Source: an uncultured Pyrinomonadaceae bacterium (GTDB taxonomy: Bacteria > Acidobacteriota > Blastocatellia > Pyrinomonadales > Pyrinomonadaceae). From it: 43,579 nucleotides of DNA. The notes beneath the pieces are model-generated. The model did not search any database. It was not told the DNA's origin and saw only the letters and a list, made by a program, of their open reading frames with translations. The translations under genes and the position numbers were made by a program. The stretch is taken from NCBI GenBank assembly GCA_902805935.1, contig CADCUR010000013.1, positions 1 through 43,579 on the forward strand, read 5' to 3'. This document shows positions 1 to 43,579 of the stretch, in pieces (position 1 is the first letter of the stretch; every line of letters begins with the position of its first letter).

Positions 1-2
1 CA

Positions 3-347
3 TATAAAAATTCTCAACCTGTCCGAAATCTCACTGCAGAAGAAATTTCACGACTTGATAATGATGTAATAGTCCGATTTCCAGCTATTCTTCTAAGACG
101 ATCTGGAAACAATTGCATAGAAACTTTTGTTCAAGATGATTTCAAAAAGTATAACGGCGACGGGAAATACGCAATTTTTTCCAGATTTGCCTCTGAATCG
201 CATTTAGCTGATTTGTTTGAGGAAAGAAGCAATAATGCGATGGTGACAGGCAAAATGACATTTATCAAAGATTCCACAGACATAAGCAAAACCTGTGGAA
301 TTGTTACAGGGCAATTATTTGAAATTATCGAAGTCGAGTATTTCTAA
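3..347 (+). CDS. C-terminal part of an unknown protein (5' end outside window)
   Basis: An uninterrupted frame of 114 codons enters from the left edge and ends at TAA 345-347. The window holds no start codon for it, so the gene begins upstream. The predicted C-terminus is charged and mixed alpha/beta in character, ending in IIEVEYF. I recognise no domain. The stretch is clearly more AT-rich than the xdhB gene that follows by a single base (TAA-A-ATG), which suggests either co-transcription or a junction between DNA of different origin. It does not resemble the C-terminus of an XdhA-type FeS/FAD subunit, which would be the expected upstream partner of xdhB. Confidence that it is coding comes from the open frame and the tight junction; its function is unknown. 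Confidence 0.6.
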   Translation, partial: YKNSQPVRNLTAEEISRLDNDVIVRFPAILLRRSGNNCIETFVQDDFKKYNGDGKYAIFSRFASESHLADLFEERSNNAMVTGKMTFIKDSTDISKTCGIVTGQLFEIIEVEYF

Positions 348-348
348 A

Positions 349-2628
349 ATGAAAAACGTAGATTCAAATTCGCATGTTCGCGGCGAATCAATTTATTTAG
401 ACGATATTTCCTTAATTGAAGGAACGCTCTATGCCTGCGTTTACGATTCGCCAATCGCGCACGGAAAATTAAAAAATCTCGACACGACGGAAGCCGAAAA
501 ATCGGCGGGCGTAATTAAAATTATTACGGCGAAAGATTTAATCGGCGAAAATCAAATCGGCGGTGTTATTCCCGACGAGCCGCTTTTTGCCGATGCGGAA
601 GTTCATTTTCAGGGAATGCCGATTGCGCTCGTTCTGGCGGAAACCGAAGAACAGGCGAGAACGGCGGCGAAGCGAATCACGGCGGAAATCGAACCGCTTG
701 AAATCGTCACGGATCCACGGGTTGCATTTGCGAAAAACAATTTAATCGTACCGCCGAAACATTTTAAATTGGGCGATGCGGAATCGGCATTTTCAAAATG
801 TGAATACGTTTACGAAGGTCGCGCCGATGTGAACGGGCAAGAGCATTTGTATATCGAAACGCAGGGCGCATATTGCGTTCCGACCGAGCAGGACGGAATG
901 CGCGTCTTTTCTTCGACGCAGGGACCGACGGCGGTCCAGCGCTGCGTTTCGCGCGTGACGGCGTTGCCGATGAATTTGGTCGAAGTTGACGTGACGCGGC
1001 TCGGCGGCGGTTTCGGTGGGAAGGAAGACCAGGCGAATGCGTGGGCGGCGATGTGTGCGGTTGGAACGCAGTTGACAAAACGCCCCGTGAAATATGCGTT
1101 GCACCGGATGGAAGATATGCGGATGACGGGAAAGCGTCATCCGTATTCGGCGGATTATAGAATCGGGCTGAGTAAAGACTTGAAAATCGTCGCTTACGAA
1201 GTCGTCTTTTATCAAAACGCGGGTGCGTCCGCCGATTTGTCGCCGCCGGTTTTGGAGCGCACTTTGTTTCACTGTACAAATTCTTATTTCGTTCCGAATG
1301 TGAACGCAACGGCGTATTCGTGCCGCACGAATTTGCCGCCGAATACGGCGTTTCGCGGTTTTGGCGGACCGCAGGGAATGTTTGTCATCGAATCGGCAAT
1401 CGCGCACGCGGCGGAAAAGTTGAATGTTCCGGCGAGTGAGATTCAGCGGGCGAATTTAATCGCTGACGGCGATGAATTTCCTTACGGGCAAATCGCCGAA
1501 TCGGAAGCAGCGACGAGTTGGACGCAAGCCCACGAAAAATTCGATTTTGCGCGACTTCAAAAAGAAGCTGATGAATTTAATAAACAAAATAAATTCGTCA
1601 AAAAAGGCGTGGCGATTCAGCCGGTTTGTTTCGGCATTTCATTTACTAAAACGCCAATGAATCAAGCGCGTTCGCTTGTCCACGTTTACACCGACGGTTC
1701 GGTCGCCGTTTCGACGGGCGCGGTGGAAATGGGACAGGGCGTGAACACGAAAATCGCGCAGGTCGCTTCAAAAATTTTTTCCTTGCCGATTGAGAGAATT
1801 AGAGTTCACTCGACGAACACTTTGCGCATCGCCAACACTTCGCCGACCGCCGCATCTGCCGCCGCGGATTTAAACGGACACGCGACGCAAATCGCCTGCG
1901 AAACGATTTTGCAGCGTTTGAAAGAAGTCGCCGCGCCGCTCGTCGAAGCGAGTAGCGCGGACGATGTTTCGATTGAAAACGGTTTCGTTTTTCGCGGCGG
2001 CGAGCCGACGGATTTGGACTGGCTCGTGCTGGTCAACGAAGCGCATTTTAATCGCGTATCTCTGAGCGAACACGCGCATTACGCGACGCCCGGAATCCAT
2101 TTCGATTGGTCAGTCGCCAAAGGTCATCCGTTTGCGTATCACGTTTACGGCACGGCGGCGGTCGGCGCGACGGTGGATTGTCTGCGCGGAATTTATACGG
2201 TTGATTATGTGAAAACCTGCCATGATTTTGGCAGTTCGATGAACAAGTCGGTAGATTACGGACAAATCGAAGGCGGCATCGTGCAGGGCATCGGCTGGAT
2301 GACTCTGGAAGAAATCGTTTATGACGAACGGGGACGATTGCGTTCGAACGCGCTTTCGACTTATAAAATCCCCGATATTTATTCGGCGCCGAAAACGATT
2401 GATATTTTACCTTTACAAACGAGCCGCGAAAATTCTGCGATTTTTAATTCCAAGGCAGTCGGCGAGCCGCCGCTGATGTATGGCATCGGCGCGTATTTTG
2501 CGATTCGTAATGCGGTTCTGAGTTTTAACGCTGAAAACTCGCCTGCGTTTGACGCTCCGTTCACGCCGGAGAAAGTTTTGCTGAATTTATATTCTGAAAA
2601 AGTGAAGCAAATGAAAGCCAGAAGATGA
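349..2628 (+). CDS. xdhB: Xanthine dehydrogenase-family molybdopterin-binding subunit
   Basis: 759-residue large subunit of a molybdenum hydroxylase, which oxidises purines or related heterocycles using a molybdopterin cofactor. Visible family motifs in order: QEHLYIETQ (about 164-172), GGGFGGKED (219-227), NTAFRGFGGPQG (332-343, with the substrate-binding Arg336), GAVEMGQG (457-464) and AVGEPP near the C-terminus, where Glu706 is the expected catalytic base. The ATG at 349 is preferred over an in-frame GTG at 295, because the latter would overlap the upstream gene by 53 bases and add 18 residues that look unlike the family. The maturation gene xdhC follows 25 bases downstream. The FeS/FAD subunit (xdhA) normally encoded beside this one is not in the window. 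The exact substrate cannot be read from sequence; other xanthine-oxidase-family hydroxylases are possible. Confidence 0.9.
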   Translation: MKNVDSNSHVRGESIYLDDISLIEGTLYACVYDSPIAHGKLKNLDTTEAEKSAGVIKIITAKDLIGENQIGGVIPDEPLFADAEVHFQGMPIALVLAETEEQARTAAKRITAEIEPLEIVTDPRVAFAKNNLIVPPKHFKLGDAESAFSKCEYVYEGRADVNGQEHLYIETQGAYCVPTEQDGMRVFSSTQGPTAVQRCVSRVTALPMNLVEVDVTRLGGGFGGKEDQANAWAAMCAVGTQLTKRPVKYALHRMEDMRMTGKRHPYSADYRIGLSKDLKIVAYEVVFYQNAGASADLSPPVLERTLFHCTNSYFVPNVNATAYSCRTNLPPNTAFRGFGGPQGMFVIESAIAHAAEKLNVPASEIQRANLIADGDEFPYGQIAESEAATSWTQAHEKFDFARLQKEADEFNKQNKFVKKGVAIQPVCFGISFTKTPMNQARSLVHVYTDGSVAVSTGAVEMGQGVNTKIAQVASKIFSLPIERIRVHSTNTLRIANTSPTAASAAADLNGHATQIACETILQRLKEVAAPLVEASSADDVSIENGFVFRGGEPTDLDWLVLVNEAHFNRVSLSEHAHYATPGIHFDWSVAKGHPFAYHVYGTAAVGATVDCLRGIYTVDYVKTCHDFGSSMNKSVDYGQIEGGIVQGIGWMTLEEIVYDERGRLRSNALSTYKIPDIYSAPKTIDILPLQTSRENSAIFNSKAVGEPPLMYGIGAYFAIRNAVLSFNAENSPAFDAPFTPEKVLLNLYSEKVKQMKARR

Positions 2629-2653
2629 TTTCAGCCGCAGCAAGTTTCTCTTA

Positions 2654-3619
2654 ATGAAAAAAGAATTGGAAATCTGGCAATTTGCCGCCGCGAGATTAAA
2701 GCGAGGCGAAGCGGTGGTGCTGCTTGTCGTCGCCGAAAGTTCGGGCAGCAGTCCGGGACGGCAAGGTTTCAAAATGGTTGTCGCCCGTGATGAAATAACG
2801 GGAAGCGTCGGCGGCGGCGTGATGGAAGTTAATCTGGTCGAATCGGCGCGCCGTTTGTTAAAAGAGAAAGAAAAAATAAATTTCATAAAAAGACAGGTTC
2901 ATCGAAAAAATTCGCCCGATGCGAGCGGAATGATTTGTTCGGGCGGGCAAACAGTTATTTTGTGCAAACTTGAGTCTCAAGATTTGCCAACGATTCGTCA
3001 AATAATTCGCACTCTTAAAACGCATCAATCAACGACGTTAGAAATTTCTAACTTAAATTTTCAGGTTGCGCCGAATCAATCGAACGAATTCGATTTTCGG
3101 TTTGAGCGTAAAGAGGCGAGCGGATTTTTATTTCAGGAAAAACTCGGCTCTAAAAATAAACTCTTCATCGTCGGCGGCGGTCATTGCGCTTTGGCGTTGT
3201 CGGAACTAATGTCGAAAATGGATTTTTACATTGCGCTTTTTGACGACCGCGCTGATTTAAATACGCTCGCCAAAAATGAATACGTTCACGAAAAACACCG
3301 CGTCGAATCTTACGACAAAATTGATGACTACATTCCGCCGGGCGCGAATCATTTCGTCGTCGTAATGACGCTCGGTTACCAAACGGATGAAATCGTTATC
3401 AAACGATTGCTCGATAAAAACTTCAAATACTTTGGCGTCCTCGGCAGTTTTGGGAAAATGGCAACGCTGCTTAAAGATTTAAAGAAAGCGGGTTTTTCCG
3501 AAGATAAATTAAACCGAATGCGCACGCCAATCGGACTGCCGATAGGCAGCCGCACGCCCGAAGAAATCGCCGTCAGTATTGCGGCGGAAATTATCCAAGT
3601 GAAAAATAAAACCCCATAA
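2654..3619 (+). CDS. xdhC: XdhC/CoxI-family molybdenum hydroxylase maturation factor
   Basis: 321-residue accessory protein. In this family XdhC binds the molybdenum cofactor and helps install its terminal sulfur before insertion into the XdhB-type subunit. The N-terminal XdhC/CoxI domain shows the segment SSGSSPGRQG (about residues 30-39) and then GSVGGGVME. The C-terminal Rossmann-like domain begins at LFIVGGGHCALAL (about 170-182) and ends with the typical TPIGLPIGSRTPEEIAVSI. The gene lies 25 bases after xdhB on the same strand, so the two are probably one operon. The start at 2654 is the only plausible ATG before the conserved N-terminus. Confidence 0.9.
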   Translation: MKKELEIWQFAAARLKRGEAVVLLVVAESSGSSPGRQGFKMVVARDEITGSVGGGVMEVNLVESARRLLKEKEKINFIKRQVHRKNSPDASGMICSGGQTVILCKLESQDLPTIRQIIRTLKTHQSTTLEISNLNFQVAPNQSNEFDFRFERKEASGFLFQEKLGSKNKLFIVGGGHCALALSELMSKMDFYIALFDDRADLNTLAKNEYVHEKHRVESYDKIDDYIPPGANHFVVVMTLGYQTDEIVIKRLLDKNFKYFGVLGSFGKMATLLKDLKKAGFSEDKLNRMRTPIGLPIGSRTPEEIAVSIAAEIIQVKNKTP

Positions 3620-3702
3620 ATATCGCTTCATCAATCGCACGACATTTTCCTCGCTTAAAAATTCGCGGGAACAAATCGAAACTTCCGGTGTCTAAGAAAT
3701 CA

Positions 3703-3722
3703 AGCGGTAAACGTTTACCGCT
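3703..3722. repeat. Perfect 20-bp palindrome in the leader of the TonB-domain gene
   Basis: AGCGGTAAACGTTTACCGCT reads identically on both strands with no spacer. It lies 72 bases upstream of the ATG at 3794 and 84 bases after the xdhC stop. A spacer-free palindrome of this length suits a dimeric repressor site better than a terminator. Its core TAAACGTTTA resembles operators of LacI-type regulators only loosely. No regulator gene is adjacent, so the binding protein is unknown. Confidence 0.65.
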
Positions 3723-3747
3723 CAAATAAAGACGCCAGTTCGTCAGC

Positions 3748-3784
3748 CCTAGACCGCAGGTTTGGCACCGGAAAATCTGGGAGG
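3748..3784 (+). promoter_or_regulatory. Possible RBS-sequestering hairpin in the 5' leader
   Basis: Bases 3748-3753 (CCTAGA) can pair with 3776-3781 (TCTGGG, one T-G wobble). This closes a loop that itself folds through CC/GG and GGT/ACC (3754-3771). The right arm runs into the ribosome-binding sequence GGGAGG (3779-3784), 9 bases before the ATG at 3794, so the fold would mask translation initiation. A smaller GACG/CGTC hairpin (3731-3744) lies just upstream. I do not recognise a named riboswitch class. The pairing is seen in the sequence; the regulatory role is inferred. Confidence 0.4.
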
Positions 3785-3793
3785 AAAAAAGAA

Positions 3794-4624
3794 ATGTTAG
3801 ATCAATTAGTCGAATCGAGAAGCGGCGGTCGGGAAAATAAAACGCGCGGCGGTTATCTGCTGACGACGTTCTTGCTGGTCGTCGCGCTGTTTTCGAGCGC
3901 GGTTTTGTGGAGTTTATTTGCGAAGGATTTAGGAATGGGCAATGGAAGTTTGGATGTTTCAACGCTGGTCGCGCCGCTTGCCGAAAACGCGCCCGCGCCA
4001 ATCGAGAAACAGCAGAAACCCGAACAACCGAACGAGGCGAAAAGCGCAACGATTAGCCGGCAGACGAACACGCTGCGGATTGACGAAAATCCAATCGTGC
4101 CGAGGGACGTTTCCGTCGTGCCGAATACGCAGAAGTCGCGTCCGAACGGAAATTTTCAAATCGCGGCGGATCGTTTGGAAACCGACGGTTTGCTGTCGGG
4201 CAATACGGGAAGAGAAACAGTCGGCGGCACTGGCGTCGGCGTTCAAATGAATCAGACGCCGCCGATTGGAAATGCCGAAAAAATCGCCGCGCCGCCCGCA
4301 CTTAAAAAAACGCCGGTCGAAATAACGCCGAATCCAAAGACGGTAATTAAATCGGACGGCGTAGTCAACGGCAAGGCGACATTTTTACCGAAGCCCGTTT
4401 ATTCGGCTGCCGCCAAAGCCGTTAAAGCCGCCGGCGCGGTCAATGTTCAGGTGATGATTGACGAAGCGGGAAACGTCGTTTCGGCAAAGGCTGTGGACGG
4501 TCATCCGCTTTTGAAAGCGGAGGCTGAAAAAGCGGCGCGGAACGCCAAATTTAATCCGACTCTTTTGTCCAAGCAGCCGGTTAAAGTTTCAGGCGTGATT
4601 GTCTATAAATTTTCGATGCAATAA
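3794..4624 (+). CDS. TonB C-terminal-domain protein (energy-transducer type)
   Basis: 276-residue protein with a short basic cytoplasmic N-terminus, one membrane segment (about residues 24-44), a long low-complexity periplasmic linker rich in Pro, Asn and Lys, and a TonB C-terminal domain (about 195-276). That domain is recognisable from the segment VMIDEAGNVVSAKAVDG followed by AEKAARNAKFNP and the final VYKF. This layout matches TonB-like proteins that transmit inner-membrane energy to outer-membrane receptors. No exbB or exbD is nearby. A second protein with the same domain is encoded at 22451. The start is fixed by GGGAGG nine bases upstream. The gene stands alone behind a structured leader and ends at a strong hairpin. 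Confidence 0.83.
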   Translation: MLDQLVESRSGGRENKTRGGYLLTTFLLVVALFSSAVLWSLFAKDLGMGNGSLDVSTLVAPLAENAPAPIEKQQKPEQPNEAKSATISRQTNTLRIDENPIVPRDVSVVPNTQKSRPNGNFQIAADRLETDGLLSGNTGRETVGGTGVGVQMNQTPPIGNAEKIAAPPALKKTPVEITPNPKTVIKSDGVVNGKATFLPKPVYSAAAKAVKAAGAVNVQVMIDEAGNVVSAKAVDGHPLLKAEAEKAARNAKFNPTLLSKQPVKVSGVIVYKFSMQ

Positions 4625-4640
4625 GGTGCGGACAAAACTC

Positions 4641-4687
4641 TTCGGCGTTAGCTTATCGTTGATTTATAACAATAAGCTAACGCCGAA
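4641..4687. terminator. Hairpin between convergent genes
   Basis: A perfect 16-bp inverted repeat (4641-4656 and 4672-4687, arm TTCGGCGTTAGCTTAT) with a 15-base spacer that can add three more pairs (GTT/AAC). It sits between the TonB-domain gene (+) and the DUF512 gene (-), where a shared bidirectional terminator is expected. There is no clean T-run on either side, so intrinsic termination would be atypical. Confidence 0.65.
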
Positions 4688-4719
4688 CGCGATTTATAAA
4701 ATTTGAAAAACTCTCGTTT

Positions 4720-6177
4720 CTAAAAATTGTCAGTCAAAATTTTCGCAATAAAATCCTGCGCGTCCATATCGTAAATTGGCACGCCGAATTGCGCTTTCAA
4801 GTCGTCAAAACGCATTCCGTCCAACAAAATCGGCTCGTCGGATTTGATAACAGTTTTGGGAATAACGGCGAAATCGCCTTTGATTTTATCTTTCACAGCG
4901 AGAAGATCTTGTCCGGTCAACAGCCCGGCGACGGCGACATCGCCGCCGAAATACGTATTCGGGACGGCGAGAACGTGAAAACGTGAACCAATGAGAGCGT
5001 TTAATTTTTCAATCTGTCCAGCAAGAATCGGCGCGAACATTTCGCCCGTTAGAAATGTTCCGCTCAGCGATTTGAAATTGCGGTCTGCGGTCTGCGGTCT
5101 GCGGTCTTTGCTTTTCGGGACAATTGCCAATGGATTGGTTCTAGTGTTTTCAAATTCCTCTAATGAAATTTCGACTTTCGCCGCTAATGACTTCGATCTC
5201 TTTTCCAAATTATTCAAAAGTTTTTCAAACGAATTAGTGAATGACCGAATCATTCCCACGCCGTCTTCGATTTGCGGATAATTGCCGTAATGTTTTCGAG
5301 AGGGAATCGGCAAACCGGCTTTGACGTAAATCTCGTCGCCGAGAAAAGCGAATGTGACGCCGAGATTGCGACGAAATTCTTTTTGCAGCCGCTCGACTTC
5401 GGCAATTGTCCGGCGACAAAATTCGGGCGTGACGCGCGTGAGTCTTTCGTCCGTGTTGTAGCGCGTCAAAGCGACCGGCACGATTGCCGTCGAAACAATT
5501 GTCGGGTAATGCGCCGCCAAATCGCGCAAGGTTTTTTCCAGTTGTTTCCCGTCGTTTATTTCGGGACACAAAACAATCTGCGCGTGGATTTCGATGTCGT
5601 TATCGAGCAACGTTTTCAATTTGCCGGAAATGTCGGCGCGGCGTTCGTCAACGCCTAAAAGATACGCGCGTGTTTTCAAATCGGTGGCGTGAACCGAAAC
5701 GTATTGCGGCGATAATCTTTGTTCGACGATGCGCCTCATTTCGTCATCGGTAATCGAAGAAAGCGTCGTGTAATTGCCGTAGAGAAACGAAAGCCGAATG
5801 TCTTCGTCGCGGACGAAAAGCGATGGGCGCGCGTCCGCCGGATTGCCTTTGCAAAAACAAAACAGACATTCGTTGGCGCACTGACGCGGCACGATTTGCT
5901 CAAACATCAAACCGAAATCTTCGCTTTCCTCACGCTCGATTTCGAGCTGCCAGGTTTCGCCGTTCGGCTTTTTGATTTGCAATTCGAGTTCGGTTTCTCC
6001 GGCTGTCTGAAAACGAAAATCGAGGTAATCGCGCACAACGCGCCCGTTGACGCGCACGATTCTATCGCCGGCAGCGAGTTCCAACTCGTCCGCCAAACTG
6101 CCGGGCGCGATTTCGGTAATCAATACGCCGGGTCTTCTGAGCTGCGTAATCGCCGGTGTTACTGCAAATTCATACAT
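4720..6177 (-). CDS. PDZ / radical SAM / DUF512 protein
   Basis: 485 residues. An N-terminal PDZ-like domain (about 1-80, with PGSLADELELAAGDRI) precedes a radical-SAM-like core with the cysteine cluster Cys100-x3-Cys104-x2-Cys107 (plus Cys109). A C-terminal DUF512 region follows (about 375-485, with TGEMFAPIL and FGGDVAVAGLLTGQD). The family is widespread in bacteria and considered an FeS/SAM enzyme; I know of no assigned reaction. It is slightly longer than typical members. Part of the extra length is a linker at residues about 357-366 encoded by a perfect 7-bp tandem repeat (see 5080). The gene is monocistronic, convergent with the TonB-domain gene and divergent from the response regulator. 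Confidence 0.88.
   Translation of the reverse strand: MYEFAVTPAITQLRRPGVLITEIAPGSLADELELAAGDRIVRVNGRVVRDYLDFRFQTAGETELELQIKKPNGETWQLEIEREESEDFGLMFEQIVPRQCANECLFCFCKGNPADARPSLFVRDEDIRLSFLYGNYTTLSSITDDEMRRIVEQRLSPQYVSVHATDLKTRAYLLGVDERRADISGKLKTLLDNDIEIHAQIVLCPEINDGKQLEKTLRDLAAHYPTIVSTAIVPVALTRYNTDERLTRVTPEFCRRTIAEVERLQKEFRRNLGVTFAFLGDEIYVKAGLPIPSRKHYGNYPQIEDGVGMIRSFTNSFEKLLNNLEKRSKSLAAKVEISLEEFENTRTNPLAIVPKSKDRRPQTADRNFKSLSGTFLTGEMFAPILAGQIEKLNALIGSRFHVLAVPNTYFGGDVAVAGLLTGQDLLAVKDKIKGDFAVIPKTVIKSDEPILLDGMRFDDLKAQFGVPIYDMDAQDFIAKILTDNF
5080..5107. repeat. Four perfect copies of a 7-bp tandem repeat inside a CDS
   Basis: GCGGTCT is repeated four times without a mismatch, inside the interdomain linker of the DUF512 protein. 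Because the unit is not a multiple of three, gain or loss of one copy would shift the reading frame. Three units (21 bp) encode seven residues, so the present copy number keeps the frame open. The unit length matches the heptamer-period repeats at 16891-25109. Confidence 0.95.
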
Positions 6178-6219
6178 CGCGTAAAATGTTGTGCTGTGAA
6201 TAATTTAGCGGAAAAGAAA

Positions 6220-6248
6220 TTGACAAAACACATCTTTGTTCATAATCT
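6220..6248 (+). promoter_or_regulatory. Possible sigma-70-type promoter for the response regulator
   Basis: TTGACA (6220-6225) is a perfect -35 match. A weaker TAATCT lies 17 bases later (6243-6248), with CATAAT at 6241 as an alternative at 15-base spacing. The site lies about 55 bases upstream of the small leader ORF at 6302 in the divergent gap between the DUF512 gene and the response regulator. The -10 is imperfect, so the call is moderate. Confidence 0.4.
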
Positions 6249-6301
6249 TGAATCTAATCCTTACAAGCACATAAAATAAGTTTAGCAGATAGAGGCGAAG
6301 A

Positions 6302-6355
6302 ATGTTAGACGAGCAAAATTTCTCTGATGAGCCGGGGAAAATTCTCTTGAAATGA
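6302..6355 (+). CDS. Possible 17-codon leader ORF coupled to the response regulator
   Basis: ATG at 6302 opens a 17-residue reading frame (MLDEQNFSDEPGKILLK) whose TGA stop at 6353-6355 overlaps the response regulator ATG at 6352 as ATGA. A purine-rich GAGGCGA lies just upstream of 6302, while the regulator itself has only a weak, distant GGGG. This arrangement fits translational coupling, where ribosomes finishing the small frame re-initiate on the regulator. It is too short to judge by homology and could be chance. Confidence 0.4.
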   Translation: MLDEQNFSDEPGKILLK

Positions 6356-6726
6356 AAATTTTGTTGGCGGAAGACGATGCGGCGATGCGCCGTTTTTTGG
6401 AAATCACTTTGCAGCGCGCCGGTTACGAAGTTACATCGGCGGAAGACGGACTGGCGGCGATGGAAATCGCGCTCTCGGAAAAATTCGACGCCGTCGTCGC
6501 CGACGCCTTGATGCCGAATTTAACCGGACACGATTTGTGCCGGATGCTCAGGCAAAATTCTGCCTTCAAAGACGCGCCGCTCATTATTTTGAGCGGACTC
6601 GAACAGGAAATTTCGGCAAACATCGAAGAAGATTGCGCCGACGATTATTTGGTCAAGAGCGGCGAACTAAAGGAGCAGCTGATAACCGCGCTTTCAAATC
6701 TTCTGCCGCGTGGAACGATGAATTGA
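6352..6726 (+). CDS. Single-domain response regulator (CheY-like receiver)
   Basis: 124 residues forming one receiver domain and nothing else. The acidic pocket is Asp8/Asp9, the phospho-acceptor is Asp51 (in VVADALMPN), and the signalling Ser81 (IILSG) and Lys102 (YLVKSG) are in place, so it should be phosphorylatable. Without an output domain it must act by binding another protein, or as a phosphorelay intermediate. No histidine kinase lies beside it. It may serve the phosphatase-based signalling island at 8434-15331, but that link is only positional. A strong terminator follows. Confidence 0.92.
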   Translation: MKILLAEDDAAMRRFLEITLQRAGYEVTSAEDGLAAMEIALSEKFDAVVADALMPNLTGHDLCRMLRQNSAFKDAPLIILSGLEQEISANIEEDCADDYLVKSGELKEQLITALSNLLPRGTMN

Positions 6727-6777
6727 GAAACGAATAAACTAATTGAATCGTCAATTCGGTAGCGAAAAACCGAAAAA

Positions 6778-6818
6778 GGCGCGAACGAAATTGCCTGTCG
6801 TTCGCGCCTGATTTTTTT
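6778..6818. terminator. Bidirectional intrinsic terminator
   Basis: A perfect 11-bp GC-rich stem (6778-6788 GGCGCGAACGA with 6798-6808) and a 9-base loop. Seven T's follow (6812-6818) on the + strand, and A-rich sequence precedes the stem, giving a T-rich tract on the - strand. It separates the convergent response regulator (+) and ald (-) and can serve both. Confidence 0.9.
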
Positions 6819-6880
6819 GATTAACGGCACGAATAATCTTCTATTATGCTGCCGATTGAATTAAAGCCGAAACTAAATTT

Positions 6881-8023
6881 CTAAGAATGGCTCGCCTTCG
6901 CCGCAATGCCGTCAATCATCGAATCGAGCGGCGTGTAATCCAAATTTTGCGAAGTCGCCACCGCTTCGTAAGTCAATTTGCCGCCAAAAGTGTTTACGCC
7001 TTCAAGTAGTCCTTTGTCGTCTTTGATCGCTTTTTCCAAACCTTTATTCGCCAAATCGAGCGCGTAAGGCAAAGTCGCGTTCGTCAGCGCGAACGTCGAA
7101 GTGCGCGGCACTGCGCCCGGCATATTCGCCACGCAATAATGCAAAACGCCTTCTTCGTAATAAGTCGGATTCGAATGCGTCGTCGCGTGCGTCGTTTCAA
7201 AACAGCCGCCCTGGTCAACCGCCACGTCAACAAGAACCGCGCCGTTCGGAATCAATTTCAGCATCTCGCGCGTAACGAGTTTAGGAGCCGCTGCGCCGAC
7301 GACTAGCACCGCGCCGACGACTAAATCGGCAGAAGAAATCGCTTCTTCAACCGCGTAACGGCTTGAGGCGAGCGTTTGCACTTTCGACAAAAAGATGTCG
7401 TCGAGTTGGCGCAGCCGGTCAAGATTTCTGTCAATAATTGTGACGTGTGCGCCCAAGCCAATCGCCATTTTCGCCGCTTCCGTGCCGACCACGCCGCCGC
7501 CTATAATTACGACGCGCCCAGCCATCACGCCCGGCACGCCGCCTAATAAAATGCCGCGTCCGCCATTCATTTTTTCGAGGTATGTCGCGCCGACTTGAAC
7601 CGCCATTCTGCCCGCAACTTCGGACATCGGCGTCAAAAGCGGCAGCGTTCCGCGCTCGTCGGTGATGGTTTCATAAGCCACGCCCGAAACTTTACGCTCG
7701 ATCAATTGCTTGGTCAATTCCGGTTCGGGCGCGAGATGCAAATATGTGAAAAGTAACTGATTCTCGCGCATTCTTGGGTATTCCGGCGCAATCGGTTCTT
7801 TAACTTTGACGATCATATCGCCTTCGCCCCACACGTCGTCCGCCGTCTCCAGCATCGTCGCGCCCGCGTTAACGTATTGTTCGTCAGCGAAACCCGAGCC
7901 TTCGCCCGCCCGCTTTTGCACGAAAAGTTTATGTCCCGCATCCGACAATGCCTGCACGCCCGCCGGAGTCAGCCCGACACGGTATTCGTTATCTTTTATT
8001 TCCTTTGGTAATCCAATTTTCAT
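6881..8023 (-). CDS. ald: Alanine dehydrogenase
   Basis: 380 residues, the usual length for the family. It catalyses the reversible NAD-dependent oxidative deamination of L-alanine to pyruvate and ammonium in the cytoplasm. The residues known from characterised alanine dehydrogenases are all present at their canonical positions: Arg15 and Lys75 for substrate binding, and His96 and Asp270 for catalysis. The Rossmann segment [17 protein letters not shown] spans about 171-187. The ATG at 8023 is preceded on the minus strand by GGAG at about 11 bases. It is monocistronic, ends at the terminator at 6778, and shares a 410-base gap with the divergent phosphatase gene at 8434. Confidence 0.97.
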
Positions 8024-8433
8024 TCTGTAAAATCTCCAAAACTATACTTTGATAAAAAACTATATTTTATGATTTTACTTTGTTTCCGTTAATAATTAAA
8101 AGGCAACAGCCTTGTTTTTTAGTATTGTTTGATGAATGGTAGTATTTGTTCACTTACCAGAAAGACAAAAGTTTAGATTTAAGTTTAAAAGCCTGCCGGT
8201 TTTACTTGTCAAATTTTTTGAACTGTCAGATGCTATAAAATTCCGTGCGTCTTTCCTATTTCGCAAGTTTAATTTTCGCTTGTTGTGTTGAAACGCTCGA
8301 CTAAATTCACGCCCGCCGCGCGTTGAAAACACTTTTAGTTTACGCACGCGCTTAAGAAACCTGACTGAAAGCGTGCAGCAGATTTTGTCGCTTTAGACTT
8401 AATATCAAGCAGCAATCATCCGTAAATTTTATT
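8024..8433. other. AT-rich divergent intergenic region
   Basis: This 410-base gap between ald (-) and the first membrane phosphatase (+) must hold promoters for both. I see no convincing -35/-10 pair. TTGTCA (8206) and TATAAA (8234) are 22 bases apart, too far for a standard sigma-70 promoter. A 65-codon open frame on the minus strand (8150-8347) has no ribosome site or coding character. No RNA gene or strong hairpin is visible. Confidence 0.5.
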
Positions 8434-10566
8434 ATGAACTTACCACCGAAAATCGCATTGCTAGTTGCCGGTAAAATAGCTGTCGCCGTCCGATTATTTG
8501 TTCTGTTGCTGGTCGCGTCTCCGGTAAATTTTCAGGCGCAGGAGAATGAAATTTTCACCGTCACGGCGGATGCTTTACAAGACGGAAAAACTGTTGATTT
8601 GACCAAAGCCGGTTGGAAATACCAAGCGGGCGACCTAGAAGAATGGGCAGATCCGCAGTTTGATGATTCCGCGTGGGACAAATTGGAAGCGACAAGCGTC
8701 AAAATTGATTCGCTTCCGCCGAGCGGTTGGAACGGGCGGGCGTGGTTTCGTCTGCGGCTCAAAGTTGAAGAGAGCATCGCCGACCGCACGTTTGCTCTGG
8801 TCGGACGACAAATCGGCGCGTCGGAAATTTACTTGGACGGACGACTTCTGACCCGCTTCGGCGAAATCAGCGAGTCGGGCGACGACGACCTCGAATACAA
8901 TCCGAACCGTTTGCCGATTCCGTTTAAATTCGACGGCGCGGGCGAGCATACTCTCGCCGTTCGCTATTCGCACTCGGGGATGAAGGATATGTCGGGCGTG
9001 TGGGGCGCGTGGTTCAGAAAAAATAACATCAATCCGGGTTTCTCTTTATCAATCGCCGATGCGAGCGATGTCAAAACGACGATTCAAACTTATGCCAACT
9101 CAGCTTCGATGCGCATCGGATTTTTGTTTGTCGGGATTTTAACCGGACTTGCGCTGCTGCATTTTTTGCTGTTCGTCTTTTATCGCGCTGAACGCGGCAA
9201 TTTGTTTTACAGCATTTACGCAGCCGCTTTCGCCTTAAATCTGGTCTGCGGAAATTTGCTGGCTTTCGGGCATCAGGGTTTAACTTCCAATATTGCGGCG
9301 AGCTTATCGGCAACCTTTTTGATTTCGGTCGTTTTCGTTTCGCTGCTGGCATTTCTGCACGTCGCTTTCGGTCGCCGACTCGACTGGAAATTTTGGTCGC
9401 TCGTCGCACTGTGGGCGACGAGCGTTGTTTTCTCGTCTGTCTTTCTCAATAATCTCGGCAAACTCAATATAATTCCGAGCGCGGCGATTTTTTTGTCGTT
9501 TGCCTTCGGCATCTTTTTGCTGGTCAAAGCGTTAAAGGAAAAACGTCCGGGAGCATGGATTTTAATGGTCGGCGTGCAGCTTTTCGCTATCTCGATGTTT
9601 GTGATGCTGCTAACTCAGCTTAAAGTTGCTGAATTGCCCGGATACCTCGTCGCACTTAACGAATTTGTATTGCTGCTCGGCGTTCCCATCGCCGTTTCGG
9701 TTTTTCTAGCCAGAAATTTCGCCCGCACGAATCGAGATTTAGCCGCCCAGCTCGAAAACGTTAAATCGCTTTCCGAGCAGAAAATCGAACAGGAACGTCT
9801 GTCCGCCGAATTACACGCCGAAAATGAACGACGCGCCAAAGAACTCGAAGAAGCGCGTCAGTTGCAGCTCTCGATGTTGCCTAAAACCGTTCCGCAACTG
9901 CCGAACTTGGAAGTTGCGGCGTATATGAAACCGGCGACCGAGGTCGGCGGCGATTATTACGATTTTCACGTCTCGCCCGACGGAACTTTAACCGTCGCTG
10001 TCGGCGATGCGACCGGTCACGGTCTGAAAGCCGGAACCGTAGTCACCGCCACCAAGGGGCTTTTTAATAATCTCGCCCACGCGCCGGACATTCCAGACAC
10101 TTTCAGGCAAATTTCGCGTTCGCTTAAAGCAATGAATCTGCGCGGGCTGTTTATGGCGATGACGATGCTTAAAATCAAAGGCGACCGTTTTTCAATCAGC
10201 GCGGCGGGAATGCCTTCGACGTTAGTTTATCGCCACGCGACCGGAGAAATCGAAGAGATAAAATTACGTGCTGTGCCGCTCGGAAGCCTGGCGACGGTCG
10301 AATACCAAGAACAGGAATTTGCGCTCTCCGGTAACGACTGTATTTTCCTTATGAGCGACGGTTTCTTGGAAATGTTCAACGAAGCGGGCGAAATGCTCGG
10401 CGACGGCGAAGTCAATAGAACTTTAACCGAATCGGCAAATTTATCGCCGCAGGAAATTATCAATCGCTTCGTCAAAGTCGGCGAAGATTGGGCTGGAACG
10501 CGCCCGCCGGATGACGATGTAACGTTCGTCGTGCTAAAAGTAAAAAATACAATCAACGGCAATTGA
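8434..10566 (+). CDS. Membrane PP2C-type (SpoIIE/RsbU-like) serine phosphatase with extracytoplasmic sensor, copy 1
   Basis: 710 residues. An N-terminal membrane or signal segment (about 13-32) leads to a jelly-roll carbohydrate-binding-like domain outside the membrane (about 40-205, with GASEIYLDG). Next comes a 7TMR-DISM-like bundle of about seven helices (226-425), a coiled coil (about 430-482), then a PP2C/SpoIIE phosphatase domain. The metal-binding acidic residues are visible in GGDYYD (505-510), GDATGHG (524-530), MSDGF and the C-terminal PDDDVTF. By family it should dephosphorylate a phospho-serine on a STAS anti-anti-sigma protein in response to an external signal; the STAS gene is at 12784. 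A close paralogue follows 13 bases downstream, implying tandem duplication. No clear Shine-Dalgarno precedes the ATG. Confidence 0.88.
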   Translation: MNLPPKIALLVAGKIAVAVRLFVLLLVASPVNFQAQENEIFTVTADALQDGKTVDLTKAGWKYQAGDLEEWADPQFDDSAWDKLEATSVKIDSLPPSGWNGRAWFRLRLKVEESIADRTFALVGRQIGASEIYLDGRLLTRFGEISESGDDDLEYNPNRLPIPFKFDGAGEHTLAVRYSHSGMKDMSGVWGAWFRKNNINPGFSLSIADASDVKTTIQTYANSASMRIGFLFVGILTGLALLHFLLFVFYRAERGNLFYSIYAAAFALNLVCGNLLAFGHQGLTSNIAASLSATFLISVVFVSLLAFLHVAFGRRLDWKFWSLVALWATSVVFSSVFLNNLGKLNIIPSAAIFLSFAFGIFLLVKALKEKRPGAWILMVGVQLFAISMFVMLLTQLKVAELPGYLVALNEFVLLLGVPIAVSVFLARNFARTNRDLAAQLENVKSLSEQKIEQERLSAELHAENERRAKELEEARQLQLSMLPKTVPQLPNLEVAAYMKPATEVGGDYYDFHVSPDGTLTVAVGDATGHGLKAGTVVTATKGLFNNLAHAPDIPDTFRQISRSLKAMNLRGLFMAMTMLKIKGDRFSISAAGMPSTLVYRHATGEIEEIKLRAVPLGSLATVEYQEQEFALSGNDCIFLMSDGFLEMFNEAGEMLGDGEVNRTLTESANLSPQEIINRFVKVGEDWAGTRPPDDDVTFVVLKVKNTINGN

Positions 10567-10579
10567 TAAAATCAAATTG

Positions 10580-12667
10580 ATGCACATTGTAAAAATCATC
10601 TTCCGCTCGCTTTTGCCCCTACTTTCGATGCTGCTTTCTCCGGCATTTTCAGCGGCGCAGAGCGGTGAGATTTTCACGTTGACGGCTGATAAATTGGCGG
10701 AAGGCAAATTCGTCGAACTCGACAAACTGCCGTGGAAATACCGAGCGGGCGACGACGCGCGCTGGGCGGCGGCAGATTTTGACGACGGAGATTGGAAATC
10801 GCTCAGCAACGACGAGATAAATTCCGACCCGGCAGCGGCGCTCGGCAAGTGGAACGGAAAAGCGTGGTTTCGTCTCCGAATCGCGGTTGACGAAAGTCTG
10901 GTTAATCAGCCGCTCGCGTGGCGGATGTGGCAGTGGGGCGCGTCGGAAATTTATCTCGACGGCAAACTCTTTCAATCATACGGCACAATTAGACCGGACG
11001 GCGATGAAGAATATAACCCGCGCGGATTACCGCTTCCAATTGCGTTTCAAAATGCCGGAACGCATACGATTGCCGTCCGTTACTCGTTTCAAGCGGCAAG
11101 CGATTTGTCACGTGGGCGCGGGGCGTGGCTTGTGCGCGGCGGGGCGCGTCCGGGCTTTGTGATTGAACTCGAAGCGGGGCGCGAGGCGGCGCTCAAATTT
11201 GAAAACCGCGTCCGTTCGGAACGTCTCGATTACGTTTTCGTCGGGATTTTGTGGTCGCTCGCGCTCGTCCATTTTTTGCTGTTCGTTTTTTACCACCGCG
11301 CCCGCGGAAATCTGTTTTACAGCTTTTTCGTTCTCGGTCTCGGCATGACCATCTGGCTCATCAACGTAGCGAACACGACACATTTCGGCGCGACCGCGTA
11401 TGTGTTGTGCGACATTCTGCGAATCAACTTCCAATCACTGGCGATTCTGGTTCTGCTTGCGTTTCTTTACGTTGAATTTAACGGGCGCGTTTTGCGCGTT
11501 TTCTGGATTTTATTCGGGGTGTGGATGATTGTCGTCGTTTTGCAGTGGGCGAGAATTCCAGGTTTCGACTATACGCTTTTGATGTTGATTATTTCGCTCG
11601 CCGACGCTTTGCGGATAATGATTACCGCGCTCGTCCGGCGCCGCGAGGGGGCTTGGATTATCGCGGCGGGCATCGGATTTTTCGTCGTCGGCGTCGGTTT
11701 CAACATCGCTTTTGAACGAGATTTTTGGGAAGCTCCTCGCTGGCTGCACAAGTTGAATTTATACGCGGCGTTGTTGAGCGTGCCGATGACCGTCTCGCTT
11801 TATCTGGCGCGGAATTTCGCTCGCACGAATCGCCACCTCGAAATGCAGCTCGCGCAGGTTCAAGAACTATCTGCGAAACAGTTAGAACACGAGCGCACCG
11901 AAGCGGAATTGCGTCTGGCGCACGAACGCACGCAGGCTGAAAACGAACGTCGAGCCAAAGAACTCGAAGAAGCGCGTCAGTTGCAACTTTCGATGCTGCC
12001 GAAAAAGCTGCCGCAATTGCCGAACCTGGAAATCGCCGCGTATATGAAACCGGCGACCGAAGTCGGCGGCGACTATTATGATTTTTATACGGGCGCGGAC
12101 GGAACTTTGACGATTGCCGTTGGCGACGCGACCGGACACGGTTTGAAAGCCGGTTCGGTCGTCACGGCGATGAAAAGTTTATTCAACGCTTTTGCTGAAA
12201 TCGAAAACATTCCGCAGATATTCCAAAAGTCTTCCGCCGCTCTAAAGAAGATGAATCTGCGCGGGTTGTTTATGGCGATGACGATGCTTAAAGTCAAGGG
12301 CGACCGCGCAACAATCGCCATTGCGGGAATGCCTGCGGTTTTGATTTACCGGAACGAAACAAGACGAGTCGAAAAAATCGCCATCAAAGCGATGCCGCTC
12401 GGAAGCGTCGCCAATTTTCCTTACCAGGAAACGGAATTCACTTTGTTAACGGGCGATTGCATCGCGGTGATGACCGACGGTTTCCCGGAAATGTTTAACC
12501 ACGAAAATGAAATGATCGGTTTTGAACGAGCGGCGGAGATGCTGCCGGAAATAGCCGTTGAATCGCCGCAGGAAATCATAAACCATTTCGTTCGAGCTGC
12601 CGAAACCTGGGCGGGAATCAGACCGGCGGACGACGATGTTACTTTTGTCGTATTGAAAGCGGTTTGA
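10580..12667 (+). CDS. Membrane PP2C-type (SpoIIE/RsbU-like) serine phosphatase with extracytoplasmic sensor, copy 2
   Basis: 695 residues with the same architecture as the gene before it: signal peptide (about 1-25), extracytoplasmic sugar-binding-like domain (with GASEIYLDG), 7TMR-DISM-like bundle, coiled coil, and PP2C domain with GGDYYDF, GDATGHG, MTDGF and PADDDVTF. Similarity is highest in the coiled coil and phosphatase core, where both copies share ELEEARQLQLSMLPK and MNLRGLFMAMTMLK. It is lower in the sensor, which points to duplication followed by divergence in signal recognition. ATG 10580 is preferred to the TTG one codon earlier. It is co-directional with the first copy (13-base gap) and followed by two hairpins. 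Confidence 0.88.
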   Translation: MHIVKIIFRSLLPLLSMLLSPAFSAAQSGEIFTLTADKLAEGKFVELDKLPWKYRAGDDARWAAADFDDGDWKSLSNDEINSDPAAALGKWNGKAWFRLRIAVDESLVNQPLAWRMWQWGASEIYLDGKLFQSYGTIRPDGDEEYNPRGLPLPIAFQNAGTHTIAVRYSFQAASDLSRGRGAWLVRGGARPGFVIELEAGREAALKFENRVRSERLDYVFVGILWSLALVHFLLFVFYHRARGNLFYSFFVLGLGMTIWLINVANTTHFGATAYVLCDILRINFQSLAILVLLAFLYVEFNGRVLRVFWILFGVWMIVVVLQWARIPGFDYTLLMLIISLADALRIMITALVRRREGAWIIAAGIGFFVVGVGFNIAFERDFWEAPRWLHKLNLYAALLSVPMTVSLYLARNFARTNRHLEMQLAQVQELSAKQLEHERTEAELRLAHERTQAENERRAKELEEARQLQLSMLPKKLPQLPNLEIAAYMKPATEVGGDYYDFYTGADGTLTIAVGDATGHGLKAGSVVTAMKSLFNAFAEIENIPQIFQKSSAALKKMNLRGLFMAMTMLKVKGDRATIAIAGMPAVLIYRNETRRVEKIAIKAMPLGSVANFPYQETEFTLLTGDCIAVMTDGFPEMFNHENEMIGFERAAEMLPEIAVESPQEIINHFVRAAETWAGIRPADDDVTFVVLKAV

Positions 12668-12669
12668 TG

Positions 12670-12728
12670 ATTTTTCCGCCGACTGCCGGAAAAATGTCGG
12701 AAAAAACGGAATTCCGTTTGTTTTTTCC
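12670..12728 (+). terminator. Two consecutive hairpins ending the tandem phosphatase pair
   Basis: First hairpin: ATTTTTCCG (12670-12678) pairs with CGGAAAAAT (12687-12695) over an 8-base loop. Second hairpin: a stem centred on AAACGGAATTCCGTTT (12704-12719) with partly paired A/T flanks, ending in a T-rich run (12717-12726). Together they look like an intrinsic terminator separating the membrane phosphatases from the STAS gene. Confidence 0.65.
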
Positions 12729-12783
12729 AACATTTAAACAGACAATAATTTAACTTTAAACACGTAACGAGGAAAATTTCTTT

Positions 12784-13161
12784 ATGCCAAATCCTTTTTC
12801 GGTTGCAACCGAAACCGACGGCGAAATCGCCGTCATCCGTCTCGAAGGCGCGGTTGACGCTCACACCGCGCCGAAATTTGAAGAAGCCGTCCAGACGGTG
12901 ATTGACCAGGGGCAAAACAAAATCGTCGTTGACTGCGAGCGTATGACGTATATTTCTTCCGCCGGACTCGGCGTATTTATGTGTTTTATCGAAGAAGTGC
13001 GCGACGAAAACGGCGACATAAAAATCTGCGGCTTGAGCGAAAAAGTAAAACAGCCGTTTGAAATTTTAGGCTTTGAATCGTTGTATGATTTTTGCCCTGA
13101 TGTCGAAAGCGCGAGGCGGCGTTTTGATGACGCGACCGCCGTTCCGGGAGGTGCCGCCTGA
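12784..13161 (+). CDS. STAS-domain anti-anti-sigma factor (SpoIIAA/RsbV-like)
   Basis: 125 residues, essentially one STAS domain plus a short tail. In partner switching, the unphosphorylated form of such proteins captures an anti-sigma kinase and frees its target; the kinase inactivates it by serine phosphorylation. The conserved loop reads [10 protein letters not shown] (56-65). Ser59 aligns with the phosphorylated serine of SpoIIAA, while the neighbouring Asp of SpoIIAA is Ser58 here. The stop codon overlaps the start of the kinase gene (TGATG at 13159-13163), the classic spoIIAA-spoIIAB or rsbV-rsbW arrangement. Confidence 0.92.
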
Positions 13162-13595
13162 TGGAACAGATTGAAAGAAAATTCGCTTTGACCGTGCCGT
13201 CTTCGACCGAAAATCTCGCGCTGATTCGTGAATTCGTCGGCAGCATCGCCCAGCAATCGGGAATGGACGCGGCGGACGCCGGAAAGCTCGAACTCGCCGT
13301 TGACGAAGCCTGCGCCAACGTCATCGAACACGCTTACGGACACGACATTTCCAAAGAAGTCATCATTCGCGCCAAACTCGACGGCGAGACGCTTTCGATT
13401 GATGTCGAAGATACGGGACACGGTTTCGACCCGAACGCGGTCAAGCAGGAAAAACTCGACGAACTCGTCAACAAACGTCGCACGGGCGGGCTTGGGATGC
13501 GCCTGATGAAAACTTTGATGGACGAAGTGCGCTACGAAATCGAACCAGGCAAAAAGAACGAACTGCATATGGTCAAAAAATTAAAGAAAAAATAA
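13161..13595 (+). CDS. RsbW/SpoIIAB-type anti-sigma serine kinase (HATPase)
   Basis: 144 residues forming a GHKL-type ATPase domain. The N-box is [16 protein letters not shown] (about 43-58), the G1 box DTGHGFDP, and the G2 box [13 protein letters not shown]. By family it phosphorylates the STAS protein encoded just before it and binds a sigma factor or other target. Its start overlaps the STAS stop by one base and is served by GGGAGGTG inside the end of that gene, so translation is coupled. No sigma factor gene lies in the window, so the controlled target is unknown. Confidence 0.92.
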
Positions 13596-13651
13596 TTGTT
13601 TCTTGATTTTTAGAAGTTCAACGCATTCATAAACAAAAATAGAATTACAAA

Positions 13652-15331
13652 ATGTCTGTCACAACACTCGACACCTCGCGCCTCGAATCGCTGCTCGAAT
13701 CGGCGCAACTTTTAAATTCGTCGCTCGATTTAGACAGTCTTCTCCAACATCTTCTGCGAACCGTGATGGGACGCGCTCTTGTCGGGCGCGGATTCATCGC
13801 CGTCAGCGAAGACGGCGCGATGAAGCTGGCGCAAATTCGCGGACTTAAAAATTTAAAAATCGGCGATATTTTTAATGAAGAAACTGTGCGCGAAGCGGGA
13901 ATACATTCGATTTACCCGATTGGTGACCTGGCGAATCCGACCGGGCTTTTAGGAATCGGCAAACCGCCCGGCGGAGCGATTATGCCGGAGGAGGAAGAAT
14001 CGCTCAAAGCGCTTTTGGGAATCGCCGCGAGCAGCTTGGCGAACGCGCAGGCGCACCGCGAAACGCGCCAATTTAATTTTCAGTTAAACGAAAAAGTTCA
14101 GGAACTGCGCGCTTTGCTCGACCTTGTTCGCGGTTTGACTTCGACGCTCGAACCCGACGAAGTGGCGCGTCTGCTCGTTTTAACTTTGACCGGGCGCTGG
14201 GCGGTCGGCAAATACGCGCTCGCCGTGAAAAAAGAAAATCATCCGCCATTGGCGCGGCAGAAGGGAATTGCGCTGCCCGAAATCGAAAGTTTTGCGGAAA
14301 TGACTGGCGAACTGCCCGAAGCCGTTTTCACCCGAAATCTGCCCGACGGCGCCTTTAAAGACGCGCTTCTCGCACAAAAAGCCGAACTCGTTTTTCCGAT
14401 TCGCTCGTCCGAATCAACCAATGGCATTTTAGTTTTGGGTTCGCGTCTCGGCAAAACCGCTTATACCGAATCCGATCTTGAATTCGGCGCGGGACTCGTC
14501 GCGCAGGCGGGCGTTGCGCTGGAAAATTCGTGGTATGTTTTGGAAACCATCGAGCGCAAAAAAATGGAGCAGGAATTAGCGCTCGCGGCGAGCATTCAGG
14601 AAGGGCTTTTCCCGGAATTTCTGCCGCGCGTCGAAGGTTACGATTTGGCAGCCAAAAACCGTCCGGCTCTGCAGTGCGGCGGCGACTATTACGACGTTTT
14701 GCCGATTGAGAAAATTTCCGCTGACGACGAAAAATCTTATCTGTTATGCGTCGCCGATGTTTCCGGCAAAGGTTTGCCAGCATCGCTTTTGATGAGCAAT
14801 ATGCAGGCGACACTGCGCGCTCTGCTCGGACGAGTCCCGACCTTGGTCGAACTCGCTTCGCGCACCAACGAATTGCTGCACGCTACCACGCCGTCGAACA
14901 AATTCGTCACCGCGATTTTATTTGAAATTTTCCCCGCGACTGGCAAAGCCAATTACGTCAACGCCGGACACGGCGATTGTATGCTTTTGAGAGGCAAATC
15001 AGGCGCGGCGGAAAAACTCGAATCAACCGGACTGCCGCTCGGAATGATGGCGTCCGATATGCTCGAAATGCTCGGCAAAGGTTACGAAGAAAAGCATCTC
15101 GAATTAAATTCGGGCGACCTTCTCGCGCTTTATTCGGACGGCGTCACCGAAGCCTACGACGAAGCCGAAAACGAATGGGGCGACGAAAGACTTTTAAATT
15201 GTCTGCATCCGATTCTCGGAAATTCTTCTGAAAATATCGTCGGCAAAGTTTTTGAAGCGATAGACGATTTCGCCCAAACCGCGCCGCAGCACGACGATAT
15301 TACTTTGATGATTATCAAACGAAACGAATAA
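13652..15331 (+). CDS. GAF-GAF-PP2C cytoplasmic serine phosphatase (RsbU-like)
   Basis: 559 residues, soluble, with no membrane segment. Two GAF-like sensor regions (about 15-135 and 150-295) are separated by a helical linker. A short coiled coil (about 300-318, with [17 protein letters not shown]) and a PP2C/SpoIIE domain follow, with metal-binding motifs GGDYYD (343-348), ADVSGKG (368-374), YSDGVTEA and the C-terminal QHDDITLM. It lies 56 bases after the kinase gene and probably belongs to the same operon. It would provide a cytoplasmic or redox/ligand input that dephosphorylates the STAS protein, alongside the two membrane phosphatases. The GAF ligand cannot be read from sequence. Confidence 0.9.
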
Positions 15332-15347
15332 AAATCGCGGAAAATTA

Positions 15348-16880
15348 TCAAATCTCAACCAAATCAATCTGCGCCCTTTGCAGTTTGCCCGAATAGTCAA
15401 CATAGAGCGATTTCCATTCGGTGAAAATATCTAAAACCTGCGTTCCGGCTTCGCGGTGTCCGTTGCCCGTTGCTTTCGTGCCGCCGAACGGCAGATGAAC
15501 TTCCGCGCCGATGGTCGCCGAATTGACGTAACAAATTCCGGTGTAAAGTTCCTGCATCGCGTAAAACGCTTGATTGACATCTTGCGTGTAAATCGCCGAC
15601 GACAAACCGTAAGGAACGTTATTGACGATATCAATCGCTTCGTCGAGCGTGGAAAACGGTATGACCGACGTGACGGGACCAAAGATTTCTTCCTGCCCGA
15701 TGCGCATTGTCGGCGCAACGTCGGTGAAAACCGTCGGTTCGATAAAATAACCTTTCGCGTAATCGCCGCGCGTCAAACGATTGCCGCCGCAGGCGAGTTT
15801 AGCTTTGTCTTCTTTTTGCCCGATTTCGATGTAGCCGAGAATTTTTTCCATCGCGGCTTGATTGATGACCGGACCGACTTCGGTTTTCGCCTCAAGTCCG
15901 TTGCCGACTTTTAATTGTTTAACTCGCTCGACTAATTTCTCGCAGAATTTTTTATAAACTTTTCGGTGAACGACGAGCCGCGACGAAGCCGTGCAGCGTT
16001 GTCCGCTCGTTCCAAACGCGCCCCACAAAGAACCTTCGACGGCGTTCTCCACGTCCGCGTCGTCCATTACGATAATCGCGTTTTTGCCGCCCATCTCCAA
16101 ACTGACGATTTTATTTGTCTGCGCGCATTGCTCGGCGATGTTCCTGCCCGTGTCGGTCGAGCCGGTAAAAGAAATCAGGCGCACGTCTTTGTGACCCACG
16201 AGCGGCGCGCCGACCTCCGCACCGTGTCCGTTGACGAGATTGACAACGCCTTTCGGTATTCCGGCTTCTTCGCAGGATTTGACTAAATTCAAAGCCGAAA
16301 GCGGCACGTCTTCGCCGGATTTAAGAACGACCGTGTTGCCGCAAACGAGCGCGGGAATAAGTTTCCAGGAGGGAATCGCCATCGGAAAATTAAACGGCGT
16401 AATCAGCCCACAGATGCCGACCGGCTGGCGGACACACATCGCAAATTTGTTCGGCATTTCCGCCGGAGTGGTAAAGCCGTGCAACCGCCTGCCTTCGCCC
16501 GCCGTGTAATAGGTGCAGTCAATCGCTTCCTGCACGTCGCCGCCCGCTTCTTTTGTCACCTTGCCCATCTCGCGCGTCATCTCGCGCGTGAAGCGGTCTT
16601 TGTTCGCGCGTAGAATTTCGCCCAACCGGAAAAGAATTTCAGCGCGTTTCGGCGCGGGCGTTCGGCGCCATTTCGTCGCGGCATTTTTCGCAGCTTCGAC
16701 GGCTCGGTTTACGTCTTCTTCATTCGACGCGGGAAAACGCCCGATGACATCCGTGGTGTCAGCCGGATTCAAGTTTTCAAACGATTCGCCCGACGCGCTT
16801 TTCGTCCATTCGCCGCCGATGTAATTGTGAAAAGTTTTGGTTGATGTTTTCGCTTTTTTTGCTTCTTTCGCTTTTACCAT
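15348..16880 (-). CDS. NAD(P)-dependent aldehyde dehydrogenase
   Basis: 510 residues with complete ALDH-superfamily chemistry: Asn164 in TPFNFPM (oxyanion hole), Lys187 (cofactor), FTGST (238-242), general base Glu262 in LEMGGKN, and nucleophile Cys296 in SGQRCTAS. The C-terminal [13 protein letters not shown] resembles subfamilies acting on semialdehydes such as aminoadipate or ketoglutarate semialdehyde. The exact substrate is uncertain. A Lys-rich 15-residue N-terminal extension precedes the catalytic fold. Convergent with the GAF phosphatase, with only 16 bases between the stops. It lies downstream of htrA on the same strand, separated by a heptamer-period hairpin. Confidence 0.93.
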
Positions 16881-16890
16881 AATTTTATAA

Positions 16891-16963
16891 GTCTAAAGTC
16901 GAAAGTCCAAAGTCTCAAGTCGCAGACGCGTTGACTTGAAACTTTGGACTTTGAATTTCGGAC
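16891..16963. repeat. Heptamer-period inverted repeat B
   Basis: The left arm (16891-16921) is a run of 7-base units variant on AAAGTCN. The right arm (16933-16963) is its inverted copy (GACTTTG-like units). The 31-base arms pair with six mismatches around an 11-base loop. It lies between the htrA stop (16972) and the aldehyde dehydrogenase start (16880), and could act as a 3' structure for htrA. Confidence 0.85.
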
Positions 16964-16971
16964 TGACTTAT

Positions 16972-18534
16972 TTACTGAACTGTAAATTGCACGATGCGCT
17001 TTTGCGGATTTTGCGTTTGCAAATCGTAGCTTTGCATCTGCAAAACGACGGCATCGCCTTTCTTAAGTTTGCTGACGGTTTCATTAAAAGATTTTAAATC
17101 CGTGACCGGCGCGCGATTGATGCGCTGAATCAAATCGCCTTCCTTGAATGCGTCGGTGCCGTTCGAGTTTTTAACGTCGGCAATAAAACTCGCCTGGTTG
17201 ATGTTTTTGATAATCAAACCTTTTTCGCCCTCGACTTTGTAAACGGCGGCGAGCTGCGGCGTGAGTTCAATCAAGGTTAAACCGAACGGTTCGACCGGTT
17301 TTTTCGTGTCACTGACGGGCAGTTTTTTCGGAACATCTGCTTCGTCAACAATCGGATCTCTCGACGGACGTTCGGCAAGTTTGACGACCGCGGTTTTGCG
17401 TTCGAGCGCGGCGCCGACTTCGCGCAGGTAAACGACGCCGACTTCTTTTTCCGGCGCGGCGGCGGCGATTTTCGCCACTAAGTCCGGCGCGCTCGCCACC
17501 TTCTCGCCGTTAAATTCCAGAATAATATCGCCCGCCTGCAGCCCGGCTAAGGCGGCGGCGCTTTTCCGGTCGCTGACGTTAGTTACAATCGCTCCCTTCG
17601 CTTCGGCGAGTCCATAAACTTTGGCGAACTCGGTTTTCACCGAATCGAGATTGACGCCGAAATAACCGCGCCGCACTTTGCCGTATTCTCTGATTTGCCG
17701 GTAAACATTCGCCGCTTCGTTTGCCGGCAAAGCGAAACCGATGCCGTTGTAGTCACCGGTCGAGGTGGCGATTTGCGAATTGACGCCGATGACTTCGCCG
17801 TCCATATTTACGAGCGGTCCGCCGGAGTTCCCGCGATTGATCGCCGCGTCGGTCTGGATAAATTTTTGAAACTGCGAGCCGTAAGGCGTTTCGCGTTTCG
17901 TCTGCGAGATAATTCCCGCCGTCACGGTTTGCGCCAGACCGAACGGCGAGCCGATTGCCAGAACCCAATCGCCGACCTGCGCCCGGTCGGAATTGCCGAG
18001 TTTGATAAACGGCAAATCGCGCCCCGCGTCAATTTTCAAAATCGCCAAATCGGTTTCGCCGTCTGTGCCGACGACGCGGGCAATGTGTTCTTCGCCGGAT
18101 TGAAGGCTGACGATGATGCGCGAGGCTTCGTCAACGACGTGCGCGTTCGTCAAAATATAGCCCGACTTGTCCACAATAAAACCGCTGCCGACCGCCGCCG
18201 CCGGGCGGCGCGGCAACATTCGGCGATACATTTCTAACAAATCGTTTTGGTTACCAGCCTCCGGCTTTTCGCCTTTCAGCGTTATTTCCGCCGGAACTTT
18301 GCCTTTGGTGTCAATGTTGACGACCGCCGCTTCGACGCGCTTTGAAACTTCGGCAAACGAAGCAGAAAGCATTTCCGGCGTAATGGTCGAAGGCTTCGGT
18401 TTTTCCGTTTCGGTTTGAGCGTGGGAAAAACTCTGATTGACGCCAAAAAACAAACCTGCAAATACTAAATTCAAAAACAAAAGACGAATCCTGCGCGAGA
18501 GAAAAACTTCAGATTCTTTGCAACGAACAAACAT
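16972..18534 (-). CDS. HtrA/DegP-family periplasmic serine protease
   Basis: 520 residues from ATG 18534, chosen because AAGGAG lies about 10 bases upstream; an in-frame codon at 18570 would place that site inside the gene. A signal sequence (about 15-40, ending near SHAQ) exports the protein. The trypsin-like domain carries the triad His132 (TNAHVVD), Asp162 (ETDLAILK) and Ser237 (GNSGGP). Two PDZ domains follow (about 285-390 and 410-515, with LQAGDIILEFNG and EGDLIQRIN). Members degrade or refold damaged envelope proteins and often respond to envelope stress. It is co-directional with the alcohol dehydrogenase upstream (110-base gap). Confidence 0.93.
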   Translation of the reverse strand: MFVRCKESEVFLSRRIRLLFLNLVFAGLFFGVNQSFSHAQTETEKPKPSTITPEMLSASFAEVSKRVEAAVVNIDTKGKVPAEITLKGEKPEAGNQNDLLEMYRRMLPRRPAAAVGSGFIVDKSGYILTNAHVVDEASRIIVSLQSGEEHIARVVGTDGETDLAILKIDAGRDLPFIKLGNSDRAQVGDWVLAIGSPFGLAQTVTAGIISQTKRETPYGSQFQKFIQTDAAINRGNSGGPLVNMDGEVIGVNSQIATSTGDYNGIGFALPANEAANVYRQIREYGKVRRGYFGVNLDSVKTEFAKVYGLAEAKGAIVTNVSDRKSAAALAGLQAGDIILEFNGEKVASAPDLVAKIAAAAPEKEVGVVYLREVGAALERKTAVVKLAERPSRDPIVDEADVPKKLPVSDTKKPVEPFGLTLIELTPQLAAVYKVEGEKGLIIKNINQASFIADVKNSNGTDAFKEGDLIQRINRAPVTDLKSFNETVSKLKKGDAVVLQMQSYDLQTQNPQKRIVQFTVQ

Positions 18535-18644
18535 AAATCTATTTCTCCTTAATAGTGCCGAAACCGGCAAGTGTAGCTTTAACCGAGTATAACAAAAGCC
18601 GTTTGCGAATGACGAACCGATGCGGAAAATTTACAACTTTAATT

Positions 18645-19613
18645 TTAACGCTGATTCGGCATCGAAAGAATAATTTTCATCGCGCCTTTCTGCCCGGCGC
18701 GTCCGATTGCTTGCACGCCTTCACTTAAAGAAAGTTCCTCGCTGATGAGATTTTCAACCGCCACCGATTTGTTTTTCAGTAATTCGAGCGCGGGCGCGAA
18801 TCTGCCGCAGCGCGAGCCGACAATCGTGATTTCCTCGACCACGACGCGCCACGCCTGCCACTGCGCCGCGCCGTGAAATGTTGATTTCAAAACTAACTTG
18901 CCGCGCGGTTTCAGTAAATCGAGTGCCAGATTAAAACCCGATTCCGCGCCGCTCGCTTCAACCGCAACGTCAAAACATTTATTCAATTTCAAAGCGTCAT
19001 CGAGCAGAACAGTTTCGATATTACGCTCACGGACAAGCGCGAGTTTCTCTTTGTGCTTTCCGACGAGAACGACATTACGACTTTTCAAAGAGAGCGTTTG
19101 AGCGCACAGATTGCCGAGTTTACCGTCGCCGATAACGACGACTTTTGTTTCCGGGGTAATCTCGATTTGTTCGTTGATTCCAAACGCCGCCGCGAGCGGT
19201 TCGACGAAAACCGCCTGCTCGTCGGAAACCGCATCGGGAACTTCCAATAAATTGCGTGCGGGCAGCGTTAAAAATTCGGCGTGCGCGCCGTCGCGTCCGA
19301 CGATTCCCAACACGGTTCGCGCCGGGCAGTGGCGCGAATCGCCGCGCAAACACCATTCGCATTCGCCGCAACCGGCGTTGATTTCGCCGACGACGCGTTT
19401 GCCGACGAACTGCGGCGCGTCAAAAGCTTCTTCAACTACGCCGATGAATTCGTGTCCGATAGTTCCCGAAAATCCGGCGTAACCGCGCACGATTTCCAAA
19501 TCCGTATTGCAGATTCCCGATTTCGTAACGCGCACGACCGCCTCCGTTTCGCTCATCGGTTTTGGAATCTCGGCGAGTTGTAATTGATTGTTTTCAAAGC
19601 GCAGAGCTTTCAT
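18645..19613 (-). CDS. Zinc-dependent medium-chain alcohol dehydrogenase family protein
   Basis: 322 residues from ATG 19613. An open frame extends 54 codons further, but that stretch is encoded by repeat DNA and runs into the neighbouring gene, so the shorter start is preferred. The GroES-like half shows catalytic zinc ligands in GICNTD and GHE, and the four structural-zinc cysteines in CGECEWCLRGDSRHC. The Rossmann half begins at VVVIGDGKLGNLCAQ. It is shorter than typical members (about 340-360). It should oxidise an alcohol or polyol with NAD(P), but the substrate is unknown; the aldehyde dehydrogenase at 15348 is a conceivable partner, though htrA lies between them. Confidence 0.88.
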   Translation of the reverse strand: MKALRFENNQLQLAEIPKPMSETEAVVRVTKSGICNTDLEIVRGYAGFSGTIGHEFIGVVEEAFDAPQFVGKRVVGEINAGCGECEWCLRGDSRHCPARTVLGIVGRDGAHAEFLTLPARNLLEVPDAVSDEQAVFVEPLAAAFGINEQIEITPETKVVVIGDGKLGNLCAQTLSLKSRNVVLVGKHKEKLALVRERNIETVLLDDALKLNKCFDVAVEASGAESGFNLALDLLKPRGKLVLKSTFHGAAQWQAWRVVVEEITIVGSRCGRFAPALELLKNKSVAVENLISEELSLSEGVQAIGRAGQKGAMKIILSMPNQR

Positions 19614-19620
19614 TTTATTT

Positions 19621-19722
19621 AGTCTTTCGTCCTTTGTCCTTAGTTTTTTGTTGTGAAAATCACAAATTAAATATTCAAGTTTGAAAAGAGAGACGAAGGA
19701 CAAAGGACAAAGGACGAAGGAC
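19621..19722. repeat. Heptamer-period inverted repeat C
   Basis: The left arm (19621-19643) has period-7 units GTCCTTT/GTCCTTA. The right arm (19692-19722) holds five units of AAGGACN in inverted orientation. The arms pair over about 20 bases around a loop of about 60 bases. It fills the gap between the stop of the zinc-ribbon gene (19724) and the start of the alcohol dehydrogenase (19613), and has opened a spurious N-terminal extension of the latter. Confidence 0.85.
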
Positions 19723-19723
19723 A

Positions 19724-20617
19724 TTATTTCTGCGTGTAATAAATCTTCAAATCCTTCTCGCCGGTAATCAGCCATCTGCCGCCGATTTTGTTGAGCGTTA
19801 GTTGCTGCTGCACTTTGCCGGACGAGAATTTTTCCGCGCCTTCAAAATTCCACTCTTTGTCTAAAACGACGGTCGCTCGTTCGCCCGATGCGTCTGGCGT
19901 AACCTTCACGTTATCAATATTGATATTGATTGTGTCGTATGCGGCAAAGGCGCGCGCGCGGTCGTTGCGAACTCGGTCAACATTAACGCGCCCGGCTTTG
20001 TAAAAATCAACCGTATCGGCGTATTGGTCGATGTGCGCGTCGAGGTCGAGATTTTCCGTCGTGTCCTTCCATTCGTCCACGACATTTTTCACGTCATTGG
20101 TAACGGCTTTCGCCGTTTCGGGTTTGAGCGTCGGCTGCGCGGTAGGCGTGGCAGTCGCTGTTGGCGACGGCGTGGCGACATTAGCGTTCGTGTTTTGGTT
20201 CGCCGCATTCGCATTTGAAGGACGATTCTGAGGCGCGGTGTTGACGCCGACGGCGACCTGCGTTTTCTTATTGCTGAAATAAAGCCACGCGCCCAAACCG
20301 CCCAGAGCGAGCAGCAAAATCGTTCCCAAAACCGAAAGCGTGACGATTGCCGCGGTGTTCGATTTTTTCTTTTCGTGTTTTTCGATGACGACCGGCTCAT
20401 TCGTCGGCTGCCGGTTCGCATCGTTCGTTTGATACGAACTCGGCGGCTCGAACCGTATCGGCTCGACTCTTTTGGGCGAAACGACCGTTTCTGATTCGGT
20501 GTTGAAATAATCCGCTGGATTCTGATTCGGAATTCCGACGAGCGGAGTTCCGTCCTGCAGGCAAAACTGCAAACTGTCGTCGGCGTAAGTCGTCTGGCAA
20601 TTCGGGCATCGTTTCAT
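19724..20617 (-). CDS. Zinc-ribbon, single-membrane-span protein with NTF2-like C-terminal region
   Basis: 297 residues. An N-terminal zinc ribbon (CPNCQTTY then QFCLQDG, about residues 4-24) precedes a charged cytoplasmic stretch and one membrane helix (about 88-113). A low-complexity linker rich in Asn, Thr and Pro (about 120-165) follows, then a folded region (about 165-297) resembling SnoaL/NTF2-like domains, with a conserved-looking WNFEG and a terminal GRWLITGEKDLKIYY. The function is unknown. The layout suggests a sensor or scaffold linking cytoplasm and periplasm. It is related at the N-terminus to the proteins at 22451 and, more distantly, 34853. Its stop codon abuts the repeat at 19621-19722. 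Confidence 0.8.
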   Translation of the reverse strand: MKRCPNCQTTYADDSLQFCLQDGTPLVGIPNQNPADYFNTESETVVSPKRVEPIRFEPPSSYQTNDANRQPTNEPVVIEKHEKKKSNTAAIVTLSVLGTILLLALGGLGAWLYFSNKKTQVAVGVNTAPQNRPSNANAANQNTNANVATPSPTATATPTAQPTLKPETAKAVTNDVKNVVDEWKDTTENLDLDAHIDQYADTVDFYKAGRVNVDRVRNDRARAFAAYDTININIDNVKVTPDASGERATVVLDKEWNFEGAEKFSSGKVQQQLTLNKIGGRWLITGEKDLKIYYTQK

Positions 20618-20620
20618 AGT

Positions 20621-20636
20621 TTCTATGATAATAGAA
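20621..20636. promoter_or_regulatory. Short inverted repeat upstream of the zinc-ribbon gene
   Basis: TTCTAT-GATA-ATAGAA is a perfect 6-4-6 inverted repeat starting three bases upstream of the ATG at 20617 on the minus strand. It lies where a ribosome site would be and no Shine-Dalgarno is visible. It could be an operator or a small mRNA hairpin; chance is also possible at this length. Confidence 0.3.
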
Positions 20637-20678
20637 CGAACCGGCGAAAATAGTAAATAATCTAAGCGGGAAGCAAAG

Positions 20679-20772
20679 GTAGTTTTTGGTTTTTAGTTTT
20701 TAGTATTTTGCGTTTATAGATTAAGCATTAAATCGGAACTAAATTATAGAAACCGAAAACTAAAAACCGAAT
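20679..20772. repeat. Heptamer-period inverted repeat D, overlapping a stop codon
   Basis: The left arm (20679-20710) has 7-base units of the form TTTTTAG/TTTTTGG. The right arm (20749-20772) has ACCGAAA and ACTAAAA units in inverted orientation. The common paired core is GGTTTTTAGTTTT (13 bases). The right arm includes the TAG stop (20760-20762) and last codons of the desaturase gene, so its C-terminal FGF is encoded by repeat sequence. Confidence 0.8.
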
Positions 20773-22244
20773 CCTTCTCCGGCGCCTTTCCTTATCATTT
20801 CCGCCGCCATTTTTCCCGACAGCAAAACGAGCGGCATTCCGCCGCCCGGATGCGTCGCGCCGCCGACGAAAAAAAGATTTTCGATTTGTCCGGAGCGATT
20901 CGGCACGCGCAGAAAAGCCGAAAAAATTCCGTTTGACGAAACGCCGTAGATCGAGCCGCGGTTGGTTCGATATTTATTTTCAAATTCTTCCGGCGTGATA
21001 ATTTGCTCGAACTCGATTGACGCTTCTAAATTTTCCAAACCGAAACTTTCCAGTTTTTCAATAATCGAATCGCGGTAACTTTTCGCTTCGATTTTCCAAT
21101 CGGTTTTCGCGCTCGTATAAGGCGCGTTGACTAGCACAAACAGATTTTCGCAGTTTTCCGGCGCCTGCGTCGCATCGGTTCTGGAACTGGCGCAAACGTA
21201 AATCGTCGGATTGCGCGCCGGTCGCAAATCCCGAAAAAGCGCGTCGAATTCGGCTGGGTAATCGTCGGAAAAAAAGATGTTGTGATGCGCCAGATTTTCG
21301 TATCTTTTTTTGACGCCCAAAAGCAAAACGAAACCGCTCGAAGACGGCTGACGTTTGTCTAATCTTTCATTGAAAAATTCTTTGTCAATCAAATTCCGGT
21401 AAGTTTCCACTGCGTCGGAATTGGCGACGACGTAATCGCTTTTCAAAATCTCGCCGTCTTCTGTCTGAACGCCGATTGTTTTTTTATTCTCGATGATGAT
21501 TTTTCGGACGGGGCAATTTAATTTGATTTCTACGCCGAATTCTTTTGCCAGTCGTTCGAGCGCCTGCGGAATCTCATAGATGCCGCCGCGCGCATACCAC
21601 GCTCCCAAACCGAATTCGACGAACGGCACGAGCGCGAAAGTCGCCGGAGTTTGATAAGGCGACGAGCCGTTATAAGTGGCGAAACGATTGAAAAGCTGTT
21701 GCAGTTTCGCGGATTGAAAATAACTTTCGTTGTGCGCCGCGAGAGTTTTCATCGAAGAAATGCGCAACAAATCTTTGAGGTATTTAGGGCGCAACAGTTT
21801 CGGCAAATCATTTAACGAATGCGCGAGAAAAGTTTTACCGGCAATCTCGTATTTGCGCCGCGCGTCAGCCAGATATTTTCGGAAGTTTTCCACATCGCGC
21901 GGCTCTAATTTCGCAATCTCGTTTTCGGTTTTACGCAAATCGCTTGACGCGTCGAACCGGCTGCCGTCCGACCAGAAGTAACGGCAAATCGTCTGGAGCG
22001 GCTCGATGTTCAGGTAATCTTCGAGGCGTCTTTCGCAAAAATTAAATAAATCTTCAAAAACGTGCCGCATTGTTAGAAGCGACGCGCCCGTGTCGAATTT
22101 ATAACCGTCCGCCTCGACCGAGTTTACTTTTCCGCCGACCGTTTCGTTTTTCTCCAAAATCGTCACGTCAAAACCGGATTTTGCCAGCCGACAAGCGGCG
22201 GCGAGTCCGCCCAAACCGGCGCCGATGACGATAATATTTTTCAT
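20760..22244 (-). CDS. CrtI-type phytoene desaturase family FAD protein
   Basis: 494 residues. An N-terminal dinucleotide-binding segment, VIGAGLGGLAAACRLAKSG (5-23), binds FAD. The C-terminal signature FVGGATHPGGGMPLVLLSGKM is typical of CrtI, CrtN and CrtD desaturases. It would introduce double bonds into a carotenoid precursor such as phytoene, or act on a related polyene. No phytoene synthase (crtB) or other carotenoid gene lies beside it, so the pathway step is uncertain. A second, more distant member is encoded at 32963. The last three codons and the stop lie in repeat D. The gene is divergent from the zinc-ribbon/TonB gene. Confidence 0.9.
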   Translation of the reverse strand: MKNIIVIGAGLGGLAAACRLAKSGFDVTILEKNETVGGKVNSVEADGYKFDTGASLLTMRHVFEDLFNFCERRLEDYLNIEPLQTICRYFWSDGSRFDASSDLRKTENEIAKLEPRDVENFRKYLADARRKYEIAGKTFLAHSLNDLPKLLRPKYLKDLLRISSMKTLAAHNESYFQSAKLQQLFNRFATYNGSSPYQTPATFALVPFVEFGLGAWYARGGIYEIPQALERLAKEFGVEIKLNCPVRKIIIENKKTIGVQTEDGEILKSDYVVANSDAVETYRNLIDKEFFNERLDKRQPSSSGFVLLLGVKKRYENLAHHNIFFSDDYPAEFDALFRDLRPARNPTIYVCASSRTDATQAPENCENLFVLVNAPYTSAKTDWKIEAKSYRDSIIEKLESFGLENLEASIEFEQIITPEEFENKYRTNRGSIYGVSSNGIFSAFLRVPNRSGQIENLFFVGGATHPGGGMPLVLLSGKMAAEMIRKGAGEGFGF

Positions 22245-22450
22245 AAAGACGAGTTTATGGCAAATGCGCGAGAAATAAAAACTCGTCTCCGTCTGTTGCC
22301 CGCCGCCACCGGCGATGCTTCACCGAATAATCCGCTTTCTAATAAACCGCCGATATTCTTCGACGCGAAAAATCGTGATAGAATGCGTATGCGAGATTGA
22401 CTTAACGGATTTGATAAAAAAATCGAAAAGGGAATTTGATAAATAAAATT

Positions 22451-23524
22451 ATGAAATTTTGCCCAACCTGCAAAACCCGTTACGACGAGGAAATTCTGCG
22501 CTTTTGCACCAAAGACGGCACGCCGCTCATCGAGGAAAGCGAGCCGAATTTTACCGCCCTGCCGAGCGAAAGCAAACAAGACGATTTGGGCGAAGAGACG
22601 ATTATCCGCCGCAAAAATCCTTCGCCCGTCTCCGATTCCGAACCCGAGGGCGAACGTCTCTCTTCGCCGCCGCGCATCGTCATTCCGACGACTGGCAAAA
22701 CTGAATCGGAAAGTCCGCCGCCGCTGCAAAGGGAAGCAGTTCGGGCGGCAGCCCGCGAAACAATTCGCCGTCACCAACCGCCGCGAAAATCCAATACGGC
22801 GACCGTCGTTTTTCTAACGGTTGTGGGAACGATAGCGGTTTTAGCTGGCGCGGCGGGAATTTTCTGGTTCTTAAATAATCAGAATTCCAACGCCAATCAG
22901 AACGTTAACTATAATACGAATTTTAATTCGATAGACATCAATCTAAATACCAATTTCAATGCCGGCAATTCGCTTGCTAATTTCGATTACAACAGCAACA
23001 TTAACGCGAATGCGAATGTCAATGTCAATGCGAACGCCAATGCTAATGCTAATGCAAATGCCAACCTGAAAACGCCGACGCCGACTAAGACGCCGACCGC
23101 GACTCCGACGCCCGGAACGAACCTCAACGTCAACGGCGCGATCAACGAGAACGCGAACGCGCTGCCGACCAACGCCAGCCCGACTCCGTCGCCGCGCCCG
23201 TCGCCGAGCGCGTCGCCGACACCGACAGCGCCAGCAGTAAATCGTCCGGTCAATGCGGGAATCTTAAACGGTCGCGCCGTCAATCTGCCGAAACCGGCTT
23301 ATCCGCCGCTCGCCAAACAGATGCGGGCGGACGGACAGGTCGCCGTACAAGTTTTAGTGGACGAAGCAGGTAACGTCACTTCGGCACGCGCGACGAGCGG
23401 AAATCCGATGCTTCGCGCTTCTGCAGAAGCCGCCGCCCGTCAATCGAAATTCAATCCGATCCGAGTCAACAATCAACCCGTTTCGGCTTCCGGCGTCGTG
23501 CTGTATAATTTTGTCAATCAATAA
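22451..23524 (+). CDS. Zinc-ribbon, membrane-anchored protein with TonB C-terminal domain
   Basis: 357 residues from ATG 22451, chosen because it places the zinc ribbon (CPTCKTRY, then RFCTKDG) at the very N-terminus as in its relative at 20617. An in-frame TTG at 22436 is an alternative with a closer AAGGGA. A single membrane helix (about 118-140) follows a charged cytoplasmic segment. The periplasmic linker is almost pure Asn/Ala/Val (about 145-200) and then Pro/Thr/Ser. The C-terminal region (about 272-357) is a TonB domain with VLVDEAGNVTSARATSG and KFNP, like the one at 3794. Fusion of a cytoplasmic zinc ribbon to a TonB domain is unusual. The function is unknown. Confidence 0.83.
   Translation: MKFCPTCKTRYDEEILRFCTKDGTPLIEESEPNFTALPSESKQDDLGEETIIRRKNPSPVSDSEPEGERLSSPPRIVIPTTGKTESESPPPLQREAVRAAARETIRRHQPPRKSNTATVVFLTVVGTIAVLAGAAGIFWFLNNQNSNANQNVNYNTNFNSIDINLNTNFNAGNSLANFDYNSNINANANVNVNANANANANANANLKTPTPTKTPTATPTPGTNLNVNGAINENANALPTNASPTPSPRPSPSASPTPTAPAVNRPVNAGILNGRAVNLPKPAYPPLAKQMRADGQVAVQVLVDEAGNVTSARATSGNPMLRASAEAAARQSKFNPIRVNNQPVSASGVVLYNFVNQ
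23003..23062 (+). repeat. Ten 6-bp codon-pair repeats encoding an Asn-rich tract
   Basis: Ten consecutive hexamers of the form AAYGNN (AATGCG, AATGTC, AATGCT and variants) encode alternating Asn with Ala or Val. They sit in the periplasmic linker of the zinc-ribbon/TonB protein. The unit is in frame, so copy-number change would lengthen or shorten the linker without breaking the gene. Confidence 0.9.
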
Positions 23525-23530
23525 ATAAAG

Positions 23531-23616
23531 ACGGTCTTAGGTCTTCGGCATTTGGTCTTCGTTTTCTACATTGAAAGTTGAGTTATAAAATCAAAGACCG
23601 ATGTCCGAAGATCGGT
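23531..23616. repeat. Heptamer-period inverted repeat E, overlapping a stop codon
   Basis: The left arm (23531-23561) has 7-base units GGTCTTA, GGTCTTC and GGCATTT. The right arm (23592-23616) has AAGACCG, ATGTCCG and AAGATCG in inverted orientation. It lies between two convergent genes and could be a shared terminator-like structure. The right arm encodes the last residues (RSSDIGL) of the subtilase on the minus strand. Confidence 0.83.
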
Positions 23617-24979
23617 TTATCGCCATCTCGACCGCTCGCCGCGGGTCGAGAACGCCCCAGCCTTGGCGGTCAACTTCGTAATGCGGCAGGCGTTCCGCCG
23701 ACGAGATTAAGATTCTTTTGATTTGCTGCGGCGTCAAAACGGGATTCGCTTCGAGCATCTGCGCGATGACCGACGAGACAATCGGCGCGGCAAATGAAGT
23801 TCCGTCAACGTATTTGTAATGGCGCGTAATCACGTTTTCATCGCGCAATTTGAGAGCGATTATTTGGCGCAGAACGTGAACCGGACGGTCGAGCGCGGCA
23901 TCGAGTTCCGGTTCGAGATTCGGGTTCGCTTCGATAATTCGGTGCAAATCCTGATCTTCGGCTTTGTCTAAAACGTCGAGCATAGCGGCTTGCTGCGCCG
24001 TCGGCGTGTCGGGCAGAATCGGCGCCGGTATCCAGATTGACGGCGCGATGATTTCCGGTTTCTGCAAGCCGTCGAGCGTCGGACCATACGACGAGCGATA
24101 CATTCCGCGCCGCGCACGGTTGATCGAATTGTGATCGTCAAGCCCGCCGACGGAAATCGCCGAAGGCGCAGAGGCGGGCGGAAAGACCGGATGGTTCGGC
24201 AGATGTCCGGCGTTGCCGACGGCGCACACAACTGTCAGTCCCTGCGAGACGCACTCTTCAACCGTTTGTGATAAAGAATCGTGCAGGTAAGATTGCTCGA
24301 AATCGCCGCCCGCCGAAATGTTCACGATTCGGATATTAAATTTTTCGCGGTGCGCCAAAACCCATTCCAAACCGTCCTGGATATTATGCTCGGTGATGCG
24401 CCCGGTTCTGGCTAATTTCACCAAAACGACGTTTGCCTCCGGCGCAATGCCGCGGTAAAAACCGTTCGACAAACCGCCGTTTCCCGCCGCTACGACCGAA
24501 GTCATCATTCCGTGCCAACTCGCCACGTCCGGCTGCCACAAAGATGCCACTTCGCCGTCGGTCGCGTTCATATTTTGATAAGCTAGAATTCGATTCTTCG
24601 GCTCGGTCAAATCCTTGTGCGGATAAAATCCCGAATCGAGAAAGGCAATCGTCACATTTTTGCCGGTAAATCGTTCGTCCGAATCAAGGCGCAGAGGCGT
24701 CGAGAGAACGAACGAGCCGTCTTTGTTCACCGCCGCATCGCTCAAAATATGTGTTTTAGCGCGCTCGAAAAGCCGCGCGCAGCGGGCGCAAATCTCCTGA
24801 AATGCGTTTGCGTCGGAAGCGTTGGCGCAGATGAGATTGCGCAAGTCGTCGGGCAGAGTCGCAAGCGGCACAAACTCGTTTTTCGCCTCGCGCGAGCAAA
24901 CCGAACAAATCTGTTCGCCCGCCGCAATGTCGGCGACCAGCGTCGGGCGTGAATATTGTAAAGATTCGGGCGCGGTCAT
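23591..24979 (-). CDS. S8 (subtilisin-family) serine peptidase, apparently cytoplasmic
   Basis: 462 residues from ATG 24979; an in-frame TTG at 25024 would add 15 residues and has no better ribosome site. The catalytic triad is Asp115 (AFLDSGFYP), His156 (SWHGMMT) and Ser395 (DGTSFAAP), with oxyanion Asn256 (AVGNAGH). There is no signal peptide. An N-terminal region carries two CxxC pairs (Cys25/28 and Cys64/67) that look like a zinc-binding module. An insert of about 70 residues (about 318-388) lies between the core and the Ser motif, and the usual HGTH after the His is HGMM. It may be an intracellular regulatory protease. The substrate is unknown. Confidence 0.85.
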   Translation of the reverse strand: MTAPESLQYSRPTLVADIAAGEQICSVCSREAKNEFVPLATLPDDLRNLICANASDANAFQEICARCARLFERAKTHILSDAAVNKDGSFVLSTPLRLDSDERFTGKNVTIAFLDSGFYPHKDLTEPKNRILAYQNMNATDGEVASLWQPDVASWHGMMTSVVAAGNGGLSNGFYRGIAPEANVVLVKLARTGRITEHNIQDGLEWVLAHREKFNIRIVNISAGGDFEQSYLHDSLSQTVEECVSQGLTVVCAVGNAGHLPNHPVFPPASAPSAISVGGLDDHNSINRARRGMYRSSYGPTLDGLQKPEIIAPSIWIPAPILPDTPTAQQAAMLDVLDKAEDQDLHRIIEANPNLEPELDAALDRPVHVLRQIIALKLRDENVITRHYKYVDGTSFAAPIVSSVIAQMLEANPVLTPQQIKRILISSAERLPHYEVDRQGWGVLDPRRAVEMAINRSSDIGL

Positions 24980-25043
24980 ATTTGATGTTAAAATGAGATT
25001 AAGTTTTTCACAGTCGAAAATCAATTTACACGAATGATCGAGT

Positions 25044-25109
25044 AAAAACTGAAAAGTGAAAACTAAAAACCGCTACGAGTTTCCAGTTTTCGCTTTTCAG
25101 TTTTCAGTT
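25044..25109. repeat. Heptamer-period inverted repeat F
   Basis: The left arm (25044-25070) has 7-base units AAAACTG, AAAAGTG and AAAACTA. The right arm (25081-25109) has CAGTTTT, CGCTTTT and CAGTTTT in inverted orientation. About 20 of 21 core bases pair. It lies between the divergent subtilase and patatin genes, in the leader of the patatin gene just before its ATG at 25116. Confidence 0.85.
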
Positions 25110-25115
25110 CAAATT

Positions 25116-25895
25116 ATGTCTCGAAAAAAAATCGGCATCGCTCTCTCCGGCGGCGCAGCGCGCGGCTTCGCTCACTTGGGCGTTCTGAAAGTCCTCGTCG
25201 AAAATAAAATTCCGATTGACTGCATCGCCGGAACAAGTGCCGGTTCGTTTGTCGGCGCCGCTTACGCTTCGGGTTTGAGCGTCGAAGAAATTATTAAAAT
25301 CGGCAGAAAAATCAGTTGGTTTCGGATGACCGGATTTTCCTACTCGCCGAAAGGTTTATTGTCGAACGCCGGGATGGGCGCGTTTATCAGAGAACATTTT
25401 CCCCGACAAAATTTTGAAGATTTAGCGATTCCTTACGCCGCCGTCGCCTGCGATTTGGAATCGGGCGTCGAAGTGATTTTAAAGGACGCGGGCGATTTGG
25501 CGGCGGCGGTGCGAGCGAGCTGCGCGATTCCCGGCGTGTTCGTTCCAATCGAAATCGAAGGCAGACGCCTTATTGACGGCGGCGTCGTCTCGAACGTCCC
25601 GACGAAAGCCGTCCGGCGGCTCGGCGCGGAAATCGTCATCGCGGTTGACGTGCTGGCTTCCGGCGCAAGTTACTGGGGTTCGCCCTCGACTCTGCTCGGC
25701 ATTTTTTTTCAATCGGCGATGATGCTTCTCCGCGCCGCGTCAAAGGCGCATCACTACCGCGCCGATGTCGTCATCATTCCGCAAATCGCTCATCTCCGCC
25801 CGGACGAAATCAGCAAGATGGATGAATTTATCCAAGCCGGCGAAGCAGCGGCGCTCGAAAAAATAGATGAAATTAAAAATTTGATTGCCATTTGA
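25116..25895 (+). CDS. Patatin-like phospholipase (RssA-like)
   Basis: 259 residues from ATG 25116. An upstream in-frame GTG would add 20 residues encoded by repeat F, so it is rejected. The Ser-Asp dyad of patatin lipases is visible: Ser41 in GTSAG and Asp154 in the DGG motif (RLIDGGVVSNVP). The glycine-rich oxyanion loop is SGGAARG (11-17). Such enzymes hydrolyse acyl esters of membrane lipids. The short, single-domain form matches the YlbK/RssA group, whose substrates are poorly known. No signal peptide is seen. The ribosome site is poor. Confidence 0.9.
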   Translation: MSRKKIGIALSGGAARGFAHLGVLKVLVENKIPIDCIAGTSAGSFVGAAYASGLSVEEIIKIGRKISWFRMTGFSYSPKGLLSNAGMGAFIREHFPRQNFEDLAIPYAAVACDLESGVEVILKDAGDLAAAVRASCAIPGVFVPIEIEGRRLIDGGVVSNVPTKAVRRLGAEIVIAVDVLASGASYWGSPSTLLGIFFQSAMMLLRAASKAHHYRADVVIIPQIAHLRPDEISKMDEFIQAGEAAALEKIDEIKNLIAI

Positions 25896-26029
25896 ATTCG
25901 TTCTATTGTCGAACTTTCGAGCGTGGATTTTGTTCTTGCTGATTAATTTTAATACGCTTCATAACGGCTGCTCGACAATCCTTTTACGAGACGAAAAAAG
26001 CATCCAACACAATTTTATTATTCATCATC
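25896..26029. other. Intergenic stretch upstream of the iron-uptake promoter
   Basis: Together with the promoter, operator and leader it forms the 424-base gap between the patatin gene and the TonB-dependent receptor. In this first part I see no gene, repeat or strong hairpin. A T-rich stretch follows the patatin stop but no clear stem precedes it. Confidence 0.5.
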
Positions 26030-26059
26030 TTGACAGCCCTTGGATGAGCCGATTATAAT
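26030..26059 (+). promoter_or_regulatory. Consensus sigma-70 promoter of the iron-uptake operon
   Basis: TTGACA (26030-26035) and TATAAT (26054-26059) both match the consensus exactly and are 18 bases apart. Transcription should start near 26066-26070, right at the Fur-box-like palindrome. The leader from there to the receptor ATG is about 250 bases. Confidence 0.75.
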
Positions 26060-26069
26060 TTAATCTTTG

Positions 26070-26086
26070 TTGAAAACGATTTTCAA
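26070..26086. promoter_or_regulatory. Fur-box-like operator
   Basis: TTGAAAACGATTTTCAA is a perfect 7-3-7 inverted repeat. Read as the 7-1-7 form used for Fur sites, TGAAAACGATTTTCA matches TGATAATNATTATCA at 11 of 14 fixed positions. It lies directly after the -10 box, so a bound repressor would block transcription initiation. The downstream genes (siderophore-type receptor and PepSY protein) are standard Fur targets. Binding by Fur itself is inferred. Confidence 0.65.
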
Positions 26087-26319
26087 TTTCAATTCTTTGT
26101 CGTTAAAAAAGTCTTTAGCGCGGCAACGCCAAAGACTCGAAACACAAAAATCCGTTGTCTCTTTGGAACGAATAACGAATCGTGTGCGGAAGCAATCTTA
26201 GCACACCTTTCATTAACCGGAAACCAAAAATTTTGACCGACGTCTGCCGCCTGCGATTAATCATGGCACGGGGGCGATTCAATCAAAATTTTTTCTCCGG
26301 CAGGAGTTTACTTAAAAAA

Positions 26320-28863
26320 ATGAATCGTGTAACGATTAAAATTGCAATCAAACAAATCTTTCGTTTAATTTCACCGACCGCTTTTTCAATTTTTCTAATA
26401 ACTTCAATCGGTTTGGCACAGAGTTCGACAGCCGTCCTGCAAGGCGTTGTGACTGACGAGAACAAGGCGATTGTTCCCGAAGCCCGAATCATTCTGCGCG
26501 GCGAGATAAGCGCAGACCGCCAAACGATTTCGGACGCGAACGGCGTTTTTTCATTCGGCGCGCTACCGTTCGGAAAATATCGCTTAACGGTTGAGAAAGA
26601 GGGTTTCGCCCTTTTCGAGCGCGAAATCAGCTTGGATGCGGTTAATCAAAATACGGATTTGACTTTAGCGGCGGGCGCGGTCACTGAGTCGGTAACGATT
26701 GTTTTGGACGGCGCGGAGGCGGCAGTCGAATCAACTTTGAAACTTCCGGTTTCGATTCACGAAACGCCGCGCAGCGTGACGGTCATCGGCGATGAACGCC
26801 TGCGCGAACAAAACTTCCGGCAGGTTTCCGACGTGCTGCCCTATGTGCCGGGAATCACACCGAATAGTTACCGCAACGGCGGTTATCATTTTTACGCGCG
26901 CGGCTATCGTCAGTCGCCGGACGACACGCGGCTCGACGGTTTTGCGGGCATTAACGTCGGCAGTAACGGATTCGGCGCGAGTCTTTTCGGCATCGAAGAA
27001 GCGGTCGTGCTGCGTGGTCCGGCGGCTTTGATTTACGGTTCGACCGGCTCGCCCGGCGGATTCGTTAATCTCGTTTCCAAACGTCCGCGGGAAAATCGCT
27101 TCACGCGCGTTGATTTGCGCGGCGGCGGTTACGACGGCAATGGCGTTTCCCTCGGGGAGCGTCCGTCATACGGTTTTGATATTGACACAACCGGAACGTT
27201 CACGAAAAGCAATCGAGTTTTATACCGCGGATTGTTGACGCTCGAAAATTCAAATTATTTCACGGCGGACACGCTTGACCGCAATCGTTACACCAACGCT
27301 TCGGTCTCATTTAAGTTGGACAAAGACGGACGCTACGTTCTCACGCCGAGTTTTCAATACACACATTTCAATCGTCCATACGGCGGCGGAGTCGTCATCT
27401 CGCCGACAACTTCGCTCAGCACGAACGACCGCAATAGTTCGCCGATTAACGAAAGCGATTTATCGCCGCTCGATGTCAATCTTTCGGCGGGCAGACGAAT
27501 CGAAAAAACCGGGTGGATCGGCGTTGATTTTCGCGGAGTAGTAACCGATAAAATTCGCGTCAACGCGGCGTATCGTTTCGTTTCTTTTGACACAGACATC
27601 AATCAATTCGTTCCGCAGGTTTCTTCAGCGGCGCAAATCAATCAACTTCAGAGGCAAAACCTCGTTTCGCGCGTTCAGGCGAAAAGTTTAACCGAGCGGC
27701 ACTATAACAATTTCAACGCCGACGCGAGTTATGAATGGCTGAACGACGGCTGGTGGAAAAACACGACGCAAATCGGTTTCTACCAGCGCATTTTGGATTC
27801 GCGCGTGACGACGGCGCGAGGCGCAATTCCCGGAGCGCAGTCGCCGATTAACGTTTACACCGGACAAACATCGTCGCCGCTGCGCGACGTTTATCCGGCA
27901 ATCGCGTTCGGCGTGTGGAGTCGGGACATTGTATTGAACGGCTTCATTCAAAACCGCACGTCGTTCGATAACGGACGCTGGAACGTGACGCTCGGATTTA
28001 ATTACGGGCAGAACAAACCCGCCCCGACCGCGCTCGTAACCGCGCCGCCGACGCGCAGCAGCGGAATCGTTCCGAACGCGGCAGTTGTTTTTAACGCGAC
28101 GCAGGAATTGGCGATTTACGCGAGTTATTCGACCAGCTACAATCCGAACGATCCGCTGCTCGAAGACGCGAACGGCAATCGAGGCACTTTTGCGCCCGTG
28201 ACTGGCAGAAATTTTGAAGTCGGCGCGAAATACGATTTGCTGAATCGCCGCGTTGGATTAACCGTCGCGCTTTTTCAAAATCAGATTGACAACGCGCTCG
28301 TGCAAACGGACGCGAACGTTCTAAATTCCAACAACGTGCGTTATTACGTTCCAGCCGGAACGCGGCGCTCGCGCGGAGCGGAAATGACGGGCGAGTTTCA
28401 AGTGCGCCAAGATTTGCGCGTTTCGGCGGGCGTGAGCTACTTGAACGCGATTTACAAAGGATTTCCTTCAAGTTTAACGGTCACGGGCTTGCCGCCGCAA
28501 AATTCGCCGATTCCGAATTCTCCGGCGGAAAAATCGCCGCGATGGACTTATAACGTCTATACTCGCTACGACCGACGCGAAGGTTATCTAAAAGGCTTCG
28601 GCGCGGGTTTCGGAATGTTCTGGCAAGGAAAACGCCTGGGCAGCAACGGCGCGCGAACTTTCGCCGCGCCCGACCCGCTCGTTTTGCCGTCATTTACGCG
28701 CGTTGATTCGGCTGTGTTCTACCGTGTGAACAAATTCGTCAATTTCGCGCTTAACGTCGAAAACGTGTTCGACGAATTAATTTACGTTAACGCCTCGGTC
28801 GGTTCAAACATCGAAATCGCCGCGCCGCGCACGCTGACGTTTCGCACGACGTTTAATTTTTAG
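26320..28863 (+). CDS. TonB-dependent siderophore-type outer-membrane receptor
   Basis: 847 residues from ATG 26320, which has AGGAG upstream (spacing about 13) and starts right before a signal peptide (about 1-34, ending near GLAQ). An earlier in-frame codon at 26182 would add a non-signal extension. A carboxypeptidase-regulatory-like domain (about 38-120) precedes the plug (about 130-250, with IHETPRSVTVIGDE and ARGYRQSPDDTRLDG). The beta-barrel ends with the terminal aromatic residue of TFRTTFNF. The plug sequence is of the ferric-siderophore type. Expression is probably iron-controlled from the promoter and operator upstream. The PepSY gene follows in the same operon. Confidence 0.92.
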   Translation: MNRVTIKIAIKQIFRLISPTAFSIFLITSIGLAQSSTAVLQGVVTDENKAIVPEARIILRGEISADRQTISDANGVFSFGALPFGKYRLTVEKEGFALFEREISLDAVNQNTDLTLAAGAVTESVTIVLDGAEAAVESTLKLPVSIHETPRSVTVIGDERLREQNFRQVSDVLPYVPGITPNSYRNGGYHFYARGYRQSPDDTRLDGFAGINVGSNGFGASLFGIEEAVVLRGPAALIYGSTGSPGGFVNLVSKRPRENRFTRVDLRGGGYDGNGVSLGERPSYGFDIDTTGTFTKSNRVLYRGLLTLENSNYFTADTLDRNRYTNASVSFKLDKDGRYVLTPSFQYTHFNRPYGGGVVISPTTSLSTNDRNSSPINESDLSPLDVNLSAGRRIEKTGWIGVDFRGVVTDKIRVNAAYRFVSFDTDINQFVPQVSSAAQINQLQRQNLVSRVQAKSLTERHYNNFNADASYEWLNDGWWKNTTQIGFYQRILDSRVTTARGAIPGAQSPINVYTGQTSSPLRDVYPAIAFGVWSRDIVLNGFIQNRTSFDNGRWNVTLGFNYGQNKPAPTALVTAPPTRSSGIVPNAAVVFNATQELAIYASYSTSYNPNDPLLEDANGNRGTFAPVTGRNFEVGAKYDLLNRRVGLTVALFQNQIDNALVQTDANVLNSNNVRYYVPAGTRRSRGAEMTGEFQVRQDLRVSAGVSYLNAIYKGFPSSLTVTGLPPQNSPIPNSPAEKSPRWTYNVYTRYDRREGYLKGFGAGFGMFWQGKRLGSNGARTFAAPDPLVLPSFTRVDSAVFYRVNKFVNFALNVENVFDELIYVNASVGSNIEIAAPRTLTFRTTFNF

Positions 28864-28871
28864 TCTTTTTG

Positions 28872-28911
28872 ACCGCCGGAAAATATGAATTTTCGGCGGT
28901 TATTTTGTTTT
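28872..28911 (+). terminator. Intercistronic hairpin with T-rich tail
   Basis: ACCGCCGGAAAAT (28872-28884) pairs with ATTTTCGGCGGT (28889-28900), leaving one bulged G and a 4-base loop, and a T-rich run follows (28900-28911). It lies between the receptor stop and the PepSY gene and may attenuate the second gene. The ATG at 28885 lies in its loop, arguing that the PepSY gene starts at 28912 instead. Confidence 0.6.
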
Positions 28912-30057
28912 ATGAGATTTTTTCGCAAAATCATTTTCTGGCTGCACCTGATTTCGGGCGTTCTCGCCGGAATTTTTATTTTCATAATGTGCGTCACCGG
29001 CGCGCTGCTCTCGTTCGAATCAAATATTCTGGAATACGCCGAGCGTGAAATGCGCGTCGTCGAAGTTCCGGCGGAAAACGCTATTCGCCTACCTGTTTCG
29101 GAAATCATCGCCGCAGTTCAGGCGGAAAAACCGAACGCGAAATTATCAAACATTACTTTGCGAAACGACGAATCGGCGTCGGCAAACGTCAGTCTCGGAC
29201 GCGAAGGACAGATTTTCGTCAATCCTTACACGGGCGCGATTACAGGCGAAAGCGCGAAAGGCTGGCGCGGATTTTTCCGCACCGTCCAGGACGCGCACCG
29301 CTGGCTCGCGCTCTCCGGCAGCGGGCGCGACGTTGGCAAATCAATTAATGCCGCCGCCAATTTTTTATTTTTATTTCTGGCGATTTCCGGCGTTTATATC
29401 TGGTTTCCGCGCCGCCGGACTTGGAAGCATTTCAGAGCCGCAATAGTTTTCCGCTCGAAAGTCAAAGGCAAAGCGCGCGATTTCAACTGGCACACGGTCA
29501 TCGGTTTCTGGTCATCGCTCGCGCTAATCGTTCTGACTTTAACGGGCGTGGTAATTTCTTATCAATGGGCGGGAAATTTAGTTTACACGCTGACCGGAAA
29601 CGAGCCGCCGCCGCAACAGCAAGCCGCGCTGCCCGCCGGAGACGAACAACCCTTCGTTTTGCCGGAAAACTTAAACGACATCTGGACGAAAGCCGCGAAT
29701 CACACGGCGCACAAATCAATTTCCTTGCGCCTTCCGATTATTAAAGATGCCGCCGTTTTCACGATTGAGGAGGGAATTTACTGGAACCGCTTCGCCCGCT
29801 CGTCACTGACGATTGATACGAAAACGGCAGAGATTTCAAAATGGGAAGCCTACGGCGCGCAAAATTCCGCCCGGCAACTTCGCTCCTGGATTCGCTTCAC
29901 GCACACGGGCGAAACTGGCGGCAACATTGGGAAATTTGTCGGGTTTCTCGCCTGCGTCGGCGGCGCGTTTTTGGTTTGGACAGGAATTTCTTTAGCCCTG
30001 CGAAGATTCGGCGGTTGGCGCGGGAAAAACAATCGGACTTCCGTTGATTTAGTTTAA
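28912..30057 (+). CDS. PepSY-associated membrane protein (iron-regulated type)
   Basis: 381 residues from ATG 28912; an ATG nine codons earlier lies inside a hairpin. The layout is typical: a first membrane helix near the N-terminus (RKIIFWLHLISGVLAGIFIF region), a periplasmic PepSY-like domain (about 50-125), two further helices (about 148-168 and 198-220), a second periplasmic region, and a last helix near 345-365. Conserved histidines are present in WLHLISG, DAHRWLAL, NWHTVIGFW and FTHTGE. Members commonly sit beside siderophore receptors and are thought to act in ferric-siderophore reduction or transport. The same iron-controlled promoter probably drives it. Confidence 0.87.
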   Translation: MRFFRKIIFWLHLISGVLAGIFIFIMCVTGALLSFESNILEYAEREMRVVEVPAENAIRLPVSEIIAAVQAEKPNAKLSNITLRNDESASANVSLGREGQIFVNPYTGAITGESAKGWRGFFRTVQDAHRWLALSGSGRDVGKSINAAANFLFLFLAISGVYIWFPRRRTWKHFRAAIVFRSKVKGKARDFNWHTVIGFWSSLALIVLTLTGVVISYQWAGNLVYTLTGNEPPPQQQAALPAGDEQPFVLPENLNDIWTKAANHTAHKSISLRLPIIKDAAVFTIEEGIYWNRFARSSLTIDTKTAEISKWEAYGAQNSARQLRSWIRFTHTGETGGNIGKFVGFLACVGGAFLVWTGISLALRRFGGWRGKNNRTSVDLV

Positions 30058-30075
30058 GTTTGATTGTAATTCAAT

Positions 30076-30119
30076 AAAATTGGCGGCTCGTTTGTGCGAG
30101 CAAACGAGCCGCCAATTTT
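30076..30119. terminator. Strong bidirectional terminator
   Basis: A perfect 19-bp stem (30076-30094 with 30101-30119) with a 6-base loop TGCGAG. The stem ends in A/T-rich runs on both sides, giving T-tracts for both strands. It separates the convergent PepSY (+) and FAD/Rieske (-) genes. Confidence 0.92.
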
Positions 30120-30175
30120 TGTGCGAGGAAAAATAAAGGACGCGAAATTTTATCTCGCGCGCCCCTCGTCGTGAA

Positions 30176-31699
30176 TTACTCCTCCTTCAATTCGGCAAGC
30201 GGCGCAATCGCCGGTGAATTTATCACGCAGCCGTCGGTGGAAAAACGCGAGCCATGACACGGACAATCCCAAGTTTTCTCTAAAGAATTAAACCGCACGA
30301 TGCAGCCCAAATGCGTGCAGACCGCCGAGCGTTGATGAAGTTTTCCGTCTTCGTCCCGATACGCGGCGATTTTCGTCGTGCCGTGGCTGATGATTGCGCC
30401 CATCCCGTTTTTGATTTCGTCTGCCGAAGAAACATCGCCGCCTTTTAACCAATCAACATATGGCACGGTCGAGCTTAAAATTTCCGGCACAGCTTCGGTA
30501 ATGGACTGCGTTAAAATGCGTGTCGGTTCATAAACTTTCGCCCAATCGTTTTCGCGTTCCAAAATTAAATCCGACACAAGCATTCCGCCGATTGTGCCGT
30601 GTGTCATTCCCATTCCCGAATCGCCCGTAATCAAAAAGACATTCGGCTCGCTCGAAGAGTATTGACCGATAAAAGCCAAGCCGTCGTGCGTTTCGAGATA
30701 TTGCCCCGACCATTTGTATAAAATTTCCGTCGCCATCGGAAAATGCTTTTGTGTCCACTGCACGAGCCGACCGAAACGCGCGTCGAAATCTTCGGCTTGC
30801 CCTGTTTTGTGGTCTTCGCCGCCGACAATCAAAACATCGTAATCGGTTTCCGGCTGCGTGCGAACGTAAATATACGGGTCGGCATTGTCCCAAATCAAGC
30901 ATTTTTCGACGGAATCTTTCGGTATTTTCGCGCCGATAACATACGTTCGATACGCGGGCAGCTCGGCGAACATTCGGCTTTGCAGCGGATAGTTGGTGGC
31001 GAGAACGATTTGCTGTGTCTTGATTGTCAAACCGTTTTCGATTTTCACTTCGGGCGCGTCTTCGCCCGTCCATTCGGTTACGTGAGTGCCGGAAAATAAT
31101 TGTCCGCCGTTTGCTTCAACCGCTTTTGCCAAACCCGTCAGGTATTTCAAAACGTGAAACTGCGCCTGTCGCGGAAAGCGCAAACATTCGCCCGTATCGA
31201 AATCTCGAATCGGCGCGCGACTCGCTTTTTCAATCTGCATAAGACCCAAACGCTGCGCCGTTTCCAATTCTTTCTGCAAATCGTCTTCGCCGCCGTCTTC
31301 GGCTTCGATTAAAAATCCGTCAACGCGCAGGAAATCGCAATCTATATTTTCCGCCGCCGCGATTTTTTCAATTTGGCTGATGGCTTCGCCGTGACTTTCC
31401 ACCGCGAGGCGCGCGTGGTCGTCGCCGTGCCATTCTGCAATGCGGTAAATGCGGTCGTCAATCGCATTCGACAAATGCGCCGTCGTCCTTGAAGTTTCGC
31501 CGCCGCCAATCGCGCCGTCGTCAATGACAACGACTTTCTTTCCCGCTTTGGTTAAAAGATAAGCCGTCGTCAAACCTGAAATGCCGCCGCCGATAATGCA
31601 AACTTCGGTTTCGATTGATTGATTTAAAGAATCTTTTTCTACTAAATTTTCGCTCGCTTCCCAATAAGAAACGGTTTTTCCCTCGTCGCTTTTCGTCAT
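30176..31699 (-). CDS. FAD-dependent oxidoreductase with C-terminal Rieske domain
   Basis: 507 residues. A DAO-type FAD domain begins with VCIIGGGISGLTTAYLL (33-49) and spans about 400 residues. A C-terminal Rieske [2Fe-2S] domain (about 415-505) has its cluster ligands in CTHLGC and CPCHGSRF. The fusion is known (YhfW-like proteins) and should pass electrons between the flavin and the cluster; the substrate is not established. The ATG at 31699 has AGGGAG about 12 bases upstream on the minus strand. No signal sequence, so probably cytoplasmic. Divergent from the hydrolase at 32001. Confidence 0.92.
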   Translation of the reverse strand: MTKSDEGKTVSYWEASENLVEKDSLNQSIETEVCIIGGGISGLTTAYLLTKAGKKVVVIDDGAIGGGETSRTTAHLSNAIDDRIYRIAEWHGDDHARLAVESHGEAISQIEKIAAAENIDCDFLRVDGFLIEAEDGGEDDLQKELETAQRLGLMQIEKASRAPIRDFDTGECLRFPRQAQFHVLKYLTGLAKAVEANGGQLFSGTHVTEWTGEDAPEVKIENGLTIKTQQIVLATNYPLQSRMFAELPAYRTYVIGAKIPKDSVEKCLIWDNADPYIYVRTQPETDYDVLIVGGEDHKTGQAEDFDARFGRLVQWTQKHFPMATEILYKWSGQYLETHDGLAFIGQYSSSEPNVFLITGDSGMGMTHGTIGGMLVSDLILERENDWAKVYEPTRILTQSITEAVPEILSSTVPYVDWLKGGDVSSADEIKNGMGAIISHGTTKIAAYRDEDGKLHQRSAVCTHLGCIVRFNSLEKTWDCPCHGSRFSTDGCVINSPAIAPLAELKEE

Positions 31700-32000
31700 A
31701 ATGTGCTCCCTGGATTAAAATAGATTCGTGCGCTTTCGATTATAAATCTTTTCGTCTTGTTTCAGCCAACCGGCAATTTTGCCGCGAAGACGCGGTTAAT
31801 CTTTTTTCGTAAGATGCGCGAGAATCTAACATTCCGCTGTTTTTACCCGCACTTGCGCTAACCGAAAATTTTATAAAATCCATTTTTCAAATCCGCTCGA
31901 ATACTATCAATTGAGTCTGCCAAAAAATTAAACCGGATTCAATTTCACGGAGAATAGAGAGAAGGATAGTTAACTAAATTCAACCAGGGAGAACAAAAAT
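31700..32000. other. Divergent intergenic region
   Basis: This 301-base gap between the FAD/Rieske gene (-) and the alpha/beta hydrolase (+) holds AGGGAG ribosome sites at both ends. I see AT-rich patches that could be promoters but no convincing -35/-10 pair, and no repeat or RNA gene. Confidence 0.5.
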
Positions 32001-32867
32001 ATGCCATACGTCAAAGTCGGAGAGGAAAATTCCGGCGACATCGAAATTTATTATGAAGATTTGGGCGCGGGGCAGCCCGTTGTGCTGATTCACGGATTTC
32101 CGCTCAACGGTCATTCGTGGGAAAAGCAAACCGCGATGCTGCTCGACAAAGGTTTTCGCGTCATCGCTTACGACCGGCGCGGTTTCGGCGATTCGAGCCA
32201 GCCGTCGCGCGGTTATGATTACGACACGTTCGCCGAAGATTTGAACAAGCTGATGACGACGCTCGATTTGACGGACGCGGTGTTAATCGGTTTTTCGATG
32301 GGAACCGGCGAAGTCACGCGCTATCTTTCGACTTTCGGGTCAGAGCGCGTCAGTCGTGCGATTTTAATCGGAGCGATTCCGCCGTTTCTATTAAAAACCG
32401 ACGACAACCCCGAAGGCGTTGACCAATCGGTTTTCGATGACATCAAAAAAGCCATCGCCTCAGACCGCCCGTCTTATTTCACGACGTTTTTTGAGAATTT
32501 CTACAACACGGACAAACTCGGCGGCGGAATTTTAAGCAAAGCCAGAATCACCGACGAAGCCGTGCAGATGAACTGGAACATCGCCGTCAAAGCTTCGGCA
32601 ATCGGCACGCTCAAATGTGTTGACACCTGGCTGACCGATTTCCGCGACGATTTGCCGAAAATAGACGTGCCGACTTTGATTATACACGGCGATGACGACC
32701 GCATTCTGCCGTTCGATTCGACCGCGAAAAGACTGCCGGATTCGATCAAAAACAGCCGCCTCGTCGTCATCGAAGGCGGACCGCACGCGATTATCTGGAC
32801 GCACGCCGACGAAGTTAATCCTGAAATTTTGAAATTTCTCGGACAGGCAAATGAAAAAATGGCTTAG
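32001..32867 (+). CDS. Alpha/beta hydrolase (cofactor-free haloperoxidase/esterase type)
   Basis: 288 residues forming one alpha/beta-hydrolase fold. The oxyanion HGFPLNGHSW (31-40), the nucleophile Ser99 in GFSMG, the acid in HGDDDRILP (229-237) and His262 in GGPHAI give a complete triad. The pattern is close to non-haem chloroperoxidases and arylesterases. The natural substrate is unknown; peroxide-linked halogenation in such enzymes is often a side reaction of an esterase. AGGGAG lies about 10 bases before the ATG. A terminator follows, so it is probably monocistronic. Confidence 0.92.
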   Translation: MPYVKVGEENSGDIEIYYEDLGAGQPVVLIHGFPLNGHSWEKQTAMLLDKGFRVIAYDRRGFGDSSQPSRGYDYDTFAEDLNKLMTTLDLTDAVLIGFSMGTGEVTRYLSTFGSERVSRAILIGAIPPFLLKTDDNPEGVDQSVFDDIKKAIASDRPSYFTTFFENFYNTDKLGGGILSKARITDEAVQMNWNIAVKASAIGTLKCVDTWLTDFRDDLPKIDVPTLIIHGDDDRILPFDSTAKRLPDSIKNSRLVVIEGGPHAIIWTHADEVNPEILKFLGQANEKMA

Positions 32868-32888
32868 TTGAATATTTGTGAATCAAAA

Positions 32889-32932
32889 AAGGCAGGCGAG
32901 AGAAATTATTCCCTTGCCTGCCTTGTCTTTTT
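32889..32932 (+). terminator. Intrinsic terminator after the hydrolase gene
   Basis: AAGGCAGGC (32889-32897) pairs with GCCTGCCTT (32916-32924), followed by a T-rich run (32925-32932). It lies 21 bases after the hydrolase stop. Confidence 0.85.
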
Positions 32933-32962
32933 AATGCCGTCAACCGACGATAATTGTTATCT

Positions 32963-34543
32963 ATGAACGAAACTTACGATGTCGCCGTCATCGGCGGCGG
33001 ACACAACGGCTTAACCTGCGCCTGTTATCTTGCCAAATCGGGCTTAAAAGTCATCGTTTTGGAGCGTCGCCACATCGTCGGCGGCGCGGTCTGCACGCAG
33101 GATGATTTAATTCCCGGTTACAAAATTGATGTCGGCTCGTCGGCGCATATTATGATTCATCTCACGCCAGTCGTGCGCGATTTGGAACTGGAGAAATTCG
33201 GGCTGGAATATATTGACTGCGACCCGTTCGCGTTCGCGCCGCTGCCCGACGGCAAACACGCGATTTATTTTTGGAAGGATGTTGATAAAACCTGCGAATC
33301 AATCGCCCAAGTTTCGCCTGAAGACGCCGACCGCTACAAAAAATTCGTGACCGAATGGGAAAAATTAAACGAAGGAGTTTTTCAAGCGTTCCTAAAACCG
33401 CCGACGATGCTCAATCTCGGACGGCATATGATTTTCGGCACGAAATCGAAAAATCCGGCGGATATGGTTCGCAAACTGATGACGAGTTACGGCGCGCTCG
33501 TCAAACAAACCTTTAAACACGAAGGCTTGCGCGCGGCGATGGCGTGGCTCGCGGCGCAATCGGGTCCGCCGCCGACTGCCGCCGCGACTGGTGATTTTCT
33601 CGGCTGGCATTCGATGATTCACCGAAGCGGCGTCAAACGTCCGAAAGGCGGAAGCGGCGCGCTGACGCAGGCGATGGCGCGTTGTCTCGAACATCACGGC
33701 GGCGAAATTTTATTGAACGCCGAAGTCGAAAAAATCGAAGTCGAAAACAACGAAGCTCGCGGAATCGTTTTGCAAAACGGCGCGCGCATCGAAGCGGCGC
33801 GCATCGTCTCCAACGCTCACGTTCACACGACTTTTCTAAAACTTATCGGCGCGGAAAATTTGCCGGAAGGTTTAGCCGAACGAATTGAAAACGTCCGTAT
33901 CGGCAACGGCTTCGGGATGATTGTGCGCTGCGCCGTTTCCGAATTGCCCGATTATTCGAGTGCGCCGAACGGCGGCAAATCCGCCGATTGCCATCACGGT
34001 TTGCAGTTGATGTGTCCGACTTTGGATTATTTGGATAAATCTTACGCCGATTACCTAAACGGCATTCCGTCGAAAAATCCCGGCGCGCTGGCGATGACTT
34101 TTTCGTCGGTTGACCCGACGCTCGCGCCCGCCGGACGACACACGCTTTTTATTTGGGGACAATACTATCCTTACGAATTATCAAACGGCGAACAATGGGA
34201 AAACATCCAGGAACGCGAAGCCGACCGTCTTGTTGACGTGGTAAATTCCTACGCGCCGAACGTGAAAAATTCCATCATTGATAGATTCGTGCAGTCGCCG
34301 CTCGATTTGGAACAACGACTCGGTTTATTGCGCGGCAACGTGATGCACGTCGAGATGGACTTCGACCAGATGTTTTTGTTTCGCCCGCTGCCGGAAATGA
34401 GCCAGTATAAAACGCCGATTAAAAATTTGTATTTAACAGGCGCGTCAACGCACCCCGGCGGCGGTGTGTTCGCCGCGTCGGGTCACAACACGGCGCAGGT
34501 TGTTTTGAAAGATGTCAAAGGCGGTTGGTTTGCAAGGTCTTAA
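32963..34543 (+). CDS. Phytoene-desaturase-superfamily FAD oxidoreductase (CrtO/PYROXD2-like)
   Basis: 526 residues from ATG 32963; the TTG three codons earlier is less likely. FAD binds at VAVIGGGHNGLTCACYLAKSG, near the N-terminus. The C-terminal signature LTGASTHPGGGVFAASGHNTAQ is characteristic of the superfamily. Overall pattern and length resemble CrtO-type ketolases and PYROXD2-like proteins more than CrtI. The substrate is not readable. It is only distantly related to the protein encoded at 20760. A decayed fragment matching the 3' end of this gene lies at 42829. Confidence 0.87.
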   Translation: MNETYDVAVIGGGHNGLTCACYLAKSGLKVIVLERRHIVGGAVCTQDDLIPGYKIDVGSSAHIMIHLTPVVRDLELEKFGLEYIDCDPFAFAPLPDGKHAIYFWKDVDKTCESIAQVSPEDADRYKKFVTEWEKLNEGVFQAFLKPPTMLNLGRHMIFGTKSKNPADMVRKLMTSYGALVKQTFKHEGLRAAMAWLAAQSGPPPTAAATGDFLGWHSMIHRSGVKRPKGGSGALTQAMARCLEHHGGEILLNAEVEKIEVENNEARGIVLQNGARIEAARIVSNAHVHTTFLKLIGAENLPEGLAERIENVRIGNGFGMIVRCAVSELPDYSSAPNGGKSADCHHGLQLMCPTLDYLDKSYADYLNGIPSKNPGALAMTFSSVDPTLAPAGRHTLFIWGQYYPYELSNGEQWENIQEREADRLVDVVNSYAPNVKNSIIDRFVQSPLDLEQRLGLLRGNVMHVEMDFDQMFLFRPLPEMSQYKTPIKNLYLTGASTHPGGGVFAASGHNTAQVVLKDVKGGWFARS

Positions 34544-34548
34544 AAGAA

Positions 34549-34827
34549 TCAACCTTTAATTTTTGGCTTCGGTTTAATAAAATTAATTATATTTTGATGA
34601 TGGTGATTTATTTTGTATGCATATGGATAACCAAATGGAAATAATGGTTTCACAGTTTGCAATAGTGCAGTTATTCCGCAAAATGCGAAACCAATTTCCT
34701 GCATAATTCTAACTACATCTGCTTGAACACAAACTTTAATTTTATTTACAGTAAAATCACTAATGATAACTGAACAATATTTTCCTTCACGAAATTTCAA
34801 AAATGCTTTAAGTAATATATTTTTCAA
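34549..34827 (-). CDS. Possible small AT-rich hypothetical protein
   Basis: A 92-codon frame opening with TTG in an AT-rich patch unlike the flanking genes. The product would be basic, with a hydrophobic middle (GFAFCGITALLQTV) and a Lys/Pro/Asn-rich end. AAGGA lies about 14 bases upstream. No domain is recognised and the frame could be chance in AT-rich DNA, but the abrupt base-composition change suggests inserted or decayed sequence. Confidence 0.3.
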   Translation of the reverse strand: MKNILLKAFLKFREGKYCSVIISDFTVNKIKVCVQADVVRIMQEIGFAFCGITALLQTVKPLFPFGYPYAYKINHHHQNIINFIKPKPKIKG

Positions 34828-34852
34828 AGCTAAAAGAAAATCCTTGTAACCA

Positions 34853-35452
34853 TCAAGGTTGTTTTTCCTTTAGAGTCCGCGTCGTGTGTTCGGTAACCGA
34901 GGAAAATACGCTGTTGTTCGGTTCGGGCAGTGCGAGTTCGTTGGTTGAGTTTTCGGCGGCGTCGAGTTCGCGCTGGCTGCGGGCATCAGACGATTTATTG
35001 GTGAGAACTTTTTTCGGAACGGTGAACAGCAGCCCGTTGATGACGAGGCTCAGACCGATGAGTAAAGTGACTAAGCCTAAGCCGGCGAGAATTAAAAGAC
35101 CTTCGTCAACAATCGAAGCAACCACTACGAAAGCGATTGCCGCTCCCAAACCAATCGAAGCCACCGTCATTCCGCTTCGCACGCGGCGCAGACGTTTTTC
35201 TTCAGGCGATTCGAGAAATTTTTCGATTTCCGGCAAAACCTCTTCGGCGACCGCCGCCAATTCGCCCGGAGATTTTGCTTCCCGAATCTTAAAGGCAATC
35301 GCGCGCCCGATTTCATCGCGCGCCGAAGCAGCCGAGGCGGTTATGCTGTCGGGTCGTTCTAACATTCTCCGCACCGCGTTCAAATTCGAGCCGCACGCCC
35401 GGCAGAATTGATTCGATTGTTTTTCTTCCAAACCGCAACTCGGACAAAACAT
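34853..35452 (-). CDS. Zinc-ribbon membrane protein
   Basis: 199 residues. An N-terminal zinc ribbon (CPSCG and CRACG, residues 3-21) is followed by a helical charged region (about 40-92) and two adjacent membrane helices (about 95-115 and 118-142). A polar tail follows. The function is unknown. The N-terminal ribbon is of the same general kind as in the proteins at 19724 and 22451, but the rest differs: it has no long linker and no TonB or NTF2-like domain. It lies divergent from the CvpA-CAP gene across about 190 bases. Confidence 0.78.
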   Translation of the reverse strand: MFCPSCGLEEKQSNQFCRACGSNLNAVRRMLERPDSITASAASARDEIGRAIAFKIREAKSPGELAAVAEEVLPEIEKFLESPEEKRLRRVRSGMTVASIGLGAAIAFVVVASIVDEGLLILAGLGLVTLLIGLSLVINGLLFTVPKKVLTNKSSDARSQRELDAAENSTNELALPEPNNSVFSSVTEHTTRTLKEKQP

Positions 35453-35638
35453 AATTTCGGTGAATCTCCTCAGAACGTTTATAACAATGAAAAAATTATA
35501 CGCCGAAGTTTTCGCTTTTGTTCAATGCCGCAGCCGAAATTATACGCCGAAAATGTCGCGCGGCTCGATTAGAGATTTAGCCGAAAACAAAATGCGAACG
35601 GCAAGCATCAAAACACCCGAACAGGAAAAAAGAAAGTT

Positions 35639-36604
35639 ATGGATTTCAATCTGATTGATGCGCTGCTTGTTTTTATCGTTTTGCTCAATGTGATTTTCGG
35701 CTGGCGGCGCGGTTTTATTTTCGGCTTGCTCGATTTGCTGCGTTGGACCGGCAGCCTCGCCGCGGCTTTATATTTTTATCAGCCGGTTTCGCGTCTGCTC
35801 GGACGGGCGACGGATTGGTCGGAAATCTGGACGCCGCCACTCGCTTTTATTCTCGTCGTCGCCGCCGTGAGTTTGCTAATTCAACTGCTCGGCAACTCGT
35901 TGCTCAAACGTCTTTCGCCGGAAATTCACCGGAGCCGGACGAATCGGATTTTCGGAACGCTGCCCGGTCTTGCCAGCGGTTTAATAACGGCGGCGATTGC
36001 ATCGGCGCTGCTTTTCGCTTTGCCGCTTTCAGACGATTTTCAAGAAAACCTGCGCGAAAGCCGCGCGGCAAACGAACTGGCGAGTTTGACCGACGAATTG
36101 GAAACGTCGCTCGCGCCGGTTTTCGAGCCGGCAATCAAGCAGACGCTCAACCGTCGCATCCCGACCAGCCCCGAATCAACCGAGCGCGTGGCGCTGCCGT
36201 TCCGAATCGAAAACGCTCCGGCGCGTCCCGAACTCGAAGCCGCGATGCTCGAACTCATCAACCGCGAACGCGCGGCGGCGGGACTCGCGCCGCTCGCCGC
36301 CGACCCGGAAATGACGGAGGTCGCGCGTTTGCACTCGGCGGATATGTTCGCCCGCAGTTATTTTTCGCACAATACGCCCGAAGGCGTCACGCCGTTCGAG
36401 CGAATGCAGCGGCGCGACGTGCGCTACCGCACGGCGGGCGAAAATCTCGCGCTCGCGCCGACACTGCAAATGGCGCACACCGGCTTGATGAATTCGCCCG
36501 GACACCGCGCCAACATTTTGCAGCCGCGTTTCGGACGCGTCGGCATCGGCATCCTCGACGGCGGACGGCGCGGGCTGATGGTCACGCAGAATTTTCGCAA
36601 TTAG
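35639..36604 (+). CDS. CvpA-family membrane domain fused to a CAP (SCP/PR-1) domain
   Basis: 321 residues. The N-terminal half (about 1-150) has four hydrophobic helices in the CvpA pattern, starting DFNLIDALLVFIVLLNVIFGWRRG. A linker (about 150-195) leads to a CAP domain (about 197-320) with MLELINRERAAAGL, ARLHSADMF, the AGENLA motif and SPGHRANI. These supply the two His and the Glu of the CAP cavity. Putting the CAP domain after the last helix implies an extracytoplasmic location. Similar CvpA-CAP fusions exist, but their role is not settled; envelope or colonisation functions are usual guesses. The start codon has only a modest AAGAAAG upstream. Confidence 0.85.
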   Translation: MDFNLIDALLVFIVLLNVIFGWRRGFIFGLLDLLRWTGSLAAALYFYQPVSRLLGRATDWSEIWTPPLAFILVVAAVSLLIQLLGNSLLKRLSPEIHRSRTNRIFGTLPGLASGLITAAIASALLFALPLSDDFQENLRESRAANELASLTDELETSLAPVFEPAIKQTLNRRIPTSPESTERVALPFRIENAPARPELEAAMLELINRERAAAGLAPLAADPEMTEVARLHSADMFARSYFSHNTPEGVTPFERMQRRDVRYRTAGENLALAPTLQMAHTGLMNSPGHRANILQPRFGRVGIGILDGGRRGLMVTQNFRN

Positions 36605-36700
36605 AACAAATTCCTTGCCTTAACGCGGCATCGCTTTGTAAAATGCCTCTGCCATTTGCAACGTATTTTATACGCATTAAAATTAAGTAATAGACCGATT

Positions 36701-38641
36701 ATGAAAGTCGAATCAATCCGAGCCATCGCGGGAGCGAATGTTTACAGCCATCAGCCGGTTATGGTCGCCTGGCTCGACCTCGGAGAATTAAAAGACAAAC
36801 GCAGCCGCGACATGGATGGTTTTAACAATCGGCTGCTCGAAAAATTTCCCGGACTGCACGAGCATTTTTGCCAGCGCGAGCGCGCCGGCGCATTCGTCGA
36901 GCGGCTCGAAGCAGGCGCGCATTTCAATCACATCGTCGAACACATCATAGTCGAGATGCTGGCGCAAGCCGGACTTGAACGGCGCGATGCAAAATTTTGC
37001 GTCGCGGACGAAAAAGATTTGTCGCGCGCCGTGATTGAAACGACAATCGTCGAGACCGCGCAGTTTCTGCTGCCAATCGCCGTCGAAATCGTCGAAGCGA
37101 TTCTCGAAGGAAAATCTTACGCTTTTGAAGAAAAAATCGTGGAAGCGAAAACCATCGCAACCGCCGAACTCGGATCGCGCGAACGGGCGATTATCGAAGC
37201 GGCGGAAAAACGCGGCATACCGTGGACGCGCGCAAACGAAAGCAGTTTGATTCAGCTCGGCTACGGGAAAAATCTGCGTTTCGTCGAGACGGGCGACGAC
37301 CAAATCTGCCGCGCCGCCGAAGAACCGGCGAGCGATAAAGACGAAACCGAAGGGCGAGAACTGCGCGAAGCCGGCGGCGCGGTAGTCGAGAGGCTTTACC
37401 CTGAAGGCGCGCCGAGCCGGATTCCGATCGTCGCCATCACCGGGACGAACGGAAAAACGACCGTCACGCGAATGACCGCGCACATTCTGCTCGAAAGCGG
37501 GTTGAACATCGGCGCGGCGACGACCGACGGCATTCTGTTTAACGGCGAAAGCATCTTTTCCGGCGACACGACCGGACCCGTTTCGGCAAAAAGGGTTTTG
37601 GGCGACAAAGCGGTTGACATCGCCGTTTTGGAAACGGCGCGCGGCGGAATTTTGCGGCGCGGTTTGGGCTGGGATTGGGCGGATGTCGGCGTCGTCACCA
37701 ATATTACCGAAGACCACATCGGACAGGACGGAATCGAATCGGTCGCGGATTTGGTGAACATCAAAGCGCTGGTTGCCGAGCGCGTGCGCGAAAACGGAAC
37801 GCTCGTCTTAAACGCCGACGACGCGGAATCCGCCAATTTAACGAGTCGTCCGGCAGTCCGGCAAATAAAAAAGAAAATCGTTTACTTCGCTTTATCCGAA
37901 GAAAATCCGATTATAAAAAAACATTCGGAGACGGACGAAACCGTTTATTTTGTGCGTGACAATTGGATTTATGAAAAGCGCGGCGCGGAGATTTTGCCGA
38001 TTGTCGAGACGACGGCGATTCCCGTCACTTTGAACGGAACGGCGGATTTTCAAATTCAAAACGCGATGGCGGCGATTGCCGCCGCGCGTGCTTTGGGTTT
38101 ATCACCCGAAAAAATTGCAAACGCGCTTCTTGCGTTTCAAGGCGAAGCGCACAATGCGGGCAGAAACAATTTATATCGCGTCGGGGCGGGCTACGCGCTG
38201 GTTGACTACGGACACAACACCGACGGATTCGCCGCCGTTTGCCGAATGGCGCGCCGCTGGAGCGGGAAAACCGTCACCGCTATCATCGGTTTGCCCGGCG
38301 ACCGCGACAATCGGATAATCGAAGAAGCGGCGCGGGTTGCCGCGCGCGGTTTCGACCGCGTGATCGTGACCGAAGAAGTTAATCGGCGCGGACGCGCGCC
38401 GGGCGAAATGGCGAAATTGCTCTGCGATGCGATTGCGCGCGAAAATCCCGGCGGCAGCTGCGAAATTGTGCCGGACGAAATCGAGGCTTTTTCTAAAGCC
38501 CTCGCCGAGATGCGAAAAAACGAAGTCGTCGTTATATTCTACCGGCAATTAAATTTAGTTTTAGAAATTCTCGCCGAAAATCAAGCCGTTCCAATTTCGT
38601 CTTTCGATGAAATTGTCGTACGAGCTAAAATAAAAACATAA
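36701..38641 (+). CDS. Cyanophycin-synthetase-like Mur ligase lacking the ATP-grasp domain
   Basis: 646 residues from ATG 36701, the start that matches the CphA N-terminus. An intact CphA-type N-domain (about 1-190) shows GANVYSHQPV, HFCQRERAGAF, HIVEHI and GIPWTRANESSLIQLGYG. In a full-length CphA (about 870-900 residues) an ATP-grasp domain comes next. Here a polar linker of about 35 residues (192-225) leads straight to RLYPEGAPSRIPIVAITGTNGKTT (P-loop 247-254) and a complete Mur-ligase domain with LETARGGILRRGLG and NADD. In CphA the Mur-like domain adds arginine to aspartate side chains while the ATP-grasp domain builds the backbone. This protein should therefore catalyse only one amide-forming reaction. 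The glycosyltransferase gene follows 30 bases later. Confidence 0.88.
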   Translation: MKVESIRAIAGANVYSHQPVMVAWLDLGELKDKRSRDMDGFNNRLLEKFPGLHEHFCQRERAGAFVERLEAGAHFNHIVEHIIVEMLAQAGLERRDAKFCVADEKDLSRAVIETTIVETAQFLLPIAVEIVEAILEGKSYAFEEKIVEAKTIATAELGSRERAIIEAAEKRGIPWTRANESSLIQLGYGKNLRFVETGDDQICRAAEEPASDKDETEGRELREAGGAVVERLYPEGAPSRIPIVAITGTNGKTTVTRMTAHILLESGLNIGAATTDGILFNGESIFSGDTTGPVSAKRVLGDKAVDIAVLETARGGILRRGLGWDWADVGVVTNITEDHIGQDGIESVADLVNIKALVAERVRENGTLVLNADDAESANLTSRPAVRQIKKKIVYFALSEENPIIKKHSETDETVYFVRDNWIYEKRGAEILPIVETTAIPVTLNGTADFQIQNAMAAIAAARALGLSPEKIANALLAFQGEAHNAGRNNLYRVGAGYALVDYGHNTDGFAAVCRMARRWSGKTVTAIIGLPGDRDNRIIEEAARVAARGFDRVIVTEEVNRRGRAPGEMAKLLCDAIARENPGGSCEIVPDEIEAFSKALAEMRKNEVVVIFYRQLNLVLEILAENQAVPISSFDEIVVRAKIKT

Positions 38642-38671
38642 AACATAAACGAATTTCACCGAAGTTGCCGT

Positions 38672-39718
38672 ATGACTGGCGTTAATGAAACTGAAAGTTC
38701 GATTAAAATCAATGACGAGAGCGTGTTCTGCACTTATCTGTTGACGATTCGGCGCGCCCGCTTTAATGTCGAAGAAGCCGCGGACTTTCGTGAGTATTTT
38801 GAATCGCTCGCCGCCGTCTGCGAAGTTCTGGTCGTGGACGGTTCGCCGCCCGATGTATTTGCCGAACACGGAAAAATGTGGCGAAACGTTTGCCGTCACG
38901 AGCCGGTTGATCCGCAGTATAAATATCTTAACGGCAAAGTAAACGGCATTCACACGGGCGTCGGCGTCGCCGCGCACGACCACATAATTCTCGCCGACGA
39001 CGATATTCGTTATACGCCCGACGACGCGCGCCGAATGGCTGAGCTGCTCGCGGATTACGAAATGGTGCGCCCGCAAAACTATTTTCGCCCGCTTCCGGTC
39101 TGGGCGCGCACCGAAGCCGCGCGAATGCTGATTAACCGCGCTTGGATTAGCGAGGGCGATTATTCGGGAACGCTCGGCGTAACTCGACGCGCGATGCAGC
39201 GCGTCGGACACTACGACGGCGACGTGCTTTTCGACAACGAAGAAATTGTCAGGCACTTTCGGCTCAAGGGCGCGCGCATCAAATACGCCCGCGATTTTTT
39301 TCTTCTCAAACTGCCGCCGACGTTTGAAAAATGGATCGAGCAGCGCCCGCGCCAAGCGTATGAAGATTTCGTGATGCGCACGAAAACTTTATTCTTCGCC
39401 TCCTTGCCGCTCGTTTTAGCACTCACCTGGATGAAAGCCGGCTGGCGGCTGTCACTGTTTTACGTTCTTGTGATTTCAATCGGCGCGTGCGTCGCCGCCG
39501 CGCGCGGATTAGCCGACGGCGCAAAGCGGTTTTTTCCCGCGCAAATCGTCTTTTACGCGCCGCTTTGGATCGCCGAACGTTCGTTCAGCACATACTGGGC
39601 TTTTTACTGGTATTTGACGCGCGGCGGTTATCCGTTCGGCGATAAAGTTTTGTCGAAGGGAACCGGGCGAGCCTGGAAGCGAACGGCTGAATCTTCCGCA
39701 GAAAACAGCGACGAATAA
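38672..39718 (+). CDS. Family-2-like glycosyltransferase with C-terminal membrane segments
   Basis: 348 residues. A GT-A-type domain (about 20-235) has VLVVDGSPP, a DxD-like metal site in ILADDDIRYTP, and an acceptor-site-like FDNEEIVRHF. Three hydrophobic segments follow (about 245-260, 265-285 and 290-312), so the enzyme is probably membrane-bound and uses a nucleotide or lipid-linked sugar. The family is unusual enough that donor and acceptor are unknown. It is in probable operon with the CphA-like ligase 30 bases upstream. Its stop is only 5 bases from the convergent DUF1989 gene, and no terminator is visible between them. Confidence 0.8.
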   Translation: MTGVNETESSIKINDESVFCTYLLTIRRARFNVEEAADFREYFESLAAVCEVLVVDGSPPDVFAEHGKMWRNVCRHEPVDPQYKYLNGKVNGIHTGVGVAAHDHIILADDDIRYTPDDARRMAELLADYEMVRPQNYFRPLPVWARTEAARMLINRAWISEGDYSGTLGVTRRAMQRVGHYDGDVLFDNEEIVRHFRLKGARIKYARDFFLLKLPPTFEKWIEQRPRQAYEDFVMRTKTLFFASLPLVLALTWMKAGWRLSLFYVLVISIGACVAAARGLADGAKRFFPAQIVFYAPLWIAERSFSTYWAFYWYLTRGGYPFGDKVLSKGTGRAWKRTAESSAENSDE

Positions 39719-39723
39719 ACGAA

Positions 39724-40320
39724 TTAAATCGTTTGTTCGTAAATCTCGACATCTATCGGCTTAAAACTATAATTGTTCGACATCTCCGCCGAACACGCCG
39801 TGACGCCGACGATCAAATCCATCTCCGCGCGAAAGACGATATAATCTCCGGCTTTCGACGGCGGCGGGTCAATGCGCAGCTCGCCCGTCTCCTGCACGAC
39901 GACGTTCATAAAAACATTCAAGGTGGTCGGAATCATATCGGGCGTGATGCCGAACTGCGCCAAATTCGTATGCAGATTTTCAAAACAACTCGGATGATAT
40001 TCGTGATTGTCGTAAATGATTTTGAAAGTTTCGGGGCTGCACGGCGTCAGCAGAAAATCGTGGCGACCGACCGTATCTTCGACGATTGTGAGCATCGGAC
40101 GGCTGCGGTTTGAATAAAGCACGTTACCCGTCGTCAGATAAATTCGGTTGGCGTAATCAATCGTGCGCCCGGACGAAAGCCATTCGGCAATGTCGTCGAG
40201 CGCGAACGCCGTCAAATCCGAAACCTGCTCGCCCTGCGGGTCAATGATTTTTAAAAACTGATTTTTTTTAACGGTCAAGCCGATGCCGGTTTGCGGTTCG
40301 AGACGATATTTTTTAATCAT
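39724..40320 (-). CDS. DUF1989 / urea-carboxylase-associated family protein
   Basis: 198 residues covering one DUF1989 domain. Typical motifs are GEQVSDLTAFALDD (about 30-43), SRPMLTIVEDTVGRHDFLLTPCS, NVFMNV and the terminal VTACSAEMS. The conserved Cys and His residues are believed to bind metal. Some members (CgdA/CgdB) are known carboxyguanidine deiminase subunits in guanidine degradation, while others sit beside urea carboxylase or in amino-acid contexts. There is no carboxylase here, so a different role is likely. It lies 29 bases after the YqcI/YcgG-like gene on the same strand and is probably co-transcribed with it. Confidence 0.88.
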   Translation of the reverse strand: MIKKYRLEPQTGIGLTVKKNQFLKIIDPQGEQVSDLTAFALDDIAEWLSSGRTIDYANRIYLTTGNVLYSNRSRPMLTIVEDTVGRHDFLLTPCSPETFKIIYDNHEYHPSCFENLHTNLAQFGITPDMIPTTLNVFMNVVVQETGELRIDPPPSKAGDYIVFRAEMDLIVGVTACSAEMSNNYSFKPIDVEIYEQTI

Positions 40321-40349
40321 TCAATCTTTGATACAAAAAACTCTTAAAT

Positions 40350-41147
40350 TTATTTTTCGGGTTTTCTCGTCTCGCGCATTTGCGCGTGAAACGGGCATTT
40401 CCAATTTTCTTCAACCGCGCGCCCCGAATACTGTTTCGCTTCGCTCTGCTTGCCGAAATCGCTCAAATTCGGATTGAGCGAGCCTTGCAGTTTCAAGTCG
40501 CGGGCGCGAATCGTCTGCTGCATCCGCTCGAATTGATTTTGTTGGCGAAGACGCTCGAACTGCGCGTGAGCGTTAAAAACCATAGTCGCCCATGGAAACC
40601 GCCGCGCCAGACGCGAACTCGCTTTATGAAGCCCGACGATAAAAAACCCAGTTTCGGCGAAACTAAACGAGAAATCGGCGTCTTGTGGATTGCGGCTGAC
40701 GCTTTCGTCCCAATTGTAATGAGCGCGGTCGAGTTCGTGCAAACTTTGAAGCTGCGCCCAGAGCAAATCTTCCCAAAGCTGCTCGTCGGTTAATTTCGGT
40801 TCGGCGAAACAGGCGACGAAAGTCGCGTAATTCGTGCCGAATCTCGCCTGCTCGCGCGCGTATTCCCATAAATCGTGAGCCAAACCGACCGTCGAATCCG
40901 GCTCGTTCATTTTCTGGTAAAAGCCGCAGCGATAAAAATTAGCGCTCAAAGCCGCTTTTGCGCCGATGCACGGAAAATCCGAATCGGCGATGTGCGCTCT
41001 GAAACGGTCGTGAACTGTTTCGGCGAGCGGCGAAAGTTTGCGCTCGGGTTGAAATACGCGGACGAGCTTGTCATTTCGCCATTGCGAATATGAACTGAAA
41101 GCTCCTTTATATGGATTCGTCTGAACTTTAGAAACACCTGTTGTCAT
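40350..41147 (-). CDS. YqcI/YcgG-family protein (GntA-like haem-dependent N-hydroxylase)
   Basis: 265 residues with the family landmarks DFPCIGAKAAL (about 57-67), ATFVACF, FFIVGLHKASSRLARRFPW and a C-terminal WKCPFHA. Named members include GntA, assigned as a haem-dependent N-hydroxylase of a guanidino intermediate in guanitoxin biosynthesis. The rest of the guanitoxin genes are not here, so this is a family assignment only. AGGGG precedes the ATG at 41147 on the minus strand. It precedes the DUF1989 gene in a likely two-gene operon. I looked for a guanidine-I (ykkC) riboswitch in the upstream 346 bases and did not recognise one. Confidence 0.85.
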   Translation of the reverse strand: MTTGVSKVQTNPYKGAFSSYSQWRNDKLVRVFQPERKLSPLAETVHDRFRAHIADSDFPCIGAKAALSANFYRCGFYQKMNEPDSTVGLAHDLWEYAREQARFGTNYATFVACFAEPKLTDEQLWEDLLWAQLQSLHELDRAHYNWDESVSRNPQDADFSFSFAETGFFIVGLHKASSRLARRFPWATMVFNAHAQFERLRQQNQFERMQQTIRARDLKLQGSLNPNLSDFGKQSEAKQYSGRAVEENWKCPFHAQMRETRKPEK

Positions 41148-41493
41148 AAGACCCCTGCTTGTTCTGTTTAAAATACAGCTGCGTTTTGCCTGTTCGATAA
41201 AGTAATGTAACTGTATTTTAATTTTATCAAATTTAATCTGATGTTACGTATTCTGCCGCACAAAAATTTCGTCTTTGTTAATTATTGAGGTAATTAAATA
41301 GCGAAAGCCGATTGTTATAACAATCGGCTTTCATGTATCGAGAAAACAAAAATCTAACAATCAACTCTAGTTTGTCTTTAGATTTCACGTTTTAGCGCAA
41401 ACTCTAAATTAACCGGAAAAAATTGTCTTTAATTTTTATATTCCAATTCATACACTAAATCGCTGTAAATTTTCTTTGTTTTGGCGGCTTCTA
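41148..41493. other. AT-rich intergenic region upstream of the GntA-like gene
   Basis: A 346-base AT-rich gap on the minus-strand path from the serine hydrolase to the GntA-like gene. It holds a 30-base palindrome (41303-41332) and a 9-bp inverted repeat AAAATACAG/CTGTATTTT (41170-41178 and 41211-41219) near the expected promoter of the GntA-like gene. No gene is visible. Confidence 0.6.
41303..41332. repeat. Perfect 30-base palindrome
   Basis: GAAAGCCGATTG-TTATAA-CAATCGGCTTTC is self-complementary over all 30 bases; as a hairpin it gives a 12-bp stem with a TTATAA loop. It lies downstream of the serine hydrolase stop (minus strand), where it could terminate that transcript, though no T-run follows. 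An operator role for the GntA-like gene is an alternative. Confidence 0.75.
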
Positions 41494-42741
41494 TTATTTC
41501 AAACTCGCATTCAACTTTCGAATAAATTCGTCAATCTTTCCGTTTTCAATCCACCGCGCTACGACGACCAATTTGTTTTCCGGGTCAACGTAAATAATAT
41601 TCGTCCCGTTGCCGACGTGAACAAAAGCAGATGCGGGCGCGTTCGGATAATATTTGCGGTCGGTGTTCAGAAAATAATTCATAAAACCGTAAGTCGGCTG
41701 CGCAGGCGTCGGCGTCGTTGCTTGTTTGAAAAATTCTTCCGATAAAATTTGTTTCTTGCCCCACCGCCCGCGATTCAAACTCAATAATCCAAACCGCGCC
41801 ATATCACGCGCCGAGATAAACATTCCGCCGCCCCAATGTCCGCCGCCGCTGACCGATTGAACGATTGCGCCGTCCATTACGACCCAGGAATTTTCATAAC
41901 CGAGCCAGCGCCAGGTATTCGACGCGCCGATTTCGTCCATCACGTTTTCCTTCAAAACCTGCGGCAGCGGTTTGCGCCAGACGTTCAGCGCGGCGAGCGC
42001 CAGCGCGTTCACGCGCACGTCGTTGTATTCATAAACCGCGCCCGGTTCATTACGTTTCCGGCTCAGCCAATTGTTCGCGTCTTTGTCCGGTCTGTCCGCC
42101 CAATCGGGTTTGCCCCACAGCGTTCCTTCCCAATCGCTCGTCTGCCGCAGCAGATGTTCCCAAGTGATTTTTCGATTGTGTTCGGTTTCAAATATTTCCA
42201 AAGATTTCGACTTGCCGAATCGCTCCGCATCATCGTATTTTTCGCCTTGATTGTAAACGCTTACCGGCGCGGAATAATCGCTCACGCGGTCTTGCAAACT
42301 CTTTATCATCCGCCGGTCAAACGCCAAACCGACGACGGTCGAAACAAAACTTTTCGTCACGCTGAACGTCATATCAACCCGCAAAGGCTCGCCCCATTCG
42401 GCGACGATATAACCGTTTCTCAAAATTATTCCCGTCGCCGCTCCGCGGTCTTTAAACGCGCCGACCGCCTCGCCAAACGGCTCGCGCCCGAATGTTTGAT
42501 AATGCGCGAGTTCGAGATTGCGCGGCGTCTTCGATTCGCTTGCAACGGCAAAATCAACCGCTTCCTTCAATCGCCCCGCGTCCATCTTCGCCTGTTCCGC
42601 CGCGCGCCGCTCCCAACCGCCATCACCCGCCGGCGGAAAGTAAATTGATTGCGAAAAACCCGCTTGCGCGCCCGTGAAAATCAAGCACAGCCCAAGCGTC
42701 AAACGACCGAAAAACATTCGCGTGAAAAATTTATTGTTCAT
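41494..42741 (-). CDS. Secreted serine hydrolase (class C beta-lactamase/esterase family)
   Basis: 415 residues. A signal peptide (about 1-31, ending near GFSQ) directs export. The penicillin-binding-like fold shows SxxK as Ser127-Val-Thr-Lys130, the second motif as Tyr239-Asn-Asp near YEYNDVR, and HVGNG near the C-terminus in place of KTG. These place it in the serine hydrolase/EstB/beta-lactamase C family, whose members are mostly esterases or peptidases rather than resistance enzymes. Substrate unknown. It stands alone. Confidence 0.9.
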   Translation of the reverse strand: MNNKFFTRMFFGRLTLGLCLIFTGAQAGFSQSIYFPPAGDGGWERRAAEQAKMDAGRLKEAVDFAVASESKTPRNLELAHYQTFGREPFGEAVGAFKDRGAATGIILRNGYIVAEWGEPLRVDMTFSVTKSFVSTVVGLAFDRRMIKSLQDRVSDYSAPVSVYNQGEKYDDAERFGKSKSLEIFETEHNRKITWEHLLRQTSDWEGTLWGKPDWADRPDKDANNWLSRKRNEPGAVYEYNDVRVNALALAALNVWRKPLPQVLKENVMDEIGASNTWRWLGYENSWVVMDGAIVQSVSGGGHWGGGMFISARDMARFGLLSLNRGRWGKKQILSEEFFKQATTPTPAQPTYGFMNYFLNTDRKYYPNAPASAFVHVGNGTNIIYVDPENKLVVVARWIENGKIDEFIRKLNASLK

Positions 42742-42828
42742 ATTTTTATGAGCATCGAAACGGACTTAAAAATTTCGTTTAGGTTGGCGTTCTAATTCGC
42801 TTCGATAGATTTCGTCGCTTTTAGATTT

Positions 42829-42876
42829 ATCACGGCGCAGGTTGTTTTGAAAAAGTTGGAAAGCGTTTGGCGATAA
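42829..42876 (+). pseudogene. Decayed 3' fragment of a CrtO-like desaturase gene
   Basis: Bases 42831-42852 are identical to 34489-34510, the 3' end of the CrtO-like gene at 32963. The similarity continues weakly (11 of the next 18 bases), and both frames end soon after a shared tryptophan codon. The reading frame here is TAQVVLKKLESVWR-stop, against TAQVVLKDVKGGWFARS-stop in the intact gene. A stop codon lies only 12 codons upstream (42793), so no functional gene remains. It sits between the serine hydrolase and HNH genes. Confidence 0.65.
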
Positions 42877-42912
42877 ATTTTAACGTCGTGCGGTAAATTA
42901 AAGTTTTCGCGC

Positions 42913-43335
42913 TTAATCTTTCGGCGGAAATTTGCTCGTTTCAGCCCAAGCCGAGCGTGCGGTTGTTTGATAGAAATTATTCATTTGCAGACTTTCAACC
43001 GTCGCGCGTCCGCAGGCGGTTTTGCCGATTATTTCCGTGTTGTCCTGGCTGAATTCAAAATGTTCGCCCCAAATTTGCCGACGCGGATTAAAAAGTTTCA
43101 CGGCTTTCTCGGTCAAATTATCAATCGCTTCGACTTTTTTCGCTTTGTGAGCGTTACATTCACGGCAGGCGAGCCATAAATTTTCTTCGACGGTTTCGCC
43201 GCCCAAAGCCTTCGGAACGAGATGTTCAATTTCGAGTTTGTAAGGCATCAACTCCTGCGGATTTTGGCAGTAACCGCAGCGATTCTTCGCCGCGCGGCGA
43301 ATCTTTTCTTCCAAATCTTTTTTAATCTTCGCCAT
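42913..43335 (-). CDS. HNH endonuclease
   Basis: 140 residues. The HNH core has CGYCQNP (about 20-26), the His motif EIEHLVPKALGG (about 35-46) and the second zinc pair and Asn in LWLACRECNAHK (about 53-64). A C-terminal region (about 70-140, with IWGEHFEF) is typical of the stand-alone group found beside a small helical protein. It would be a metal-dependent nuclease; its target is unknown. Its first 14 bases overlap the end of the upstream gene, so the two are translated together. Not associated here with an intron, phage or restriction gene. Confidence 0.92.
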   Translation of the reverse strand: MAKIKKDLEEKIRRAAKNRCGYCQNPQELMPYKLEIEHLVPKALGGETVEENLWLACRECNAHKAKKVEAIDNLTEKAVKLFNPRRQIWGEHFEFSQDNTEIIGKTACGRATVESLQMNNFYQTTARSAWAETSKFPPKD

Positions 43336-43579
43336 TCAAACCGCGCCGCGCCATCTCGCGTAATGCAAAAGCCTTTTTCAAAGTGTTCAGCCGATTCAAT
43401 TCTATTAATTCCCACAACTGCTTTTGTTCGGCTTCGGTCAAATCCCTCTCACCTTGTTTTCCGAGTAAAAGGCTCAAACGCTTGTCTTGTTCCGGCGGCA
43501 TTTTGAGTTCGGCGAGTTCAAGAATTTCTTCGTCCGAACAAACGGCGATTTGCTTTTCCAATTCTCCGGCATCAATCGC
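43322..43579 (-). CDS. Small helical partner of the HNH endonuclease (5' end outside window)
   Basis: The frame is open to the right edge, so the start lies outside; the TTG at 43561 is not needed. At least 85 residues are visible, strongly charged and helical, with MPPEQDKRLSLLLGKQGERD and a C-terminal ALREMARRGL. Small proteins of this type commonly precede HNH genes of the kind seen here. The 14-base overlap suggests a fixed pair, possibly with the small protein regulating or targeting the nuclease. That role is an inference. Confidence 0.75.
   Translation of the reverse strand, partial: AIDAGELEKQIAVCSDEEILELAELKMPPEQDKRLSLLLGKQGERDLTEAEQKQLWELIELNRLNTLKKAFALREMARRGLNGED

Follow-up and report, generated by a model that had tools for sequence, protein, structure and literature searches.

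Hairpins whose arms are built from short, degenerate repeated units (period 7-10) occupy 92 of the 611 gaps of at least 50 bp in 1.17 Mb of this Pyrinomonadaceae genome (about 15%, roughly one gap in seven), and their two arms copy each other's unit order. We tentatively regard them as DNA-level hairpin elements that are acquired close to the ends of genes, mildly favour 3' ends and stay alike through slippage and template switching, a reading to which we give nearly an even chance.

The window (the whole stretch of 43,579 nucleotides that was analysed) holds five such hairpins, A to E, in gaps for which a sequence-only reading had claimed inverted period-7 arms. A search of the window's gaps for inverted periodic arms recovered them in all five (16890-16964, 19622-19722, 20680-20762, 23542-23611 and 25045-25104), with lag-7 identities from A to E of 0.56, 0.64, 0.56, 0.51 and 0.68 (the cut-off for counts being 0.55). 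In each gap none of 2000 shuffles reached the observed lag-7 identity, and none reached any of the five even with the lag free to vary from 3 to 14. A second repeat search returned A, B and E with identical arms and C in other registers (20696-20767, 20685-20771); D was absent from its list. RNA folding gave z scores of -8.0, -6.2, -2.7, -2.3 and -7.6 from A to E, with 0, 0, 2, 5 and 0 of 200 shuffles folding as well.

Hairpin A (16890-16964; arms 16890-16921 and 16933-16964, word AAAGTCC, loop of 11) lies between two genes, the first a minus-strand one with its stop at 16972 and the next with its start at 16880; like the other candidates, it is assigned no strand. Hairpin B (19622-19722) joins arms at 19622-19651 and 19693-19722 by a loop of 41, its word being GTCCTTT / AAAGGAC, and hairpin C (20679-20772) consists of TTTTTAG / TTTTTGG units, its right arm overlapping the 3' end of the minus-strand gene 20760-22244. 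Hairpin D, the weakest fold of the five, occupies a convergent gap (23531-23616; arms 23542-23565 and 23588-23611, word GGTCTTC) and shows that the end of a coding sequence can come from a hairpin: the final codons and the stop of the minus-strand gene 23591-24979 lie in its right arm, and the protein ends in INRSSDIGL (six relatives: INL, LTLL, LSFT, LSFV, VSFI, VSFVR). Hairpin E, in a divergent gap (25045-25104; arms 25045-25070 and 25079-25104, word AAAACTG, loop of 8), ends 11 bp upstream of the ATG at 25116. The claim that no other gap of the window is of this kind nearly holds, the exception being a marginal sixth candidate with a T-rich 5' arm (26080-26149; lag-7 identity 0.53, below the 0.55 cut-off, and RNA z -1.8). 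Inside the window each locus has its own word, as had been stated, but genome-wide AAAGTCC and GTCCTTT belong to the most frequent words. A known RNA family was rejected: none of 12 Rfam matches (E up to 1, within 15000-27000) reached its gathering score; hairpins B and C drew ten of them, all microRNA models, B also drew a Phe leader, and the last, Cyano-2, fell within a gene.

Similar loci elsewhere in the genome, which the sequence-only reading had named as its check, occur throughout the 1.17 Mb scanned; the local run within 8 kb that it had described does not characterise the genome, in which the hairpins are not clustered (14 pairs of neighbouring gaps both hold one, vs 12.2 +/- 3.0 expected among the 611 gaps; 635 of 2000 simulations were as high). 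An amplification confined to these 8 kb is thereby ruled out. The inverted repeats of the 1.17 Mb included 61 of period 7 and 30 of period 8, against 6 and 7 in resampled sequence of twice that length (order-1 resamplings, in blocks of 300 bases; for period 7, 3 per equal length), and 57 of the 61 period-7 cases were intergenic. Periods 7 and 8 stand well above shuffles, and 9 and 10 barely do. Periods 9, 10 and 12 were rejected as separate classes (11, 9 and 24 cases vs 6.5, 6.5 and 16 in resampled DNA of equal length), 19 of the 24 period-12 cases lying in coding DNA; single cases of these periods (ACAGGAT, CACAGATG) draw their credibility mainly from recurring elsewhere. A scan of 50 kb of E. 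coli K-12 yielded zero inverted repeats of period 5-12 at the cut-off. The abundance, context and clustering rates stem from 71 stretches picked by number or length of contig (two of them, L161 and L162, continue contigs first met through a word search), with genes called by a purpose-written script; some scans dropped N letters first, which closes an N run in L092. Ten stretches on contigs chosen for one word (L043-L052) were left out of these rates and included in the 81 period-7 and 35 period-8 hairpins of the arm-identity, unit-order and orientation tests, as well as in the cross-species gap comparison.

Arm-to-arm identity (0.86) exceeds that of neighbouring units within an arm (0.74), and does so in 75 of the 81 period-7 hairpins. 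When the units of one arm were permuted and the register re-optimised, in hairpins with arms of at least three units (65 of the 81 period-7 and 29 of the 35 period-8 hairpins), the summed pairing score dropped from 1251 to 1085 +/- 20 for period 7 (best of 1000, 1153) and from 651 to 550 +/- 15 for period 8. Two independent arrays of the same word lying in opposite orientation are ruled out by this test. As the arms have a common unit order and the words drift, a homogenising mechanism is implied; thus, of the local amplification mechanism suggested earlier, the homogenising stands, but the locality does not, the hairpins being genome-wide.

The 81 period-7 hairpins resolve into 38 distinct words, which are not private to a locus, and a given word lies in a single orientation (same:opposite pairs numbering 123:4 for period 7 and 325:0 for period 8, pairs that are not independent, the former coming from 14 words with at least two hairpins and the latter from one word). 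Between loci the loops show almost no relationship, with mean scores of 7.4 vs 6.7 shuffled for 41 period-7 loops, 6.9 vs 6.0 for 20 period-8 loops and 6.6 vs 5.9 for 12 loops of G079, a genome rich in ATTTTGG. One exception, a pair of neighbouring hairpins 0.9 kb apart (L051, 11919 and 12865), has a common loop, which means at least one duplication of an entire element; this pair notwithstanding, the nearly unrelated loops disfavour whole-element copying as the rule.

The proposal of a conserved structure with unconserved sequence was borne out by the relatives (Pyrinomonadaceae, Acidobacteriota): a hairpin is often retained at the corresponding gap, with its word altered by drift or replaced, and hence the shape seems to outlast the sequence. 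Gap A carries period-7 hairpins in G004 (GGTTCAA) and G002 (AAGTTCA). At gap B, G004 has a perfect hairpin of 30 bp in AAGGCGA-like units, G008 a short TTTTTGG hairpin with 15-bp arms and G001 a non-periodic 30-bp inverted repeat; in G002 the gap measures only 18 bp and has no hairpin. A period-7 hairpin was found at gap C in none of five relatives, and at gap E in G004 (AATAGTG, 25 bp, perfect), G005 (AAGTTCA) and G002 (15-bp arms), with none in G001, G003 and G008. Across 13 shared gaps the words lie nearer to each other than random pairing would give (mean distance 2.8 vs 4.5, P = 0.005, words of unequal length being scored as wholly different), as expected of concerted drift. At one gap followed through 20 species, a weakly resolved tree requires eight content changes and forces two for the GTGAAAAA hairpins, which do not form one clade; two of the species seem (as read by eye) to hold one hairpin type nested inside another. 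In the nearest homologous pair (L223/L224, 77% DNA identity) the best stem declines from 0.83 to 0.77 in different registers, which indicates that correction is not fast.

Changed words at the same gap, with the hairpin kept, are also what one would expect of selected RNA structures (terminators, attenuators or mRNA 3' stabilisers), in which any stem of the right strength serves and the sequence is free, and the strong RNA folds of A, B and E agree with such a role. The hairpins adjoin stop codons, and in gaps of 60-250 bp they are found in 21 of 78 convergent (27%), 19% of tandem and 5 of 61 divergent (8%) cases (convergent vs divergent, odds ratio 4.1, p = 0.008), so that gene context is not neutral, which counts against our own best explanation. 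Convergent gaps are, however, not significantly above tandem ones (p = 0.16), unlike in tight non-periodic hairpins, which display the full terminator-like context pattern (convergent above tandem, p = 1e-5). In the 374 tandem and convergent gaps of 60-250 bp, periodic and tight non-periodic hairpins never occur together (0/78 vs 25/296, p = 0.004), which speaks for an RNA role, but this exclusion may reflect lack of room and a search that keeps only the best of overlapping inverted repeats. The agreement of hairpin positions between species reaches significance in just one of three gap-length classes, the loosest (P = 0.16 for two species once both gaps measure at least 60 bp), and the sense strand carries no G-U excess (mismatches of 127 G-U vs 111 A-C, p = 0.33, in 99 hairpins of period 7-10 in tandem gaps), a ratio with which a small bias is compatible. 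Moreover, 37 of these 99 hairpins overlap the stop codon, where terminating ribosomes would be expected to cover them, and 7 of 113 divergent gaps hold a hairpin. The selected 3' structure proposed earlier is weakly supported, and we consider an RNA role unlikely, if still plausible.

Position at gene ends would also suit small non-autonomous mobile palindromes of REP or MITE type, every word forming a family that a transposase moves. Consistent with this are the fixed word orientation, the strong variation in ATTTTGG matches between related species (0 to 279 within one genus), the L051 pair with its common loop, the two Y1 transposase genes of the genome and the words matched in plasmids of Cyanobacteriota, Chloroflexota, Gammaproteobacteria and Bacteroidota (periodic-arm hairpins are also present in plasmids of other phyla; the CACGAA hairpin had no match in the plasmids searched). 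Yet the other loops, here and in G079, are barely more alike than shuffled ones, arm length varies with no fixed ends seen, and the 3.4-kb loci of the two Y1 genes contain no period-7 or period-8 hairpin, so that no association with Y1 transposases was seen; we judge this origin improbable. Very improbable, in our estimate, are arrays of protein-binding sites in inverted pairs, as proposed for Geobacter metallireducens, whose paired tandem 7- and 8-mers are described in the available text of PMC2700814 as putative binding sites of a global regulator. These resemble our hairpins in lying on opposite strands at variable spacing, but have one consensus per class there, whereas here 38 words serve 81 hairpins and often differ between species at the same gap; binding does not require the arms' common unit order, and divergent gaps are the poorest in hairpins. 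Equally remote is a telomerase-like repeat addition, in which an activity with a short internal template would add one and the same 7-10-nt word to the two 3' ends of a break, and their joining would produce word, loop and reverse complement; if true, it would give the fixed orientation, the unrelated loops, the 7-10 unit lengths, a small vocabulary common to phyla and different words at the same site, and the common unit order of the arms would need later correction.

Under the preferred reading of DNA-level elements, a hairpin would be gained by insertion adjoining a gene end, where harm is least; replication slippage in unit-sized steps would rewrite its units, and template switching between the arms (quasipalindrome correction) would make them match, so that the array would drift as a whole while the shape persists. 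According to the available text of PMC8794818, perfect stems can be both generated and maintained by template switching; such mutation (PMC8794818 and PMC7202029, as far as their available text goes) explains mutually matching arms, but taken alone accounts for neither unit length, orientation nor shared words. Slippage alone explains neither the single orientation of words nor the same words occurring as hairpins in other phyla. Arrays or pieces of them may also spread between loci by a further step, as the species-specific abundance of one word implies, and the retention of individual copies may depend on a mild advantage of having a hairpin at the 3' end.

The likeness to the heptanucleotide repeats of cyanobacteria, noted from the sequence, is more than a formal one: 18 plasmid records of cyanobacteria match the ATTTTGG word. 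Heptanucleotide long simple sequence repeats (LSSR/STRR) are known in cyanobacteria, Xanthomonas and Beggiatoaceae (available text of PMC4692102 and PMC4679880), and in both systems tandem 7-bp units are intergenic, here above chance. The repeats described there are mostly direct, of one or few words (with one inverted pair in Xanthomonas in PMC4692102 and one indirect repeat mentioned in PMC4679880), and most lie between the same genes in two species, varying in length and sequence (PMC4692102). Here, in contrast, the arms are inverted partners as a rule and share a unit order, which does not fit a simple direct repeat without partner, each word keeps one orientation, and numerous words exist side by side, varying from species to species at a given gap. 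With REP, MITE and other short palindromic repeats (available text of PMC3733652) the hairpins have in common that they are many-copy intergenic stem-loops of patchy occurrence between species; REPs, as described there, have a common sequence and end tags, whereas our hairpins show 38 words, longer periodic stems and differing loops. They are thus neither palindromes of common sequence nor, at the two Y1 loci, linked to a RAYT gene, nor copies alike over their whole length as in MITEs.

If our preferred reading is right, a sizeable share of the intergenic space of these bacteria would consist of elements whose shape endures as their word drifts or is exchanged, offering a natural system for how hairpins arise and stay paired (a question usually discussed for RNA genes) and a tie to heptamer repeats, for which the literature consulted gives a polymerase-slippage hypothesis without a worked-out mechanism.

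No paper printing any of four of the words was found, and six other words gave matches to three papers, one on Nostoc punctiforme and two on animal cells.

Degenerate heptamers in inverted arms occur at all five gaps A-E of the window, with lag-7 identities of 0.51-0.68 and a different word (the unit repeated along an arm) at each: AAAGTCC at 16890-16964 (A), GTCCTTT at 19622-19722 (B), TTTTTAG/TTTTTGG at 20679-20772 (C), GGTCTTC at 23531-23616 (D) and AAAACTG at 25045-25104 (E). The period-7 autocorrelation claimed by the sequence-only reading held, as none of 2000 dinucleotide-preserving shuffles per gap reached the observed value, and the outcome was the same when any lag from 3 to 14 was allowed (2000 shuffles of each gap). 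In the tandem gaps, A lies 9 and 7 bp and B 8 and 1 bp from the neighbouring genes, and the right arm of C overlaps a stop codon, as does that of D in a convergent gap; E (divergent) ends 11 bp upstream of a start. The gene at 23591-24979 has the C-terminus INRSSDIGL, while six relatives have shorter, different tails, which indicates that its last codons were supplied by an arm of hairpin D. The window also holds two tight non-periodic hairpins resembling ordinary terminators (4641-4687, 95% paired, loop 7; 30076-30119, 100% paired, loop 6), a period-6 repeat within gene 22451-23524 (23015-23060, AAT/AAC alternating with GCN codons) and a lag-7 match of 27/35 bases (5076-5117) within the open reading frame 4720-6177.

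A local amplification mechanism, one of the suggestions of the sequence-only reading, is contradicted by a survey of the same genome. In 71 of its stretches, the window among them, totalling 1,173,442 bases (30% of 3.87 Mb), we recovered 464 inverted repeats, 61 with period-7 and 30 with period-8 arms (lag identity >= 0.55). Two resampled copies of equal length together gave 6 of period 7 and 7 of period 8; period 9 (11 against 13 in both copies together) and period 10 (9 against 13) barely exceeded the resampled level. A hairpin of period 7-10 was present in 92 of the 611 gaps of at least 50 bp, and neighbouring gaps were both occupied in 14 pairs (12.2 expected), without excess, so that the run in the window, five of seven gaps, is compatible with chance within a feature found throughout the genome.

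Adding ten stretches from contigs bearing one word gave a set of 81 period-7 and 35 period-8 intergenic hairpins, in which the two arms appear as ordered copies of each other. Arm pairing was 0.86 in register and 0.72-0.74 when offset by one unit, and the register found was better than both neighbouring ones in 68/81 period-7 and 31/35 period-8 hairpins. The search is itself biased towards the best register; to allow for this, we shuffled the unit order within one arm and optimised the register anew. Pairing scores were 1251 for 65 period-7 hairpins (permuted 1085 +/- 20, maximum of 1000 permutations 1153) and 651 for 29 period-8 hairpins (permuted 550 +/- 15), and the order of variant units is therefore common to both arms. 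The period-7 hairpins use 38 words, most often AAAGTCC (9), ATTTTGG (8), CCTTTGT (6) and AAGTTTC (6), and AAAAAGTG is the word of 26/35 period-8 hairpins. Pairs with an identical word, in which the 5' arm could carry either orientation, had the same orientation in 123 cases and the opposite in 4 (period 7), or 325 and 0 (period 8); with one mismatch allowed the counts were 295 and 126, and 407 and 0, making the period-7 rule sharp for exact words and blurred among word neighbours. In period 7, median loops were 10 with an A-rich 5' arm (n=29) and 33 with a T-rich one (n=51; p = 0.003), a link that fails across periods, as every period-8 arm is A-rich and the median loop is 31.

A selected 3' structure, which the sequence-only reading had offered as one explanation, was weighed against the position of the hairpins and their mismatches. 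In gaps of 60-250 bp, periodic hairpins occupied 21/78 convergent, 57/296 tandem and 5/61 divergent gaps (tight non-periodic ones 15, 10 and 1). Across 99 tandem gaps the median distance of the outer edge was 2 bp to the stop upstream and 13 bp to the start downstream, with the stop overlapped in 37 and the start in 12. Selection for RNA pairing is expected to favour G-U mismatches; in tandem gaps, the sense strand had 127 G-U and 111 A-C mismatches, about equal numbers (p = 0.33). A selected RNA role is compatible with the positions and draws no support from the mismatches, and it may act as a filter.

Comparison of the same gaps across species (window included) showed a period-7 hairpin in 3/3 species at A (words AAAGTCC, GGTTCAA and AAGTTCA), 3/5 at B, 1/6 at C, 1/7 at D (where two relatives have only 16-19 bp) and 4/7 at E; the two gaps of the run that are hairpin-free in the window, g2-g3 and g5-g6, were occupied in 2/2 and 1/7 relatives. 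With the related genome G004 there were 66 conserved neighbours, 51 of which are separated by 40 bp or more in one species: a hairpin was in both in 13, in G004 only in 12, in this genome only in 5 and in neither in 21. Where both gaps were at least 40 bp (42 pairs: 13, 10, 3 and 16), agreement was 13 against 10.1 expected within gap-length classes (P = 0.037), and it was not above chance in the 34 pairs with gaps of >= 60 bp (P = 0.16) or the 22 with gaps of >= 80 bp (P = 0.21). Words at the 13 shared gaps were closer than under random pairing (2.8 against 4.5, P = 0.005), 0-2 letters apart in 7, with 6 differing by at least 3 letters or in period; from these sequences it looks as though whole arrays drift, with replacements in addition. 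In another relative (G008, stretch L083), gaps g2-g3 and g7-g8 carry a different hairpin, TTCAGAGTCCACGCTT... / ...GTTTGGACTCTGAAC, twice on one short contig.

One gap in g8, a different genus of the same family, was read in 40 species (L223-L242, L246-L265), with types sorted by eye. Two-armed hairpins of this broad kind were seen in 18 (GTGAAAAA in 5, CACAGAG in 9, GCCGCAAAG in 1, ACAGGAT in 1 and nested in 2), of which only 9, with period 8 or 9, reach the cut-off of 0.55 and the remaining nine are more degenerate; the other 22 species had a single arm (1), other GC-rich hairpins (10) or none visible (11). The nested cases (L225, L234), with TTAACAGGG arms seemingly inside a CACAGAG- or CACGGAG-type stem, are possibly replacements caught midway. 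By eye, loops of the CACAGAG group are partly conserved across species, which points to inheritance of the hairpin within a type. When 20 of the 40 species were placed on a tree built from the neighbouring protein, gap content (six labels including 'none', the single arm scored as CACAGAG) required 8 parsimony changes against 11.7 shuffled, and GTGAAAAA 2, gains and losses being indistinguishable because the tree is unrooted with 7/17 inner branches open. In L230 a lone CACAGAG-type arm stands without partner in a shortened gap, and a small palindrome, GGTTTTCGTAACC, is kept at the gap's right edge in many species, irrespective of hairpin type (L223-L231 and others).

Within the class, GTGAAAAAGTGAAAAAGTG (one mismatch) was found in 18/98 genomes and 6/41 genera, its backward control being void as the pattern is identical when reversed, and GATTTTGGATTTTGGATT in 40/98 genomes and 21/41 genera (backward control near zero), the number of matches per genome ranging from 0 to 279 within genus g8. 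Outside the phylum, an ATTTTGG hairpin matched 19 plasmid records, 18 cyanobacterial (by name) and one of Candidatus Chlorohelix (Chloroflexota), the last with two period-7 hairpins bearing ATTTTGG; Calothrix has one period-7 hairpin with a related word, adjoining a single array, and Allocoleopsis two with a different word. No hairpin of period 7 or 10 reached the cut-off in the stretches read from Dolichospermum, Nostoc and Anabaena. CACAGATG matched three records, with a perfect hairpin of 29-bp arms in Candidatus Thiodictyon (Gammaproteobacteria), and ACAGGAT matched Spirosoma (Bacteroidota), where a hairpin is visible by eye and was missed by the hairpin search. Word orientation in these out-of-phylum hairpins is the same as in this genome.

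Because the arms share unit order and the words drift, we favour a combination in which slippage by one unit would change arrays in unit steps and template switching between arms would create and repair stems, an ability of template switching described in PMC8794818. The fixed orientation, the uneven abundance and the words common to several phyla lead us to infer that arrays, or parts of them, probably also spread by some further step. The loci around two Y1 (IS200/RAYT-type) transposase genes (G000:C282:7941-8303 and G000:C271:14261-14623; L266, L267) contained no period-7 or period-8 hairpin. Loops from different loci are scarcely more alike than shuffled loops (period 8, 6.9 against 6.0; period 7, 7.4 against 6.7), and the sole clear case of whole-element duplication is a pair of hairpins 0.9 kb apart in stretch L051 (11919-12017 and 12865-12956), which have loop and words in common.
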